Of a stretch of DNA of 64,000 bases, positions 1 to 64,000 are shown one piece after another. Position 1 is the stretch's first letter; every line of letters begins with the position of its first letter. This DNA comes from Niallia circulans. Lineage in GTDB: Bacteria > Bacillota > Bacilli > Bacillales > Cytobacillaceae. The position numbers were made by a program, and so were the translations under genes. Below the pieces are notes generated by a model, which worked only from the letters and a program-made list of their open reading frames with translations, searched no databases and was not told where the DNA came from. Where the stretch lies: positions 2,604,001-2,668,000 of the forward strand of contig NZ_CP026031.1 of assembly GCF_003726095.1 (NCBI RefSeq), read 5' to 3'.

Positions 1-936
1 CATTCTAAATTCAGGAAGATGTTCTGCCGGAATATAGGTGGAGCTTTGTTGTTTGATATGGTTGATTGTGGTTTGAGTGACTTCATCATTACAGAAAATA
101 ACCGCATGCGGGTTAATAATTGCCACAAAGGAAGCAATTAGTCTACTTATGGCATCAACTTCATCTTCCTTTGAAAAGAATACTTTTCCATTTGTAAAGG
201 TCTGTCCAAAGTTTCGGTTATTATATTGCGGTACAAAGGATACTTCCCCTGCAAAATTAGTACTCCCTCGTACAATCTTTCCATTTACGATAATTCCAGC
301 TCCTGGACCATTTTGGCCAGAATAGAGATAAACAAGTGATTTATCGTTCTTTTTCTCCTGCTGATCTTGATAACCTAATACTGCTGCATTCATATCATTT
401 TCAATGACCACGGGGATCGAAAAATAATTTTCTAAGTATCCCTTTAAATCAAAATCATGAAGATATTCATAATCAGGACTGTAAATGATTCGTCCATTAT
501 CAACCGAACCAGGCACACCAATAGAAATAGAGCTAATCTTTGGATATTGCATTTGTAACGCTTCCACATACTCGATCAGTAATTTTACATTGTCATCCTT
601 TAACGCACTGGAAATTTTACCAGTCTCCTTCTCTTCTCCCAGGCAGTTAAACACAATATAATTGGTTTCGGTCTTCTCTAAAAAAATGGCTAACCCTAAC
701 ATATATTCAGGATTATATGTATACCGCTTTGCTCGTCTGCCGCCACTCGAATCATCTAAACCCGCTGACAGTAATTCTCCATCCTCTTCCATCTGTGCCG
801 TAAATTTGCTAATAGTAGGAAAACTAATTCCTAATTTATCACTCAGCTCCACCTTCGTAGCACTTCCATTGGCTAAAAGAAATTGACGAATATTTTGCTG
901 GATAATAATTTTCATAGATTTGGGAGTTGCATCCAC
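1..936 (-). CDS. ROK-family transcriptional repressor (XylR-like), 3' end outside the window
   Basis: The minus-strand frame is open from a GTG at 936 to the left edge (312 codons), so the C-terminus is missing. GTG is chosen because an AGGAGG lies six bases upstream; no ATG in this frame is equally well placed. Residues 1-75 form a winged helix-turn-helix (reading about IRQFLLANGSATKVELSDKL, then GISFPTISKFTAQMEEDGEL). The ROK sugar-kinase-like fold follows, with SIGVPGSVDNGRI and a phosphate-loop-like stretch YSGQNGPGAGIIVNGKIVRG. ROK repressors bind a sugar or sugar phosphate and release DNA. The specific sugar cannot be told. Two perfect palindromes just upstream suggest autoregulation. 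No catabolic target gene is visible beside it. Confidence 0.85.
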   Translation of the reverse strand, partial: MDATPKSMKIIIQQNIRQFLLANGSATKVELSDKLGISFPTISKFTAQMEEDGELLSAGLDDSSGGRRAKRYTYNPEYMLGLAIFLEKTETNYIVFNCLGEEKETGKISSALKDDNVKLLIEYVEALQMQYPKISSISIGVPGSVDNGRIIYSPDYEYLHDFDLKGYLENYFSIPVVIENDMNAAVLGYQDQQEKKNDKSLVYLYSGQNGPGAGIIVNGKIVRGSTNFAGEVSFVPQYNNRNFGQTFTNGKVFFSKEDEVDAISRLIASFVAIINPHAVIFCNDEVTQTTINHIKQQSSTYIPAEHLPEFRM

Positions 937-959
937 TTTATTCCCCTCCTTTCGATTCA

Positions 960-983
960 ACTTATTAAAGATATTTAATAAGT
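960..983. promoter_or_regulatory. Operator palindrome 1 for the ROK repressor
   Basis: ACTTATTAAA-GATA-TTTAATAAGT is a perfect 10-bp inverted repeat with a 4-bp spacer, 24 bp upstream of the GTG start. A second copy with the same arms lies 36 bp away, centre to centre. Assignment to the ROK protein is inferred from position. Confidence 0.7.
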
Positions 984-994
984 GAACAAAATAA

Positions 995-1020
995 AACTTA
1001 TTAAACTACTTTAATAAGTT
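995..1020. promoter_or_regulatory. Operator palindrome 2 for the ROK repressor
   Basis: AACTTATTAAA-CTAC-TTTAATAAGTT is a perfect 11-bp inverted repeat and shares its 10-bp arms with the copy at 960-983. Twin operators fit cooperative binding or looping by a dimeric ROK repressor. Confidence 0.7.
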
Positions 1021-1100
1021 CTTGAGGCTAATATAACACACTACTTTTGGGAATGCAATATAGTTTTTATGCAGCTAAAAACGTTTTCTTCCTAACAAAA

Positions 1101-1132
1101 ATAAAAAAAGACGAACCTCAATGGTTCGCCTT
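1101..1132 (-). terminator. Rho-independent terminator of the suf operon
   Basis: On the minus strand a 10-bp stem (AAGGCGAACC / GGTTCGTCTT, one G-T pair) with a 5-base loop is followed by a run of T. It lies 15 bp after the sufB stop codon. Confidence 0.9.
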
Positions 1133-1146
1133 CTTAACTGGATATA

Positions 1147-2544
1147 TTAACCGATAGAGCCTTCCATTTCGAACTTGATCAAACGGTTCATCTCTACTGC
1201 ATATTCCATTGGTAATTCTTTTGTAAATGGCTCGATAAAGCCCATTACGATCATTTCTGTTGCTTCTTCTTCTGAAATACCTCTACTCATTAAGTAGAAT
1301 AATTGTTCTTCTGATACTTTTGAAACTTTTGCTTCGTGCTCTAATGAAATATTATCATTTAAAATTTCATTATAAGGAATTGTATCAGAAGTAGATTTAT
1401 TATCCATAATTAATGTATCGCATTCGATATTAGAACGAGCACCGTCTGCTTTACGTCCAAAGTGAACGATACCGCGATATGTTACTTTTCCGCCTTGTTT
1501 CGAAATAGACTTAGAAACAATTGTAGATGATGTATTTGGAGCTAAGTGAAGCATTTTTGCTCCAGCATCTTGGTGTTGTCCCTTACCAGCAAGAGCGATA
1601 GATAACGTCATTCCTCTTGCTCCCTCACCTCTTAAGATGACAGCAGGGTATTTCATTGTTAATTTAGAACCAATATTTCCATCGATCCATTCCATGGTAG
1701 CATTCGCATCACAAACTGCACGCTTTGTTACTAGATTGTATACATTGTTTGCCCAGTTTTGAATCGTTGTATAACGGCAATATGCATCTTTTTTTATAAT
1801 GATTTCAACAACCGCACTATGAAGAGAGTTCGTAGTATAAACTGGTGCTGTACAACCTTCTACATAATGTACACTTGCGCCCTCATCCACGATGATTAAC
1901 GTTCTTTCAAATTGTCCCATATTTTCAGAGTTAATACGGAAATATGCTTGTAATGGTGTGTCTACTTTAATTCCTTTTGGAACATAAATGAAAGATCCAC
2001 CAGACCATACAGCTGAGTTTAAAGCAGCAAACTTATTATCCGTAGGTGGAATAACAGTTGCCCAATGCTCACGGAAAATATCTTCATTTTCTCTTAATGC
2101 AGAGTCTGTATCTTTGAAGACAATTCCCATTTTCTCAAGATCTTCCTGCATATTATGATAAACAACCTCAGATTCATACTGAGCAGATACACCTGCTAAG
2201 TATTTTTGCTCAGCTTCTGGAATACCAAGCTTATCAAATGTTTGTTTGATTTCATCTGGAACTTCATCCCAAGATCTTTCAGTTTTCTCTGATGGCTTTA
2301 CATAATACGTAATTTCATCAAAGTTTAAAGCAGACAGATCACCGCCCCATTGTGGCATTGGCATTTTATAAAAATGCTCTAACGCTTTCAAACGGAAGTC
2401 TAGCATCCATTGTGGTTCAGCCTTCATTTTTGAAATTTCTTCAACGATTTCTTTCGTTAATCCACGTTTAGAACGAAAGATAGAAACGTCTTTATCTGAA
2501 AATCCATATTTATAATCCCCAATTTCGGGCATCTTTTTTGCCAT
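1147..2544 (-). CDS. sufB: Fe-S cluster assembly scaffold protein SufB
   Basis: SufB is the core of the SufBCD scaffold on which Fe-S clusters are built in the cytoplasm before transfer to apoproteins. The 465-residue product closely follows the Bacillus SufB sequence as I know it: start [15 protein letters not shown], central beta-helix, [12 protein letters not shown] with the conserved Cys used for cluster assembly, and [20 protein letters not shown] near the C-terminus. I start at the ATG at 2544: GGAGGAAAATGAA precedes it with 8-base spacing and it matches the family N-terminus. The ATG at 2559 lies inside or before this ribosome binding site. It is the last gene of the operon; the terminator follows directly. 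Confidence 0.97.
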
Positions 2545-2583
2545 TTCATTTTCCTCCATTCTACATGCAACCTTGGTAGTAAA

Positions 2584-5547
<2,964 letters not shown>

Positions 5548-5566
5548 TGGTCAATCCTCCTAACAA

Positions 5567-6361
5567 TTACGCTTCTTGTTCAACAGTTTCGTCTTCAATA
5601 CCTAGTTCTTTTTTAATCCAGTCATATCCTTCTGCTTCTAAGCGTTGAGCAAGCTCAGGACCACCAGATTTAACAATACGACCTTGCATCATTACATGAA
5701 CGTAGTCAGGAGTGATGTAGTTTAATAAACGTTGGTAGTGAGTGATAATTAAGCATCCGAACTCTTCTTTACGCTCTTCACGCATTTTGTTAATTCCTTT
5801 AGAAACAACTTTCAATGCATCGATATCCAAACCAGAATCGATTTCATCTAAAATCGCAATTTTTGGATTCAACATCATTAATTGAAGAATTTCATTACGT
5901 TTTTTCTCCCCGCCAGAGAACCCTTCATTTAGGTAACGTTGTGCCATATCTGGATCCATTTCTAGGTACTCCATGTTATCATCCATTTTACGGATAAATT
6001 TCATTAAGGAAATTTCATTCCCTTCACCTAGACGGCTGTTTAAAGCAGAACGTAAGAAGTCAGCATTTGTTACACCGCTAATTTCGCTCGGGTATTGCAT
6101 AGCTAAAAATAGACCTGCACGAGCGCGCTCATCTACTTCCATTTCTAATACATCTTCGTCATCAAGACTTACATCACCGCTTGTTACTTCATACTTTGGG
6201 TGACCCATGATTGCAGAAGATAATGTTGATTTACCAGTTCCGTTTGGCCCCATGATTGCGTGAATTTCTCCACCCTTTATTTCTAAGTTAAGACCTTTAA
6301 TAATTTCTTTTTCTTCGATTGAAACATGTAAATCATTAATGACTAATTTAGGTTGACTCAT
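5567..6361 (-). CDS. sufC: SufC, ABC-type ATPase of the SufBCD complex
   Basis: A cytosolic ABC ATPase with no membrane partner; its ATP-driven dimerisation remodels SufB-SufD. The 264-residue product has Walker A GPNGTGKST at 38-46, the SufC-type signature FSGGEKKRNE and Walker B AILDEIDSGLD. I start at 6361 (MSQPKLVIND): GGAGG lies 8 bases upstream. The ATG at 6376 sits within this ribosome binding site. It is the first gene of the suf operon. Confidence 0.96.
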   Translation of the reverse strand: MSQPKLVINDLHVSIEEKEIIKGLNLEIKGGEIHAIMGPNGTGKSTLSSAIMGHPKYEVTSGDVSLDDEDVLEMEVDERARAGLFLAMQYPSEISGVTNADFLRSALNSRLGEGNEISLMKFIRKMDDNMEYLEMDPDMAQRYLNEGFSGGEKKRNEILQLMMLNPKIAILDEIDSGLDIDALKVVSKGINKMREERKEEFGCLIITHYQRLLNYITPDYVHVMMQGRIVKSGGPELAQRLEAEGYDWIKKELGIEDETVEQEA

Positions 6362-6376
6362 ATTATATACCTCCAT

Positions 6377-6729
6377 AGTAAAAAGAAGTTTTGTTCACAA
6401 AATTGTCGAAACTTCATTATCAATTTATTATCATTCTAATCTTATAACAAATAAAATCTGATAGCAACCTATTGCTTCCCGTTCCATAAGGAAAATTCGC
6501 ATGAAACAAATAAATACGCTTGATTCCTCATAAATTCGCATGAGTTTGCTTTCTTTAAAATAATTTTTCTCCTTATTACGGTAGCGAACAATTCACTGGC
6601 AAAAACGATACCGATAGCTCTAAAGTATATCACTTGAACAGTTTCGTTTTAGTATTTATACACGAAATAAATTTAGCCCTAGTACTTATTGGAAGAGGCT
6701 TCCGTTAAATACTATTTGATCATACAAAA
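6377..6729. other. Intergenic region upstream of suf; promoter expected
   Basis: No gene was seen. On the minus strand about 75 bp before sufC there is an extended -10-like TGTTATAAG (around 6442-6450) without a convincing -35. AT-rich repeats GATAATAAATTGATAATG (6413-6430) resemble Fur half-sites in direct orientation but do not form a full Fur box. The rest is featureless AT-rich sequence. Confidence 0.4.
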
Positions 6730-6842
6730 ATAAAAAATGTTCCTATAAAGACATCTACACATGCTATATCCATTATTAATAGAATCAATTTAATTCTCAA
6801 TTGGATATATACTGTATGTTTGATCTTTTATAGGAACATCTT
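6730..6842 (-). terminator. Long hairpin terminator after metQ
   Basis: The metQ stop is followed on the minus strand by GATGTTCCTATAAA, which pairs about 85 bases later with TTTATAGGAACAT, then TTTTTTATTTTT. The interior also pairs in part (TATATCCA with TGGATATA, GAATT with ATTC). The whole element is an unusually long imperfect hairpin of about 113 bp. Confidence 0.8.
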
Positions 6843-6850
6843 CTTACTTA

Positions 6851-7699
6851 TTATTTACTAACCGGTACAACTGCACCTTTATACTCTTTATTAATGAAAT
6901 CTTGAATTTCTTTAGAATGCAGTACTTCTACTAAAGTTTTAATATCTTCACGCTTTTCGTCTCCTTTACGAACAGTAATGATATTCGCATATGGAGATTC
7001 GCTTCCTTCGATTTCAATAGAATCTTTCACAGGGTTTAAGCCAGCATCTAATGCATAGTTGGCATTAATAACAACTGCATCCCCTTCATTATTATTAAAA
7101 ATTTGTGGAAGTAACGCTGGCTCATAATCTGCTTTTAATTTAACATTTTTCGGATTTTCCGCAATATCTTCAATCTTTGCATTTACTTTATCAATTCCAT
7201 CTTTAAGCTTAATTAATCCACCTTTTTCTAAAAGAGACAGTACACGGCCATGTTCAGCAACAGAGTTACTAAAAATAATGGTTGCTCCATCCGGAAGCTC
7301 ATCTAAACTCTTATATTTCTTAGAGAAAACAGCCATCGGCTCAATATGAATTCCACCAGCATTTACAAAATCATAACCATTTTCTTTAATTTGTTGGTTC
7401 AAGTATGGAATATGCTGAAAATAGTTTGCGTCAATTTCTTTTGATTCTAAAGCTTTATTTGGCAATACATAATCTTGGAACGTTTTGATCTCTAAATCAA
7501 TTCCCTTTTCTTTCAAAATTGGTTTTGCTTTTTCCAAAATTTCAGCATGTGGTACATTGGAAGCACCTACTACTAATTTAGTTGATCCTTTGTCAGTGTT
7601 AGAACCCCCGTTTTCCTTGCTATCATCATTAGAGCTGCCGCATGCCGCAAGAACAAATATAAATGTTAATGCAATCAGTAAAGACCATAATTTTTTCAT
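6851..7699 (-). CDS. metQ: Methionine ABC transporter substrate-binding lipoprotein MetQ
   Basis: Binds D/L-methionine outside the membrane and delivers it to MetNP. The 282-residue product starts with a lipoprotein signal peptide ending in LAACGSS, with Cys20 as the lipid anchor. The NlpA/MetQ fold follows: VGASNVPHAEILEKAKPILKEKGIDLE, TFQDYVLPNKALESKEIDANYFQH and PYANIITVRKGDEK. It is the third gene of metN-metP-metQ behind a SAM riboswitch, which supports methionine as the substrate. Confidence 0.95.
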   Translation of the reverse strand: MKKLWSLLIALTFIFVLAACGSSNDDSKENGGSNTDKGSTKLVVGASNVPHAEILEKAKPILKEKGIDLEIKTFQDYVLPNKALESKEIDANYFQHIPYLNQQIKENGYDFVNAGGIHIEPMAVFSKKYKSLDELPDGATIIFSNSVAEHGRVLSLLEKGGLIKLKDGIDKVNAKIEDIAENPKNVKLKADYEPALLPQIFNNNEGDAVVINANYALDAGLNPVKDSIEIEGSESPYANIITVRKGDEKREDIKTLVEVLHSKEIQDFINKEYKGAVVPVSK

Positions 7700-7711
7700 G
7701 TGTTTTTCTCC

Positions 7712-8380
7712 TTATCTTTTGTCTATTTTTTTTGTTATAAAATCACCAATAAATTGGATAATAAAAACAATGATTAAAATAATAACAGTTGAAATAAGCG
7801 TCACATCACCATTACCCCGTTGAAATCCTTGTAAATAAGCTAAATTCCCAAGCCCTCCGGCACCAATTATTCCAGCCATTGCGGTTGATCCTACTAGTGC
7901 AATGGTAGTTACCGTAATTCCTGAAACAAGTGCTGGCATAGATTCAGGCAAAAGAACTTTAAAGATAATAGTGGTTGGTTTTGCTCCCATTGACTTTGCC
8001 GCTTCAATAACACCTTTATCCACTTCTCGAAGACCAATTTCCACAAGTCTTGCATAAAACGGAGCAGCACCTATGATTAAGGAAGGCAACGCCGCTTTCG
8101 GTCCAATCATTGTCCCGATTAGCAAAGTCGTTAGCGGGATTAATAGAACTAATAAAATAATAAAAGGAATGGATCGGAAAATATTCACGACTGCACTGAT
8201 GATTCTATTAAAAAATACATTATTCCACATATTCCCTTTATCTGTTAAAAACAGCGTAATTCCAAGTATAATTCCAAGTATAAAAGTAAAAATAATCGAG
8301 AATCCAGTCATAAATAAGGTCTCTTTCGTGGCATTCCACATTATTTCCCAATCTACATTTGGCAATAATCTTTCCATCAT
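7712..8380 (-). CDS. metP: Methionine ABC transporter permease MetP (MetI)
   Basis: Five or so membrane helices over 222 residues form the membrane channel of the methionine importer. The EAA loop that docks on the ATPase is visible at EAAKSMGAKPTTIIFKVLLPE (about residues 131-150). The ATG at 8380 overlaps the metN stop (GGATGATGG), with GAGGTGATT as ribosome binding site inside metN, so the two are translationally coupled. In E. coli nomenclature this is metI. Confidence 0.94.
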   Translation of the reverse strand: MMERLLPNVDWEIMWNATKETLFMTGFSIIFTFILGIILGITLFLTDKGNMWNNVFFNRIISAVVNIFRSIPFIILLVLLIPLTTLLIGTMIGPKAALPSLIIGAAPFYARLVEIGLREVDKGVIEAAKSMGAKPTTIIFKVLLPESMPALVSGITVTTIALVGSTAMAGIIGAGGLGNLAYLQGFQRGNGDVTLISTVIILIIVFIIQFIGDFITKKIDKR

Positions 8381-9399
8381 CCTTCAATCACCTCCACACT
8401 AATTTCTTGCGCATGAAGATATTGAATAGCTTTTTCTATTTCTTGTTTCTCTCCATCTAAATGAATATATAATGTTCCATAGGATCCATGCTGTGTTGGC
8501 GAAATTTTCCCTTGAATGATATTCACCGAAACCGCAAAAGTCCGAATGAGATTAGTGATTACAGGCTGCTCAGCACTTTCGCCGACAAATCCCAGCATGA
8601 CAATGCTGCCTGTTTTATATTGCGCTATTAAGTGTTCAATCGTATCTTTCGCCTCTTCTGGTTCAATTACTTGTTGAACAAACCGTTTCGTAATTTCTTT
8701 CTTTGGCTGCTTAAAGACATCAATCACCGGTCCTGTTTCTACTACTTTCCCGTCTTCCATCACTGCCACTCGATGACAAATCTTGCGAATAACGTGCATT
8801 TCATGGGTAATCAATACAATTGTTAGACCAAGACGTTTATTAATGTCTACTAATAAATCTAAGATGGCATCTGTTGTTTGTGGATCCAATGCTGAGGTTG
8901 CTTCATCACAGAGAAGTACTTTCGGATCACTAGCAAGTGCTCTTGCTATCCCAACCCGCTGTTTCTGCCCACCACTTAATTGAGAAGGATAAGCATCTTC
9001 TCGTCCTTCTAATCCAACCAGCTTGATGAGCTCTAATACCTTCTTATCTCTTGCTGATTTTTTTACGCCTGCTATTTCTAAAGGAAAAGCAATATTTTCT
9101 TTTACGGTTCTTGACCATAGCAGATTAAAATGTTGAAATATCATACTGATTTCTTGTCTCGCCTTACGAAGTTTACTTCCTTTTATTGTAGAAACTTCAT
9201 GACCTGCAACCGACACACTTCCAGCAGTAGGAATCTCCAATCCGTTCAACATTCTGATTAATGTACTTTTACCTGCACCACTATATCCGATTATCCCAAA
9301 TATCTCTCCTGAATCGATGGTTAAATCCACGTGATCAACCGCAGTGACCTTCCCACTTCTTGAGGAGTATATCTTTTTTACTGAGTTTACATTAATCAA
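8377..9399 (-). CDS. metN: Methionine ABC transporter ATPase MetN
   Basis: Powers methionine uptake. It has Walker A GYSGAGKST, the Q-loop stretch IFQHFNLLWSRTV typical of MetN, signature [15 protein letters not shown], Walker B VLLCDEATSALDP, and a C-terminal NIL/ACT-type regulatory domain (about the last 90 residues: MLGFVGESAEQPVITNLIR). I choose TTG at 9399: AAGTAGGTGA, close to a perfect Shine-Dalgarno, ends five bases before it, and LINVNSVKK aligns with the usual MINLxxVxK start. A GTG at 9408 in the same frame would sit inside that ribosome binding site. Confidence 0.94.
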   Translation of the reverse strand: MINVNSVKKIYSSRSGKVTAVDHVDLTIDSGEIFGIIGYSGAGKSTLIRMLNGLEIPTAGSVSVAGHEVSTIKGSKLRKARQEISMIFQHFNLLWSRTVKENIAFPLEIAGVKKSARDKKVLELIKLVGLEGREDAYPSQLSGGQKQRVGIARALASDPKVLLCDEATSALDPQTTDAILDLLVDINKRLGLTIVLITHEMHVIRKICHRVAVMEDGKVVETGPVIDVFKQPKKEITKRFVQQVIEPEEAKDTIEHLIAQYKTGSIVMLGFVGESAEQPVITNLIRTFAVSVNIIQGKISPTQHGSYGTLYIHLDGEKQEIEKAIQYLHAQEISVEVIEG

Positions 9400-9488
9400 T
9401 GTGTTCACCTACTTCTTTTTTAAAATCACTCTATCGTTCACTATATTAAAATAGCTTTTAACAAAGCATATCATATCATTCCAGATAA

Positions 9489-9526
9489 CAAAAAAACCTT
9501 TCTGCAAGAAGAGCAGAAAGGTTTTT
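9489..9526 (-). terminator. Expression-platform terminator of the SAM riboswitch
   Basis: The minus strand shows AAAAACCTTTCTGC / GCAGAAAGGTTTTT, a 14-bp stem with a 7-base loop, then TTTTTTT. It lies between the SAM-I aptamer and metN, where ligand binding would favour it. Confidence 0.93.
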
Positions 9527-9546
9527 ATTATGAATAATATCCCTTT

Positions 9547-9652
9547 CTCTCATCTATCAAAGCCTAACGCTTTGTGTGAATTGGCACCGTTTCAGTATAC
9601 TGACGGTTGCCGGGTTTCATAGGGCACATCCCTCCACCTCTCTTGATAAGAG
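9547..9652 (-). ncRNA. SAM-I riboswitch (S-box) aptamer
   Basis: The minus strand carries the S-box consensus: P1 CTCTTATC (9652-9645) pairs with GATGAGAG (9554-9547), followed by AAGAGAGGTGGAGGGA, then CCCTATGAAACCCGGCAACC, GGTGCCAATTC and the closing P1 strand. With the terminator at 9489-9526 this forms a transcriptional OFF switch: SAM bound, terminator formed, metNPQ silent. In Bacillus the same class controls yusCBA (metNPQ). Confidence 0.97.
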
Positions 9653-9697
9653 TTCATTATTTATATGAAATGTAAAAATCGTTAATATGATAGATGT

Positions 9698-9726
9698 AAT
9701 TTACCACTTCCCGAAATGACTGTCAA
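9698..9726 (-). promoter_or_regulatory. SigA-type promoter of metNPQ
   Basis: A perfect -35 TTGACA (9726-9721) stands 17 bp from a weak -10 TAAATT (9703-9698). It starts a leader about 40 nt before the SAM aptamer, which makes it plausible despite the poor -10. The stretch from 9727 to 9924 holds no gene or structure I can support. Confidence 0.6.
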
Positions 9727-9924
9727 CACCTTTTTTAACATAATTTCTTTTCTGAATTTTCAATTAAAAAAAAGGAAGATTTTCTGACATAATTAATTCA
9801 ATGAGAAAACTTGGATTTAAATCGAATTTGGGGCAAATCCCTTCAAAAAAATAACCCGAAATACACTTCACTTTTTGTTAGCAAAGGCGGATTCCAGGTA
9901 AACAACAAAACTATTCCCTTCCTT

Positions 9925-10281
9925 TTATCCAGTGTGGGGAACTGAACGTGAATGGCTTAAGAAAAACACAGATTCAAGTAAGAGGATTTTCCTTAAGGAG
10001 CCTTCTAATTGAATAGATCCATTCTTTTTCGCTTCTCTAAGAAGAATCTCGCCTTCCATAACGAGGCTAATACTAGTCATATCCCCCGTTAACCATATAT
10101 CTGGATTATCCTCACCCTTCATCCTTCTCCATGAAAAGCGATTGTTCTTAAGCTCCATATAATAGGACTCATTTTGACATGTTAACACTAAGGAAAGCGA
10201 AGCGTTTCGTAATAATGGTTTTAACGATTCTTTCCGATTCAGCTTTTCTACAAAACATTTCATCCAATCCTGCAAAAGCAT
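9925..10281 (-). CDS. SCP2 sterol-binding-domain-like protein (YusD-like)
   Basis: A 118-residue product with a pattern like small SCP2-domain proteins: an amphipathic start (WMKCFVEKLNRKESLKPLL), then LSLVLTCQNESYYMELKNNRFSWRR, DIWLTGDMTSISLVMEGEI and a hydrophobic C-terminus. SCP2 domains bind lipids or acyl-CoA. The place after a yusE-like gene and next to metN matches B. subtilis yusD, of unknown function. The start is uncertain: AGGAG touches the ATG at 10281, so a TTG at 10275 is an alternative. Called by order and pattern, not by a hallmark motif. Confidence 0.65.
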   Translation of the reverse strand: MLLQDWMKCFVEKLNRKESLKPLLRNASLSLVLTCQNESYYMELKNNRFSWRRMKGEDNPDIWLTGDMTSISLVMEGEILLREAKKNGSIQLEGSLRKILLLESVFFLSHSRSVPHTG

Positions 10282-10468
10282 CTCCTACTTTCTGCCGAAC
10301 AATCTTATATTACTTATTCTTGCAGCAGCAGAAAAAAACCTTTTTTAAAAGTAATCTTTATAAAAAAGGCGATTGATGCTTTTAACCATGCTAGCTTTTT
10401 AAGGGCAGCATCCGTTTATGGAATTGGCACACTAATATAGCCCTTTCATGAAAATGTCCATGTCCTGC

Positions 10469-10780
10469 CTATTTTATATAGTTTTGGATAACTTCTACTA
10501 AATGAGGGACTGATTCAAAGCGATATACTTTTTCTTTTAACTCCCCCTTTTCCATAATAACTAGACAGGGAACACTTTCTACCTCATATTTTGCTGCTAA
10601 ACCGGGGGCATAATTTAAATCCATTTTTCCTAAATTCAACTCTGGCTTCATTGTATGCAATACTGTCAACATTTTTGATGCAACCATACACGTACCGCAA
10701 AGAGGAGTATACAAGTAAAGAAAGGCAGCGTCTGTATCCTTTACTTGCTTCTCCCATTGATCGAGGTTCCAATCTATCAT
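10469..10780 (-). CDS. Thioredoxin-like protein (YusE-like)
   Basis: A 103-residue thioredoxin fold with active site CGTC (Cys28, Cys31) in LYLYTPLCGTCMVASKML and the cis-proline loop ESVPCLVIM. It lacks the classical WCGPC, so its partner is probably not the general thioredoxin reductase substrate set. The start overlaps the end of the upstream TOPRIM gene by four bases, so they are co-translated. B. subtilis has the same pair (yusE, yusF); no function is established that I know of. Confidence 0.85.
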   Translation of the reverse strand: MIDWNLDQWEKQVKDTDAAFLYLYTPLCGTCMVASKMLTVLHTMKPELNLGKMDLNYAPGLAAKYEVESVPCLVIMEKGELKEKVYRFESVPHLVEVIQNYIK

Positions 10781-11130
10781 AATCCATTCATCCTTGTATC
10801 TAAATATTTTGCTTCAATCTCAATATCAGCTTGTAATAATAGGGTTGCTAAGTGACATTCAGGAGAGGCAGCAACTTCTTTATATTTGCGATCTATATAA
10901 AGGAATTCTGCTTCCGGAAGTTCTCGTTTAAACTGTTTTCTTATCTTATCTCCTGACTTATCAGCATCCACTAAGATATACACATCTTTATCCATTAGCT
11001 CGTCTAGTAATTCATCCAGCTTTGAAACTCCAATTGTTCCATTCGTGCAAATAATATCGACTGGTTCACGCACAATCTTCTCTACTTTTTGTTTGTCTGA
11101 TTTACCTTCCACAATGATTACTTTTTTCAT
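10777..11130 (-). CDS. Small TOPRIM-domain protein (YusF-like)
   Basis: 117 residues forming a single TOPRIM domain: the conserved Glu in VIIVEGKSDKQKVE, the DxD motif in YILVDADKSGDKIRK, and DRKYKEVAASPECHLATLL. The domain occurs in primases, topoisomerases and M5 ribonucleases, where it binds Mg and cleaves or joins nucleic acid. This stand-alone form is close to the RNase M5/YusF class, but the substrate is unknown. ATG at 11130 is preceded by AGGTGATC; the upstream in-frame GTG lies inside that site. Confidence 0.85.
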   Translation of the reverse strand: MKKVIIVEGKSDKQKVEKIVREPVDIICTNGTIGVSKLDELLDELMDKDVYILVDADKSGDKIRKQFKRELPEAEFLYIDRKYKEVAASPECHLATLLLQADIEIEAKYLDTRMNGL

Positions 11131-11255
11131 ATTGATCACCTAAAGGAGTTATTTCATTTACTTTAACATATTCAAACAGGAAGAGAAAGAAGTAGGTTTT
11201 CTGGTATATATCGGTGATAGGAAAGACATATTGCCCCTATATATTCTCCTAACAA

Positions 11256-11311
11256 TAAAAAAAACAAACAAGTATACGGAAATTTTTTTAAACATCTCCA
11301 TATACCTGTTT
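11256..11311 (-). terminator. Terminator after gcvH
   Basis: On the minus strand AAACAGGTATATGGA pairs with TTCCGTATACTTGTTT over about 15 bp (two wobbles), followed by GTTTTTTTT. It separates gcvH from the TOPRIM gene. Confidence 0.85.
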
Positions 11312-11359
11312 GGATTTATAAATGGTTGGAATATCTATATCCCATCCTATACTATTCAA

Positions 11360-11743
11360 TTAGCCTTCATTTGTCATTTCTTCATATTGCTCTGCTGACA
11401 TAAGCTCCTCAATATCTGCTTTATCACTTGGCTCAATAACAACCATCCATGCTTTTTCGTAAGGAGATTCGTTCACAAATTCCGGATTGTCACTAAGCTC
11501 TTCGTTAACTTCAACAACTTTTCCGCTGATAGGAGCATATAATTCAGAAACTGTCTTAACAGATTCCACACTTCCAAAAGGTTCATTTGCTGTTACTTCA
11601 TCGCCTACTTCTGGTAGTTCAACAAATACGATATCGCCTAATTCAGATTGTGCAAAATATGTAATACCTACACGTGCGTTATCTCCTTCAACTTTTACCC
11701 ATTCATGTTCTTTTGAATATCGCAAATCCTTTGGTACTGCCAT
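11360..11743 (-). CDS. gcvH: Glycine cleavage system H protein
   Basis: Lipoyl carrier of the glycine cleavage system; in Bacillus it is also the lipoyl relay from which LipL moves lipoate to other complexes. The 127-residue length is normal, and the lipoylated lysine is Lys63 in [22 protein letters not shown] precedes the ATG. It stands apart from gcvT/gcvP, as in B. subtilis, where it lies in the yus region. Confidence 0.96.
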
Positions 11744-11810
11744 TATAACCCCTCCGTATTTATCATTTTTACTCTGTTAAACAGAGTTACTATTAAAAAA
11801 AGCAGGTCGC

Positions 11811-12167
11811 TTAAGCCCAACTTTCTTTAAACATCTCTTCTTTAAAGCCTAATGTTACTTTATTTCCATCTGTAGTTAAAGGGCGTTTAATTAACATGCC
11901 ATCAGAAGCAAGCAAATCTAATAATTCCTCATCCGACGCTTCCTTCATTTTATCCTTTAATCCAAGATCTCTGTATTTCTGACCTGAAGTATTGAAGAAT
12001 TTCTTTATTTCAAGGCCACTTTTTTTATACAAATCCTCTAATAACGCACGAGAAGGAGGATTGTCCACAATATGTACTTCTTCATATGACACATGATTTT
12101 CATCCAGCCACTTTTTCGCCTTGCGACAAGTTGAGCATTTTGGATACCAATAAAAAGTAACTTTCAT
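11811..12167 (-). CDS. ArsC/Spx-family protein (YusI-like)
   Basis: 118 residues with the ArsC-like thioredoxin fold: FYWYPKCSTCRKAKKWL (Cys11, Cys14), a GLEIKKFFNTSGQKYRDLGL middle and LIKRPLTTDG, the Arg-Pro motif of the family. Arsenate reductases and Spx regulators share this fold. The CxxC and lack of Spx's RNA polymerase-contact features leave reductase or thiol-disulfide activity as the best guess. The start at 12167 has GGGTGAT upstream; the ATG at 12179 has none. Confidence 0.85.
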   Translation of the reverse strand: MKVTFYWYPKCSTCRKAKKWLDENHVSYEEVHIVDNPPSRALLEDLYKKSGLEIKKFFNTSGQKYRDLGLKDKMKEASDEELLDLLASDGMLIKRPLTTDGNKVTLGFKEEMFKESWA

Positions 12168-12352
12168 TCCATCACCCATAATCTATGTATTTTGAAACAT
12201 TCAACTAAATATTATCACAATTTGATATAAAGTAAAACTTCAATCAGTGCCCACTTGTGCCAACTGTTATTTCCTTTCTTGCATTTTTCAGCTATTTCTT
12301 TAAGTAGGATAGATTACGACAGAATCAAACTAGGTGAATCCCTCATTCGATT

Positions 12353-12397
12353 GACTAAAAAGAAGGTTCTTCTGATTCGTTTATTTCAGAAGAACCT
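12353..12397 (-). terminator. Terminator after fadE
   Basis: A perfect 12-bp stem AGGTTCTTCTGA / TCAGAAGAACCT with a 10-base loop, followed by TCTTTTTAG on the minus strand, 24 bp past the fadE stop. The stretch 12180-12352 to yusI holds no gene. Confidence 0.9.
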
Positions 12398-12420
12398 GTT
12401 TGACTATTTATGATTACGCC

Positions 12421-14175
12421 TTACCCAAGATACTCTCCAGCTGTTAATAAATGTTTGGCAGCCTCTCTTTTCCTTGCAATGATTGGCTTTGGTGTGTATC
12501 TAGTATATTTCTTTAATACAGATAGTGCTAATCTTAGTTCATCACCGCTTAGCATATAGGCTAACGTATCTATCGCCTCTGTGATTACTTGCTGAAAAGC
12601 CTCTTGGCAATATATTTCGGTATATAATATTTTTTGTTTTTCTTCTTGCTCATTTTTCCCCATTGCCTTTTCCGTTCTTAGAATACAAGAATCCATCGCA
12701 AATACCGCATTAAAAATATTTGCTAGATTAACCATTATCTCTTGCTGCTCTTCCAATTTTTCTTTATATTTTTTCAGCATCATTCCAAATAGTAGGTAAC
12801 TGATTTTTCTAGTATTGGAAAGAAGCATCTTTTCTTGGGATAATAACTTATCATCTGGCTCTTCCGGTAGAAAGGAGAGCATTTCCTTTTCCGTCATTTT
12901 TGCTAGTGCCAATAACGGGATTTCTCCTTTGACACTCTTTTTAGCCAAGGTAGGAGGGATTAATAAGCGATTAATCTCATTTGTTCCTTCAAAAATGCGG
13001 TTGATACGTGAATCACGATACATTCTAGCGATATCAAAATCTTCCATAAATCCATTGCCACCATGTAGCTGCACACATTCATCTACTACCATATCTAATA
13101 CTTCCGATGCAAAAATTTTATTTAAGCTACACTCTATAACATATTCATTTATGATTTTCGCCATTATCGTCCATTCTATATCTGCATCTACTTCATCCAT
13201 TGCTGTAGACAGTAATCCTGCTGTACGATAGACAGTGCTTTCTGCCGCATAAATATAGGAGGCCATTGTTGCATACTTTTCAAGCGTAAGCGGAAAATGA
13301 GATAATGGAACAGAAAACTGCACTCGCTTATCCGTGTAAGCAATCGTCTTTTTTAATGCTTCTTTACTAGCACCAATTGCTCCCAGACCAAGCTTATAGC
13401 GACCAATATTTAAAATATTTAATGCGATTAAATGACCTTTTCCAATCTCTCCTAACACATTTTCCACTGGTACTTCTACTTGATCAAAACGAACGGCGCA
13501 GGTGGAAGAACTCTTGATTCCTAATTTATTTTCTTCTTTCCCTATTGAAATACCTGGAAAGTCTTTTTCTACAATAAATGCAGTAAAATGTTCTGTGTTT
13601 ACTTTTGCATAGACGATAAAGATATCGGCAATTCCTGAATTGGTAATCCACTGTTTTTCGCCAGTAAGTGAATAGTGTGTCCCTTCCTTATTTAAAACTG
13701 CTGTTGTTTTTATACTAAGAGCATCGGATCCCGCTGAAGGCTCCGTTAACGCATAGGAGGCGATTTTTTTACCAACGGCTAAATCCGGTAAATATTTTTC
13801 CTTCTGCTTCTTATTACCAAATAAAACAATTGGTAATGAACCAATCCCTATATGAGCCCCATGGGTTACAGAAAATCCGCCTGCAACAGCCATTTTTTCT
13901 GAAATAATGGCTGTACTGATTTTATCTAAACCCAAACCACCATATGGTTCTGGGATATCTGAACTTAACAGACCCAGTTCCCCTGCCTCTTCCATCAGCT
14001 GTTTTGTTATTGTAAATTGATGATTTTCCATCTCTGCCAAATGAGGTAGTACTTTTTTCTGAACAAACTCACTTGTCATTTCTGCAATCATCTCATGCTC
14101 TTCTGTAAAATCCTCTGGGGTAAAAATTGCGTCTGCGGTGACCTGTTCCGTTAAAAAACTCCCACCCTTTTGCAT
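12421..14175 (-). CDS. fadE: Acyl-CoA dehydrogenase FadE
   Basis: First oxidation step of fatty acid beta-oxidation: FAD-dependent conversion of acyl-CoA to trans-2-enoyl-CoA. In 584 residues there is an N-terminal helical domain, YALTEPSAGSDALSIKTTA (FAD/substrate loop, about 140-158), WITNSGIADIFIVYAKV, and QLHGGNGFMEDFDIARMYRDSRINRIFEGTNEI (about 365-397) carrying the conserved glycine-rich and EGTNEI segments. The about 190-residue C-terminal extension is as in B. subtilis FadE (YusJ). It follows fadN by 50 bp. The usual fadA gene between the two is missing. Confidence 0.94.
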   Translation of the reverse strand: MQKGGSFLTEQVTADAIFTPEDFTEEHEMIAEMTSEFVQKKVLPHLAEMENHQFTITKQLMEEAGELGLLSSDIPEPYGGLGLDKISTAIISEKMAVAGGFSVTHGAHIGIGSLPIVLFGNKKQKEKYLPDLAVGKKIASYALTEPSAGSDALSIKTTAVLNKEGTHYSLTGEKQWITNSGIADIFIVYAKVNTEHFTAFIVEKDFPGISIGKEENKLGIKSSSTCAVRFDQVEVPVENVLGEIGKGHLIALNILNIGRYKLGLGAIGASKEALKKTIAYTDKRVQFSVPLSHFPLTLEKYATMASYIYAAESTVYRTAGLLSTAMDEVDADIEWTIMAKIINEYVIECSLNKIFASEVLDMVVDECVQLHGGNGFMEDFDIARMYRDSRINRIFEGTNEINRLLIPPTLAKKSVKGEIPLLALAKMTEKEMLSFLPEEPDDKLLSQEKMLLSNTRKISYLLFGMMLKKYKEKLEEQQEIMVNLANIFNAVFAMDSCILRTEKAMGKNEQEEKQKILYTEIYCQEAFQQVITEAIDTLAYMLSGDELRLALSVLKKYTRYTPKPIIARKREAAKHLLTAGEYLG

Positions 14176-14225
14176 AGTAATCCTATCCTTCCTTTCTCCA
14201 CCACTTAATTTTTATGATAAAAATG

Positions 14226-16598
14226 TTATTCCTTTTTCGTCGTTAATGGTTTTCCTGTTTGCAATAGATAGAGCATTCTTTTTTGCGTCTCCTGCTGTTG
14301 TATTAATTGGATAAACGCTTCTCTCTCTAAATTTAATAAATAGTCCTCTTCCACTAATGCACCAAATTCTACACTGCCACCAGTAAGAACTATAGCAAGA
14401 TTGCTGGCAATCTCGGCATCATATTCGGAGATAAAACCTATTTTTTTGAGCTTATCAACTTCTTGCATTAAGAAGTCATAACCCATTTTACCTGTAACCA
14501 TAATCTTTTCTTTTTTAGCCGCTTGAAACTTTTCATCCGCTAATTGTAGAACCGCTTTTTTAGCATCTCTTAATAAAAATCGATCATTATTAGTTATCCC
14601 ATCTCTCTCTGTTAAGAAGCCTAGTTCTTTCGCTTGAACGGCAGAGGTAGCTACCTTAGCAGTCAAAATGGTCTGAAATACTTCTGCAGTAAGCTGCAGC
14701 ATTTCTTCTGGTAAAAGTTGTTGATTTTCCTTCCATTTATTGCAATATAAGGCTGTTGTTCCTCCACCGCCAGGGATAAGGCCTACCCCTGTTTCTACTA
14801 GTCCAAGATACGTTTCTAACGATGCTTGCACCTTATTTGCCGCCAGACAAATTTCTGCTCCTCCTCCTAATGTTCTTTGATAAGGGGCAGCTACAACTGG
14901 CTTCTGGCAATATTTTATGCGCTTCATTGCTTGCTGAAAACGGCGGACGGCTATCTGCAGCTCTACATTATCCTCATTTTGAGCTTCTAATAGCATTAAA
15001 GCTAAATTAGCCCCAAGACTAAAGTTCTTTTTTTCACTGCCAATAACCAGTCCTTTATATGCTTCTAACTCTACTTTTTCGATCGCCTTATCAATCATCA
15101 CAAGAATGTCCATTCCAATGCTCATATTGGAGCTGTGTAATTCCAGTAATAATACTCCGTCTCCAATATCCATTAAACTTGCTCCATCATTGGAAAGAAG
15201 CACGCCTCTTTGCTTCTTCCATTCTTGTATGCATATTTGGTCCACGCTTTTTGGAATTGGCAGATATTTTCCTTGATGGTAATAATGTTCTACTCCATTA
15301 ATCACTTTATAAAAAGATTCAAATCCTTGATCCAACATTTCTTTAATCCATCCAGGTATCTCCCGTGAATCTTTTTCCATTCGTTCTACTGTAGCTTTTA
15401 GTGCTAGTTCATCCCATAAACGAAACGGCCCATTCCTCCAATTAAATCCAGACTGAACAGCTTGATCTATCTCATAAATAGAATCGGAAATCTCCCCAAC
15501 CATTTTGGCTGAATATAGTAAAAATGGGGCTATTCCTTTCCAGAGAAATTGTGCTTTTGGATTTTTTTCTTCTAAGAATAGAGGAAGCGATCGATGATCT
15601 GCTTTCTTTTTTGTTCCAGTCAAATTTTTGTATGTCCACGTATGATAATCAAGAACTTGCAGCCCTTCTTCCGTTTTTCGGTAAAATCCCTTTTGCACCT
15701 TTCTGCCCAACATTTTTTTCTTGAGCATTTCTTCTAATAAAGCAGGAATTTGATACATCTCTATTTCTTCTGTATCATTCATTTTCCCTTGCATATTATG
15801 AATTACTTGATAAAAAGTATCTAAACCAACCATATCTAATGTATGAAAGGTGGCACTTTTCGGACGACCAATTAGTGGACCTGTTAATTGATCAACTTCT
15901 TCGATTGTTAAATCTTCCTTTATCATTTCTTTCACAATATTTAAAAAAGCAAAGGAGCCAATCCTATTTGCAATGAAGTTAGGAGTATCATTCGCTTTTA
16001 CTACTACCTTTCCTAATTCTTCTTCCGCAAATTGACTGATGGTTTTTACAACATTTGGGGCGGTAACTTTAGTAGGAATGATTTCAAGTAATTTAATATA
16101 ACGGGGTGGATTAAAAAAGTGTGTACCTAAAAAATGTGCTTGAAAATCTGGAGAAAGATTTTCTTTCATCTGGTTAATCGATATACCAGAAGTATTGCTA
16201 CTGATAATAGATCCTTTTTTACGGTATTGATCTATCTTTTTAAAGAGCCCCTTCTTTATTTGCATATCTTCAATAATTGCTTCTACAATCCAATCCGATT
16301 CTCTTAATAAGTCAAAATCATCTTCTAGATTCCCAATTGTTAGTTGCGCTAAATTATTTAAAGATGTAAGCGGGCTTGGGGATTCTAACTTCATTCTTTC
16401 AATAGCAAGCCTGCCAAATCGATTCCTCACAACCTCATCTTTTAATGTCAGTCCTGCTTCTATTTCTTCGGATAGTAACTTAGTTGGTACAATATCCAGC
16501 AGAACCGTAGAAATTCCTGCATTAAGAAATTGTGCTGCAATCGCTGCCCCCATAACTCCAGAACCAATAACCGCAGCTGATTTTATCTCTTTCACCAT
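14226..16598 (-). CDS. fadN: FadN, 3-hydroxyacyl-CoA dehydrogenase / enoyl-CoA hydratase
   Basis: Bifunctional beta-oxidation enzyme that hydrates enoyl-CoA and oxidises the hydroxyacyl-CoA with NAD. In 790 residues, the NAD Rossmann loop is GSGVMGAAIAAQF (12-24). HAD motifs follow (SNTSGISINQM, HFFNPPRYIKLLEIIPT, NDTPNFIANRIG). From about residue 480 a crotonase-like domain is present with the oxyanion stretches VIGSEKKNFSLGANLA and GGGAEICLAANKVQ. The order is dehydrogenase then hydratase, as in B. subtilis FadN. Ribosome binding site AAGGAGGATGC. Confidence 0.94.
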   Translation of the reverse strand: MVKEIKSAAVIGSGVMGAAIAAQFLNAGISTVLLDIVPTKLLSEEIEAGLTLKDEVVRNRFGRLAIERMKLESPSPLTSLNNLAQLTIGNLEDDFDLLRESDWIVEAIIEDMQIKKGLFKKIDQYRKKGSIISSNTSGISINQMKENLSPDFQAHFLGTHFFNPPRYIKLLEIIPTKVTAPNVVKTISQFAEEELGKVVVKANDTPNFIANRIGSFAFLNIVKEMIKEDLTIEEVDQLTGPLIGRPKSATFHTLDMVGLDTFYQVIHNMQGKMNDTEEIEMYQIPALLEEMLKKKMLGRKVQKGFYRKTEEGLQVLDYHTWTYKNLTGTKKKADHRSLPLFLEEKNPKAQFLWKGIAPFLLYSAKMVGEISDSIYEIDQAVQSGFNWRNGPFRLWDELALKATVERMEKDSREIPGWIKEMLDQGFESFYKVINGVEHYYHQGKYLPIPKSVDQICIQEWKKQRGVLLSNDGASLMDIGDGVLLLELHSSNMSIGMDILVMIDKAIEKVELEAYKGLVIGSEKKNFSLGANLALMLLEAQNEDNVELQIAVRRFQQAMKRIKYCQKPVVAAPYQRTLGGGAEICLAANKVQASLETYLGLVETGVGLIPGGGGTTALYCNKWKENQQLLPEEMLQLTAEVFQTILTAKVATSAVQAKELGFLTERDGITNNDRFLLRDAKKAVLQLADEKFQAAKKEKIMVTGKMGYDFLMQEVDKLKKIGFISEYDAEIASNLAIVLTGGSVEFGALVEEDYLLNLEREAFIQLIQQQETQKRMLYLLQTGKPLTTKKE

Positions 16599-16624
16599 GC
16601 ATCCTCCTTGAAAAAATGTATTAA

Positions 16625-16642
16625 AATTTGATGGAATTCAAA
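16625..16642 (-). promoter_or_regulatory. Inverted repeat upstream of fadN, possible operator
   Basis: ATTTGA-TGGAAT-TCAAAT lies 27 bp before the fadN start. It differs from the B. subtilis FadR consensus as I recall it (TGAATGA-N-TA-N-TCATTCA), so the binder is unknown. Confidence 0.35.
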
Positions 16643-16801
16643 TGGCTCTAAAACACACCATTACTCTTTGTACGTCCAAGTGACGTAATTTTTAACAAAA
16701 ATTGTGGCAAATTATTCGTTTTTTCTCCATGCTGTGTACTCATTAAATAAAAAAAATAGGAAATGCTAGTAAGGAATGAGTAAAGGGAGGTGTATAAATA
16801 A

Positions 16802-16936
16802 ATGGCTCGTCTTAAGAAGAACCCTTCTAAAGCAGGAGTTAGTGCGGCAAGTGTAAAAGGCAACGCTGGTCCAACAGTTGAAACAGATGGTGGCGGAAAA
16901 GTTAACAGTCAAAATAATCAATATAAAAAGCAATAG
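16802..16936 (+). CDS. YuzL-family small protein
   Basis: A 44-residue, lysine- and asparagine-rich, soluble product starting MARLKKNPSKAGVSAASVKG and ending SQNNQYKKQ. It matches the YuzL-like family of small Bacillus proteins (PSKAGVSAASVKGNAGP is the family signature I recognise). The gene is preceded by GGGAGGTG with 9-base spacing. It resembles small acid-soluble spore proteins in size and composition and sits next to spore-coat-like genes, so a sporulation role is likely but not shown. Confidence 0.85.
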   Translation: MARLKKNPSKAGVSAASVKGNAGPTVETDGGGKVNSQNNQYKKQ

Positions 16937-16957
16937 TTTAACAGGAGGTAGATTTTG

Positions 16958-17230
16958 ATGCAGCAACAACAAAATAATATGACTCAACCTAACGGGATGA
17001 TGATGAAACCACCTGTTATGGTAACAGTCAAAGATTCCCTTTACTTAACAGATATGCTTTCTTGGAATTTACTAGCAATGAAAAAAGCGCATTTTTTTGC
17101 TCAACATGCCCAAGATCCAACGATTAAATCACAGCTTGAAAAATGTGGACAAATGCATCAGCATCACTATGAAAGAATACTTAGTCACTTAGATGCTAAC
17201 AGTCAGCCAATGGCACAGCAACAGCAATAG
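16958..17230 (+). CDS. CotF-like / ferritin-like spore coat family protein
   Basis: A 90-residue product with a Gln/Met-rich head (MQQQQNNMTQPNGMMMKPP) and a helical core VTVKDSLYLTDMLSWNLLAMKKAHFFAQHAQD, then HQHHYERILSHL, and a Gln-rich tail. The helix pair with spaced histidines and glutamates resembles the CotF/ferritin-like coat family, and a clear CotF-type gene follows. ATG at 16958 has AGGAGGT 8 bases upstream. It lies 21 bp after the yuzL-like gene, so they are probably one transcript. Confidence 0.7.
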   Translation: MQQQQNNMTQPNGMMMKPPVMVTVKDSLYLTDMLSWNLLAMKKAHFFAQHAQDPTIKSQLEKCGQMHQHHYERILSHLDANSQPMAQQQQ

Positions 17231-17248
17231 ATTGTAACGAAAAAATTA

Positions 17249-17367
17249 GTGATTGTTTATTCAATTTGCTCATTCTGCTAAAGAGATTGCCAAACCTTTT
17301 TAAGTTGACTCTGCCTTTTGTAGAATGAGCACCTATTCTTCTTAAAGGACTTTGAATAAGCAATCAT
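17249..17367. repeat. Nested 119-bp inverted repeat between two coat genes
   Basis: Outer arms GTGATTGTTTATTCAA (17249-17264) and TTGAATAAGCAATCAT (17352-17367) pair over 16 positions with two wobbles. Inner arms TGCTCATTCT (17267-17276) and AGAATGAGCA (17322-17331) pair perfectly. No T run follows, so it is not a simple terminator. Confidence 0.75.
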
Positions 17368-17406
17368 CTTACTAAAACAATGATTTTATGAGGGAGGAAA
17401 AAGAAA

Positions 17407-17745
17407 ATGGATCAACAAAAACCAATTCAAAATCCTGAGTCACAGGTTCCAAAAACACCGCAAATGAATGATCGCGATTTTACAAACGACATGCTTTCAA
17501 CAGAAAAATACATGACGGATGCTTATTCAACAGCTTTAAATGAAGCCAGTAATGAAACATTTTATCAAGATTTATTATCCATTTTTACCGAAACACAAAA
17601 TATGCAAAGAGAATTGTATGATTTAATGTTTCAAAAAGGATGGTATAAGCTTGAAGCTGCTGAGCAACAAAAAATCCAGCAATCTTATCAACAATTCAAA
17701 GGATACAGTAACCAATTTCCATATGGAAACACCACTATTCAGTAA
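17407..17745 (+). CDS. Spore coat protein, CotF family (YusN-like)
   Basis: 112 residues: a disordered head (MDQQKPIQNPESQVPKTPQ), then the CotF-type helical hairpin MNDRDFTNDMLSTEKYMTD and YSTALNEASNETFYQDLLSIFTETQNMQRELYDLMFQKGWYKLEAA. The end is Gln-rich. CotF-type proteins are structural parts of the spore coat. Position after fadN corresponds to yusN in B. subtilis. GGGAGGAAAAAGAAA precedes the ATG. A terminator follows. Confidence 0.85.
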   Translation: MDQQKPIQNPESQVPKTPQMNDRDFTNDMLSTEKYMTDAYSTALNEASNETFYQDLLSIFTETQNMQRELYDLMFQKGWYKLEAAEQQKIQQSYQQFKGYSNQFPYGNTTIQ

Positions 17746-17759
17746 AACCCTCATTTTAT

Positions 17760-17794
17760 CCACCCAAAACGACATCGTTATGGGTGGTATTTTT
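17760..17794 (+). terminator. Terminator after the CotF-family gene
   Basis: CCACCC (17760-17765) pairs with GGGTGG (17782-17787), with a second pairing ACGA/TCGT inside, and TATTTTT follows. It ends the spore-gene transcript just before the convergent DUF2573 gene. Confidence 0.85.
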
Positions 17795-17827
17795 ACACTT
17801 TGTCCAGCTTTCTTTATAGCATATGTT

Positions 17828-18076
17828 TTATTTTTGATTTTGTTTTCTTATCTCATTCATTTTTTTAATTTCTGATACAATTTGAACAATTGTTTGTTTC
17901 CCATCAGGGAATTTAGCATTCCAATGCTTTACTAAGCCTGGCATATTTTTGGACATATAAGTATAGAGCATCCATACTTGCACTTTTTCCTTTAATTCCT
18001 CATTTTCTTCTCCAAGAAGTAATTCCGTATAATTACTCAACAAGGAGTCAAATTCCTCTTGAAATTTCTCGTCCAA
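17828..18076 (-). CDS. DUF2573-family protein (YusU-like)
   Basis: 82 acidic-helical residues: LDEKFQEEFDSLLSNYTELL, ELKEKVQVWMLYTYMSKNMPGLVKHWNAKFPDGKQTIVQIVSEIKKMNE. This matches B. subtilis YusU (DUF2573), of unknown function. I start at TTG 18076, which has GGGAG 9 bases upstream. The frame is open to 18166, but that part translates into an unlikely Ile-run and covers the promoter and Fur box. In B. subtilis the neighbour yusV encodes a Fur-regulated siderophore-importer ATPase. No yusV is present here. Confidence 0.8.
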   Translation of the reverse strand: MDEKFQEEFDSLLSNYTELLLGEENEELKEKVQVWMLYTYMSKNMPGLVKHWNAKFPDGKQTIVQIVSEIKKMNEIRKQNQK

Positions 18077-18125
18077 TTTTCTTCTCTCCCTTCTATTTTC
18101 ATTGACAACCTGATGGAATTGTTTT

Positions 18126-18131
18126 ATTATA
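18126..18131 (-). promoter_or_regulatory. -10 element of the DUF2573 gene
   Basis: TATAAT on the minus strand, 50 bp upstream of the TTG start, with the Fur box immediately upstream covering the -35 position. The -35 itself is poor. Confidence 0.6.
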
Positions 18132-18144
18132 AGAGTACACCTAA

Positions 18145-18159
18145 TGATAATGATTATCA
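18145..18159. promoter_or_regulatory. Fur box (perfect 7-1-7)
   Basis: TGATAATGATTATCA equals the Gram-positive Fur consensus TGATAAT-N-ATTATCA in all positions. It lies 14 bp upstream of the TATAAT of the DUF2573 gene, so iron-dependent repression of that gene is expected. Confidence 0.88.
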
Positions 18160-18232
18160 ATATCATTAACTTCCCATAATTAATATTCTTTCCTTTTCTT
18201 TCCCCCTCATTTAAAGAATCGAGAAAGAATAC

Positions 18233-18269
18233 ACAAAAAGAGGCTGCTTCCCTGTCAGCCTCTTTTTGT
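18233..18269. terminator. Bidirectional terminator after the RodA-like gene
   Basis: A perfect 14-bp stem ACAAAAAGAGGCTG / CAGCCTCTTTTTGT with a 9-base loop. The T-rich arm serves the minus-strand RodA-like gene, which stops 17 bp away. Confidence 0.9.
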
Positions 18270-18285
18270 CGTTACATAAAAACCG

Positions 18286-19431
18286 TTATTCATCACTAGA
18301 AAACATATATTTTTTATAATGATATCGAATGGAAAAAATCAATCCCATCGAAAGCATATTTCCCATCAAAGAACTACCTCCATAGCTTATAAAAGGAAGT
18401 GGTATCCCGGTAATAGGAAGAATCCCTACCGTCATCCCAATATTTTGGAAAACATGGAAACAAAGCATACTAATAATCCCTACACTCATACATGTATAAA
18501 AAGTATTTTTTGTTTCTAAGGCCACTTTTGTTATGTGATAAATAAGCAAGAAAAATAAACTAATGATAATACTTGCTCCAATGAAGCCAAATTCCTCGCC
18601 GACTACACTAAAAATAAAATCAGTGTGATTTTCTGGAAGCACTACTTCACTTGTGCCAACACCCTTTCCTGTTGTCTGGCCCGAACCAATTGCAAGCAAA
18701 GACTGGGTTAAGTGGTAACCCGTTGTACTTTGGTATGTATAGGGATCTAACCAGGAATAAATTCTTCCCATCTGATACTCCTTCACTCCAAAATACATGG
18801 TGATCCAATCTGGATGCCAAATAACAAGGTATAGGACAGCTGTTGCAATCACAGCAAAACTAGAAAAAATCGGCGTCAAGATCTTCCACGAAATACCAGA
18901 TATAAAAATCATCCCCAGCATAATAGCAAGAAAAACTAAGGAGGTTCCCAAATCAGGCTGCTTCATGACAAGAAGAAGCGGAAATGCTGTTACAGCTCCA
19001 ATTTTAAATAAGAGAAAAAAGTCACTTTGTATCGTCTTTACTATATACTTTTCCTGATGATCTACAATGATTCTCGATAGTGCCAGTACTAAAAATACCT
19101 TTACAAACTCAGAAGGCTGCAGAGAAAAACCAGGTAAAGTGAACCAACTTTTTGCACCATTAATTTCTCGGGCAATACTGGGCGGTGCTAATATAAGCAA
19201 TACCAATAAGAAAAGACCAAAAGCATACAGATACCAGGTCAGTTTCTTCAACTGATCCGAATCTAAACGAATTACTCCAATAATAATACCTATACCAACT
19301 ACATAATACATAACTTGCTTTAACACATAGGATGAGTTTGCTCCATATATAGCAATAAGGCTAGTTAAACATAGAAGCATTAATATTAGAACAAGTGTAT
19401 AATCTATTTTCGATGAATTTTTTGGGGACAT
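18286..19431 (-). CDS. FtsW/RodA/SpoVE-family peptidoglycan polymerase, RodA-like
   Basis: Integral membrane SEDS glycosyltransferase that polymerises lipid II with a partner class B PBP. The 381 residues contain about ten membrane helices. Family motifs: INGAKSWFTLPGFSLQPSEFVK, KQPDLGTSLVF, the loop LTQSLLAIGSGQTTGKG, and LPENHTDFIFSVVGEEFGF with the Asp of the catalytic region; the C-terminal part has GIPLPFISYGGSSL. No PBP gene is adjacent. It could serve elongation or sporulation, and the sequence alone does not decide which. Ribosome binding site AAGGAG. Confidence 0.93.
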   Translation of the reverse strand: MSPKNSSKIDYTLVLILMLLCLTSLIAIYGANSSYVLKQVMYYVVGIGIIIGVIRLDSDQLKKLTWYLYAFGLFLLVLLILAPPSIAREINGAKSWFTLPGFSLQPSEFVKVFLVLALSRIIVDHQEKYIVKTIQSDFFLLFKIGAVTAFPLLLVMKQPDLGTSLVFLAIMLGMIFISGISWKILTPIFSSFAVIATAVLYLVIWHPDWITMYFGVKEYQMGRIYSWLDPYTYQSTTGYHLTQSLLAIGSGQTTGKGVGTSEVVLPENHTDFIFSVVGEEFGFIGASIIISLFFLLIYHITKVALETKNTFYTCMSVGIISMLCFHVFQNIGMTVGILPITGIPLPFISYGGSSLMGNMLSMGLIFSIRYHYKKYMFSSDE

Positions 19432-19697
19432 TTTGTCATTGCTCCTTGTTCAGTAAAACTTTTAACAGGTTATCATTCTTCAATTCATAAATAATCATTT
19501 TTTACCATTTTATATTTACCCCCAAATGAATAGGGTCACACACACACATTTACAATTCTCCATTATATTTGTATTTGCATGAAATAACAACTTTCGACAA
19601 TCATTTTTATAAAATTATTTATTTTGATTTCTAACTTTAACCAAATTAATAAAAAACTGTTTAAAATGTCATATAACTTACTCTTTTTATTTTCCCC
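19432..19697. other. AT-rich intergenic region between the RodA-like and MCP genes
   Basis: No gene was seen. It must hold the promoter of the RodA-like gene, but no good -35/-10 pair is apparent. A short CA run (cacacacaca, around 19537) is the only low-complexity feature. Confidence 0.5.
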
Positions 19698-19776
19698 CAA
19701 AAAAAGAGAATGATCAAAATAGCTCCACTCCTAGAAAAATATTCTGGGATGTTAACTACTACTTTGACCACTCTCT
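19698..19776 (-). terminator. Terminator after the chemotaxis receptor gene
   Basis: On the minus strand AAGAGAGTGGTCAAAGTAG pairs with CTATTTTGATCATTCTCTT over 19 positions, some of them G-T, then TTTTTTT. The loop is about 34 bases. Confidence 0.85.
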
Positions 19777-19779
19777 TAT

Positions 19780-21066
19780 TTAAGCTTCTACATGTATCGT
19801 TTTCGTCAACTCCACTAAATCGTCTGCGATTTTAGCTAATGATTTAGTAGAAGAAGTAATTTCTTCCATTGCCGCCAATTGTTCCTGAGAGGCTTCTGAC
19901 ACGTTCATTGAATTTTGACTGTTTTCCTTAGCAATGCCACTAACTTGATCCACCGAACCTGCAACCTCAACTATATTCGTAGAAATATTATGTGCAGCCT
20001 CTAAAATACTTTCCATTTGCTGACTCATGGATAACATTGATTCCGAAATTATCGTAAACTTTTCTTTAGTATCGTTGGTAATATTAATGCCGTCTTTTAC
20101 TTCCTCTGTCACTCGTTTCATTGTTTTAACAGAAGATAGAGTATCTTTTTGAATTTCACTCACTAGAACTGCGATTTGCTTAGCGGACTGATTGGACTGT
20201 TCTGCCAATTTCCTTACTTCTTCTGCTACTACTGCAAAGCCTTTTCCTGCTTCACCAGCCCTAGCAGCTTCGATGGCTGCATTTAATGCCAATAAATTTG
20301 TCTGATCAGCAATTTCTGTTATAACATTTAAGAATTGACCAATCTCCTGGGAACGCTCTTGCAATAATACAATAGAGTCATTCGATTCTTGCACTGAATT
20401 TTGAATTAAACTCATTTGCGTTACAGTATTATCAACAACTGCTTGTCCTTCTTTAGCTTTCAATACAGTATTATGGGTGCTTTTCACCATATCTTCTGTA
20501 TTCTTCGCAATATCTTTAATTTCATTATTCACAACAGCAACCGAATCAACAATGAAATCCATTCCTTTTGTCTGCTCTTCAGAACCAGCAGCAACACTTT
20601 GAATGGCAGCTGAAATCTGCTCTGATACATGGTTTGTTTCTACTGTATTAGCAGTCAGCTTTTCGGCAGAAGCATTTATGTGTTCAGATGTTTCATTCAC
20701 TTTTTGTACTAAGTTGCGAATAAACTCTTTCATCAAAATAAACGCATCTGTTAGTTGGCCAATTTCATCATTAGAAGTTTTATGAATTTCAATCTCTAAT
20801 TCGCCTTCTGTAATTTTCTTTATTGAATACAATAATTTCTTAAGAGGAGAAATTATGATTCTTCGTGTAAATAATGCAACAATCACTGTTACAAAAATTA
20901 AATTAATGACAGTATTAACAAAAATACTGAATTCTTGTGGGAAGACGCCGGCTTCCAGAATCATCTCATTAAGCTTAAAGGATATCATGGTGCTAAATAA
21001 TGTAGCAAAAAAGATAATGACAATCATTTTTGTACGTAAACTGCGAAAAATACTTCGTTTCTTCAT
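19780..21066 (-). CDS. Methyl-accepting chemotaxis protein without extracellular sensor domain
   Basis: 428 residues. Membrane helix 1 (about 14-30) and helix 2 (about 45-66) are separated by only some 15 residues, so there is no ligand-binding domain outside. A HAMP domain follows ([38 protein letters not shown]), then the signalling helices with the hairpin [20 protein letters not shown] and [18 protein letters not shown], which contacts CheA/CheW. Glu/Gln-rich methylation helices flank it. The sensor may be the membrane itself, for example temperature, proton motive force or a partner protein. Not linked to other chemotaxis genes here. Confidence 0.93.
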
Positions 21067-21244
21067 ATGAGTTCCCCTTCTAATTTAATAGTTATATATA
21101 CCTGTTCTTATATCGCGTAAAACCCTATAAATTATGTAATAAGATCTATATACATAGATATCACAAACAAAAAATAGTTGTTTATACCCATTTTACAAAA
21201 AATAGTGTATTTAAGCAATTTTTATCCTTTTCTAAAAAAAAAGG

Positions 21245-21420
21245 AGTATAGCCAAACGTACGGCTATACCCAAAGTGAGAGGAGGTTATGGGGTTACGGT
21301 ATAAAGAATATGCTGTGCATTCAGCTTCTAAGAAGGTGATACAAGCTATTCTTTATACTTATTAGATATGCTTTTTTATAAAATCAGTGAGGGCTTATCC
21401 CCTTTATCGATAAAAAAGGG
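21245..21420 (+). other. Structured leader region with micro-ORF, function unknown
   Basis: Contains GTATAGCC / GGCTATAC (21246-21269), then a GAGGAGG ribosome binding site and a 25-codon ORF (ATG at 21288). Part of that ORF is a 12-bp perfect inverted repeat GTATAAAGAATA (21299-21310) / TATTCTTTATAC (21347-21358). A third hairpin CCCTTT..ATCGAT..AAAGGG follows at about 21396-21419. It lies upstream of a small membrane protein gene on the same strand. No known riboswitch class is recognised. Confidence 0.45.
21288..21365 (+). CDS. 25-residue micro-ORF in a structured leader
   Basis: ATG at 21288 follows GAGAGGAGGTT with ideal spacing and reads MGLRYKEYAVHSASKKVIQA before ending ILYTY. The peptide is basic and resembles nothing I know. 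It overlaps a long hairpin, so it could be a leader peptide that controls the gene at 21509. Translation is an inference from the ribosome binding site only. Confidence 0.35.
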   Translation: MGLRYKEYAVHSASKKVIQAILYTY

Positions 21421-21508
21421 CAATCATCCTTTTGCGTTTTTAGCGGTAGTATATTTCATCATTCGGACATATACTACATTATAAAGATTAGCGGAAAGAA
21501 GGTTCTAA

Positions 21509-21700
21509 ATGAAAAACACCTTATATGTAAACTCCATCATCCATTGTTGTTTGTTGACTGTCTTTGCGACGACTCTTTTTTATATACTGACTGGTTTATC
21601 CGTTTTTACTATTGCCTCCTTGATTTCAGGGGTGTTAGTAGCCTTCATTAGTTTATTAGAAGAAGAGGTCATCCATAAGAAAATCCATGATGAACATTGA
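21509..21700 (+). CDS. Small two-helix membrane protein
   Basis: 63 residues: helix 1 about 8-28 (SIIHCCLLTVFATTLFYILT), helix 2 about 30-50 (SVFTIASLISGVLVAFISLL), and a charged tail EEEVIHKKIHDEH. Preceded by GAAAGAAGG and followed by a terminator-like region, so it is a plausible gene. No family recognised. Alone on the plus strand between two minus-strand units, behind the structured leader described above. Confidence 0.55.
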   Translation: MKNTLYVNSIIHCCLLTVFATTLFYILTGLSVFTIASLISGVLVAFISLLEEEVIHKKIHDEH

Positions 21701-21743
21701 CTTTATTTTTTTAAAAATAATTTACTCTTTTATGTATAAAAAA

Positions 21744-21795
21744 AGAAAAAGGGGTCCACAATGATACTACAAAGTGTAATTCCCCCTTTTGTTTA
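21744..21795. terminator. Terminator between the small membrane protein and the amino acid importer
   Basis: AAAAGGGG and CCCCCTTTT pair, with an inner CAC/GTG pairing, and both outer sides are A/T runs. On the minus strand the stem is followed by TTTTTCTTTTTTT, ending the ABC importer operon. A weaker GAGCTG/CAGCTC hairpin with eight T (21796-21850) follows on the plus strand. Confidence 0.75.
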
Positions 21796-21849
21796 GAGCT
21801 GTTTCAGATTAATTCTCGCTTTTGAGATATTCCTGATCAGCTCTTTTTT

Positions 21850-22584
21850 TTATTGAATTAATTGAAGAAATTGTCGCGTCCTTGCTTCTTGTGGCTCAGA
21901 AAAGATTTCATGAGGGCTACCTTTCTCTACAATATAGCCACCATCCATGAAAATCACTTCGTCCGCAACTTCTTTCGCAAATTTCATTTCATGTGTAACG
22001 ATAATCATCGTCATGCCTTCATTTGCAAGTTGTTTTATTACTTTTAAAACTTCTCCAACAAGCTCTGGATCCAACGCAGATGTTGGTTCATCGAATAACA
22101 TTACTTCTGGTTCCATCGCAAGCGCTCTGGCAATGCCAACTCGCTGCTGCTGCCCGCCTGACAGTTGAAATGGGTAAAAGTCGATTTTATCCCCCAGTCC
22201 TACTTTATTTAGTATATCTGCCGCTTTCATTCTTGTCTTTTCTTTTGATTGCTTTTTCACCGTGATGGGACCTTCCATCACATTCTCAATGGCAGTTTTA
22301 TGGGGAAAAAGATTGTAGCTTTGAAAAACCATACCTGTTAATTTCCGAAAATCTGTTATAGCCTTTTTCGTTACTTTCGTCGAGAAATCCAATTGCTTAT
22401 TCTCTATTGTAATATGACCACTAGTTGGTATTTCTAATATGTTTAAACATCGAAGCATCGTCGTTTTTCCTGATCCTGAAGGACCAATAACAACAATGAC
22501 TTTCCCTTTTTCCACTTCTAAATTTATGTCCTTTAATACTTGTAAATCGCCAAAGTGCTTGGACAACCCTTTAATTGAAATCAT
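21850..22584 (-). CDS. tcyC: Polar amino acid (cystine-type) ABC transporter ATPase
   Basis: 244 residues: Walker [10 protein letters not shown] (about 35-43), [20 protein letters not shown]-loop, signature [15 protein letters not shown], Walker [20 protein letters not shown], His-loop [14 protein letters not shown]. Typical of polar amino acid importers (GlnQ, TcyC, ArtM). The tcyC name follows from the substrate-binding partner, which looks like TcyA; direct evidence for cystine is lacking. Third gene of the operon. Confidence 0.85.
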
Positions 22585-22641
22585 GATGCTCGCTCCTTCT
22601 TCTATCGATTATTTTAGTCTTCCTGCCTAATAGAAGCTTTT

Positions 22642-23343
22642 TTATTTACTCAAGTGACGGCCGAATCGATTTTCCAGTCCTTGCTGGATAATAGAAAGAG
22701 GGAAACAAATAAGCCAATACAATAGGGCTACCTCTGAATATAGCAATAAGAACTCATAATTCGTACTTGCGATTTCCTGTGCCTTTCGAAACATTTCTGT
22801 TACTAGAATTAAGGCTGCTAGAGACGAATCTTTAATTAAACTGATAAATGTATTAGATAATGGTGGAATCGAAACACGTGCAGCCTGTGGCAAAATAATT
22901 CTTTTTAAATTTTGAACATAGCTCATCCCAATGGAATAGCCAGCTTCCCATTGCCCATTAGGGATACTCAAAATGGATCCTCTCACAATTTCCGATCCAT
23001 ACGCTCCAACACTTAATGAAAAACCTATAATAGCTGCTACAAAAGGTTCGAGCGTAATACCAACATTGGGCAACCCATAAAAAATAATGAAAAGCTGTAC
23101 GAGTAATGGTGTTCCGCGAATGATGGAAACATAGATTCCAGCAATCACTTTAAAAATTTTTATACTGGATAATCTAGCTAAAGCGGTTAATACAGCTAAA
23201 ATTATCCCAATAATAAAGGATATAATGGATAGTGGTATCGTATATAAAATAGCCCCCTTCACCAAAGGGAGAAGGGAACTAACTGCTATATCATAATATC
23301 GTTGGAATGCTTCTGGGTCAGTAAAAATGCTATTTAAGTACAT
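22642..23343 (-). CDS. tcyB: Polar amino acid (cystine-type) ABC transporter permease
   Basis: 233 residues with about five membrane helices and the HisM/GlnP-type segment [51 protein letters not shown], which contains the EAA loop. I start at ATG 23343 (MYLNSIFTD), which overlaps the 3' end of the binding-protein gene by 14 bases. The upstream ATGs would overlap it by more and add a non-family tail. Confidence 0.85.
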
Positions 23344-24151
23344 CTTCTCCGAACCATTTCTCAGATATTGATTTATACGTACCATCATCAATCATTTCTT
23401 TAAGTGCTTTATTTACCGCTTCAACTAACGTATCATTTCCTTGTCTAAACATTAAACCACTATGCGCTACATCATCAGCAGTATCGACAATTTTAACTTT
23501 TACATCAGGTTTTTGCTTTTTAAAATCTAAGAAAGATAATTTATCATTAACGGTAACATCTACTCGTTTGGCATTAAGAAGTTCAATCGCTTGATTAAAC
23601 CCATCCACTCCAACTAGCTCTGCGCCATTCGTTTTGGCGATTTCCGCATAATTACTTGTTAATGATTGTGCTGACTTTAATCCCTTCATATCTTTAAAAC
23701 TTTTCACATCTGAATCTTCTCTTGTGATAAGAACAGCAGCAGAAGAAATATAAGGATCAGAAAATGCATACTTTGCTTTTCTTTCATCATTAATCCCTAC
23801 TTGGTTCGCAATCATATCAAAACGCTTTGCATCAAGGCCTGCAAACATAGCATCCCATTGTGTTTCCTTAAATTCTGCTTTCACGCCTAAACGTTTTGCC
23901 ACTTCTTGTGAAATTTCCACATCAAATCCAGTTAACTTCCCAGAATTATCATGAAAAGTAAAGGGAGGGTATGTACCTTCCGTACCAACTATTAATGTGC
24001 CCTTATCTTTAATTTGTGCCAATAAATCAGTGTTGTTATCAGCTTTTTTATCTGCAGAATCTTTTGATCCCTTATCTGAATTGCTACCACAAGCAGCTAA
24101 TACAATGGTAAGACTTACTAATAAACTTAACAATATACTAAATTTTCTCAT
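23330..24151 (-). CDS. tcyA: Amino acid ABC transporter substrate-binding lipoprotein, TcyA-like
   Basis: 273 residues with lipoprotein signal peptide and lipobox VLAACGSN (Cys21). The SBP_bac_3 domain reads [65 protein letters not shown] and [13 protein letters not shown] [13 protein letters not shown]. These motifs are close to the cystine-binding TcyA of Bacillus as I recall it; glutamine or other polar amino acids remain possible. ATG 24151 has AAGGAGG at good distance. Confidence 0.87.
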
Positions 24152-24192
24152 ATTATTCCTCCTTATTCCGATAAGACTTGTCAGCAATAGCT

Positions 24193-24222
24193 ATCATAGT
24201 ATAGGGGATTACCATTTGTCAA
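24193..24222 (-). promoter_or_regulatory. SigA promoter of the tcyABC-like operon
   Basis: Perfect -35 TTGACA (24222-24217), 18-bp spacer, -10 TATGAT (24198-24193, five of six). It lies about 40 bp upstream of the lipoprotein start. Confidence 0.8.
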
Positions 24223-24708
24223 AGCATTGATTCTCCTTTTTATTTTCACCAAAAGTTCTGACATTAACCATGTGGATTATATCCATTTGATACCAAAAAA
24301 AACAGGGAAACCTCTTTCTTATCCCTCCAGTCAACTTTGTTTTTAAATTACATTTTTTTATTCATTAAGCATTTAATAGTTTCTAGTTAGTAAAGCATTT
24401 AAAAGGATATTATAGTGAAATGCTTCCTAAAATATGAGTAATTGTATGAAGTTGATCGTAATTTTTAGAGAGAGAAATTAAACATAGCAAGACGGATCAA
24501 TAACTACAGTAGTACATTCTCAAACTACTGATAAGATTAGGAATCAAAGTGAAATTCGAAGTCGGAATTATTTCACTTGGAGTTTTTTTATGTGATTTCA
24601 GTGTGAGGAATTGTCGAGGTTGTGTTAAAGGAATACCTATTAAAATGATTCAAAATTAATTCAAGCTTCAATCAGCAATAATAATGCGCTAAACGGAGAT
24701 AACAATAG
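24223..24708. other. Intergenic region of about 480 bp without a recognisable gene
   Basis: No reading frame with a ribosome binding site is apparent on either strand. It contains a plus-strand terminator-like hairpin (24547-24589) that belongs to no visible gene, which hints at a lost gene or a small RNA. Confidence 0.5.
24547..24589 (+). terminator. Orphan rho-independent terminator
   Basis: AAGTGAAAT (24547-24555) and ATTTCACTT (24570-24578) form a perfect 9-bp stem with a 14-base loop, followed after GGAG by seven T on the plus strand. No plus-strand gene precedes it. Confidence 0.6.
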
Positions 24709-24735
24709 CCCCCCAATATATCTAGCTGGGGGGAT
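24709..24735 (-). terminator. G/C hairpin after the lipoprotein gene
   Basis: CCCCCCA / TGGGGGG with an 11- to 13-base loop, about 36 bp past the stop. The following stretch CTATTGTTATC is only moderately T-rich, so termination is probable but not certain. Confidence 0.55.
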
Positions 24736-24770
24736 TAAACAGAAAATGATTGCTCTGTTACTTTATTATG

Positions 24771-25307
24771 CTATTTAAGCTCCTTAACTGCATTTACAAA
24801 TTCTTCAGCCTTTGTAGAAGCACTGGCATTTACTGCAAATGGTCCATGTACTTGCACTAAAACTTGACTATTTCCTAGTGTAACGTAGCCATCTTTTTTC
24901 GCACCTTCATATTCCTTTTGAAGTGTTTCATTCATGTTCTTTAAATCATACCAATATACCTCAACGCTTACATCTTTATAATTAATTGTATCTGAACCAA
25001 TACAACATAATTTAGAAGTTTCGCTGTTTTCTTTGATTAAATTTACTTTTTTGAAATATTCCGTTAAATCGTCAAGCGTCATATCTGCAAGTGGCTTCGT
25101 TTGTGCATCCTTCCCGTTAGACTCCGAATCTATAGACGCTGGATCACTAACGTTATCTTTAGTAACCTCCTCCGTCGATTTATCTTTTGCAACAGGTGCT
25201 TTATCAGTAGTATTACTTCCCGCTTTATTTTGTGAACTGCAGGCTGCAAGTACTAGAATTAAACAAAATACTAGAAACGTTAGGTTAAATTTCTTTTTCC
25301 TCTTCAT
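24771..25307 (-). CDS. Hypothetical lipoprotein
   Basis: 178 residues. Signal peptide with lipobox VLAACSSQ (Cys23), a Ser/Thr/Lys/Asp-rich linker to about residue 70, then a small domain: PLADMTLDDLTEYFKKVNLI, SETSKLCCIGSDTINYKDVSVEVYWYDL and YVTLGNSQVLVQVHGPFAVNA. The adjacent Cys-Cys in the domain is notable for an exported protein. No family recognised. Good ribosome binding site (GGAGG). It stands alone, with flanking intergenic regions of about 280 and 460 bp. Confidence 0.85.
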   Translation of the reverse strand: MKRKKKFNLTFLVFCLILVLAACSSQNKAGSNTTDKAPVAKDKSTEEVTKDNVSDPASIDSESNGKDAQTKPLADMTLDDLTEYFKKVNLIKENSETSKLCCIGSDTINYKDVSVEVYWYDLKNMNETLQKEYEGAKKDGYVTLGNSQVLVQVHGPFAVNASASTKAEEFVNAVKELK

Positions 25308-25593
25308 AATCTGCCTCCATATCTCTTAACTTGTAAATTTGTTTGTTACTTTATAAACTCGTTATTAATATCACTAAACTTCTTTACGACTGACTGTAGC
25401 TGCATGATATAGAAAGAATGAATATTCTTTATTTTTTCTCAAAATAGCCTCTCTGATTAAGATAGAAGTAATGTTTTCCTCGAAAAGCGGTGCTCCATTG
25501 CATTAGCTAAAAAAAATTTTAGCGTTTCGACTGCTTGAAGGACTTTTACTATCATTCTCTTTGTTCATTCTACTTTGATTATCTTCAATGGGA

Positions 25594-28491
25594 TTAGGAA
25601 AACAAAGGATATGAATAATCAAATAATTGATTATTTTCTGCGATCTTTCTTTCATTCCCAACTACACATAATGATTGTTTTCCCAGAAGAGCTTTAAACA
25701 TTTCACTTAAAGATCTTAAATCATCAATTGTAGTATTTATAACCTCCTGTCTTACTTTTAGTCGTTGTTCATAAGTATTATTTATAAAATAATTTGTTTC
25801 TGCCTGTTCTCCCTTTATCCTTGCATTCATCGGGTTATCTAGATCTGCTATTGTGCCGATAATATACCTCTGCAATTCTGATCTTGGTAAATCTAAATCC
25901 ATTATAAAATCACTTGTTGTATTATAAATATCTACTGTCTCAAGCAAATTGGGGTCGCGATAAGAATAAAAAAATATATTACCATTCATATAGATGTTTA
26001 TCCCTCCACCATATGCACCACCTAAAACTCGCAAATTTCTCCATAAATAGGTTAAATTCAGTATTTTTGCTAGCACCAGCATCTGCCCGGAAAATTCATA
26101 ACCCATTTTTTTTAGATTACCGCCCTGTACTACATATAAGATGGAATTACTATTCGTAAATGCTTCCTTGCTGATATCATTATTTATCTGAAATTCAAAA
26201 GTCTCTACTTTGTTCCCATCTGGTAAATCGAAGTTTAAAAAGGCATTAGAAAACACTTTCATCGCATCCAAATCACCGGTTAATCCAACAACTAAATTTT
26301 TTCGACAAAATAGGTTATTAGCAATTCCCTTCATTTTTTGAATAAATGAGTCATACCTTTGTTCAAAATCCTTTTCCAATTTTACGAGAAATTGATAGAA
26401 AGAAATTCCTCTTAAGTGTTCATTGATATAACCTAATGCCGTTAAACTACTATTAACTCGAATAGCCGCAAACATATTACCATTACTATTTAATTGTATT
26501 TTCATATTGCTCACTAGATTGCCGATAAGCTCTTTCACTTTTTTCTTATTATCAAATTCGGTTTCAGTTAGAATATGATGAACAAGTTTCAGAGATTTTT
26601 CCATATTTTTTTCCATTGTTCTGACTTTAACCGCTACTTTATGAAGGCAGGTATCAACGCTGCTAGAGTACAAATAGTTTTCGAATGAGACTATCCCAAT
26701 TTTCATTGCAATTTCGCTTGCCAGCGCCTCACTAGTATATTCTGAAGTTCCTAATTTTCCTAACAATTCAGTAAATAATCTATAGTAGGAAATATCATCT
26801 TTTCCATTTATTGCATCGAAATAGAGATTATAGTAAACTACTTTTTTTGTATAAATATCATGGAATAAAACCTTAGAACCGTTGCATTCTATTTCCTGCA
26901 AAGGCAGATCAGCTGGTTTTGGGTCAATGTCTGACAACAGCAGAGTAGGCAATGTCTCTTTTGCTTCATCACTATCAGATATAGATTGAAATTTATTCAG
27001 TTCAGCATTCTCTTGAATTAAGGCTTGTAAATCTGCTTCTTTCATACCATCTTTAATCCTCTTCAATTTTACTTGTTCCTGTAAATATTCTATATTAGAA
27101 AGTTGCTTTGACGGCTTGCATACTACGATAGCAGATTGCTTCCCATTTAATAAGTAATTTTCAATAAACCTTTCAAAATATGGCTCGCTCAATGCAGATT
27201 TTACTGTTTCCAAACTATCTTCATATTGGAAGGCTTTAATAAGTGGTTTACCTGCAGCCCAATTGGATGCGGCGTTAATGCCATGAAATAACCCTTCTGG
27301 AAAGGTACCATAGTCTGCTTCTCTTAACTCAAATTCAGTTGATAGTATAGCAGCTTCGATTAACTTTTTATCTATCCCCTTCTCCACTAATTCTCGCAAA
27401 GTATCCTGGACAATCTTGATAAACATGTCTTTGTTTTCGGCATCCCCATTACTGCAGCAAATAGCAAAAAGCGGATATTTAAGGGAAGAATCAACTAAAC
27501 CAAAGGCATCCTTTCCTAGTTTTTCTTCCAGTAATTTTTTTCTTAAAATTGCTGAATTTCCTTCCAGCAAAATTTTATTTAAAACATTTAGAGTGATACC
27601 CAAATTTTCATCAGCTTTTTCCTCCACCTTACACGCAAAAGCTAAGAAGGTATTTTCTTCTTCTATCTCCTTTTCAGAAATCGGATACTCGCTAGTAAAT
27701 TCTTTCCGTTCTCCTTCGAAGATCTTATCAAGTGCTAAAGGCTTATTCTCTTTCCTTTCAAATTGACCAAGCACTTCATTCAGCTGCTGTAGTCTCTCTT
27801 CAATGTCCATAGCCCCATAAAGATAAAGAAGACTATTGGAAGGATGATAATAATCTCGATGAGCTTCCAAAAGCTTTTCATAAGTTAAGTTTGTAATCTC
27901 CTTCGGATCTCCGCCAGAAAAATTGGCATGAGGAAAAGAAGGATATAAAGCTTTAAATAAGGAGTGTATAAAACGTTGCTGTGGTGAAGATAAGGTACCT
28001 TTCATTTCGTTATAAACAATTCCTTTGTATATAAGCTCATTCGTTTCCTCACTATAAGCTAAATGCCATCCCTCTTGAAGGAAAATTTCCTTTTGTTCAT
28101 GTAACTTCGGAAAAAAAACCGCATCTAAAAATACATCCATCATATTCGAAAAATCTTTCTTATTTACACTTGCAAGAGAAAACAGTGTTTTATCAGGATA
28201 AGTAGAAGCATTTAAATATGTTTTCATCGATCCTTTCATCAATTCAACTATAGGTTCTTTAACTGGATATTTCTTCGAACCACTAAGTACACAATGCTCC
28301 AAAATATGAAAAACACCTGTATCATCCATTGCTGGTGTACGGAAACCAATCGAAAATCCCTGATGCTCATCATCATTATTTACCCATATTACCTTTGCGC
28401 CAGTTCCTACATGCGTCATTATATAGACATTTCCGTTAATTTCTTGTATATATTCTTTCTGTTCTATACGAAAACCGTTATATTCCTCCAA
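25594..28491 (-). CDS. M16C-family zinc metallopeptidase (PreP/insulinase-like)
   Basis: 965 residues, four-domain pitrilysin architecture. Inverted zinc motif HxxEH as HILEH (about 61-65) in DDTGVFHILEHCVLSGS, and the distal zinc-ligand Glu in VYNEMKGTLSSP, both in PreP/Cym1 form. The M16C domain lies in the middle. Such proteases close like a clam and degrade free peptides of 10-65 residues. I start at TTG 28491: GGAGGG stands five to six bases before it, and the product then matches the family start. The GTG at 28536 has no ribosome binding site. It lies downstream of the ABC exporter pair on the same strand, which suggests peptide substrates; co-transcription is inferred. Confidence 0.88.
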   Translation of the reverse strand: MEEYNGFRIEQKEYIQEINGNVYIMTHVGTGAKVIWVNNDDEHQGFSIGFRTPAMDDTGVFHILEHCVLSGSKKYPVKEPIVELMKGSMKTYLNASTYPDKTLFSLASVNKKDFSNMMDVFLDAVFFPKLHEQKEIFLQEGWHLAYSEETNELIYKGIVYNEMKGTLSSPQQRFIHSLFKALYPSFPHANFSGGDPKEITNLTYEKLLEAHRDYYHPSNSLLYLYGAMDIEERLQQLNEVLGQFERKENKPLALDKIFEGERKEFTSEYPISEKEIEEENTFLAFACKVEEKADENLGITLNVLNKILLEGNSAILRKKLLEEKLGKDAFGLVDSSLKYPLFAICCSNGDAENKDMFIKIVQDTLRELVEKGIDKKLIEAAILSTEFELREADYGTFPEGLFHGINAASNWAAGKPLIKAFQYEDSLETVKSALSEPYFERFIENYLLNGKQSAIVVCKPSKQLSNIEYLQEQVKLKRIKDGMKEADLQALIQENAELNKFQSISDSDEAKETLPTLLLSDIDPKPADLPLQEIECNGSKVLFHDIYTKKVVYYNLYFDAINGKDDISYYRLFTELLGKLGTSEYTSEALASEIAMKIGIVSFENYLYSSSVDTCLHKVAVKVRTMEKNMEKSLKLVHHILTETEFDNKKKVKELIGNLVSNMKIQLNSNGNMFAAIRVNSSLTALGYINEHLRGISFYQFLVKLEKDFEQRYDSFIQKMKGIANNLFCRKNLVVGLTGDLDAMKVFSNAFLNFDLPDGNKVETFEFQINNDISKEAFTNSNSILYVVQGGNLKKMGYEFSGQMLVLAKILNLTYLWRNLRVLGGAYGGGINIYMNGNIFFYSYRDPNLLETVDIYNTTSDFIMDLDLPRSELQRYIIGTIADLDNPMNARIKGEQAETNYFINNTYEQRLKVRQEVINTTIDDLRSLSEMFKALLGKQSLCVVGNERKIAENNQLFDYSYPLFS

Positions 28492-28650
28492 TGTTAGCCC
28501 TCCAGTTGTTATAAAGTCTAATTTCCATACGTCCACTTGTATCTAGAATTCACTTGTTCTTAAATAATAAAGTTATTCCACCTGCAATAATCCATAGTTC
28601 TTATTAAGTCTTTTTTTTTCTAAAATTCTTTATCTATCAAACTATCCACT

Positions 28651-30372
28651 TCACTTATGCAAATCAACAAAGCCTTTATAATAGGCATTTTTCTCACACA
28701 AATCATTATGTGTTCCCTCTGCTACAACATGGCCGTTATCAATAATGACAATGTTATCTGCACCTTGAACGGATTGTAAGTTATGTGCTATCTTAATAAT
28801 CGTCTTCCCATCCATTAAATTAGCTAGCGCTTCATTGATGTATCGTTCAGATTTTGTATCTAAATTGCTAGTTGCCTCGTCTAAAAGTAAATAATCAGGG
28901 TTGAGAATGAGAGCTCTTGCAATAGCAATCCTCTGCTTTTGACCACCCGACAGCCTGCTTCCTGCTTCCCCAACATCTGTATCAAAACCACTTGGACAGC
29001 TTTGAATAAATTCATAGGCATTTGCAAGTGTTGCAGCTCTGATCAGTTCCTTCTCGGATACTTCTCTTCTAGCTCCATAAAGGATATTGTCCCTAATAGT
29101 ACCAGATAGAATAGGACTACTTTGTGAAACATACACCATTGTCCTTCTCCATTCATCTAGATGGATATCTTTTACGTCCTGCGAGCCGAACATAATTGAT
29201 CCTGCTGTCGGTTCATAATATCTGGTAATGAGATTGAATATGGTTGATTTTCCAGCACCATTCCCACCTAAAATGGCAGTTACCTTTCCTTTTGGAACAG
29301 TAAAGCTTACATCATGTAAGATTTGGTGCTCATTATAGCCGAAGGCCACATTTTTAAAAATAATATCTTCTTCGCTTGGTCCAATTGCGATTTTTCTCTT
29401 GACCTGTTCTTCCTCTGCTTCCATGAGATTTGCAATGTTTGCAGTGGCGCCTTGTGCTCCCTTAATTGTCTGAAATTGCGACAATAGTTCATATAAGCCT
29501 GGCAGCATAATCATTGATAGATTGTTAAAAGTAACTAAATCACTCGTTTTAAACGTCCCATTCCTAACATAATAGGCTCCTACTGCAAAAATAATAATCA
29601 TAGAGAATGTAGTTATTAGGTTCCCAACTACTGCTTGAATTCCCCCCATAAAGGTTTTATATAGATCTGCCCTATACCTCGTTTTTATTGCTTCAATTCC
29701 ATCATTCAGCTCCTCATCCTCTGTAGCTTGAGCTTTTATATGCTTCATATTAATAAGATGTTCTGAAAAGTAATCTGTCATTACACCATAGGTATGAAAG
29801 ATCTTATATTGGATATTAAATTGAAGACGACCGATAAGCCAAAATATGAAAAATACCAAAGGAATCATTAATGCATACGTAAATGTAAGGGTTGGATTTA
29901 ATGAATACATACCGACTAAAGCTCCGAGAAAACTATATAGAGAAGCAAAAATACGAGTTACGATACTTGTTGCATCACTTGCAGTAGCTGCATCGTTCGT
30001 TATTCTTGAAACCAAGCCGCCCTGCTTTTTCTCGTTAACCACCTTCATCGTTGTTTTTAGAATTTTGTTTAAAAGAACAAATCTTAAACTACGATTTACT
30101 TTTTCATTTCCAAAAAGTTCTGCTCCACTTTGAACCATTCTCGCCAAAATAGTGGCAATTGTCAGTCCGACAAAAACATAAATTGCATTATCTTCAAAAA
30201 ATTTGCCTATTTGTATTTTAGTTTGAATTGGAGCTAGTTTTAAAGCTATCCATGTTAGGGATAATCCCGATAAAAATGATAAAATATATAAAATCCATGG
30301 TATTTTTATTTTTGCAAATATCTTCAAAAATGGTTTCCACTTCATTTTTAACGTTGTTTTAGAACTACTCAT
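28651..30372 (-). CDS. ABC exporter half-transporter B (TM plus ATPase)
   Basis: 573 residues: six membrane helices (to about 330) and an ATPase domain with Walker A GGNGAGKST, signature LSGGQKQRIAIARAL, Walker B YLLLDEATSNLD and H-loop KIAHNLQ. The switch histidine is thus present. It belongs to the MsbA/LmrA/BmrCD-like type IV exporters. I start at ATG 30372: GAGGAG lies seven bases upstream; the ATG at 30390 lies before that site. It begins almost on the stop of the partner gene, so a heterodimer is likely. Substrate unknown; the peptidase next door suggests peptides. Confidence 0.9.
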   Translation of the reverse strand: MSSSKTTLKMKWKPFLKIFAKIKIPWILYILSFLSGLSLTWIALKLAPIQTKIQIGKFFEDNAIYVFVGLTIATILARMVQSGAELFGNEKVNRSLRFVLLNKILKTTMKVVNEKKQGGLVSRITNDAATASDATSIVTRIFASLYSFLGALVGMYSLNPTLTFTYALMIPLVFFIFWLIGRLQFNIQYKIFHTYGVMTDYFSEHLINMKHIKAQATEDEELNDGIEAIKTRYRADLYKTFMGGIQAVVGNLITTFSMIIIFAVGAYYVRNGTFKTSDLVTFNNLSMIMLPGLYELLSQFQTIKGAQGATANIANLMEAEEEQVKRKIAIGPSEEDIIFKNVAFGYNEHQILHDVSFTVPKGKVTAILGGNGAGKSTIFNLITRYYEPTAGSIMFGSQDVKDIHLDEWRRTMVYVSQSSPILSGTIRDNILYGARREVSEKELIRAATLANAYEFIQSCPSGFDTDVGEAGSRLSGGQKQRIAIARALILNPDYLLLDEATSNLDTKSERYINEALANLMDGKTIIKIAHNLQSVQGADNIVIIDNGHVVAEGTHNDLCEKNAYYKGFVDLHK

Positions 30373-30376
30373 CATC

Positions 30377-32149
30377 TCACTCCTCTCCATGCTTCTCCAT
30401 CATTGCGCGATAATAGGCATTTGCTTCTATCAATTCTTCATGCGTACCGAAAGCAGAAACTCTTCCACTTTCTAAAACTATTATTTCATCAGCAACTTGC
30501 AAGGACTTTGAATCATGAGTGACCATGATGACAGTTCTCCCCTTCATTAAATTTTTCAGTCCAGTTAAAACCTGGTCTGCTGTATTAGCATCCAAATTTG
30601 CAGTTGCTTCATCCAGCAAAAGATATTTCGGGTCTTTCAAAATAGCTCTCGCAATTGCAAGCCGTTGTTTTTGCCCTCCCGAAAGATTATTCCCCATAGT
30701 TCCTACCTCAGTATCCAAGCCACTCTCTAACTTTTCAATAAATTCATAGGCATTTCCGAGTTTTGCGGCTTGAATAATTTCCTCCTCCCTTATTTCACGT
30801 TTGATTCCATAAAGAAGGTTTTCTCTTATCGTACCGGACATGATCCCACTATCTTGGGAAACATATGCAATGGATTGACGATAATGTTTGAGAGAAAAGC
30901 TATTAATATTTTGGTTTCCTAGTGTTATCTCACCCTCTAAAGGAGCATAAAACCTATCTATAAGATTTAAAATGGTTGTTTTTCCACAACCGCTTAAACC
31001 AACTAATGCCGTTATATTTCCTGCTTTAAAATTGCATGAAATATCTTTTAAGACTTGCTGTTCTCCAAAATTGAAGGAAACATTATGAAGCATAATATCT
31101 CCCTGAAGCAGATCATCATCTTTTCCTGTATAATATTCTTCTTCTGCTTGCTCTAAAAGTCTGCTGATTCTATCTGTGGCTCCTTGTGCTGTTTTAATCT
31201 GCGTCCAAATTCCTGCTTTCGAATTAATAATAGTCGTTAAATTTCCCACATAGAGAAAATACGCTGTCCACATTGTCGTAGTAATCTCACCATTATTCAA
31301 AAGGGTTATCCCAATTACTACAATCAACACTGTCTGTCCCAATGTGACAAGGGAAAGTGCTGGAGTAAAAAGTATGCCAATCATCCCATTGGATATACTC
31401 GCCTTATATAATTGATCAATTGCAGCTTTTCCCCGCTCATTTTCTTTGTTTTCTTTAGCAAAAGATTTAATCAGCGGTACATTTGACACTAATTCAGCTA
31501 GCACTTGGGTTAGTCTGGATACTCTATACTGCTCTTTTCTTTTTGTTTTAAATTGTAATCTTCCAAAAACGATGCTAATTATAATTAGAATTGGTATAAC
31601 TACTAATATCGAATACATCAATTTAATGTCATAATTGGCAAGCTGTTTTGCCGTTTCATAGGTGAGATAAAGTGTTGTAATTTCTCCAATCAACGTCTGC
31701 ATAACTAAACTGCTTATTATTCCTGTATCAGTTGTAATACGGCTTACCATCTCTCTTGGTTTACTTTTATCAAAAAACTCGACTGGAAGGCACAACATTT
31801 TTTTCCAAAGCATTTTTCTTAGATTCATATCAATTTTGGCCTCAGCAATTCCTTGTGCTATACTAGACAGCTGCCCAATCAAGCTTGAAAGAATCGTTGC
31901 GGACACTAACGACGTAACAAGGGTAACACTAACATTGCCGTTAAATAATTCTGCAGTATATGAGGGCACCATAATGCCAATTTTTACTGCAAACATCATG
32001 ATAAGGATATAGGCAAGTATCCATACATACGGAAGGTGTGATTTCCAGATTAGCTTTATAAACCTTTTCCAAATTCCTTTATCTAAATTCCCCGGCTTTT
32101 TCTCAGTAACTATAGCCATCTTTTTATTCGTCTTTAAAGGTACTGACAC
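30377..32149 (-). CDS. ABC exporter half-transporter A (TM plus ATPase)
   Basis: 590 residues: cytosolic head (to about 35), six membrane helices, Walker A GLSGCGKTT, signature LSGGQKQRLAIARAI, Walker B YLLLDEATANLD, H-loop VTHDSKS. It differs clearly from its partner, so it is not a recent duplicate. GTG start at 32149 after GGGGGG with 8-base spacing. It is the first intact gene after the sigma-54 promoter at 32500-32516, about 350 bp away. Confidence 0.9.
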   Translation of the reverse strand: MSVPLKTNKKMAIVTEKKPGNLDKGIWKRFIKLIWKSHLPYVWILAYILIMMFAVKIGIMVPSYTAELFNGNVSVTLVTSLVSATILSSLIGQLSSIAQGIAEAKIDMNLRKMLWKKMLCLPVEFFDKSKPREMVSRITTDTGIISSLVMQTLIGEITTLYLTYETAKQLANYDIKLMYSILVVIPILIIISIVFGRLQFKTKRKEQYRVSRLTQVLAELVSNVPLIKSFAKENKENERGKAAIDQLYKASISNGMIGILFTPALSLVTLGQTVLIVVIGITLLNNGEITTTMWTAYFLYVGNLTTIINSKAGIWTQIKTAQGATDRISRLLEQAEEEYYTGKDDDLLQGDIMLHNVSFNFGEQQVLKDISCNFKAGNITALVGLSGCGKTTILNLIDRFYAPLEGEITLGNQNINSFSLKHYRQSIAYVSQDSGIMSGTIRENLLYGIKREIREEEIIQAAKLGNAYEFIEKLESGLDTEVGTMGNNLSGGQKQRLAIARAILKDPKYLLLDEATANLDANTADQVLTGLKNLMKGRTVIMVTHDSKSLQVADEIIVLESGRVSAFGTHEELIEANAYYRAMMEKHGEE

Positions 32150-32160
32150 TCGATTATCCC

Positions 32161-32470
32161 CCCAACTTTACCAAAAAAGCATTTTAGAAGATGAATTAAA
32201 AATTATTTTTTTACAGTTTCATTCCTTGCTGTAAGGAGTGGCCAAAGATCAAAGAAATAACTCCATTTTCTTCTAATTTTTCCAGTGATTATTGATTAAA
32301 AAGACATCCTGCACTTCAAAAGAGATTCTCTAATAATATTTTTACTCTGTTTTAATTTACCGCCTTCTACTCCTAAACCCGTTATAACTTTTCCAACATT
32401 ACTTCATGACGAAGGTAATAGCTACTGCAAAGCTATTCGTCGATTCCTTTAGATACTTCCTCCTCCTTGT
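32161..32470 (-). pseudogene. Shattered reading frame between a sigma-54 promoter and the exporter genes
   Basis: Downstream of the sigma-54 promoter an ideal ribosome binding site, AAGGAGGAGG (about 32468-32459), is followed by GTA, not a start codon, then SKGIDE and a stop. Protein-like pieces continue in shifting frames: NSFAVAITFVMK, then SNVGKVITGLGVEGGKLKQS and KNIIRESLLKCRMSF, then SLEKLEENGVISLIFGHSLQ. I read this as a decayed gene of about 90-100 codons. The pieces faintly recall the NifX/dinitrogenase-cofactor fold, but that is a guess. It could instead be untranslated RNA. Confidence 0.4.
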
Positions 32471-32499
32471 AAATTACTACCTCTTTATTAATATATCAA

Positions 32500-32516
32500 T
32501 GCAATAATTGTGCCAA
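32500..32516 (-). promoter_or_regulatory. Sigma-54 (-24/-12) promoter of the exporter/peptidase unit
   Basis: Minus strand TTGGCACAATTATTGCAT: -24 TGGCAC and -12 TTGCAT, GG to GC separated by 10 bp. This fits the RpoN consensus TGGCAC-N5-TTGCW exactly. Confidence 0.9.
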
Positions 32517-32631
32517 ATTTTATAATAAACAAAAAATTCTCAATATTACACCTTGATGATTATATGTATTTAATATTACCTATGTGTTTTTTAAGTAAAT
32601 TTTGTAAAGCTATAAAAAATTCAGCTGTCAC

Positions 32632-32671
32632 TTTCTCAACCATGAAAGAAGTGATTATCAATTATGAGAAA
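32632..32671. promoter_or_regulatory. Candidate enhancer (UAS) for the sigma-54 activator, copy 2
   Basis: TTTCTCA-N4-TGA (32632-32645), 12 bp, TCA-N4-TGAGAAA (32658-32671). The geometry, arms and spacing equal the copy at 37096-37135. It lies 116-171 bp upstream of the -24 element, in the usual range for enhancer-binding proteins. Confidence 0.8.
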
Positions 32672-32746
32672 TACTGAAATTAGAAGCTTTAATAATGAAT
32701 ACATATTCCGAATTAAGCGGTGGTTTTATTGCTTATTCTTAAAATA

Positions 32747-32794
32747 AAACACCCAAAAAGTTAGACTTTCTTCTCTAACATTTTGGGTGCAGTA
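32747..32794 (-). terminator. Terminator after the CNPC thioredoxin gene region
   Basis: Minus strand CACCCAAAA-T-GTTAGA and TCTAAC-T-TTTTGGGTG form a stem of about 15 pairs with an 8-base loop, followed by TTTTATTTT. It is 141 bp past the thioredoxin stop and separates the two sigma-54 units. Confidence 0.85.
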
Positions 32795-32934
32795 TATCAC
32801 TGTATAAATAACTCGAATAATTGATTAAAAACTTATTCAAGTTGGGATTTTCGAATATTTACAAGCGCAGCGACCACATGAACTGCTAAAATAACTCGTA
32901 CTCCTATATCTATTAACAACTAAACAATACAACT

Positions 32935-33249
32935 TTAGTAGTAGTATTTTGAGATTTTTTCTTTTATTTCTTCCTCTCTCAATACTCCTATATGACGTTC
33001 TACCTCTTCCCCATCTTTCATGAAGACGATAGTAGGTACTGCCATAATGCCAAATTTCTCACTCATTTCTTTTTCATCAGTAATATTAACTTTAACAGTA
33101 TTAATAAAAGGTAAATCTTTATCCACTTCCTCTAAAATCACTGCTAAAATCTTACATGGATTACATGTATCTGAATAAAAATCAACTAACGCAAATCCCT
33201 CACTAGTTAATTGATCAAAATTGTTATTATTTCCTTTTCTGATTGCCAT
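32935..33249 (-). CDS. Thioredoxin with CNPC active site
   Basis: 104 residues, complete thioredoxin fold. The active site is Cys29-Asn-Pro-Cys32 in DFYSDTCNPCKIL, where ordinary thioredoxin has WCGPC; the Trp is replaced by Thr. The cis-Pro loop is MAVPTIVF and the glycine before the last helix is retained (HIGVLREEE). The altered dipeptide and missing Trp should change redox potential and partner choice. It follows the trigger-factor-like gene by 22 bp and probably shares its transcript. GGAGGG precedes the ATG. Confidence 0.9.
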   Translation of the reverse strand: MAIRKGNNNNFDQLTSEGFALVDFYSDTCNPCKILAVILEEVDKDLPFINTVKVNITDEKEMSEKFGIMAVPTIVFMKDGEEVERHIGVLREEEIKEKISKYYY

Positions 33250-33271
33250 AATCGTCCCTCCATTTTCACTT

Positions 33272-34213
33272 TTATTTTACTAATAATTTATTTTGTTCAA
33301 AAGCTTCTTTAAAAAAGCCAGCTATCTTTTCATGTGCATAAGCTGAATAGGAATAGGTTAAATAGTTGAAATATGGGAATAACTTCTTTGATTCACTTAA
33401 AGAATAGTTTTTATAATATTCGCTGCTTTCAAATGATGATTCATAGGTAGATTCATTGAAAGTTACATTATCATCTTGTGCAATCGACAACCCTATTAGC
33501 GCTCTTTTAAGGTAATTTGGGTATCTATTATTTTTATATTCTACCTCAAATGCTGCCAATGAGGGCTCGCCAATTCTTTGCCCAATTTCCATCTCCGTCA
33601 TTTCCTCTAAAACTTTCCCTTCTTCTTGACTAAGAAAAGTCATCTTAGAAACATCGCCTTCAAATAGTCGATTGATGTCCTCTTTGCTAATTTCGAACTC
33701 TGAAATTTCCATTACCCTATCGATAACTTTTTCAGCTACTTCAGACACCTGCTGACTTACGATTGTGTCAAATAAATAATCTTTGTAATCTTCTACAGTT
33801 AAAACGCCGTCAATATTCTCTTCTCTGATTAATTCATCTGTTAACTCTGGTATTTTTTTTCTTTCAATCTTCGTTACTATTGTTTCAATAATATCTCCGT
33901 TTAATTTAATTAACTCCATCTGATTAGGAATCATATTGACAATTTGCTCTTCAAACGAGCTATTAAATAAATTGGACCCTACTACCACTGGGAGACTTTT
34001 CTTATTGAATTTTTCAGTAGCACTTGCCAAATTTAACGTAACTAGATCTCCTTTTTTTACATAATCAGCTACTTCTTCATATTCTGAATACTTATTAACT
34101 ACTTTAGATAAAGATTGGATAATTTTGTTCTTTACCTCAAGTGCTTGTGTAGGTAAATCAAATATTTCAATTGTTCTGAAATCTTCAACTTTAATTATTT
34201 TTGATCTAAACAA
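33272..34213 (-). CDS. Trigger-factor-like FKBP/chaperone protein lacking the ribosome-binding domain
   Basis: 313 residues. Residues about 50-115 resemble the FKBP-type domain of trigger factor: DYVKKGDLVTLNL, LPVVVGSNLFNSSFEEQIVNMIPNQMELIKL. The C-terminal helical arms follow, with IPELTDELIREENIDGVLTVEDYKDYL and EISEFEISKEDINRL, again trigger-factor-like. The N-terminal ribosome-docking domain (GFRxGKxP) is absent. It is thus probably a dedicated folding factor for particular clients. TTG start at 34213; an in-frame TGA stands two codons upstream, so no earlier start is possible. The FKBP aromatic residues are poorly kept, so prolyl isomerase activity is uncertain. Confidence 0.75.
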   Translation of the reverse strand: MFRSKIIKVEDFRTIEIFDLPTQALEVKNKIIQSLSKVVNKYSEYEEVADYVKKGDLVTLNLASATEKFNKKSLPVVVGSNLFNSSFEEQIVNMIPNQMELIKLNGDIIETIVTKIERKKIPELTDELIREENIDGVLTVEDYKDYLFDTIVSQQVSEVAEKVIDRVMEISEFEISKEDINRLFEGDVSKMTFLSQEEGKVLEEMTEMEIGQRIGEPSLAAFEVEYKNNRYPNYLKRALIGLSIAQDDNVTFNESTYESSFESSEYYKNYSLSESKKLFPYFNYLTYSYSAYAHEKIAGFFKEAFEQNKLLVK

Positions 34214-34294
34214 AAATCAACACATCCTTATAAGTTTTTCGAAGGTTTCAATCTATTAGTAAGAATGAAACTATCGTAAAATGATAAATTCACT

Positions 34295-35770
34295 TTATTT
34301 CGAATCATCAAAACAAAAATCATATTTATCTAGTTTTCTGTATAATGTCGCAAGGGAAATTTGTAATTCCTCTGCCACTTTCCCTTTATCTTTCTTATAA
34401 TCTTCTAAAACAAAATAACTTTGTAGTATCTTTTTCTCATATTGAGCAATCATTTGTTCCAAACTTAATCGCACATTTTGCATACCAGCTGTTTCTTGAA
34501 GATAATCTGGTAAATCATGAAAACCAATGATATCCGATTCGGCCATATTGACCATATATTCTATGGCATTTTCCAATTGTCTTATATTCCCTGGCCATTC
34601 ATATTGAAGGAACCATTTCTCTAAATTAGGATCGAGCTTCATTTGTTCCTTGTTTAAAAGCTGACAATGTTTCCGAATAAAATATTTACAAAATAGAGTA
34701 ATGTCTGATTGTCTCTCACGGAGTGGCATCGTATATAATGGAATAACATTCAAACGGTAATACAAATCTTCTCTGAATCTTCCTTCTTGTAGCATGCCTT
34801 CCAAATTTCGATGTGTTGCTGCAATGACTCTTACATCTATTGGTATTGAGGACTTTCCACCAATACGTTCAATTTTTCTTTCTTGTAAGACACGTAATAA
34901 CTTTGGCTGTAAAGAAATTGGCATATCCCCTATTTCATCTAAGAATATTGTCCCCTTGTCCGCCAGTTCAAACTTTCCCTTTTTTCCTTCTTTTTTCGAA
35001 CCTGTAAAGGAGCCTCCTTCATAACCAAACAATTCACTTTCAAGCAAGGTTTCTGGAATTGCAGCACAATTTATTGCTATAAATTGATGATTCTTCCTAT
35101 AGCTTTCATTATGAATGGCACGTGCTATTAATTCCTTTCCAGTACCGCTCTCTCCTCTGATTAATACAGTGGAAAGGCTGTTACTTACTTTCTTAGCTTT
35201 TTGAATTAGATTCTTTAGGCCTGTTTCATTACCAATAATACTTCTAAAGTTAACTTCATCACTATTTATTAGTCTATTATGATAAGGTGCTTGTAGCATA
35301 TTTAATTTTGTTGCCAGTTCCTTGCTGAAATCGATTAATTCGCACATGTAATTTTCAAGATTCAATCTTATTTTTTCTTTGTGTTCATTTGAAAAACCTA
35401 TAATGCTAATAACTCCTATCACACTATCTTGATCTTTTATGGGATAGGCAATCGCTCCATATCCAACACATTCATTATTATATTTGCAATTTTTACAGCC
35501 AAGTTCACTAATCTTTGAATCATAAATAACATAAGGCTCTAGATTATTCAAAACTCTTTGAACTACTACATTATTTCTTCCATCACCAAAACTATTTTGA
35601 TAGCGCCCTGTTCCGCTTATTATTTCGCCATTTTCATCATGCACCACTACATCAAATTTCAGAGATTCAGAGAATTTCTGTACCATTTCGTCAAATCCCA
35701 TTTCGTGTCTGACTTCATACTCAACGTTCTTTACAATATTTATTAAATGCGAAAGTCTTTCTAATTTCAC
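34295..35770 (-). CDS. Sigma-54-dependent activator with Cys-cluster sensor domain
   Basis: 491 residues. Residues 1-150 are a GAF/PAS-like sensor with a cysteine cluster GCKNCKYNNECVGYG (Cys92, Cys95, Cys101), reminiscent of metal- or redox-sensing and of the PrdR/CdaR-type domains. AAA+ domain: Walker A GESGTGKE (206-213), sigma-54 contact loop GSFTGS (253-258, canonical GAFTGA), Walker B GTIFLDEIGDM. C-terminal Fis-type helix-turn-helix KGKVAEELQISLATLYRKLDKY. GTG start after AAAGGGGTG. It follows the lyase gene by 39 bp and is likely autoregulated from the same promoter. Confidence 0.93.
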   Translation of the reverse strand: MKLERLSHLINIVKNVEYEVRHEMGFDEMVQKFSESLKFDVVVHDENGEIISGTGRYQNSFGDGRNNVVVQRVLNNLEPYVIYDSKISELGCKNCKYNNECVGYGAIAYPIKDQDSVIGVISIIGFSNEHKEKIRLNLENYMCELIDFSKELATKLNMLQAPYHNRLINSDEVNFRSIIGNETGLKNLIQKAKKVSNSLSTVLIRGESGTGKELIARAIHNESYRKNHQFIAINCAAIPETLLESELFGYEGGSFTGSKKEGKKGKFELADKGTIFLDEIGDMPISLQPKLLRVLQERKIERIGGKSSIPIDVRVIAATHRNLEGMLQEGRFREDLYYRLNVIPLYTMPLRERQSDITLFCKYFIRKHCQLLNKEQMKLDPNLEKWFLQYEWPGNIRQLENAIEYMVNMAESDIIGFHDLPDYLQETAGMQNVRLSLEQMIAQYEKKILQSYFVLEDYKKDKGKVAEELQISLATLYRKLDKYDFCFDDSK

Positions 35771-35809
35771 CTTTTCACACCCCTTTAGTATTTAACTACT
35801 TGTAAAATA

Positions 35810-36982
35810 CTATATCTGTGATAGTGCTTGGTGTAAATCAGAAATTATATCTTCTGTCTCCTCTAAACCAGTAGATAATCGAATTAAGCCGTCAGTAATA
35901 TTACATTTTAATTTCTCCATCTGCGGCATAGAAGCATGAGTCATAGAGGCTGGATGTTGAACAAGTGTTTCAGGATCACCTAAACTAAAAGAAATTAGTG
36001 CCAATTGCAAAGAATCAATAAATTTCTTTGCCGCACAATATCCCCCTTTCACTTCAAACGATAACATTCCCCCCATATCTTTCATTTGCGCTTTAGCAAG
36101 TGCATGTTGTGGATGTGAAGTTAATCCAGGATAATATACTTTTTCAATAGAAGGATGAGTTTCCAGGAATTTTGCAATCATCATTGCACTTTGGCAATGC
36201 TGCTTCATTCTTACGCCTAGTGTTTTCAAACCTCTATCAATAAGAAAGGAGTCCCAGGAATTCAATACTTGACCTAAATCTCCAACTATATTTTGATGAA
36301 TAAATTGGATGGACTCTAAATCTCCAATTATAAAACCTGCAATTACATCTCCATGGCCATTCAAATACTTAGTAGCACTATGAACAACCAAATCTGCTCC
36401 CATTTTCAAAGGCTGTTGTAAATAGGGAGTCATAAAAGTATTATCAATAATGACTTTAATATTATATGAGTGTGCGAGATCAGCTAATTCACGAATATTT
36501 AAGATTGTGAGACAAGGGTTTGATGGTGTTTCGATAAATAAAACTTTTGTGTTAATCTTTATTGCCTGCTCGACTTCTCGTAAATTAGTACAGTCAACAA
36601 AATCTGTTTCTATACCAAATCTTGGAGCCAAAGTTCTTAGAAACTTATAACTTCCTCCATAAACATCTTTCGTGCAAATTACATGGTCCCCACATTGAAG
36701 AAATGCTAATAAGGTGCTTGATATCGCCGCCATCCCACTACTAACCCCAAGAGCCGCCTCCCCCCTTTCCAAAGAGGCAATTTTTTTTTGGAGATTATTT
36801 GTTGTTGGATTTCCATATCTTCCGTAATAGGTTCCTTTAATTTCACCTGAAACAGTTGCTATTGCAGTTTCTGTATCAGGAAAGGAATACCCAACAGCAG
36901 GAATAATCTTCGTTACAATAGGACCTGTTTTCTTATGATCTGGCTGACCGTGAATTAAGGTTGTGCAATCTTTCCAATTCAT
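35810..36982 (-). CDS. PLP-dependent Cys/Met metabolism enzyme (methionine gamma-lyase / cystathionine gamma-synthase-like)
   Basis: 390 residues, fold type I PLP enzyme. PLP lysine Lys205 in VVHSATKYLNGHGDVIAG, cofactor-binding YGRYGNPT and SSGMAAI, C-terminal THASMPQMEKLKCNITDGLIRLSTGLE typical of the MGL/CGL group. The position of Cys116, important for methionine gamma-lyase specificity, is Gly110 here (DVYGGSYKF), so gamma-elimination of another substrate such as homocysteine or cystathionine is equally possible. Preceded by AAAGGAG and, 30-45 bp upstream, a perfect sigma-54 promoter, which is unusual for this family in Bacillus. Confidence 0.9.
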   Translation of the reverse strand: MNWKDCTTLIHGQPDHKKTGPIVTKIIPAVGYSFPDTETAIATVSGEIKGTYYGRYGNPTTNNLQKKIASLERGEAALGVSSGMAAISSTLLAFLQCGDHVICTKDVYGGSYKFLRTLAPRFGIETDFVDCTNLREVEQAIKINTKVLFIETPSNPCLTILNIRELADLAHSYNIKVIIDNTFMTPYLQQPLKMGADLVVHSATKYLNGHGDVIAGFIIGDLESIQFIHQNIVGDLGQVLNSWDSFLIDRGLKTLGVRMKQHCQSAMMIAKFLETHPSIEKVYYPGLTSHPQHALAKAQMKDMGGMLSFEVKGGYCAAKKFIDSLQLALISFSLGDPETLVQHPASMTHASMPQMEKLKCNITDGLIRLSTGLEETEDIISDLHQALSQI

Positions 36983-37009
36983 ATATTAATCTCCTTTCAT
37001 TAATTATCC

Positions 37010-37027
37010 TTGCAATATCCGTGCCAA
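37010..37027 (-). promoter_or_regulatory. Sigma-54 (-24/-12) promoter of the lyase-activator unit
   Basis: Minus strand TTGGCACGGATATTGCAA matches the RpoN consensus YTGGCACGR-N3-TTGCW. It is 28 bp upstream of the lyase start. Confidence 0.93.
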
Positions 37028-37095
37028 TATTTTTAAATTTTTATTTTTTTAAATTCCCAGTAGAACTAGATATTTCATTGGCAGTTTTATTACTC

Positions 37096-37135
37096 TTTCT
37101 CATGCTTGAAAAGCACTTATGTCAACCATGAGAAA
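37096..37135. promoter_or_regulatory. Candidate enhancer (UAS) for the sigma-54 activator, copy 1
   Basis: TTTCTCATGCTTGA (37096-37109), 12 bp, TCAACCATGAGAAA (37122-37135). The second arm is nearly the exact reverse complement of the first. It lies 69-108 bp upstream of the -24 element. Confidence 0.82.
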
Positions 37136-37793
37136 AATGATATCAACTAAGACAAATTTCTTTTGGATCAGATAACAACGAAAATGCTGCATCGATTATT
37201 TTTGAGAGGAACTATAAAGAAGAAAGTAAATTTGTCTTTGTAGTTGGTGCACATTTATTTTGGATATCCTCATGCTTTTTCTGTTGTTTCATATGCGAAA
37301 AAGACACCAACAAAGCAAAGTTGGCCAATGAACAGGGGCACTCAAAAGATTTTAGGAAAAGATGAAACGGAAGAAAAAACTAAACAATCATATAAAATGT
37401 TTTGTTCTCTCCCTATTAACAATAAGAAGAAAATTCAACACTTGCATTTAAAACACATTAAGCCATGGATTCATTAAAAATAATGTAACTGCTATTGTAC
37501 TTAAATAGAATATTAAAATAATAAAACAAAATAATATTACTCTTGAAAATTTTAATTATTTCAGTTATATTGATAGAAATATTTATACCGAATAGGCCGA
37601 TTAACCAATATACTAGAAAATTAAATTATAAAATTTCCAATCCGATTACGGTGATATTTATTTATAAGAAATTCAAAATTTAAAAGCAATTTCTCTTTTC
37701 AAGAGCATTTTTTTGAAAACAAAAGTCAGATTATTCAATATTTTTTAACAGTTACAGATAAGTGATAAAAATTTTTTTGAATAGGTGAAAACT
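37136..37793. other. Long leader between the lyase promoter and rpoN
   Basis: About 660 bp without a supported gene. A 77-codon frame at 37244-37477 has a TTG start with no ribosome binding site and unconvincing composition. From 37480 on, the sequence is extremely AT-rich. The rpoN promoter must be here; no clear -35/-10 pair stands out. Confidence 0.5.
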
Positions 37794-39116
37794 ATGCAAA
37801 TAGGATTTGATTTATCCCAATCTCAAACATTGAAACTTAAATTAACACCTGAACTTAAACAAGCAATTGACATATTGCAGTACTCATCACAGGAGTTAGT
37901 TGATTTTATTCAATTGAAGACTATTGAGAATCCCATCTTAGAAATATCAGAAAGTTCAATTGAAAATATATTCAACTGTCATCACACCCCTTCCAATTAT
38001 TCTTACAACAAAGATACAGAATATGATCCTTTTGATTTTTATTCAGATACAAGAATCTCATTAGAGGAATATTTAATCGAACAAATTATGTTATTAAAAA
38101 ATTTATCCCCTCTTCAAATAAAAATATTCAAATTTCTTATTGGAAATTTGAATACAGATGGCTACTTAGAAATCAATTCAGCTGATGCCTCTTATTATTT
38201 ATCTGTAAGCGAAAATGAAGTAAATAGGATAATTAACCTTTTACAAACACTTGAACCTATTGGTGTGGGGGCAAGAAATCTGATGGACTGCTTATTAATT
38301 CAAATGAGAGCAAATAAACAAAACCAATCACTAGCTTATTCTATTGTAGAAAATCACTTAGAAGATTTAGCTGCCAAACGCTATCCTAAGTTGGCCAAGA
38401 TACTACATGTCAGCGTAAATGAAATTCAAAACGCCGCAGATTACATAGCTACTCTTGACCCAAAACCGTGTAGACAATTTTTTGAATGTAAAAATCTCAC
38501 ACAATATGTTATACCTGACATAATTATTGAAAATGTTAATGGCAAATTAATTATTAAAATCAACGATACATTCTTACCTACTGTATCAATCAACGAGTAT
38601 TATAAAAATAGTTTAAATAATCATGAGTCCAGTGAGTATCTAAAGAAGAAATATCAAGATGCTATGCTCTTGCTTAACAGTCTTACCCATAGAAAACAAA
38701 CCCTTTTCCAAGTCAGCAATGCCATTATCGAAATACAAAATGAGTTCTTTCAATTTGGGTTAGGTCGCTTGAGGCCTATGAAATTGAAAGATATCGCAGA
38801 GAAAACTGGTTTTCATGAATCAACAATCAGTAGAGTGACAAGTAATAAATTTATTAAAACTAACCACGGACTATATTTATTAAAAAACTTATTTACAACA
38901 GGCATTGATGGTTTAAACAGCGAATCAGAATCATCCTTTGACATTAAGAAAAAAATGGAAAAACTCATTAGAGAAGAAAATAAACAAAAACCTTTTTCAG
39001 ATCAGCAAATAGTTAGATTACTAGAGAACGAAGGGATCCTCCTCGCTCGTCGTACTGTTACAAAGTATCGCGTTGAAATGGGAATTCCAAGTTCATCTAA
39101 ACGAAAAAGATATTAG
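37794..39116 (+). CDS. rpoN: RNA polymerase sigma-54 factor (RpoN/SigL)
   Basis: 440 residues. Region I (MQIGFDLSQSQTLKLKLTPELKQAIDILQYSSQEL) is the Gln/Leu-rich activator-interacting part. The core-binding region follows, and then the -12-contacting helix-turn-helix MKLKDIAEKTGFHESTISRVTSNKF. The RpoN box ARRTVTKYRVEMG reads -24. Sigma-54 needs an AAA+ activator to open promoters; one is encoded divergently 1.9 kb away, and two matching promoters lie nearby. I start at ATG 37794 with AGGTGA upstream; the GTG at 37785 is part of that site. Confidence 0.95.
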   Translation: MQIGFDLSQSQTLKLKLTPELKQAIDILQYSSQELVDFIQLKTIENPILEISESSIENIFNCHHTPSNYSYNKDTEYDPFDFYSDTRISLEEYLIEQIMLLKNLSPLQIKIFKFLIGNLNTDGYLEINSADASYYLSVSENEVNRIINLLQTLEPIGVGARNLMDCLLIQMRANKQNQSLAYSIVENHLEDLAAKRYPKLAKILHVSVNEIQNAADYIATLDPKPCRQFFECKNLTQYVIPDIIIENVNGKLIIKINDTFLPTVSINEYYKNSLNNHESSEYLKKKYQDAMLLLNSLTHRKQTLFQVSNAIIEIQNEFFQFGLGRLRPMKLKDIAEKTGFHESTISRVTSNKFIKTNHGLYLLKNLFTTGIDGLNSESESSFDIKKKMEKLIREENKQKPFSDQQIVRLLENEGILLARRTVTKYRVEMGIPSSSKRKRY

Positions 39117-39173
39117 TTTTTTTCTTTTGCTTAAAAGACTGCATTCTTTTGAGCTCCTTTATATAAATATAAG

Positions 39174-39222
39174 AAGTGAATCTAAAGAAAGAGCCTTTTT
39201 AGTGAGGATTCATCACTTTTTT
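39174..39222 (+). terminator. Probable terminator of rpoN
   Basis: AAGTGAATC and GATTCATCACTT pair with a 3-base bulge, followed by TTTTTT. It is about 60 bp past the rpoN stop. Confidence 0.5.
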
Positions 39223-39350
39223 GCCAACATACAGCTCCTTGCTAATAAATCCTTTATTGATTGAGACTTCACAACTAGGATTGAGTTTTCTTTCATATTT
39301 TTTCTGCTTAAAGTCGTTTTACCAAAGTGTTGTATCTTAGAAATAAGTGC

Positions 39351-39381
39351 AAAAAAAGAGTGCTGCCTCTTATCAGCACTC
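39351..39381 (-). terminator. Terminator after the papain-like amidase gene
   Basis: AAGAGTGCTG / CAGCACTCTT, 10-bp perfect stem with an 8-base loop, followed by TTTTT on the minus strand. Confidence 0.85.
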
Positions 39382-39445
39382 TTACAACTATCCGGTCCCA
39401 TTAAACATTCACTTACATTAGAAAATGATAATAAATAATAATGGC

Positions 39446-39991
39446 TTAAGCTACTGCTATTTGAAAAACGAGTGGGTATTGATGTAATTTCCCTTCATAG
39501 ACTTTTTGCATTTTGTATTCATCTAATAAATCATAAGGGGTCATTAAACATGGAGGCTTATTAAAAAATAGAACACCACTGTCATGCAAAATCGATGCAA
39601 CAAATTGCGAACAAAAATAAGCATTTTTACGATTATATGGGATTTTTAGTAAAATAAATAAAAGCCCAAGTAAATTGTATCGATAATTGCTTTGTTCTTT
39701 CTCCATCTGCTCAATTTTATTCTTCATTTTTTCATATTGTGTTTGCGTCACAGAAATGGAATAAATAATACACCTACTGTTTCGAAAAAAACTATGCTGC
39801 ACATTTTCCTTCACAAATCCCCCGATAAATGGATTGCTTGGCTTTCTTCTTCCAAAACTATAAACTTCATTTAATTGCGGATCAAAAGAAATAGATGCAT
39901 GATTATGGGGCTTTCTTGTAAAAAATTTAATACAACGTGTAAATAAAGTGCCTGTATCCGTTAAAATAATATATACATTTCTTTCAGTCAC
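39446..39991 (-). CDS. Permuted papain-like amidase (YiiX/NlpC-P60 superfamily)
   Basis: 181 residues. The candidate catalytic Cys lies in AYFCSQFVASIL (about 126) and the His in HNHASISFDPQLNEVYSFGRR (about 31). This His-before-Cys order is the permuted form seen in YiiX/YaeF-type amidases (DUF830-like). No signal peptide, so it is probably cytoplasmic, where such enzymes cut amide or lipid-linked substrates. GTG start with AAGGAGGGG upstream. Neighbours give no hint of the substrate. Confidence 0.75.
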   Translation of the reverse strand: MTERNVYIILTDTGTLFTRCIKFFTRKPHNHASISFDPQLNEVYSFGRRKPSNPFIGGFVKENVQHSFFRNSRCIIYSISVTQTQYEKMKNKIEQMEKEQSNYRYNLLGLLFILLKIPYNRKNAYFCSQFVASILHDSGVLFFNKPPCLMTPYDLLDEYKMQKVYEGKLHQYPLVFQIAVA

Positions 39992-40173
39992 ACAAACACC
40001 CCTCCTTCACATTATAATTTTCTTATCGAAATAGCTGCTTCCTTTGTAAACACTTTTAAGCAAAAGTTATAATCTTTAAGACTCCTCTTTGATATCATAT
40101 AGAGTTAACCGCCGACTGGAAACAAACTCTTGTATTATTTTTATCTACGTCTTTAGACTTAAAAAAGTTACAT
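39992..40173. other. Intergenic region, nothing recognised
   Basis: About 180 bp before the sugar kinase terminator and 70 bp past it. It holds the amidase promoter; no clear motif seen. Confidence 0.4.
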
Positions 40174-40223
40174 AAAAAGCATACTTACTTAGAAAGATAA
40201 TAATTCTCTATAAGTAAGTGTGC
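40174..40223 (-). terminator. Terminator after the PfkB kinase gene
   Basis: GCATACTTACTTA / TAAGTAAGTGTGC, 13-bp stem, followed by TTTTTATG on the minus strand. Confidence 0.8.
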
Positions 40224-40294
40224 CTTATTTAAAAAATCATGCTTTCTTTGCCAGTTTTCAACTCTAGCACAGTATCTGTGTAACCACAATTTCC

Positions 40295-41260
40295 CTATAC
40301 TTCGTTCTCATTGAGTAATGGTGATTCAGCTCTTCCCATAATCATTTGGTAATCTGGAAGAATCGGCAAGGAACCAACCTTTGTTGCTACTATTGCCCCC
40401 AACCTATTGGCTTGATCTATATAAGACTCCATCTCTTTTTTACAAGCTGGAAATCCCTTTTCATAAATACAAGCAAGAATCGTTGCCATAAACGCATCGC
40501 CTGAACCATTCGTATCTATTGCCTTTATCACCTTTCCAGCCATTTGGACTTTTTCCTCGTATAATTGTCCAATTGCCCCTTTCTCACCCAAAGTAATTAA
40601 CTTGAAAGGTATTTGGAACTTCTCCAAATTTGCTAAGCCTTTCTCTACCGATTGAATCTCTAATAAAAAGAGAAGTTCTTCTTTTGACATTTTTAGGATA
40701 TCTACAAAAGACAAAAATTCCATGATCACTTGTCTACATTCCTCTTCATTATTCCATCTTTTAATCCGAATATTTGCATCAAAAGCAATGATTAATCCTT
40801 TTTTCTTTGCGATTTCAATCGCCTTCTTTGTTGCTACTCTTGCACTTGGATGAAAGAGTGTCCCAGAACCAAAATAAAAGATCGATTTATTTTCAAAAGA
40901 TGATTCCTTAAGATCTGATTCTAATACCACTTCATTCGGCGTTTCATTTTCATATTTATGAAACTCTCTCTCTCCAGATGCATCTAAATGAACATATACT
41001 TTCGATATTTGCTTGGTTGGTGTACGAACGCTGTCTTTAAGATTTATTTTTTCTTTTAACATTTCCTTTTCGACAAATTGGCTATCTTCTCCACTTCCTA
41101 GTTTCGTAAGATAAAAACTAGGAATAGCAAATCTACTGATATGTACTGCAACATTCACAGAAGCTCCCCCTAAACTTCTTTCAAAACAATTATTATCACT
41201 CGATTGTGAAACATAATCGATAAACGCATCGCCAAGAGACAGGATTCCTTTTCGTTCCAT
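40295..41260 (-). CDS. PfkB-family carbohydrate kinase (fructokinase-like)
   Basis: 321 residues of ribokinase fold. N-terminal substrate motif SLGGASVNVAVHISRF, ATP and catalytic site DTNGSGDAFMATILA, where the Asp in GSGDAF acts as base (usual form DTTGAGDAF). It phosphorylates a sugar, most likely fructose or a related ketose; the sequence does not decide. It is monocistronic, ended by its own terminator. GAGAGGAAG precedes the ATG. Confidence 0.88.
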   Translation of the reverse strand: MERKGILSLGDAFIDYVSQSSDNNCFERSLGGASVNVAVHISRFAIPSFYLTKLGSGEDSQFVEKEMLKEKINLKDSVRTPTKQISKVYVHLDASGEREFHKYENETPNEVVLESDLKESSFENKSIFYFGSGTLFHPSARVATKKAIEIAKKKGLIIAFDANIRIKRWNNEEECRQVIMEFLSFVDILKMSKEELLFLLEIQSVEKGLANLEKFQIPFKLITLGEKGAIGQLYEEKVQMAGKVIKAIDTNGSGDAFMATILACIYEKGFPACKKEMESYIDQANRLGAIVATKVGSLPILPDYQMIMGRAESPLLNENEV

Positions 41261-41528
41261 TTCGTGATTCTTCCTCTCTATCTTTTTCTACCTTTCTAGT
41301 ATATCTTCTTTTATTTCTTTCGCTAATATTAATTAATGAAACTTCTGTATTTCTTTCTACGTTATACTTTATGTATTTTTCCATCAAAAAAATGGAATTT
41401 ACAACTAAGTCTAATTTTATATTCAATATATCATTCAGCTTTTGCTAAAATTTTGATATGATAGATAGGCGTATGTTTTCGAGTAAGAATATAATTTGGG
41501 AATGAATGGATAAAATAGGAGTGAAAAA

Positions 41529-42368
41529 ATGTTGGATAATTTATGGGATTTAATAGTTGCCTTTATTTTGGGCATAGTAGAAGGTTTGACGGAATTTGCA
41601 CCTGTATCATCAACTGGACATATGATACTAGTCGATGATTTATGGTTAAAGTCAGGGGAAATTTTTTCACCTGAAGTAGCTAATACCTTTAAAGTTGTTA
41701 TTCAATTAGGATCGATTTTGGCAGTAGTAATCATCTTTAAAGATCGTTTCTTAAATATTCTTGGTTTGAAAAAAACAATTAATGGTGAAAAAGTAGTCGG
41801 ACATAAATTAAGCTTAATACAAGTTATTATTGGGTTAATTCCAGCTGCTGTTTTAGGACTTCTTTTTAATGATTACATAGATGAACATCTATTTAATTTT
41901 AAAACGGTTATATATGCTTTAATTGTGGGTGCAATCCTAATGATTATCGCAGACTTTACGCAAAAGAAGAAGAAACCAACCACGACTTCGTTGGATCAAA
42001 TTACAAATAAGCAAGCATTTTTTATTGGTTTATTTCAATGTATCGCCCTATGGCCAGGCTTTTCAAGATCTGGATCAACGATATCTGGCGGTGTACTGAT
42101 GGGGCTAAGCCACCGGGTAGCAGCTGACTTTACCTTTATCATGGCAGTACCGATTATGGCTGGTGCAAGCTTTATCTCTTTACTAAAAAATTGGGAATAC
42201 ATCACATCTGCTGCTCTCCCATTCTTTATCGTTGGATTTATCAGTGCGTTTATTTTCGCATTAATTTCTATACGATTCTTCTTAAAGCTAATCGATCGAA
42301 TTAAATTAACACCATTTGCGATTTATCGTATTGTGCTTGCTATCATTATCATTGTTGTGTTTATTTAA
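41529..42368 (+). CDS. uppP: Undecaprenyl-diphosphatase UppP (BacA)
   Basis: Membrane phosphatase that recycles undecaprenyl pyrophosphate to the carrier lipid for cell wall synthesis; extra copies give bacitracin tolerance. 279 residues with about eight helices. Motif I is EGLTEFAPVSSTGHM (canonical EGLTEFLPVSSTGH), motif II is WPGFSRSGSTISGG, with the catalytic Glu, Ser and Arg kept. AGGAG before ATG. Possibly a second copy, since Bacillus often has more than one. Confidence 0.95.
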   Translation: MLDNLWDLIVAFILGIVEGLTEFAPVSSTGHMILVDDLWLKSGEIFSPEVANTFKVVIQLGSILAVVIIFKDRFLNILGLKKTINGEKVVGHKLSLIQVIIGLIPAAVLGLLFNDYIDEHLFNFKTVIYALIVGAILMIIADFTQKKKKPTTTSLDQITNKQAFFIGLFQCIALWPGFSRSGSTISGGVLMGLSHRVAADFTFIMAVPIMAGASFISLLKNWEYITSAALPFFIVGFISAFIFALISIRFFLKLIDRIKLTPFAIYRIVLAIIIIVVFI

Positions 42369-42382
42369 TAATATTTATAAAC

Positions 42383-42417
42383 AAAAAGTCATCTCCTCTG
42401 AGATGACTTTTTGTTTA
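42383..42417. terminator. Bidirectional terminator between uppP and the AI-2E family gene
   Basis: CAAAAAGTCATCTC / GAGATGACTTTTTG, perfect 14-bp stem with a CTCT loop. It overlaps the 3' end of the convergent gene by three bases. Confidence 0.92.
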
Positions 42418-43452
42418 TGTCCACCTATTTTTCTTTATGGATTCTTTTCGTTGTTTTTCACTCTTCACTTCTAATATATCTAACAAGAATATAAAAATCG
42501 GAATTCCTACAATTAATCCCCATACTCCAAAGAAGTGTTCGGAAAATATTAAAACAATAAATGTGAAAAAAACTGGTAAATCGGTCTTAGAAGACATTAA
42601 TTTAGGATTTAATATATATGCTTCAAGCGCATGAATTACCACAATTAAGATAACAATTGAAATGACATGTGATATTCCTCCGACCGTGTAACCGATAATA
42701 CATAATGGGATAGAGGAAATAATAACCCCGGCAACTGGTATTAGACCTAGTAAGAAAATCATAATACCTAATCCAAATAATTGAGGAAAGCCTAAGAAAT
42801 ACAAAGCAGTGGTCGTTAACACACAATTAATAAGAGCGATTATAAATTGTGCTTCTATTACTTTTCCAAAGGTTGCCACAAATTTCTTACAGAAATATTT
42901 ACATTCAAAATAAATGGATGCTATTTTACTTGTATGAAAACGAGTAGCAAACACCCGTAATCTTTCTTTTTCCAACAAAAAGAATAGGCTTAATACTATC
43001 GCCATAAACACTTGAAGCAGATTTCCCCATATATTTGTAAAATACTTAAATATAAAGGTAAAGCCCTGATGTAAATAGGTCGTTACACTAAGATTATTTA
43101 TTGTATTAACTATAAAATTCAAGACTGCATTGTCATGTGGCTGCATATAAAAGTCTGTGATTTGGATAACCAAAATCGAGATTTGCTGGATGACAACAGG
43201 TAAATAGGTGGAAATCCCATATATGAGCAAAAATAACACAGTAAAATATAGCAAAATAACTGCAATCGTTCGTTTTATCGCAAATTTGCTTGTAAAAAAC
43301 TGAACAAGTCGATCCATTAAGTAAGAAAATATAAAAGTAAATAAAATGAGATTTACCATACTACGTACAAAGTAAAGGATCAAACCAATTAAAAACAAAA
43401 TTAAAAATCTTTTTACTGCTTTTTTTTGAAAAAAATGAAGCAACATCTCCAT
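42415..43452 (-). CDS. AI-2E family (UPF0118) membrane transporter
   Basis: 345 residues with about eight membrane helices and the family's central hydrophilic segment (LEKERLRVFATRFHT) and C-terminal LPVAGVIISSIPLCIIGYTVGG then EAYILNPKLMSSKTDLPVFFTFI. Members export autoinducer-2 or act as Na/H antiporters; which applies cannot be told. AGGAG with 8-base spacing before ATG. Confidence 0.87.
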   Translation of the reverse strand: MEMLLHFFQKKAVKRFLILFLIGLILYFVRSMVNLILFTFIFSYLMDRLVQFFTSKFAIKRTIAVILLYFTVLFLLIYGISTYLPVVIQQISILVIQITDFYMQPHDNAVLNFIVNTINNLSVTTYLHQGFTFIFKYFTNIWGNLLQVFMAIVLSLFFLLEKERLRVFATRFHTSKIASIYFECKYFCKKFVATFGKVIEAQFIIALINCVLTTTALYFLGFPQLFGLGIMIFLLGLIPVAGVIISSIPLCIIGYTVGGISHVISIVILIVVIHALEAYILNPKLMSSKTDLPVFFTFIVLIFSEHFFGVWGLIVGIPIFIFLLDILEVKSEKQRKESIKKNRWT

Positions 43453-43660
43453 GCATAAGACTCCTGACGATTTAAAATACCTAACTACAATAAAATTTCC
43501 TTTCTTTATCCTTTATTATTAATCCAAAAATGAAAAATAACAAGAAAAAATGTTTGTTTTTTCACAGATTAATTTCAATTCCATTATCTAAAGAAAAATT
43601 TCCATTTAATCCATTCTGCTTTATCCAATTTCCAATTGCGACAAAATCACAGTCCATATG

Positions 43661-43700
43661 AAAAGAAAGGCTTTAAGGTTATCCCCCTAAATGCCTTCCT
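43661..43700 (-). terminator. Terminator after the MMPL transporter gene
   Basis: GGAAGGC-A-TTTAGG / CCTTAAA-GCCTTTC stem followed by TTTTC on the minus strand, 10 bp past the stop. Confidence 0.7.
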
Positions 43701-43708
43701 CTTGCTTA

Positions 43709-46700
43709 TTAATCCTTTACTCGTTTAAATGGCCACCAGTTTGCTTCTCCAAAATTCTTTACAAGAACAGGTATAAGCAATGGCAAGATGATAAATGCAT
43801 ATAGGAATAATCCAACTAATACAATGCTCGCTATCTGTAATAAAGATAACATTCCTGATGGCATCATCGCTGCAAATGTTCCCCCTAAGATGATAGCCGC
43901 AGAAATGATGACTGTTCCCATCTTCTTCATTGCTTCTAACATCGCATCTTTTATCGTTAAATTCTTATATTCATTAAATCGATCCATAAGGAAAATACTA
44001 TAATCCACACCTAAAGCTACTAAAATAACAAATCCAAAGAATGGTACTGCCCAACTGATCCCAGAATAACCAAGCAGATTCACGTAGATTGCCTCATTTA
44101 TTCCAAGTGTTGTATAGAATGTTAAAATTAACGATCCAATAATATAAGCTGGCATAATGATAGACCGGAATAAAAAGATTAAAACAATCGAAATCCCAAT
44201 CATCATCCAAATAACAGTATTTGTGTAATCGGCATTGGACATTGTGCGAAGATCTGCGTTGGTACTAGTAATACCAGAAACAGCAACTTCCGCATTTTCA
44301 AGCTTAGTTCCCTTTGTTACTTGATCAACCCTATCTTTTATCCTATCAATTTGATCAATTGCTTCATTTGAATATGGATTGTCGGAGAATACAACATCAA
44401 ATGTCATGATTTTGCGATTTGGGGATAGGTACGTATCTAAAGCCCCTTTAAATTCATCACTCGCTAATACTTCATCTGGAATGTAGAAACTGTTTGTTTC
44501 GTTTTTAGATAATCCAGATAAATAATCCGTAGCAGAACCTAAGCCATCTGATACTTGATCTAATCCTTCAGCACTTTGTGATAATCCATCCGTTAATTGG
44601 CCAATCTGACCACCTATATTATTAAAGCCATCTAGTAATTGCTTTTGCCCATCATTAATACTACTTAATCCATTCGTTAATTTAGGCATATTGTTCACGA
44701 TCTGCCCTTGACCATCTGCTAATTGGTCTAATCCCTTTTGCTGTTGGTCAATGCCATCTAGTAATTGCTGCAGTCCAGTTGAAATATTTGCTTGATTTTT
44801 TAATATTTCTGTATAGCCTGCATTCGCTTTACTTATGCCTGTTTGTAATTTAGCTAACTCTGAATTTAATTGATCGATACCAGCACTAATTACGGGTAAT
44901 TGTTGTTGTGCTCCTAAAAATCCTGCTTTAATTCCTTTATATGCTGGGTTATCAGCTATTCCAGCATAAGTTCCTTCTAAGGAACCAAATGATTCTTTTG
45001 GGACTTTATTTAGGCCTTGTGCTAATTGCTCTAAACCTGAACTGATTTTTTGATATTCCCCTAGAATAGCGGATAGACCCTTCTCTGCCTCTTTATATCC
45101 AGCTTGTAATTTATTATGCTCATTCAACAGTGCTTCTGCCCCTGTTTTTGCCTGTTGTAATCCTGACTTTATTTGATCAGAACCAGCAGACCCTTGGCGA
45201 ATGCCTTGTTCAATTTTTTCTAAATTAGTTTGAATTTCTCCCAAACCAGATTTCACATCATTTGTGCCTTTAATGAGCCCATTAATCCCATCTGCTGCAT
45301 CATTCAACTGTGGTCCTGACTTTTGCAGTTCATCTCCGGCACTGTGAAGCCCCTTACTTATTTGATCAATTCCTTCTTTTCCTTGGCCCAAACCTTCTTC
45401 CAAGGATTTCGCTTGATTAGAAATATAAAGATCTTCAATGGAGTCTCCCATTGGTCTCGTTACAGACCGAACTTTATCGACTAAATCTACTTTAGCTAAT
45501 TCATTTGTAATCGTATCTGCTAAAGATAAATACTCTATTGTATCTAATTCGTCATCATTTTTTAAAATAACCGTTGTTGTCATGGACTCTCCTGGTCCAA
45601 AGCTGTCCGCAATTGCATTAAATGCTTTTATCGAAGAATAATCATCCCCAATTTCTTCTAAAGAATTAAAAGAAATATCACCATCATAAGTAACAAGGAA
45701 TGGAACACAAATACATGCTACAACCAATAAAGATAGCAGCGGTCTTTTTATAGAGAAATTACCTGCTATTTCCCAAATTTTGCTATCTCCATGCTCTGCC
45801 GACCCTTTAGATGGCCAAAATAATTTCTTCCCTAATAACAGCATAAAAATTGGTACAACCGTAAATAAGGCGATGAGTAAAATAGCTACCCCTACTGCTA
45901 CGGCTGAGGCAGATTGGTAAAGCACAAATTTAGAAAATCCTATCGCGGCAAAACCAATCATTACTGCAACACCGCTAAAAAAGACCGTTCTTCCTGCATT
46001 TTTGTATGTTTCTACTATCGATTCCCAAATACTTTCCCGACGCATCATTTCCTCTTTAAACCTACTTAATAGTAGAATACAATAATCCGTCCCTATTCCA
46101 AAGAGAACAGCAACCAAGAAAATTTGAGTATACGTAGAAAGTGGGAAATTAAATTTATCTACTAGAATAGATACAATAGATTGGGACGCTAAGTATGTAA
46201 GTCCTACTGTAATTAAAGGAATAAATGGCGCAACTACCGATCTAAAAACAATTAACAATACAGCCAGAATGAAGACAACCGTGATTCCTTCTGTCTTCTT
46301 TAATCCCTCTTGAGAACTATTTACTAAATCCTGATCAATCATCCAGTTGCTGGTATAATAGTGATCCACATCATATTTTTCAATTGTTTTATATAATGCG
46401 TCGCTAACCTCTTCCGCTTCTCTATCATTCCAACTAATAGTCAATGATGTGAGGATGGTTTTTCCATCATCTGAAACCAATTGGTCCTTTAATTCCTCCT
46501 TTTCAAACGAGGAAAGTATATCTGTAATTCCTAACTTTTTCTTATTGGCTTCTAATGCATCCACTGCTTTTTTCGCTTCCGCAATATCTTTTTCCGTCAA
46601 CTTCTTATCATTATGAAAAACTAATGCCACTGTTGACTGTTCTCCTGCATTTTTCTGATTCTGAATCTCATCAAGAATTTTTCCAGCTTCAGAAGAAGAA

Positions 46701-46834
46701 TACTCATCAGGAATGGTAATCTGCCCTTTTTCCTTCACTAAATCTCCCATATTTGGAGCTATTATAAATAAGCCGACTATAGCGATAATCCACGCTCCTA
46801 GGATAAACCATTTTCCTTTTAAAATAGCATTCAA
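43709..46834 (-). CDS. MMPL/RND-family exporter with long coiled-coil insert
   Basis: 1041 residues. Two halves of six membrane helices each (GTDYCILLLSRFKEEM and GVDYSIFLMDRFNEY are the MMPL GxDY motifs). Between them, about residues 470-760 form a long extracytoplasmic region of Gly/Leu/Gln heptads such as QISKGLHSAGDELQKSGPQL and GLDQLADGQGQIVNNMPKL, as in YhgE/Pip-type proteins. Exports lipids or hydrophobic drugs by proton motive force; substrate unknown. TTG start after GGAGGGG. It sits 26 bp after a MarR gene, in one operon. Confidence 0.92.
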   Translation of the reverse strand: MNAILKGKWFILGAWIIAIVGLFIIAPNMGDLVKEKGQITIPDEYSSSEAGKILDEIQNQKNAGEQSTVALVFHNDKKLTEKDIAEAKKAVDALEANKKKLGITDILSSFEKEELKDQLVSDDGKTILTSLTISWNDREAEEVSDALYKTIEKYDVDHYYTSNWMIDQDLVNSSQEGLKKTEGITVVFILAVLLIVFRSVVAPFIPLITVGLTYLASQSIVSILVDKFNFPLSTYTQIFLVAVLFGIGTDYCILLLSRFKEEMMRRESIWESIVETYKNAGRTVFFSGVAVMIGFAAIGFSKFVLYQSASAVAVGVAILLIALFTVVPIFMLLLGKKLFWPSKGSAEHGDSKIWEIAGNFSIKRPLLSLLVVACICVPFLVTYDGDISFNSLEEIGDDYSSIKAFNAIADSFGPGESMTTTVILKNDDELDTIEYLSLADTITNELAKVDLVDKVRSVTRPMGDSIEDLYISNQAKSLEEGLGQGKEGIDQISKGLHSAGDELQKSGPQLNDAADGINGLIKGTNDVKSGLGEIQTNLEKIEQGIRQGSAGSDQIKSGLQQAKTGAEALLNEHNKLQAGYKEAEKGLSAILGEYQKISSGLEQLAQGLNKVPKESFGSLEGTYAGIADNPAYKGIKAGFLGAQQQLPVISAGIDQLNSELAKLQTGISKANAGYTEILKNQANISTGLQQLLDGIDQQQKGLDQLADGQGQIVNNMPKLTNGLSSINDGQKQLLDGFNNIGGQIGQLTDGLSQSAEGLDQVSDGLGSATDYLSGLSKNETNSFYIPDEVLASDEFKGALDTYLSPNRKIMTFDVVFSDNPYSNEAIDQIDRIKDRVDQVTKGTKLENAEVAVSGITSTNADLRTMSNADYTNTVIWMMIGISIVLIFLFRSIIMPAYIIGSLILTFYTTLGINEAIYVNLLGYSGISWAVPFFGFVILVALGVDYSIFLMDRFNEYKNLTIKDAMLEAMKKMGTVIISAAIILGGTFAAMMPSGMLSLLQIASIVLVGLFLYAFIILPLLIPVLVKNFGEANWWPFKRVKD

Positions 46835-46860
46835 CTTTATTCCCCTCCAGCTTCTATTCT

Positions 46861-47310
46861 TTATTTCTCTTCAATTAATCTATCTAGCTTGGCATACGTG
46901 TCTATAAAGTTTTGAATTTCAGCTTGATCAAATTGTGAAATAACAGACACAATCACACTTTGAATTTTTTTCTCCATCTCGCCAAATATCACTTTTCCTG
47001 CTGGAGTTAAAGTTAAATAAATCACACGCCTATCCTTTTCATCTCTTGTTCTCTCAACCCATCCCTTTTCAACTAAGCGGTTAATGATCGGAGTAATGGC
47101 ACTTTTTTTCACCCCAAATACAATCGCAAGCTCTGTAGATGTACATACTTCCACATTGTTGATATGGCGCATTGTAAAATGCTGTTCTGTTGTTAGAACA
47201 TCTCCTATTTCTTGTCTAATTAACTGATCAAATTTACGATTAACAGAAAAATTTATACTTACATATCGATCAATAATCTGATTTATCTCTGCTCGATTAA
47301 TAATATTCAC
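46861..47310 (-). CDS. MarR-family transcriptional regulator
   Basis: 149 residues: helical dimerisation arms and the winged helix CTSTELAIVFGVKKSAITPIINRLVEKGWVERTRDEKDRRVIYLTLTPAGK, the classical MarR DNA-binding core. It probably represses its own operon with the MMPL exporter and responds to a small hydrophobic ligand. The GTG start overlaps GGGGTG, so the exact first codon is uncertain. Two overlapping palindromes lie in the promoter region. Confidence 0.92.
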   Translation of the reverse strand: MNIINRAEINQIIDRYVSINFSVNRKFDQLIRQEIGDVLTTEQHFTMRHINNVEVCTSTELAIVFGVKKSAITPIINRLVEKGWVERTRDEKDRRVIYLTLTPAGKVIFGEMEKKIQSVIVSVISQFDQAEIQNFIDTYAKLDRLIEEK

Positions 47311-47322
47311 CCCACATCTATT

Positions 47323-47347
47323 TAGTTAAAGGGTTTAACTATTAAAC
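47323..47347. promoter_or_regulatory. MarR-type operator: two overlapping palindromes
   Basis: TAGTTAAA-GGG-TTTAACTA (47323-47341) and GTTTAA-CTA-TTAAAC (47333-47347), both perfect, share half of their bases. They lie 13 bp upstream of the MarR start. Confidence 0.7.
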
Positions 47348-47486
47348 ATTTTAACTTTATTTTTATTTTTATGTCAATACAAAATTTTCATGCCAAAAAA
47401 GAAATAACAATAGCACTAAGAATGCAATACTTCCTCCATTAATTGATTATGCTATAATAAGTAAAAAATTAATGGAGAATAAGAAT

Positions 47487-47885
47487 ATGTTTACAAATAT
47501 CTCAATGAAAAATACACTTATGGAAAGTCTAGGAATCAATATTGTTGAAGTAAAAAATGGGGTATGCATTGCGACGATGCCAGTAGATGAACGAACAAAA
47601 CAACCTTTCGGCTATCTACACGGCGGAGCTTCCGTAGCTTTAGCAGAAACTGCTGCAAGCATTGGGGCAGCTAGTCTAATTGATCCCAAAAAACAAGCGG
47701 TGTTTGGCCAAGAAATAAACGCAAACCATATTCGCTCGGTAAAAGAAGGTCTTGTAACCGCAACTGCTACAGTTATTCATCAAGGAAAATCCAGTATGGT
47801 TTACGAAATTAAATTAGCGAATGATAAAAAGGAATTAATATGCATCTCACGGTGTACGCTGGCAGTAATTTCTTTAGAGAAATAG
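47487..47885 (+). CDS. Hotdog-fold acyl-CoA thioesterase
   Basis: 132 residues of the PaaI/YuxO/MenI group: MESLGINIVEVKNGVCIATMPVDE, then the signature PFGYLHGGASVALAETAASIGA with the His-Gly-Gly motif and catalytic Glu, and VFGQEINANHIRSVKEG. It hydrolyses a CoA thioester; substrate undetermined (DHNA-CoA for MenI homologues). I start at ATG 47487, with GGAG nine bases upstream. The ATG at 47472 has no ribosome binding site. Confidence 0.9.
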   Translation: MFTNISMKNTLMESLGINIVEVKNGVCIATMPVDERTKQPFGYLHGGASVALAETAASIGAASLIDPKKQAVFGQEINANHIRSVKEGLVTATATVIHQGKSSMVYEIKLANDKKELICISRCTLAVISLEK

Positions 47886-47941
47886 GTTGTTTTTAAGGAA
47901 TTGGGAGGTGAAATTTCATTTTAGTTGATATTTGTGGGCGG

Positions 47942-48176
47942 TTGGCTGATTTCTCCTTGCCTTTGGCTGATATTTCGGGAGTTTGGCTGATTCCCCACTC
48001 CCTTTGGCTGATATTTCAGGAGTTTGGCTGATTCTCTCTTCCTTTTGGCTGATATTTCAGGAGTTTGGCTGATTCCTCCCTCCTTTTGGCTGATATTTCG
48101 GCTCTTTGGCTGATTCTCTCTTCCTTTTGGCTGATATTTCGGCTCTTTGGCTGATTCCTCCCTCTCTTTGGCTGAT
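47942..48176. repeat. Tandem repeat: 12 TTGGCTGAT boxes at 20/21-bp alternating spacing
   Basis: TTGGCTGAT starts at 47942, 47963, 47983, 48004, 48024, 48045, 48065, 48086, 48106, 48127, 48147 and 48168. Spacings alternate 21, 20, 21, 20, so the true unit is 41 bp. One box is followed by ATTTC, the next by TTC plus pyrimidines. An 87-codon frame on the minus strand crosses it, but 41 is not a multiple of 3 and there is no ribosome binding site. Confidence 0.95.
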
Positions 48177-48225
48177 TTCTTCAATTTTCTCCCCCCATTC
48201 AGCGCTTATTTTTCCAATCAACACA

Positions 48226-48271
48226 AAAAGTGCACGTAAAAATCAGCAAATTGATTTTTACGTGCACTTTT
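48226..48271. terminator. Terminator after malL (strong 20-bp stem)
   Basis: A perfect 20-bp stem (48226-48245 with 48252-48271, core GTGCACGTAAAAATCA) and 6-base loop GCAAAT. It is symmetric with A/T ends and can act in both directions; it ends the minus-strand malL, 14 bp away. Confidence 0.9.
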
Positions 48272-48285
48272 CTCTTATCTATATC

Positions 48286-49950
48286 TTATTTACAAGTATA
48301 CAATCTTGCTTCATACGGTTTCAATGAAATAGAAGTAGTTGGCTCATGTTCTTCAACTGGGTAATTTGCTAACAGTAGATTTTCATGCTCCAATTCGACG
48401 ACACGATTTTCAAACACTGCCTCTTCTGCTGATAAATTAGAAATGATCACCATCTTCTTATCATCTAGGGTCCGAGTATAAGCAAAAACCTGTTTATTCT
48501 CTTCATCCACTAAATCAAAAGTTCCATATGTTAAAATTGGACCTGATTTTTTCAACTCTATCATCTTCTTATAAAAATGATAGATAGAATCTGGATCTTG
48601 CTTTTGACTTTCCACATTGATATCTAAATAGTTTGGATTCATTCCCATCCAAGGTGTATGATCAGAAAAACCAGCATATTCATCACTTGACCATTGCATT
48701 GGAGTTCTGGAATTATCACGGCTAGTAGACCAAATAATCTCCATTACTTCCTTATGACTAAATCCTTCTTCCCGTTTCAATTTATACAGGTTTTTCGTTG
48801 CCACGTCATCATATTCCTCTATCGTAGGAAATTGAACATTTGTCATTCCTATTTCTTGCCCTTGATAAATGAATGGAGTTCCTTGCATAAAGAAATACAT
48901 CATTCCTAACGCCTTGGCGCTTTCTTTCCAATATTCCTTATCGTTTCCCCATGTAGAAACAGATCTTGCTTTGTCATGGTTTTCAATAAACAAAGCATTC
49001 CATCCCTTGTTTTCTAAACCCTTTTGCCATTTATTTAAAACCTGTTTCAATTCCATAACATCGACGCCATAATTTTTTTCGTTATCCCATAAGTCTAAAT
49101 GTTCAAATTGGAAAACCATATTAAATTTCCCTTTTGTTTCTCCAACCCATAGCTCTGCTTCTTCCACCTTTACACCATTGGCTTCTCCGACCGTCATAAT
49201 ATCATATTTAGCAAATGTCTCATTCTTTAACTCTTCTAAAAATGGTTGAATTCCTTCTACATTCATATGCTTATCAAAAGATGGGACATAGTCTAAGCCT
49301 AGTGGATTATCCATATCTTTTAATCCTTCTTCTTTTTTAATATGACTGATGGCGTCAATTCGGAAACCGTCAATACCTTTGTCAAGCCACCAATTAATCA
49401 TATTGTATAGAGCTTTTCTTACTTCTTCATTTTCCCAATTTAAATCTGGCTGTTTTGTTGAAAAAATATGCATAAAATATTGTCCAGTTGCCTCATCCAG
49501 TTTCCAAGCAGAGCCTCCAAATATACTTTCCCAGTTGTTCGGCTCCTTCCCATCTACTCCATCTCTCCAAATATACCAGTCTCTTTTCGGATTATTTAAG
49601 GAAGACCGAGATTCTACAAACCATTCATGCTCATCACTTGTATGATTAATTACTAAATCAATAATTAACTTCATGCCACGTTGATGTACTTCATATAGAA
49701 GCAAGTCAAAATCATCCATTGTTCCAAACTCATCCATAATATCTTGATAATCACTAATATCATAGCCATTATCATCATTTGGCGATTTATACATTGGACA
49801 AATCCAAATACAATCAATCCCAAGTTCTTTTAAATAATCTAATTTAGTTATAATTCCCTTTAAATCCCCTATTCCATCTCCATTTGAATCCATGAAACTT
49901 CTAGGATAAATCTGATAAGCTACTGCCTCTTTCCACCACTTTTGAGTCAC
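48286..49950 (-). CDS. malL: Alpha-glucosidase / oligo-1,6-glucosidase, GH13
   Basis: 554 residues, GH13 TIM barrel. Catalytic Asp199 in GFRIDAISH, Glu256 in IMTVGEANG, Asp326 in FIENHDKAR; calcium-type loop DSNGDGIGDL. Val after GEANG fits alpha-1,6 specificity (isomaltose, palatinose), while maltose activity is also common in MalL. Cytoplasmic, no signal peptide. GTG start after AAAGGGAG. Probably co-transcribed with the LacI-type regulator 57 bp upstream. Confidence 0.93.
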   Translation of the reverse strand: MTQKWWKEAVAYQIYPRSFMDSNGDGIGDLKGIITKLDYLKELGIDCIWICPMYKSPNDDNGYDISDYQDIMDEFGTMDDFDLLLYEVHQRGMKLIIDLVINHTSDEHEWFVESRSSLNNPKRDWYIWRDGVDGKEPNNWESIFGGSAWKLDEATGQYFMHIFSTKQPDLNWENEEVRKALYNMINWWLDKGIDGFRIDAISHIKKEEGLKDMDNPLGLDYVPSFDKHMNVEGIQPFLEELKNETFAKYDIMTVGEANGVKVEEAELWVGETKGKFNMVFQFEHLDLWDNEKNYGVDVMELKQVLNKWQKGLENKGWNALFIENHDKARSVSTWGNDKEYWKESAKALGMMYFFMQGTPFIYQGQEIGMTNVQFPTIEEYDDVATKNLYKLKREEGFSHKEVMEIIWSTSRDNSRTPMQWSSDEYAGFSDHTPWMGMNPNYLDINVESQKQDPDSIYHFYKKMIELKKSGPILTYGTFDLVDEENKQVFAYTRTLDDKKMVIISNLSAEEAVFENRVVELEHENLLLANYPVEEHEPTTSISLKPYEARLYTCK

Positions 49951-50007
49951 TATAATTTCTCCCTTTCTACATCTAATTTCTGTTTTATTACCACATTAAA
50001 GGTTGTT

Positions 50008-51033
50008 TTATTCCGCTACTCGACAACAAGAGTTTCTTTCCACCATTTTCGCAGGTACGGTAATTCGCTTAGTTACAGCATTAGGATATTTAATATCATC
50101 TAGTAAGCATTTGGTTGCTTCAACACCAAGCTGAAAAATATTAATATCGACACTTGTTAAGGAAGGCTTCATATACTTACCAGTTGAAATATTATTAAAT
50201 GCGACAATGGATAAATCTTCTGGAATAGATATGGAAAGTTCCTCTGCATAGCTAATTAATTCAATCGCAATAAAATCATCTGAGACAACAAACGCTGTCG
50301 GTCGACTCTCCAAATTCAAAATCTCCATAAGCTTCTCTTTTGTTCGATCCACTAATTCCTTATCATAAATAATTAATTCTTTTTGATAAGCAATTCCATT
50401 TTCCTTTAATGCTTGCTTAAAACCTTTCAAACGATCAATCGTAAAAACCATTTCCATATTGGCTCCAATAAAGGCAATTTTCTGGTGACCTAATTGAATT
50501 AAGTACTCGGTAATTTGTTTCGTAATAAACACATTATCATTATCCACAAATGTAATTCTTTCAGCATTTTGATAGGGTCTCCCAATAACAGTAAATGGAA
50601 ATTTATTTAGTAAAAGATAATCCATAATTTTGTCATTCGTTTTACTATATAATAGAATAATGCCATCTACCCTTTTTCCCTGTACCATCTCGATTACTTC
50701 CTGCAATATTTCCTCTTCGGATGCCCCAGTTGTTAAATAAATGCCAAACTGACTTTTTCTTGCTTCCAAGCTGATACCTCTTAAAACTTCTGGAAAAAAT
50801 GGATTTTCTAGCACTCTCTCTGTCGAGTGTGGCATGACAATTCCGATTGTTTTCGTACTCTTAACTACTAAGCTTCTTGCTTGAAGGTTCGGATGATATC
50901 CTAATTCCTCCATTGCTTCCCGGACTTTGCGCTTCGTTTCATCACTTATTTTCGGATGATTCGCCAGTACCCTTGAAACAGTGGATGGAGAAACATTTGC
51001 TAATTTACCAACATCTTTAATGGTTACTGCCAT
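50008..51033 (-). CDS. LacI-family repressor of the malL unit (MalR-like)
   Basis: 341 residues. HTH and hinge: VTIKDVGKLANVSPSTVSRVLANH and GYHPNLQARSLV. The periplasmic-binding-protein fold follows: IGIVMPHSTERVLENPFFPEVLRGI, then GIILLYS, IAFIGANMEM and SIVAFNNISTGKYMKPSLTSV. Similar to MalR/MalI repressors that respond to maltose or isomaltose. It lies upstream of malL on the same strand, so autoregulation together with malL is likely. GGAGGGG precedes the ATG. Confidence 0.9.
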   Translation of the reverse strand: MAVTIKDVGKLANVSPSTVSRVLANHPKISDETKRKVREAMEELGYHPNLQARSLVVKSTKTIGIVMPHSTERVLENPFFPEVLRGISLEARKSQFGIYLTTGASEEEILQEVIEMVQGKRVDGIILLYSKTNDKIMDYLLLNKFPFTVIGRPYQNAERITFVDNDNVFITKQITEYLIQLGHQKIAFIGANMEMVFTIDRLKGFKQALKENGIAYQKELIIYDKELVDRTKEKLMEILNLESRPTAFVVSDDFIAIELISYAEELSISIPEDLSIVAFNNISTGKYMKPSLTSVDINIFQLGVEATKCLLDDIKYPNAVTKRITVPAKMVERNSCCRVAE

Positions 51034-51065
51034 ACTTTCCCCTCCGTTATTTTCAGCACTACAAT

Positions 51066-51079
51066 GGTAAACGCTATCA
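51066..51079. promoter_or_regulatory. Candidate cre site (CcpA) in the malR-malL promoter
   Basis: GGTAAACGCTATCA agrees with the cre consensus TGWAANCGNTNWCA at 13 of 14 positions. It lies 32 bp upstream of the regulator start, so glucose repression is expected. Confidence 0.65.
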
Positions 51080-51116
51080 TTTTATATTAAAAAAATTGTT
51101 TTATCATTCACCTTTT

Positions 51117-51132
51117 GTGCAAACGATTGCAC
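51117..51132. promoter_or_regulatory. LacI-type operator upstream of the malR-malL unit
   Basis: GTGCAA-ACGA-TTGCAC, a perfect 6-bp inverted repeat centred on CG, as LacI-family operators are. It is 84 bp before the start codon. Confidence 0.7.
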
Positions 51133-51219
51133 TAACATATGTAGAATATACCATAGGAAGAGCTTTATATCAATAAAAAATATTTAGATGACAGGATTTA
51201 TATTCCCTTTTTTTACAGT

Positions 51220-51250
51220 ATAGGCACAGAGAATCACTCTCTGTGCCTAT
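51220..51250. other. Perfect 13-bp hairpin between malR and hxlR
   Basis: ATAGGCACAGAGA / TCTCTGTGCCTAT with a 5-base loop ATCAC. No T run on either strand, so termination is doubtful; it could still end the hxlR transcript. The rest of 51133-51318 is empty. Confidence 0.5.
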
Positions 51251-51318
51251 GTTGTCACATATATTCTCATTCATTATTGACTCTCTAGAAAAAAATCAGT
51301 CAATTTATTATCCTAACA

Positions 51319-51699
51319 TTATTTGTCTATCGATTCTAATTCCTTTATCATCGGAGGATTTTCAAGTACCGTATCCATATAATTTCGTCCCCAGCTATAC
51401 ATAGCATCTAAAATGGGCATAAGCGATTTCCCTTCATCTGTTAAGGAATATTCTACTTTTGGAGGGACAACTGGATAGACAACTCGTTTTACTATATAGT
51501 CATTTTCTAACTCACGCAATTGGTTGACAAGCATACGCTGTGTAATTCCGGGAATTAAAGCTTTTAGTTCACCAAATCGCTTTGTTCCTTCTTTACCCAA
51601 ATGCCAAAGGATTAGCATTTTCCATTTTCCGCCTATTATGCTTAAGGTTAGTTCTTTCTCACAATTAAATTCTTTGCCTGCCATTCGTTCCATCATCAT
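51319..51699 (-). CDS. hxlR: HxlR-family activator of the formaldehyde operon
   Basis: 126 residues with the HxlR winged helix: [58 protein letters not shown] and [14 protein letters not shown]. In B. subtilis HxlR senses formaldehyde through its N-terminal Cys (here Cys14 in EFNCEKELT) and activates hxlAB. The divergent location next to hxlAB supports the name. Confidence 0.9.
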
Positions 51700-51722
51700 T
51701 CCTCTTTCCTTAAATGATACTT

Positions 51723-51790
51723 AGTATACTTTTAGACACTATATAAAAAAAAAGTGCGTACTTACTTAAATGGATTATAAAACGTATAAT
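51723..51790 (+). promoter_or_regulatory. hxlAB promoter and HxlR-binding region
   Basis: The -10 TATAAT is at 51785-51790; 17 bp upstream lies a poor -35 TTACTT, as expected for an activator-dependent promoter. The palindrome AGTATACT (51723-51730) and the related GTGCGTACTTACTT further on are candidate HxlR sites. Assignment inferred from position. Confidence 0.55.
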
Positions 51791-51869
51791 AACGGTTGTA
51801 CAGAAATTAGACATATTTCAGTCTTCTTTGTGCAAGATAAAACGAAAAAAAGAAAAGGAGCTAATCAAA

Positions 51870-52502
51870 ATGAAATTACAATTAGCATTAGATTTAGTTA
51901 ATATACCACAAGCAATCGAGGTTGTTTCTCAGGTTGAACAATATGTTGATATCGTTGAGATTGGTACACCTGTAGTAATAAATGAAGGTCTTCACGCTGT
52001 TAAGCAATTAAAAGAAGCTTTTCCTAATTTGTCTGTATTAGCGGACTTGAAAATTATGGATGCAGCTGGTTATGAAGTAAGCCAAGCGGTTAATGCTGGT
52101 GCTGACCTTGTCACTATTTTAGCTGTTGCTGAAGACGAATCCATTAAAGGTGCTGTTGCTGAAGCGAAAAAGCTTGGCAAAGAAATTCTTGTCGATATGA
52201 TCGCTGTTAAAGATATTAAAACACGCGCACAACAACTTGATGAGTTTGGTGTTGATTACATTTGTGTTCATACTGGATATGACTTACAAGCAGTTGGTAA
52301 AAACTCTTTTGAAGATTTAAAAGCAATTAAGAGTGTTGTCAAAAATGCTAAAACTGCAGTTGCAGGTGGCATTAAACTAGAAACATTGCCAGAAGTGATT
52401 GCTGCTCAACCAGATTTAGTTATAGTTGGCGGAGGAATTACTAGCCAAGAGAACTTAAGTGAAGCTGCATCTAAATTTAAAGAACTAATTGCTCAAGGAT
52501 AA
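51870..52502 (+). CDS. hxlA: 3-hexulose-6-phosphate synthase
   Basis: First enzyme of the ribulose monophosphate pathway: formaldehyde plus ribulose 5-phosphate gives hexulose 6-phosphate. 210 residues: LQLALDLVNIPQAI, VEIGTPVVINEG, LADLKIMDAAGYE (metal-binding Asp/Lys/Asp), VHTGYD, VAGGIKLETL, VIVGGGIT. ATG 51870 with AAAGGAG; the in-frame start at 51828 has no such site. In non-methylotrophs this system detoxifies formaldehyde. Confidence 0.96.
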   Translation: MKLQLALDLVNIPQAIEVVSQVEQYVDIVEIGTPVVINEGLHAVKQLKEAFPNLSVLADLKIMDAAGYEVSQAVNAGADLVTILAVAEDESIKGAVAEAKKLGKEILVDMIAVKDIKTRAQQLDEFGVDYICVHTGYDLQAVGKNSFEDLKAIKSVVKNAKTAVAGGIKLETLPEVIAAQPDLVIVGGGITSQENLSEAASKFKELIAQG

Positions 52503-52506
52503 GTAA

Positions 52507-53064
52507 ATGAAAACAAGCGATTATCTTGACCAAGTCATTCAAGAATTAACGGAGGCAGGAGCACTTATTGCAAATGAGGACTTAGAAAAGCTTGTCGAAC
52601 GTATTCTTCAATCAAAAAAAGTTTTCGTTTATGGAGCTGGCCGTTCTGGGTTTATGCTTAAATCATTTGCGATGCGAATGATGCACATGGGAATTGATGC
52701 TTACGTTGTTGGAGAAACGGTTACTGCTACTTATGAAAAGGGTGATCTTCTCATTGTAGGAACCGGTTCTGGTGAAACAAAAAGTATTATAACCATCGTA
52801 GAAAAAGCAAAAAGTATTGGTGGAAATATTATAGCCCTAACTATTTCTCCTGATTCTACTATTGGGAAGCTGGTTGATCAAGTTATTAAAATGCCTGGTT
52901 CACCAAAAGATCGAGAAAATAATGAAGCGAAAAGTATTCAGCCAATGGGTTCCTTATTCGAACAGTTACTCCTTATCGTCTTGGATAGTGTAATTTTAAA
53001 ATACATGGAAATAAAAGAATTAGATTCCAGTAAAATGTATGGGAAGCATGCTAATTTAGAATAG
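52507..53064 (+). CDS. hxlB: 6-phospho-3-hexuloisomerase
   Basis: Converts hexulose 6-phosphate to fructose 6-phosphate, second step of formaldehyde assimilation. 185 residues, SIS sugar-isomerase domain: VFVYGAGRSGFMLKSFAMRMMHMG, GSGETKSIITIVEKAKSIGG, SLFEQLLLIVLDSV. It starts four bases after hxlA, in the same operon. Confidence 0.96.
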   Translation: MKTSDYLDQVIQELTEAGALIANEDLEKLVERILQSKKVFVYGAGRSGFMLKSFAMRMMHMGIDAYVVGETVTATYEKGDLLIVGTGSGETKSIITIVEKAKSIGGNIIALTISPDSTIGKLVDQVIKMPGSPKDRENNEAKSIQPMGSLFEQLLLIVLDSVILKYMEIKELDSSKMYGKHANLE

Positions 53065-53072
53065 ATTTTTCT

Positions 53073-53133
53073 AAAAAAAGAAAAGGATAGATAAAGCATC
53101 CTTCATATGCTAAATCTATCCTTTTTCTTTTAC
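53073..53133. terminator. Bidirectional terminator between hxlB and the convergent gene
   Basis: GAAAAGGATAGAT and ATCTATCCTTTTTC form a stem of about 14 bp with a loop of about 20 bases that itself can pair (AGCAT/ATGCT). A and T runs flank both sides. Confidence 0.85.
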
Positions 53134-54035
53134 TAATCAGAACCTCCACCACAGCTTGAACAGGAGCTATCAGAGGAGCAAGAGCTGTCTGATGAACAGA
53201 ATACCGATCCAGTTCCACAGCTTGTGCAGCTTGCTGAACTATCACTACTCATTTTCATATAACTGGAAAATTCTGCGTAATGAAAATAAGATACAGATAA
53301 ATAAGGAACAAGCATGGAATTGAATTTTTGTTCCCTTTTACTTTTTTTCATTTTGTCATAGATGGTACTTTTTTGATAATCTCTAACCTTCTTTACCGAT
53401 TTTTTCATAGCGGTAATCAGCGCATAAATAGTAGTATGATATTTCGTATCCGTTTTAAAATATCGATTAAATAATTCGTCTTCAGATAAGTTTTTAAAGT
53501 CTTCGATAATAGTTGGATGAACAGGATATCGAAAAAATCCCTTATATAAATAGATATTCTCTTTTCTTATAAGAAAAAGTTCTGCATAAACCCAATCAAA
53601 AAATCCTCGTAAATCAGGATTAGATTTCCCTTTTACATTAGGACTGTGATGGAGAGTTGAGCCTAAGTATTTATGGGAGAAATCCTTATATTCTCGGGTA
53701 AACATGAGCATCTGATGCCATAATTCATCAACTTTCACACTAAACATAGGAGATTCTTTTAAAAGAGAGGTTAAAACAAAATATCGTTTTAAATCAAGTA
53801 AGCGCCATTCATACTCATTTTCTCTTAACTTGTTCTCTCTCCTTACTCGTTCTTCTACATTTTCCATATAACTTCTAGTAAGAGATTGTTCTAGGTCATC
53901 ACTTAGTTTTTTTAATCCTTTAATTGGCTGAATCTCTAATACTTTAGGAGATGCGCCAAATTTAAAGGTGAGTCTTGTGCGCAAAAATAGAATAATCCAA
54001 ATCATAATAACGGTAAGTAGAAGCAGCCATGCCAT
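53133..54035 (-). CDS. Membrane-anchored protein with GRDP-like core and Ser/Cys/Gly-rich tail
   Basis: 300 residues. N-terminal membrane helix (MAWLLLLTVIMIWIILFL), then a helical core with LLDLKRYFVLTSLLKESPMFSVKVDELWHQMLMFTREY, which resembles the DxxWH segment of glycine-rich-domain proteins (DUF1399/GRDP). The last 40 residues are a low-complexity tail of Ser, Asp, Cys and Gly: ASCTSCGTGSVF, CSSDSSCSSDSSCSSCGGGSD, with seven cysteines. The tail could bind metal, cross-link or mediate surface adhesion. Function unknown. The gene is alone, convergent with hxlB. Confidence 0.8.
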   Translation of the reverse strand: MAWLLLLTVIMIWIILFLRTRLTFKFGASPKVLEIQPIKGLKKLSDDLEQSLTRSYMENVEERVRRENKLRENEYEWRLLDLKRYFVLTSLLKESPMFSVKVDELWHQMLMFTREYKDFSHKYLGSTLHHSPNVKGKSNPDLRGFFDWVYAELFLIRKENIYLYKGFFRYPVHPTIIEDFKNLSEDELFNRYFKTDTKYHTTIYALITAMKKSVKKVRDYQKSTIYDKMKKSKREQKFNSMLVPYLSVSYFHYAEFSSYMKMSSDSSASCTSCGTGSVFCSSDSSCSSDSSCSSCGGGSD

Positions 54036-54185
54036 GCCATCTCATCTCTCCCCTTCCAATTAACGGCATTATCTAATTTATAAAGATTAAATTAGAGATT
54101 AATAATACGAACTTTATTATGTAAAGTTCCGCCTTTACATTTTTTTAATATTTTATTAATATTAAAACATTTAACTAGAAGCTTA

Positions 54186-54218
54186 TAAAAAATACACCAC
54201 TAATGGCTAAGTGGTGTA
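54186..54218 (-). terminator. Terminator after the sortase gene
   Basis: TACACCACT / AGTGGTGTA, 9-bp stem followed by TTTTTT on the minus strand. A second perfect 13-bp hairpin, ATTCTTAATTCCC / GGGAATTAAGAAT (54240-54272), lies between it and the stop codon. Confidence 0.85.
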
Positions 54219-54280
54219 CGCATAAAATAATATGTGTAAATTCTTAATTCCCTTGTTATGGGAATTAAGAATTGGTATAA

Positions 54281-54862
54281 TCACTCTATTCTTTTAGCAT
54301 AAATAATATAACGCTGCGGTGCATTGCCAACAAAGCGAAATGGATAGCATGTTGTCAGGATAAGTTCTTCTTGTGTATCATCTAGTGTAATAATTGATTG
54401 ATCATCGGCCTCGACTATTTTAGTGGCAGTGATTTGATAAGAGAATTCTCCATATGGTAAAACAATTTTAAGCTCGTCGCCTATTTCTAATTCTCCTGCT
54501 CTCCTAAAGACCGTATCACGATGGCCCGATAAGACGATTTGTCCATTTTCATCTGGATAGAAGCTGCCTTTATAATGTCCAACCCCTTTTTCCAAATCAT
54601 CTGGATCTGTTCCTTCTACAATTGGTAATTCCCCATCAATTTTGTCGATCTTTAATAGTCCAACAGCATCTCCAATAGATGGGACAAAACGTTTACTTTC
54701 TTTATCCACCCACTTTTCATTCCCTTTGTTAATGGCTGCCTTAGCTTCGGATAAAGAATTCTTAGTTTGCGCTTTCGTATCCATAATATTCCAAACGCCA
54801 TATCCAATAAAAAGTACTCCACCTAATATAAGCAGGAGGGATAACCATCTAGTCCACTTCAT
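54281..54862 (-). CDS. Class D sortase (SrtD/YhcS-like)
   Basis: 193 residues. N-terminal signal anchor (LSLLLILGGVLFIGYGVW), then the sortase beta-barrel with catalytic His114 in LSGHRDTVF, Cys172 in LTTCYPF and Arg184 in NAPQRYIIYA. The residue pattern fits class D sortases, which attach LPxTA- or LPDTS-type proteins to the wall. No protein with such a sorting signal is coded in this window. GGATGATATG-type ribosome binding site. Confidence 0.9.
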   Translation of the reverse strand: MKWTRWLSLLLILGGVLFIGYGVWNIMDTKAQTKNSLSEAKAAINKGNEKWVDKESKRFVPSIGDAVGLLKIDKIDGELPIVEGTDPDDLEKGVGHYKGSFYPDENGQIVLSGHRDTVFRRAGELEIGDELKIVLPYGEFSYQITATKIVEADDQSIITLDDTQEELILTTCYPFRFVGNAPQRYIIYAKRIE

Positions 54863-55105
54863 ATCATCCTATGCCTTTCTTTTATAGTTTATTAAAACAA
54901 CTATTTCTTATTACGAACAATACTATTGCTACTTTGATTAAATTGTAAGCTATTGTTACAGTATCTGGCAATAGCTTTCCTTCTCTACTATTGTATAAAT
55001 GGTAATTACTTATACTAAAGATAACTTAATCATGTGAAATTTATATTAGTCAATTGTAAATTTATCAATTGAAATAGAGAATTTCGTAATCTATTAATGT
55101 CTATT

Positions 55106-55141
55106 AAAAAAAGGACCACATGTAAATGAACGATGTGATCC
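55106..55141 (-). terminator. Terminator after the Na/Pi cotransporter gene
   Basis: GGATCACAT / ATGTGGTCC, 9-bp stem with one wobble and 11-base loop, followed by TTTTTTT on the minus strand. Confidence 0.88.
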
Positions 55142-55151
55142 AATACTATCT

Positions 55152-56780
55152 TTATTTAGAAACAGCTATCGCTTCTGCTATATTTGCAGCGTGATCTCCT
55201 ACTCTTTCTAGATTGCTAATGATATCGACAAAAACAATTCCTGCATCCCCACTACATTTTCGTTCATTCAAGCGACTGATATGCTTTTTTCGATATCTTT
55301 TCTCCATTTTATCAATCTCTTCTTCATTCGTAATAGCTTTTTTAGCAAGCTCCTTATCATTTGCAAAAAAGCTTTCATATGAAGTTTTTAGCGTTTCCAC
55401 TGTAAAATCATACATTTCTTCTAATTCTACTTTTGCATCTGCTGAAAATTCTACTTTTTTATTGATTTTATACTCTACAAGCTCTACGATATTTTCCATA
55501 TGATCCCCGATTCTTTCAATATCTCTAATAGAATCAACTAAAATAGAAAATTCTTCACTTTCATGAGGTGTAAGAGCTTTAGATGAAAGTTCGACTAAAT
55601 ATTTGGTAATTTCTTTATCTAAATTATTTATCCCTTGTTCGTATTGCAGTGCTTTTTCTTTATATTTCTTTTCTCCAGTCTGCAAATATTTAAATGTTTC
55701 TTCTAAACCTTTTATCGAGAATTCCTTCATTCTCTCTAGCTCTTCCTTTGCTTGTCCTAAAGCAATCGAAGGAGAATGCTCAATAAATGTTGTATTTAAG
55801 TGCTGAGGCTTCGTAATAATTGCTCCATCGTCTCCAGGAATTAACTTTGTCACAAGCCAAGCTAGTGCAAAGATAAAAGGAAATTGAATAATTGTATTGG
55901 ATACATTGAATATCCCATGCGCAAAGGCAATTGTCATTGGTTCATTTAATCCAAGAACACCCTGTAAATACGAAATAAAATGCGTAAATGGCACCAAAAT
56001 TATTACAAATATCACTGTCCCAATAATGTTAAAGAGTACATGCACCATCGCCGCTCTTTTTGCAGCTACAGAAGCACCAATGGCAGCAAGAATTGCTGTA
56101 ATTGTTGTTCCGATATTATCTCCAAATAATACTGGTAAAGAGGCTTTCAGCGATATAGCATCGGTTGCAAATAACTCTTGTAAAATTCCAATAGTGGCAC
56201 TAGAACTTTGAACAATTAATGTTAAGACTGTTCCAACTACTACTCCTAAAATTGGATTGTTACTCATATTTACTGTTAATTCATGAAATGCTTCTAAAGA
56301 ACGTAACGGCTTCATGCCTGTACTCATTAATTCTAATCCATAAAACAATGCTCCAAAACCAAATACAACTTGTCCTAATGAAGTAATTTTTGTATTTTTA
56401 AAGAAGAATAAAAGAACAGCACCCGCTGCAATAATTGGTAAGGCATATGCTCCAATATCAATTCCAATAATAAAAGCCGTAACCGTCGTACCTATATTTG
56501 CCCCCATAATAACCCCAATGGCTTGGCGTAAGGTCATGAAGCCAGCACTTACTAATCCTACCGTTATGGCTGTTGTTCCTGAGCTGGACTGAATTAAGAC
56601 CGTTACAAAAATCCCAGCCAATACTCCCATAAACGGGTTTGTCGTAAACCGGTCTAAAATTTCTTGAAGACGATCACCTGCAGCATTCTGCAAACCATCT
56701 CCCATATATTTAATACCAAAAAGAAATACCCCTAACCCTCCAAGAAACTGGAAGATCATCTCTTGATAATTTATTTCCAA
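55152..56780 (-). CDS. Na+/phosphate cotransporter (NptA/PNaS family) with PhoU-like tail
   Basis: 542 residues. Two inverted repeats of the PNaS family: GLGVFLFGIKYMGDGLQ and QSSSGTTAITVGLVSAGFM, repeated at GLELMSTGM and QSSSATIGILQELFA. QSSS motifs bind Na and phosphate. From about residue 340 a PhoU-like helical domain (LVDSIRDIERIGDHMENIVELVEY, SNLERVGDHAANIAEAI). TTG start at 56780 after GGGGGGG. Typical for low-affinity phosphate uptake. No pst or pho genes nearby. Confidence 0.92.
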   Translation of the reverse strand: MEINYQEMIFQFLGGLGVFLFGIKYMGDGLQNAAGDRLQEILDRFTTNPFMGVLAGIFVTVLIQSSSGTTAITVGLVSAGFMTLRQAIGVIMGANIGTTVTAFIIGIDIGAYALPIIAAGAVLLFFFKNTKITSLGQVVFGFGALFYGLELMSTGMKPLRSLEAFHELTVNMSNNPILGVVVGTVLTLIVQSSSATIGILQELFATDAISLKASLPVLFGDNIGTTITAILAAIGASVAAKRAAMVHVLFNIIGTVIFVIILVPFTHFISYLQGVLGLNEPMTIAFAHGIFNVSNTIIQFPFIFALAWLVTKLIPGDDGAIITKPQHLNTTFIEHSPSIALGQAKEELERMKEFSIKGLEETFKYLQTGEKKYKEKALQYEQGINNLDKEITKYLVELSSKALTPHESEEFSILVDSIRDIERIGDHMENIVELVEYKINKKVEFSADAKVELEEMYDFTVETLKTSYESFFANDKELAKKAITNEEEIDKMEKRYRKKHISRLNERKCSGDAGIVFVDIISNLERVGDHAANIAEAIAVSK

Positions 56781-57095
56781 ATGTTTGTCCCCCCCTAAAT
56801 CCTTATACTGTTAAGACAGATACCAAGTTATCATAACAACACTCGACAAGAATTTACACTATCCTTGAATATTATTTACATGAAATTAATATCGTTTACG
56901 AAAAATTTACATTTAATTTTTAAAAGAATAATTGACATTTTTTACTTTGTTTAAAACACAGAGAAAGCGTTTAATATATAAATCCATAAAAAATTCGGTT
57001 TTTATCCAATTCCTCTTGAAATGTTTTATGTTAAGATAGTAATGTTTTTCCTTATAGATTTCAGGAAAGAATTATCTTGCAAGGAGCGTAATACC
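56781..57095. other. Divergent promoter region between the Na/Pi and YoaK-like genes
   Basis: About 315 bp, AT-rich. No operator or RNA element recognised. The plus-strand frame is open from 57021, but I treat that part as leader, because it has no ribosome binding site. Confidence 0.45.
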
Positions 57096-57797
57096 ATGAT
57101 TGATAAATTAAAACCAATTCCCTCTTTATCTTCTAATTCCGTATTCTTAGCCGCTTTATTGGGAATGGTTGGCGGCTTTTTAGATGCGTATACTTTTATT
57201 AGCAGGGACGGCGTATTCGCCAATGCGCAAACAGGGAATATTGTTTTGTTTGCAGTGAACGCAGCAACTGGCGAATGGAGAGAATCCCTTCATTATATTC
57301 CCCCATTAATAGCTTTTGTTTTAGGAGTGCTAGTCTCAGAAATTGTGAAGATTCCTTCTTTAAGAGAGATCTTATACAGCTATAGACGGTCGATTCTAAT
57401 ATTGGAATGTATTGTCTTAATTATCGTCGGCTTCTTGCCGGCATCTGTACCAAACATTATTGTGACAACAAGTATTTCCTTTGTATCATCCTTACAAATA
57501 TCTACTTTTAATAAACTCGATAAATGGGCCTATAATTCTACAATGACTACAGGTAATTTACGAACTGCGACGCAAGCGGCTTATGCTGCTTTTATCAAGC
57601 AAAGTCAAGAGGCAAGAACCCAATTTAAAGAGTTTTCCCTTATAATCGGCTCTTTTATTTTCGGAGCGTTACTAGGAACGTTTACAACCTCTCAATTTGG
57701 CACTAAAGCTATCTGGATATCTGCCATCATTTTAATTATTGCATTAGTTCTCTATCATAAAGATAAAGGATATATTCGTAAGCGTTGTGCAAAATAA
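57096..57797 (+). CDS. YoaK/DUF1275-family membrane protein
   Basis: 233 residues with about six membrane helices. Family features: SVFLAALLGMVGGFLDAYTFISRDGVFANAQTGNIVLF, then LQISTFNKLDKWAYNSTMTTGNLR, each with the TGN motif. Function unknown for the family. I start at ATG 57096 because AAGGAG lies nine bases upstream. Confidence 0.9.
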   Translation: MIDKLKPIPSLSSNSVFLAALLGMVGGFLDAYTFISRDGVFANAQTGNIVLFAVNAATGEWRESLHYIPPLIAFVLGVLVSEIVKIPSLREILYSYRRSILILECIVLIIVGFLPASVPNIIVTTSISFVSSLQISTFNKLDKWAYNSTMTTGNLRTATQAAYAAFIKQSQEARTQFKEFSLIIGSFIFGALLGTFTTSQFGTKAIWISAIILIIALVLYHKDKGYIRKRCAK

Positions 57798-57805
57798 TTA
57801 ATGTG

Positions 57806-57855
57806 AAATAAAAAGGAGAAAGGCTGATTATCGGCAGCCTTTCTCCTTTTTATTT
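57806..57855. terminator. Bidirectional terminator (21-bp perfect stem)
   Basis: Positions 57806-57826 pair perfectly with 57835-57855; core AGGAGAAAGGCTG / CAGCCTTTCTCCT; loop ATTATCGG. It serves both the plus-strand YoaK-like gene and the minus-strand ABC-F gene, whose stop codon lies within it. Confidence 0.93.
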
Positions 57856-59736
57856 GCTATTCATAAGGCTATATAGTTCCTCCCATCTTCTTTCCAGCCC
57901 TTCCTTTTCCGATAAAAATTGTGCTAAGCTCTCCCATTCCGTCTCTGTTTCTATTCTTCTCTCTACTTCTGAAATCTTCTTTTCCAATCCTTCTAGTTCA
58001 TTTGCCAAATCCACTAGATTAACGGCTGATTCGGTTCTTTGGCTTTTCTTAATCGGCTGCATCTTTTTTTTCGATGTTATTGTTTCGTCTATATGCACTT
58101 GTGTCCTTTTCCTTTCCTGTGACTTTTCTCGTGCATACGTATAATTTCCTTCATAGCATTGAATCTCTTGTGACTCAATCCAATAAATCTTCTGAAAAAG
58201 CTTATTTAAAAAATAGCGATCATGGGAAACAGCCAGTATAGTACCATCAAAATTCTCAAGAGCGTCTTCCAATACTTCACGAGAATCAATATCTAAATGA
58301 TTCGTTGGTTCATCTAAAACAAGCAGATTAATTTCTTGATGCATCAGCTGGGCTAATCGTAGCCTCATTCTTTCTCCGCCACTTAAATTGGCAGTCTTTC
58401 GAAAAACAGAATATCCATAAAAGAGAAATTGCGCTAAAATATGTCGTGCCTCCCCTTCTGTCACAGATACTGCATTTCGAAAAGCCTCGATAACTGTTTC
58501 TCCTTCCATTTCTGTTAAGGTATGCTGAGAAAGATAACCGATTTTAACATTACTTCCAATCTTGATTTCTCCTTCATCTGCCTTGATTTGCTGAAGAATC
58601 ATTTTTAATAAAGTTGATTTCCCTGTACCATTCTCTCCAATAATAGCTGCCCTATCCTTGTAGCTAATCTTTATCTGTACATCTTTAAATAAGATTTGCC
58701 CTCCAAAACTTTTTGAAACATTGCGAAGTTGAATTACGTCCTTCCCACTTCGATCACTTGATTCCATTTCAAAATTCATTTTCTTTCTATTAATAATTGG
58801 ACGGGCTAATTTTTCCATCCTCTCTAAAGCCCGTTCCATGTTTCGCGCACGCTTATGAAGTCCTTCATTAGGCGGGTTGGCACGATTGGCCCATTCGCGC
58901 AAGCGTTTAATCGCTTCCCTCATTTTCTTGATTTTCTTTTGCTGTTCCTCGTATGCTTGAAATTCTCTTAAAAGCCTTTCTTCCTTTTCCTTCGTAAAAT
59001 TAGTGAAATTAGTATGATAGGTCGTTACTTCTCCATCCTCTAAATCGATAACTTTTTGAATTACTTCATCTAAAAAGTAGCGATCATGTGAAATAAGTAA
59101 AATGGTTCCACTATAATCTTGAAGAAACCTTCCTAGCCACTCCACTGCCATTAAATCTAAATGGTTTGTCGGCTCATCTAATAAAAGGAAATCTGGTTCT
59201 TCCAGAAGAATCATGGCTAAACCAATTTTAGTTCGTTCTCCTCCACTTAAATCTCCATATTTTTTGTTTACTAAATGCTGAATATTTAACCCGTTTACAA
59301 TCTTTTCAATCTTGGCATCCATCTCATACCCGCCAGCATTTGTAAAAAATTCTTGCAGTTTTCCATACTCCTCGATTAAAAGCTGTAATTGGCTTGGAGA
59401 GTTGTCCTTCGCCATTTCCTGCTCCATCTGTTTCATCTTCTCTTCGATGATAACTAGATTTGAAAATGCTTGCTTTAAAACATCTTTTGCCATCCATTCT
59501 GGTTTAAATTCTGGTATTTGTTCTAAATACCCAATTTTCATGCCTTTTTTCCAATGTATTTGCCCAGCATCTGGTGTTTCCTTCCCAGCTAGAAGCCTAA
59601 ACAAGGTTGTCTTGCCACTTCCGTTTCTGCCAACAAGACCTACTTTTTCCTTATCCTTGATCTCTATAGAAATATCTTCAAATATCGTGTTTCCTCCATA
59701 CATTTTCGCTATCTTATTTACGCTGCAAATAATCAT
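57850..59736 (-). CDS. ABC-F ribosomal-protection-type ATPase
   Basis: 628 residues with two ABC cassettes and no membrane helices. Cassette 1: Walker A GRNGSGKTT, signature LSGGERTKIGLAM, Walker B FLLLDEPTNHLD. Cassette 2: GENGTGKST, LSGGERMRLRLAQ, LLVLDEPTNHLD. The linker between (YEEQQKKIKKMREAIKRLREWANRANPP) is the ABC-F P-site tRNA-interaction motif. A C-terminal coiled coil follows. ABC-F proteins act on the ribosome; the antibiotic resistance branch removes drugs. Resistance is inferred mainly from the leader attenuator. ATG at 59736 with GGAG nine bases upstream. Confidence 0.9.
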   Translation of the reverse strand: MIICSVNKIAKMYGGNTIFEDISIEIKDKEKVGLVGRNGSGKTTLFRLLAGKETPDAGQIHWKKGMKIGYLEQIPEFKPEWMAKDVLKQAFSNLVIIEEKMKQMEQEMAKDNSPSQLQLLIEEYGKLQEFFTNAGGYEMDAKIEKIVNGLNIQHLVNKKYGDLSGGERTKIGLAMILLEEPDFLLLDEPTNHLDLMAVEWLGRFLQDYSGTILLISHDRYFLDEVIQKVIDLEDGEVTTYHTNFTNFTKEKEERLLREFQAYEEQQKKIKKMREAIKRLREWANRANPPNEGLHKRARNMERALERMEKLARPIINRKKMNFEMESSDRSGKDVIQLRNVSKSFGGQILFKDVQIKISYKDRAAIIGENGTGKSTLLKMILQQIKADEGEIKIGSNVKIGYLSQHTLTEMEGETVIEAFRNAVSVTEGEARHILAQFLFYGYSVFRKTANLSGGERMRLRLAQLMHQEINLLVLDEPTNHLDIDSREVLEDALENFDGTILAVSHDRYFLNKLFQKIYWIESQEIQCYEGNYTYAREKSQERKRTQVHIDETITSKKKMQPIKKSQRTESAVNLVDLANELEGLEKKISEVERRIETETEWESLAQFLSEKEGLERRWEELYSLMNSK

Positions 59737-59780
59737 TTTACCGCTCTCCTTTGTTATGATTATCTCTTTTCCCAACCTCT

Positions 59781-59803
59781 AAACGGACGATTCCAGTCCA
59801 TTT
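59781..59803 (-). promoter_or_regulatory. Leader hairpin near the ABC-F ribosome binding site
   Basis: AAATGGAC / GTCCGTTT (one wobble) with a 7- to 8-base loop, between the attenuator and the ABC-F start. It may belong to alternative folding of the leader. Confidence 0.4.
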
Positions 59804-59811
59804 AAAGCAAC

Positions 59812-59845
59812 ACAAAAAGCCATGGAAAACAATTTCTCCATGACT
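59812..59845 (-). terminator. Attenuator in the leader of the ABC-F gene
   Basis: Minus strand AGTCATGGA pairs with TCCATGGCT (one wobble), followed by TTTTTGTGTT. Placed 76 bp before the gene it would end transcription early unless disrupted. This resembles the drug-induced attenuators of resistance ABC-F genes. Confidence 0.65.
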
Positions 59846-59851
59846 TATCTG

Positions 59852-59884
59852 CTATAGAAAAGACCTATCCTCTTTTCTATCCAT
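59852..59884 (-). CDS. Leader peptide of the ABC-F gene (10 residues)
   Basis: ATG at 59884 preceded by CAGGTTAT reads MDRKEDRSFL and stops at TAG (59852). The ORF coincides with a perfect 10-bp hairpin ATAGAAAAGA / TCTTTTCTAT (59854-59880). A ribosome stalled here would open that hairpin and let an antiterminator form. Inferred from layout; the ribosome binding site is weak. Confidence 0.4.
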   Translation of the reverse strand: MDRKEDRSFL

Positions 59885-59959
59885 ATAACCTGCTACATCT
59901 ATGGCTATAAAAAATTTCCATGTACTTTTCTAAAGACTTCTGATTTTCGAAAATCCATG

Positions 59960-59992
59960 CAAAAAGGAGCGCATGAAAATGCACTCCTTTTA
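59960..59992 (-). terminator. Terminator after the small gene at 60024
   Basis: AAAAGGAG-T-GCAT / ATGC-G-CTCCTTTT with a TTTC loop, followed by TTTGC on the minus strand. Confidence 0.75.
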
Positions 59993-60023
59993 CCGTCCAT
60001 ATAGATGTGGGTAAGAGATGTTT

Positions 60024-60161
60024 TCACCGTTTTAATTTGCTATTTAGTTGTTTAAAAAAGGGCACACTTATCCCGTTAACAACTACAATCGCAAATTTCG
60101 CACGGTTAATATAGAGACTTTCCATCATATAACCTTGCACTAAAACGGTTGAACTTAACAT
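60024..60161 (-). CDS. Small orphan protein of 45 residues
   Basis: Reads MLSSTVLVQGYMMESLYIN, then RAKFAIVVVNGISVPFFKQL and NSKLKR. GAGGTGG stands six to eight bases before the ATG at 60161, and a terminator follows 30 bp after the stop, which together argue for a real gene. Mildly hydrophobic middle, basic end. No family recognised. It lies just upstream of the ABC-F leader, on the same strand. Confidence 0.5.
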   Translation of the reverse strand: MLSSTVLVQGYMMESLYINRAKFAIVVVNGISVPFFKQLNSKLKR

Positions 60162-60334
60162 CCTTTCCCACCTCTTTTCTTTGTATGATAAATTTATTAT
60201 ACCTTTATCAGACATACTTCACAAGAAAAATCAGTAAACTTCGAATCAAAATAATATTCACTAATTTATCAAGTATCTTTCTATCGAAGATGCCTTCTTG
60301 TTAAAAGGCAAAGCAGTCGATATAATAATATGAA

Positions 60335-60346
60335 AACAACGTTGTT
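60335..60346. promoter_or_regulatory. LacI-type operator, copy 1 (AACAACGTTGTT)
   Basis: Perfect 12-bp palindrome centred on CG, 34 bp upstream of a LacI-family gene. The same core occurs in a longer palindrome before the oxidoreductase gene (62913-62936). Confidence 0.75.
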
Positions 60347-60379
60347 ATTTTTATTTATGAATGAATCGGAGGGGTGAAG

Positions 60380-61360
60380 ATGAGTGTCACCATTAAAGAT
60401 ATAGCTAAAAGCGCGGGAGTAAGCTATTCCACTGTTTCAAAGGCACTTCGCGATAGTCCATTAGTAAAAAAACCTACGAAGGATCTCATTATGGCAGTTG
60501 CTAAGGAATTAGGTTACCAACCCAATATTGCAGCAAGAAGCCTCGTTTCCAAAAAATCTTTTACTATTGGTGTTGTTTGGCCTACCATTGAACAAACCGT
60601 TCTCTCAAAGCTTATTACAACTATTAACAAGGAATTGGAGGAGCTTTCTTATACAACATTGATATCTATAAATGAAGTAGAGTCTGCTTTAAAAATCTTC
60701 AGCCGCTATCAAGTAGATGCCATACTAGCATTTGATACTAGTCAATCCATTGTTTCTTCTCATTCAGCTGTTCCTATTGTTATGCATGGACTAGCAAATA
60801 AGCAAACGCCTTATCCTGTTATTGATGTAAATCGCCAAAAAGCAACTTATCATGCGGTACAATATCTTCATAAGATTGGTCATCATTATATTAGCTATAT
60901 TGGAGATGTAGAAAGTGATGAACTGCAAAAAGAAAAGGTCAAGGGTTTTGAAGAGGCGATTTTAGAGTTAGAATTACCGACTTTTTCTTTTCAAAAAATA
61001 CGAGTGAATAATTTTGATCAATATGACGGTTATGAGGCTGCTAAGCAATTACTTACTTTACCTAAACGGCCAACTGCCATTCTTACAGGAAGTTATGATC
61101 TTGCGCGCGGTGCTCTTCAAGCTATTTCTGAATCTAAACTATCCATACCAAATGATATTTCTATTATTAGTTATGATAACTTTCCAGCACTAGAGCATTT
61201 TGATATGCCCTTATCGACAGTCGGAGTTCCATTAGACAAAATTAGTAAAAAAACGATTGAAATATTGATGAAAGTGATTAATGACGAAGAAGTAGAAACT
61301 AAAATTTTTATGGAACCAGAATTAAAAATTACAAATTCCTGCACAAATTATCCTAGATAA
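60380..61360 (+). CDS. LacI-family transcriptional regulator
   Basis: 326 residues. HTH and hinge: VTIKDIAKSAGVSYSTVSKALRD and GYQPNIAARSLVSKKS. The effector domain continues with IGVVWPTIEQTVLSKLI, YISYIGDVESDELQKEK and ISIISYDNFPALEHFDMPLSTV. I start at ATG 60380 with GGAGGGG five bases before; the GTG at 60374 lies in that site. Shared operators suggest that it represses itself and the oxidoreductase unit, responding to a sugar or galactoside of the adjacent pathway. Confidence 0.92.
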   Translation: MSVTIKDIAKSAGVSYSTVSKALRDSPLVKKPTKDLIMAVAKELGYQPNIAARSLVSKKSFTIGVVWPTIEQTVLSKLITTINKELEELSYTTLISINEVESALKIFSRYQVDAILAFDTSQSIVSSHSAVPIVMHGLANKQTPYPVIDVNRQKATYHAVQYLHKIGHHYISYIGDVESDELQKEKVKGFEEAILELELPTFSFQKIRVNNFDQYDGYEAAKQLLTLPKRPTAILTGSYDLARGALQAISESKLSIPNDISIISYDNFPALEHFDMPLSTVGVPLDKISKKTIEILMKVINDEEVETKIFMEPELKITNSCTNYPR

Positions 61361-61414
61361 AAAGAGGAGACTTCTATGAAATTAGAAATTTCCTCTTACA
61401 AACTATCACTTTAT

Positions 61415-62701
61415 CTAAAATCTCACCAATGAATCTAGTTTTACCGGCATGCCAGTTTTTATAGAAATATTTCCGGCAATTCCTGTTAAGATAGATTTCA
61501 CGCCGTCAATATGGGTGGCGGCACGATGAAACCGATCCTCGATTGGTTCCCCAAAAATGTCTCGAAGTAAAACAGGATCTCCACCGCCATGCCCCCCTTC
61601 CCCCTCATTAATCTCTACCTCATAAGGCTTTCCTAGCATTGGATGAACAGTTATACTCATGGAGGATAGCGCCCCTTCCTCCTCTTTATTCCCACCAGAA
61701 TTAACATACGATTTTTCGATTACTTTCATTTCAATTCTTCCTTTTGTTCCATTAAAGGCAACATTAAACCCTTCCCACGGTGCATAAGCATGTAAAGAGT
61801 ACGTAAGAATTGCTTTGTTTTTAAACTTAGCTATTAATCCTAATGTGTCTTCGGTGCTAATGCCATCTCCAAACACACTTTGATCTCGCTGATACCCATC
61901 TTCTTTTTCGGCATTCAGATACATTTCCTTTAAGTGTTCATTTTTTTCTAAGTGTAAGGCAAAATGATCCGATATTGCATATTTACTGCCATAAGCTCTT
62001 TGATAAAACTTAGTTTCCCCACGTTTCTCCGCATTTTCTCTTCCATAAAACATCAAGTCCCCCATTGCTAAAACAGTATCTGGATAGGACTGCAGCCAGA
62101 AATTAACAAGATCAAAATGATGGGTTGATTTATGAACAAGCAAGCCGCCACTATTCCGTTTATCTCGATGCCATCTTCTAAAATAATCTGCTCCATGCTC
62201 TGTATTCAGTAGCCATTCAAAATGTACAGCATGCACATCTCCAATTACTCCATCTTCAATTAATTCTCTAATTTTGGTATTATGGGGAGCATAGCGATAG
62301 TTAAAAGTTACTCGTAGTTTTCTATTTGTACGTTTCACTGCATCTAAAATAGACTGTGCCTTTTCTTCATCAATCGTCAATGGCTTTTCTGTAATAACGT
62401 CACATCCCAATTCCATCGCCTTTATAATATATGTATGATGGGTGCGATCCATTGTTGTAACAATGCAGTAATCTGGGGTTTGGTCTTTCAGCATTTGTTC
62501 AAATTGATCTGCTGTATATGTTGGTACCTTTTTATAATTATACTTTGATTCTAATAGATGGTTGGCATAAGCCATTCTCGTTTGATTTAAATCACAAAAA
62601 CCTACTAAATCGGCCGTATCTCGAAAATCCCGCGCTATTGCTCCATAAAAAAATTCTGCCCGTCCACCTGTACCAACTAATGCATATGTTTTCTTCTTCA
62701 T
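61415..62701 (-). CDS. Gfo/Idh/MocA-family oxidoreductase
   Basis: 428 residues. N-terminal NAD(P) Rossmann fold: YALVGTGGRAEFFYGAI, CIVTTMDRTHHTYII, VITEKPLTIDEEKA with the conserved EKP. C-terminal dimerisation/substrate domain with VHKSTHHFDLVNFWL. It acts on a sugar, a sugar acid or an inositol-like substrate; the exact substrate is not visible. AAGGAGG before ATG. Between the GH42 gene and the LacI gene, with its own LacI-type operator. Confidence 0.92.
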   Translation of the reverse strand: MKKKTYALVGTGGRAEFFYGAIARDFRDTADLVGFCDLNQTRMAYANHLLESKYNYKKVPTYTADQFEQMLKDQTPDYCIVTTMDRTHHTYIIKAMELGCDVITEKPLTIDEEKAQSILDAVKRTNRKLRVTFNYRYAPHNTKIRELIEDGVIGDVHAVHFEWLLNTEHGADYFRRWHRDKRNSGGLLVHKSTHHFDLVNFWLQSYPDTVLAMGDLMFYGRENAEKRGETKFYQRAYGSKYAISDHFALHLEKNEHLKEMYLNAEKEDGYQRDQSVFGDGISTEDTLGLIAKFKNKAILTYSLHAYAPWEGFNVAFNGTKGRIEMKVIEKSYVNSGGNKEEEGALSSMSITVHPMLGKPYEVEINEGEGGHGGGDPVLLRDIFGEPIEDRFHRAATHIDGVKSILTGIAGNISIKTGMPVKLDSLVRF

Positions 62702-62912
62702 GATTTTTCCTCCTTATTGTTTAACCATTTTGCTTATTGCCTAACATAAACTAAATGAACTCTTTTTTGTTTTTAGCCACATCAATAATCATCAGAAACT
62801 TTGCATATACGGAACACACACAAAGAAAACGATTACATTTTATAGATAAATAATGAAGCTATCTGATGTGCACCATCTACAATTGAGGATATCAAAAAAT
62901 AGAGAGAATAAC
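62702..62912. other. Promoter/leader of the oxidoreductase gene
   Basis: About 210 bp with the strong palindrome at 62913-62936 at its upstream end. No further element recognised. Confidence 0.4.
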
Positions 62913-62936
62913 CAAAATAACAACGTTGTTATTTTG
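62913..62936. promoter_or_regulatory. LacI-type operator, copy 2 (24-bp perfect palindrome)
   Basis: CAAAATAACAAC and its exact mirror GTTGTTATTTTG. The inner 12 bp equal the operator at 60335-60346. It lies upstream of the oxidoreductase gene. Confidence 0.8.
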
Positions 62937-63024
62937 ATTATAAAGGAACTATCCCTAAATATCAATCTTCTAAAAGTATCCTTTTGTCATATCCTTAAAA
63001 AAAAATACAACATAGTTAAATTGC

Positions 63025-63057
63025 TAGCTCCTAATACTACTTGGTTATTAGGAGCTA
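63025..63057 (-). terminator. Hairpin after the beta-galactosidase gene
   Basis: TAGCTCCTAATA / TATTAGGAGCTA, 12-bp perfect stem with 9-base loop, 13 bp past the stop. The T run is delayed by about 20 bases, so termination efficiency is uncertain. Confidence 0.6.
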
Positions 63058-63069
63058 TAATCATCATAT

Positions 63070-64000
63070 TTAGGACTTTATTATTTTGTAGCTATATGCC
63101 GGAATTTTATATGTTCCCTCCTCTAACTTTTTCTTACTTTCCCATTCCCAACTATTTTCTGGTACGGTTATTTCACCAGTTCCTCCATCCATATTTATCG
63201 CAAACCAGTAGGTGGCATTCCCTCCAACTCTCGGGATAAGAACCGTTCCAGGAGTGGCTTTTATTTCCCTTTTAATAGCTGCTGTTTCTGCATAATGTTG
63301 AATTAATGCCTCAAGCATTTCTTCTCCTGATTTGCCAAGTGGCAAACTGCCAAGCATGACTATTTTCCCTTTGCCCCTTTTAGTCTCTTTGATAAATGCC
63401 CTTCCAGCACCAAGTCCTTCTTTGATTAAGCCAATATTTCCTCCTTTATCAGTATTAAAAATTGAGCTCCATAAGCCTAACTCTGCCGTGATTCCAAACG
63501 CTTCCCCTATTGTATTCGTTCCATCTAATGGATTTGTAAATAAAGCCTCCGTACCTGCTGCCTTTTCGAGCTCGCCAAGTGCACAATTCGTATGGATAGT
63601 ATGTTCACTCGTACGTCCTGCGGTAAGGGGGCCGACAATCCATATTCCTCCTTTTTCAACAAATGTTTCAGCTCTTTTTATATACTCTGTTGAAAGATAA
63701 GGATTAAATGGGGTAAACAATAGTTTATAATCGTCTAAGTCTGTTTTTTCCATAATCAAGTCACGTTGAATCCCTAAAGAAAGGAAGCGTTCATAAAAAC
63801 TCGTTAACATCTGTTTATATTGAACTCCATTAAATGGCTCTGTTTGAAAATAGGCTTTAGCCCGGTCCGAATAGCAAATCGCCACCTCTGCTTGCTTTGG
63901 CTTCGTCCGAAGCAGAAGCGGTTCTAATTCTTTTCGAATTCGTTCTACTTCTAATACATTTTTATAACCAATTGTTGGTTTTCCCCAAGCACTAATAACA
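63070..64000 (-). CDS. GH42 beta-galactosidase, 5' end outside the window
   Basis: The frame is open to the right edge, so only the C-terminal ~310 residues are seen. They match the trimerisation (A5 fold) and C-terminal domains of GH42 enzymes: SAWGKPTIGYKNVLEVERIRKELEPLL, EVAICYSDRAKAYFQTEPFNGVQYKQML, LLFTPFNPYLSTEYIKRAETFVEKGGIWIVGPLTAGRTSEHTIHTNCALG. The GH42 catalytic residues lie outside. It would release galactose from beta-galactosides; the local LacI regulator may respond to them. The call rests on the C-terminal part only. Confidence 0.82.
   Translation of the reverse strand, partial: VISAWGKPTIGYKNVLEVERIRKELEPLLLRTKPKQAEVAICYSDRAKAYFQTEPFNGVQYKQMLTSFYERFLSLGIQRDLIMEKTDLDDYKLLFTPFNPYLSTEYIKRAETFVEKGGIWIVGPLTAGRTSEHTIHTNCALGELEKAAGTEALFTNPLDGTNTIGEAFGITAELGLWSSIFNTDKGGNIGLIKEGLGAGRAFIKETKRGKGKIVMLGSLPLGKSGEEMLEALIQHYAETAAIKREIKATPGTVLIPRVGGNATYWFAINMDGGTGEITVPENSWEWESKKKLEEGTYKIPAYSYKIIKS

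Follow-up and report, generated by a model that had tools for sequence, protein, structure and literature searches.

Paired palindromes upstream of two sigma-54 promoters in Niallia circulans and the activator that very probably acts on them

Introduction

Which protein acts on a 40-bp element that stands twice in a stretch of Niallia circulans DNA, each time upstream of a sigma-54 promoter, and where does this circuit come from? We analysed a stretch of 64,000 nucleotides (hereafter the window, to which all positions refer). An earlier note, made from the letters of the window, had proposed that the two elements define the regulon of one activator, most likely the one encoded at 34295-35770.

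Two sigma-54 promoters are each preceded by paired palindromes

The promoters and elements are as follows.

32500..32515, minus strand: sigma-54 promoter B, TGGCACAATTATTGCA, perfect TGGCAYN5TTGCW
32632..32671, no strand: enhancer B, tandem palindromes 32632-32649 and 32654-32671, offset 22 bp
37011..37026, minus strand: sigma-54 promoter A, TGGCACGGATATTGCA, perfect TGGCAYN5TTGCW
37096..37135, no strand: enhancer A, tandem palindromes 37096-37113 and 37118-37135, offset 22 bp

Both -24/-12 promoters of the earlier note were borne out, each matching TGGCAYN5TTGCW perfectly with the GG and GC dinucleotides present. The genome holds 14 perfect sites, 12 of them within ORFs of at least 100 aa, and promoters A and B are the only two outside such ORFs. 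The palindrome score (see below; 10 at most) is 9 at promoters A and B versus at most 7 at the other perfect sites. Further targets among the perfect sites were dropped on these two grounds, and since the search was confined to perfect sites, weaker targets may be missed; at up to 2 mismatches the genome has 502 sigma-54-like sites versus 178 for the control.

The elements were assigned by exact match to the pattern TTTCTCA-N4-TGA-N12-TCA-N4-TGAGAAA, present as claimed at both 32632-32671 and 37096-37135, and by the motif being kept at ortholog promoters. Judged by its letters, the element is best read as two tandem TCTCA-N4-TGAGA palindromes, 22 bp (two helical turns) apart. The 40-bp pattern is not frequent at random places in the genome: at up to 3 mismatches it was found at two places in 5,175,203 bases, and window shuffles expect 0.02 occurrences. 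A chance likeness in AT-rich intergenic DNA would nonetheless fit a pattern that was defined after the fact on these very sites, upstream regions of 70-75% A+T and a reversed control pattern with 3 places genome-wide at up to 3 mismatches, which makes the genome count at 3 mismatches uninformative by itself. What lies beyond chance is that both matches are perfect and stand before promoters. Elements A and B are also identical at 30 of 40 bases when one is inverted (26 of 40 without inversion), which none of 1000 shuffles reached (best 28), and the motif proved predictive in other genomes, where it did not fail at ortholog promoters. We therefore put the probability of chance close to nil. When pieces of the window were paired at random as a further control, 4 of 1000 pairs agreed at 30 or more bases and the highest count was 40; a piece would be expected to meet itself in about 4.8 of the 1000 draws.

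The pair alone, not the single palindrome, stands out in the genome. The 18-bp palindrome TTTCTCA-N4-TGAGAAA at up to 2 mismatches showed no genome enrichment (61 matches versus 63 for the reversed control), and it was dropped as a genome-wide regulon marker.

Two claims about the relation between the elements stood in part. The geometry had been called identical, which holds within the 40 bp and fails towards the promoter, where the distance from element centre to TGGCA is 89.5 versus 136.5 bp. By coordinates the two distances differ by 47 bp (some 4.5 helical turns). The sites of the two promoters (78.5/100.5 versus 125.5/147.5 bp) are shifted against each other by roughly half a helical turn, whereas ortholog sites are phased, which counts against a common activator. 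A recent duplication had been excluded, and a recent copy is indeed unlikely, because the 60-bp flanks are unlike when compared in direct orientation (20/60 and 14/60). The elements are, however, more alike in inverted alignment, with 8 of the 12 central bases agreeing by hand count, and an old inverted duplication is possible.

An activator between the promoters, within predicted operon A

The genes and the hairpin that surround the elements are listed below.

35810..36982, minus strand: Cys/Met-metabolism PLP enzyme (gamma-type C-S lyase), first in operon A; Pfam 6.2e-141
34295..35770, minus strand: sigma-54 activator (bEBP); Pfam Sigma54_activat 8.6e-73, HTH_8 4.3e-5
33272..34213, minus strand: trigger-factor-like protein, operon A; weak NCBIfam match 1.1e-8, under cut-off
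32935..33249, minus strand: thioredoxin-like protein (CNPC), last in operon A; Pfam Thioredoxin 2.1e-19
32749..32790, minus strand: terminator-like hairpin of operon A; -22.8 kcal/mol, z -5.25, followed by a T-rich stretch
30377..32149, minus strand: ABC exporter subunit, first in operon B; Pfam ABC_tran, ABC_membrane
28651..30390, minus strand: ABC exporter subunit, operon B; Pfam ABC_tran, ABC_membrane
25594..28536, minus strand: M16C (PreP-type) metallopeptidase, operon B; Pfam M16C_assoc 1.5e-54, PreP_C 1.1e-46

The product of 34295-35770 has the domain make-up of a bacterial enhancer-binding protein, with both the Sigma54_activat AAA+ domain and a Fis-type HTH. Its 491 aa begin with a domain that carries CX2CX5C and a weak likeness to GAF (E 0.032, under the curated cut-off). 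All 16 members of the activator family gave such weak matches, at E up to 5 (best 2.3e-4). Against solved structures the best profile match of the sensor domain was Nlh1, a GAF sensor (E 0.059). PrdR was the best NCBIfam match (NF041552), but the score of 402 bits is well short of the cut-off of 795 and does not support an assignment as PrdR. The AAA+ loop reads GSFTGS rather than GAFTGA, which counts against the activator as the switch of both operons; orthologs have GSFTGS, GAFTGS or GAFTGA, and among the four strong AAA+ candidates of the genome this protein alone has a GAFTGA-like loop.

In predicted operon A, the PLP enzyme scored 454.8 bits against the NCBIfam methionine gamma-lyase model, short of the cut-off of 549.7; its nearest PDB chains are methionine gamma-lyases. 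For the trigger-factor-like protein, a search of 396 other genomes of the order gave nothing at E 1e-10 or better, and there was no plasmid match at E 0.001. The M16C metallopeptidase of operon B has a match at E 1e-30 or better in a single one of the 13 genus genomes, and the leader of operon B had no Rfam match at gathering score (20000-42000 scanned). As a separate observation, the operon B genes have no known sulfur link, which counts against the activator model.

The motif accompanies orthologs of the activator in other genomes

The motif TCTCA-N4-TGAGA was derived from the window only and then scored at ortholog loci, where 27 sigma-54-like sites (at most 1 mismatch) were kept from 14 loci, each in another genome. 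Fixed rules, applied ahead of the count, removed sites in ORFs, sites with no ORF start within 400 bp downstream and sites no more than 210 bp from a locus end; one of those removed is the site at 7087 of L037, which has a good palindrome. The Scopulibacillus locus L040, which holds the best activator match of the named-genome scan among the matches listed (44%), was left out because it has a single sigma-54-like site at up to 1 mismatch, and that site is 6.7 kb distant.

The 27 promoters reached a motif score of 219 of 270 versus 177.0 +/- 3.4 in 300 shuffles; the true half-site ranks first of 30 permutations (next 200) and the true gap first among gaps 0-12 (next 193). These promoters are related to each other, so we formed a reduced set of 19, which scored 154 versus 124.2 +/- 2.9, a value reached by 0 of 1000 shuffles. 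The palindrome score is at least 8 of 10 at 21 of the 27 promoters (shuffle average 6.6), and the remaining six have a score-7 site only, near that average, which counts against the activator model. A second site (score at least 6) stands 21-23 bp off at 13 of the 19 promoters, other 3-bp offset classes holding at most 4, and the ortholog sites are phased on the helix by Rayleigh values, statistics that ignore kinship. The layout itself recurs in two genomes of another family: L192 has the gene order (C-S lyase, activator), promoter and paired sites as in the window, L193 has this layout with a somewhat weaker second site, and in both the gene immediately 5' of the activator ortholog is 62-63% identical to the C-S lyase of operon A. 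At five ortholog loci, 3 of 10 selected proteins scored above their cut-offs and give a sulfur context: PatB C-S lyase, D-cysteate sulfo-lyase/D-cysteine desulfhydrase and thioredoxin reductase.

As a control, 66 promoters near other activators, taken from loci of at most 45% GC, scored 435 versus 427.3 +/- 5.3, a small excess. That this is still about 1.5 SD above shuffles, and that four of the 66 scored 9 or 10 (L012, L013, L029 and L051), counts against the activator model; the perfect palindromes of the first two resemble terminator hairpins. That the window elements are themselves transcription terminators or other hairpins was considered because each element, taken over its full 40 bp, reads as an imperfect palindrome; the outer arms TTTCTCA/TGAGAAA are complementary, and a T6 lies on the minus strand 12 bases past element B. 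The complementary arms are, however, 26 bp apart, no T run directly follows either element on either strand, and neither element is in the list of the terminator scan. Element A stands between genes that diverge and so need no terminator there, and operon A has the strong hairpin at 32749-32790, which sits between operon A and enhancer B (and which is itself absent from the 5 sites given by the terminator consensus scan). Such a role is very improbable.

The paired sites could also serve another regulator encoded elsewhere and be merely located upstream of both promoters, and the spread of single sites over the genome at control frequency would suit this reading. Against it, the motif follows the activator orthologs into other genera and families with little excess at promoters near other activators, the sites stand at enhancer distance from sigma-54 promoters, and the three remaining strong AAA+ candidates lack a GAFTGA-like loop. 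A separate regulator thus appears improbable. The recognition helix points the same way as the motif, the loop and the other-activator control, reading ISLATLYRKL in the window and ISLSTLYRKL in 13 orthologs (L193 not included). The choice of the earlier note is upheld, and the regulator of both elements is very probably the product of 34295-35770.

A proposed mechanism of co-induction

What the analysis shows directly is the sites, how they are conserved near orthologs, which genes accompany them and the segment that three relatives lack. We consider it highly probable that both elements are upstream activating sequences of the 34295-35770 product, which would switch operons A and B. Each element would offer a pair of dimer sites, TCTCA-N4-TGAGA, whose 22-bp spacing would place two dimers on the same helix face. 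The GAF-like sensor domain with its CX2CX5C would be activated by a signal that is probably a sulfur amino acid, a thiol or redox, whereupon the protein would bind and assemble on the paired sites, loop to sigma-54 RNA polymerase at the -24/-12 promoters and open them. Predicted operon A would comprise the C-S lyase, the activator, the trigger-factor-like protein and the thioredoxin, and predicted operon B the two ABC exporter subunits and the M16C peptidase; with a shared activator opening both promoters, the two would be turned on together. The activator would at the same time regulate its own expression positively. Sigma-54 would be supplied by the divergent neighbour gene, which would make the 15-kb segment a self-contained regulon.

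The proposed circuit lies on a segment that three relatives lack

Two further features define the surroundings.

37785..39116, plus strand: rpoN/sigL; TIGR02395 424.8 bits, cut-off 277.35
24303..39429, no strand: accessory segment, 15.1 kb; blastn of the window against three relatives

The segment carries both operons, the activator, the enhancers, the promoters and rpoN. By blastn it is missing at the orthologous site in all three informative relatives, where its matching flanks are 39, 43 and 153 bases apart (G167, G166 and G175, respectively); a fourth relative was set aside, its contig ending too early. The gene at 37785-39116 is the only sigma-54 found in the genome (one match of the sigma-54 DNA-binding domain). 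The earlier note had mentioned neither the neighbouring sigma-54 gene nor the absence of the segment, with everything on it, from relatives.

The most likely reading of the segment is a sigma-54 regulon that is self-contained, may be portable and serves sulfur-amino-acid or thiol metabolism. We lean towards the view that sigma-54, its sole working activator and both enhancers with their promoters entered a mostly sigma-54-less genus as one 15-kb unit, becoming a dedicated local switch for sulfur/thiol and peptide handling. The opposite history, an ancestral segment lost in the relatives rather than gained by this lineage, seems unlikely, though it keeps a real share of the probability. It would accord with GC in 2.5-kb windows that overlaps between segment (29.6-35.6%) and flanks (32.7-38.9%), with a list of segment ORFs in which no integrase or transposase was noticed, and with activator orthologs in other genera of the same family. 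Set against these are the absence from all three informative relatives and the state of the genus, in which the sigma-54 DNA-binding domain occurs in 2 of 13 genomes and 11 are without sigma-54; the second holder has an rpoN only 38% identical, at a locus of another type that includes a LevR-like activator. Moreover, the best RpoN matches (47-49%, in a sample of 397 genomes of the order) and the best-scoring activator matches (57-58%) are both in one genus, g90, of another family. In a plasmid search at E 1e-80 or better, 2 plasmids matched the activator, with 51% across residues 178-482.

If the reading as a portable unit is true, a sigma factor that is usually global is here devoted to a single local function. 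With one sigma-54, one activator and two promoters, such a closed set would be a clean natural test of the minimal needs of enhancer-dependent transcription, and likewise of how sigma-54 control spreads into genomes without sigma-54.

Comparison with known systems

For a clade of sigma-54 activators whose gene neighbourhoods link it to the breakdown of sulfur amino acids, the analysis supplies a motif together with a rule for its spacing and a list of targets; in the open-access literature, no paper on this clade or on TCTCA-N4-TGAGA was found among the matches listed. The passages cited from work on Clostridioides difficile describe sigma-54 activation of sulfur amino acid breakdown, with CdsR/SigL controlling cdsB (PMC5767170). 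Two inverted repeats upstream of cdsB, at -179 to -190 and -200 to -211, lie in a region needed for expression with cysteine present, and their offset of 21 bp resembles the paired sites of the window in position (PMC5767170). In the same passages CdsR has 591 aa, a PAS domain and cdsB as target, whereas the window activator has 491 aa, a GAF-like domain and other targets (PMC5767170). Features of a CdsR regulon were looked for in the window: the activator has no PAS match, and no cysteine desulfidase CdsB is named among the operon A and B matches shown.

The MdeR - mdeA-metT regulon of Clostridium is, like the window, a case of predicted sigma-54 control, there of methionine catabolism (mdeA), but the MdeR sites are given in the cited part as inverted TGT/ACA with a 10-12-bp spacer, as are those reported for PrdR, unlike TCTCA-N4-TGAGA in the window (PMC6615313). 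Systems with one sigma-54 and one activator, as here, are described for Lactobacillus plantarum and Chlamydia trachomatis, the former targeting, unlike the window, a mannose PTS in the excerpt cited (PMC3162934). An activator gene between two target promoters, as in the window, is also the SoxR-type layout of Bacillus thuringiensis, whose activator, in the section cited, differs from ours in having a PAS domain (PMC4428206).

Two sigma-54 promoters share a paired palindromic element

An earlier note had proposed that the pattern TTTCTCA-N4-TGA-N12-TCA-N4-TGAGAAA precedes two sigma-54 promoters. The 40-bp match is exact in both places, and a perfect -24/-12 promoter lies on the minus strand downstream of each copy:

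32500-32515, minus strand: sigma-54 promoter B
32632-32671: 40-bp element B
34295-35770, minus strand: sigma-54 activator, second gene of operon A
37011-37026, minus strand: sigma-54 promoter A
37096-37135: 40-bp element A
37785-39116, divergent from operon A: sigma-54 gene (rpoN)
Operon A (predicted): C-S lyase, activator, trigger-factor-like protein and thioredoxin, in that order; first gene an estimated ~17 bp past the expected start point
Operon B (predicted): two ABC exporter subunits and an M16C peptidase; leader estimated at ~340 nt

Scanning the genome (5,175,203 bases, one contig, with the window at 2604001-2668000) with the pattern, the check that the note had suggested, revealed no third place at up to three mismatches. 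The reversed control pattern has three places at this tolerance, so the weight rests on both hits being perfect rather than on their count. Comparison of the 230-bp upstream regions, one of them inverted, recovered a common 40-base block with 30/40 identities (maximum of 1000 shuffles, 28); with random window pieces as a second control, at least 30 matches arose in 4 of 1000 draws, where 4.8 self-draws were expected.

Each element consists of two imperfect palindromes, TCTCA-N4-TGAGA, with starts offset by 22 bp, and looks like one bipartite 40-bp element because its outer halves (TTTCTCA / TGAGAAA) are perfect and its inner halves degenerate. As 22 bp is about two helical turns, two dimers would sit side by side on one face; we propose that two activator dimers would bind in this adjacent arrangement, one per palindrome. 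The single palindrome shows no genome-wide excess (61 vs 63 for the control).

The palindrome recurs at promoters near activator orthologs

Orthologs of the activator scoring >400 bits came from seven further genomes of the family (of 193 searched, its own included) and seven further ones of the order sample (of 397 searched, its own included); weaker full-length matches (37-44%, e.g., in genomes G060, G011 and G129) were set aside. The 14 orthologs are 47-58% identical to the window's activator. TCTCA-N4-TGAGA, taken from the window alone, was then sought upstream of the sigma-54-like promoters in their neighbourhoods. The summed best score over 27 promoters was 219/270, against 177.0 +/- 3.4 in 300 shuffles; the real half-site ranked first among 30 half-site permutations (next, 200), and gap 4 alone stood out among gaps 0 to 12 (next, 193). 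Of these promoters, 21 scored at least 8; the other six scored 7, close to the 6.6 that shuffles average. After removal of similar promoters, the remaining 19 summed to 154 vs 124.2 +/- 2.9, a value reached by none of 1000 shuffles, and in 13 of them a second site lies 21-23 bp from the best-scoring one, with no other distance class exceeding 4. Near other activators, 66 sigma-54 promoters from loci of at most 45% GC gave 435 vs 427.3 +/- 5.3 (1.5 standard deviations), with scores of 9 or 10 at four of them: L012, L013 (terminator-hairpin-like), L029 and L051. This recurrence at ortholog promoters, with little excess near other activators, strongly supports the note's further proposal that the protein at 34295-35770 would act through both elements.

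At two loci from another family, L192 and L193, a perfect sigma-54 promoter is followed by a C-S lyase gene 62-63% identical to the window's and then directly by the activator ortholog. At both loci two palindromes stand 20 bp apart, scoring 8 and 8 at L192 and 9 and 7 at L193. Across the ortholog loci, palindromes prefer distances of ~71, 92, 113 and 135 bp from the -24 element, which corresponds to a period of close to 10.5 bp (R 0.84 over 15 sites); at the window's two promoters the element phases differ from each other.

The activator and its probable signal

The activator combines an AAA+ sigma-54 interaction domain with a Fis-type helix-turn-helix. The recognition helix is ISLSTLYRKL in the 13 orthologs examined; the window's activator has ISLATLYRKL, which of the remaining helices listed only the one at locus L040 shares. 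In the sensor domain, CX2CX5C is invariant in 16/16 family members; GAF matches all 16 weakly (E up to 5, best 2.3e-4) and GAF_2 matches 15 (best 2.2e-7); the window protein's own best match, Diacid_rec (7.4e-4), is below its cut-off. The 14 ortholog neighbourhoods hold many sigma-54-like promoters and sulfur amino acid genes. Among 10 proteins chosen from five of these loci, a PatB C-S lyase, a D-cysteate sulfo-lyase/D-cysteine desulfhydrase and a thioredoxin reductase matched above cut-off, gamma-type C-S lyases, a cystine-type binding protein and a sulfide-quinone-reductase-like protein below it, and one had no match. Together, sensor domain and neighbourhoods suggest that the input is most likely a sulfur amino acid, thiol or redox signal.

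One sigma factor, one activator and two promoters

Genome searches returned a single sigma-54 gene and 12 sigma-54 activation domain matches (4 strong, 8 weak). All four strong candidates were read, and the three besides the window's activator lack a GAFTGA-like loop. The genome has 14 perfect sigma-54 consensus sites, and all but the two described here fall inside ORFs of at least 100 aa. Judged by the perfect sites and the four strong candidates, sigma-54, activator and promoters form a predicted closed system.

Activator-like proteins without the GAFTGA loop occur at L222, L223 and L246 (genome positions 335795, 3520798 and 1063022), in a genus mostly without sigma-54; possibly they have adapted to another sigma factor or are relics. 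One adjoins acetoin-dehydrogenase-like genes and is presumably AcoR-like.

The proposed regulon lies on an accessory segment

Within the genus, sigma-54 occurs in 2/13 genomes; matches to the activator (cut-off E 1e-90) and to the M16C peptidase (cut-off E 1e-30) are each confined to 1/13. The other sigma-54 holder, G172, encodes a protein of 38% identity beside a LevR-like activator, in a second, different compact sigma-54 locus; loci L224 and L225 of this genome show the LevR-like activator with an intact GAFTGA and several perfect sigma-54 consensus sites. By blastn of the window, 24303-39429, which holds both operons and rpoN, is missing at the orthologous region of three relatives, where its flanks lie 39 (G167), 43 (G166) and 153 (G175) bases apart; identity to the window is 94-95% in long blocks of G167 and mostly 77-87% in the other two, and a fourth relative's contig ends too early to tell. 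In the order sample, RpoN finds its best matches (47-49%) in genus g90 of family f30, the source also of four activator orthologs (57-58%), the best-scoring found. Because of this distribution, the missing segment and the g90 matches, the comparison favours gain of the segment as a unit over loss in the relatives. Against this stand the low identities to the g90 proteins, the presence of activator orthologs elsewhere in the same family, in further genera, and the segment itself, in which no mobility gene was noticed.

Known systems offer parallels. C. difficile CdsR controls cdsB via a region that carries two inverted repeats offset by 21 bp, nearly the 22 bp of the window's paired palindromes; CdsR itself has a PAS domain and differs in size from the window's activator (PMC5767170). 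In Clostridiales, the sites of MdeR and PrdR consist of TGT/ACA separated by 10-12 bp, in contrast to TCTCA-N4-TGAGA here (PMC6615313), and sigma-54 systems with a single activator are on record (PMC3162934). The kind of regulon is thus already known; what is less usual is that it comes as one accessory unit that includes a sigma factor of its own.

Further features of the operons and their surroundings

A strong hairpin (z -5.25), absent from the list of a consensus terminator scan, closes operon A. The operon's trigger-factor-like protein (33272-34213) has only a weak family match; a search of 396 other genomes of the order returned no relative at E 1e-10, and the plasmid collection gave no match at E 0.001. 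The operon B leader (32150-32490) contains a strong ribosome-binding-like site, AAGGAGGAGG, with no intact ORF directly behind it, and open stretches in several frames that could be a decayed small gene. Just outside the segment, amino-acid ABC transporter genes (21850-24187), of the same general kind as transporters near activator orthologs, have no sigma-54 site at up to one mismatch. The protein encoded at 53133-54035 carries a very serine- and cysteine-rich tail.
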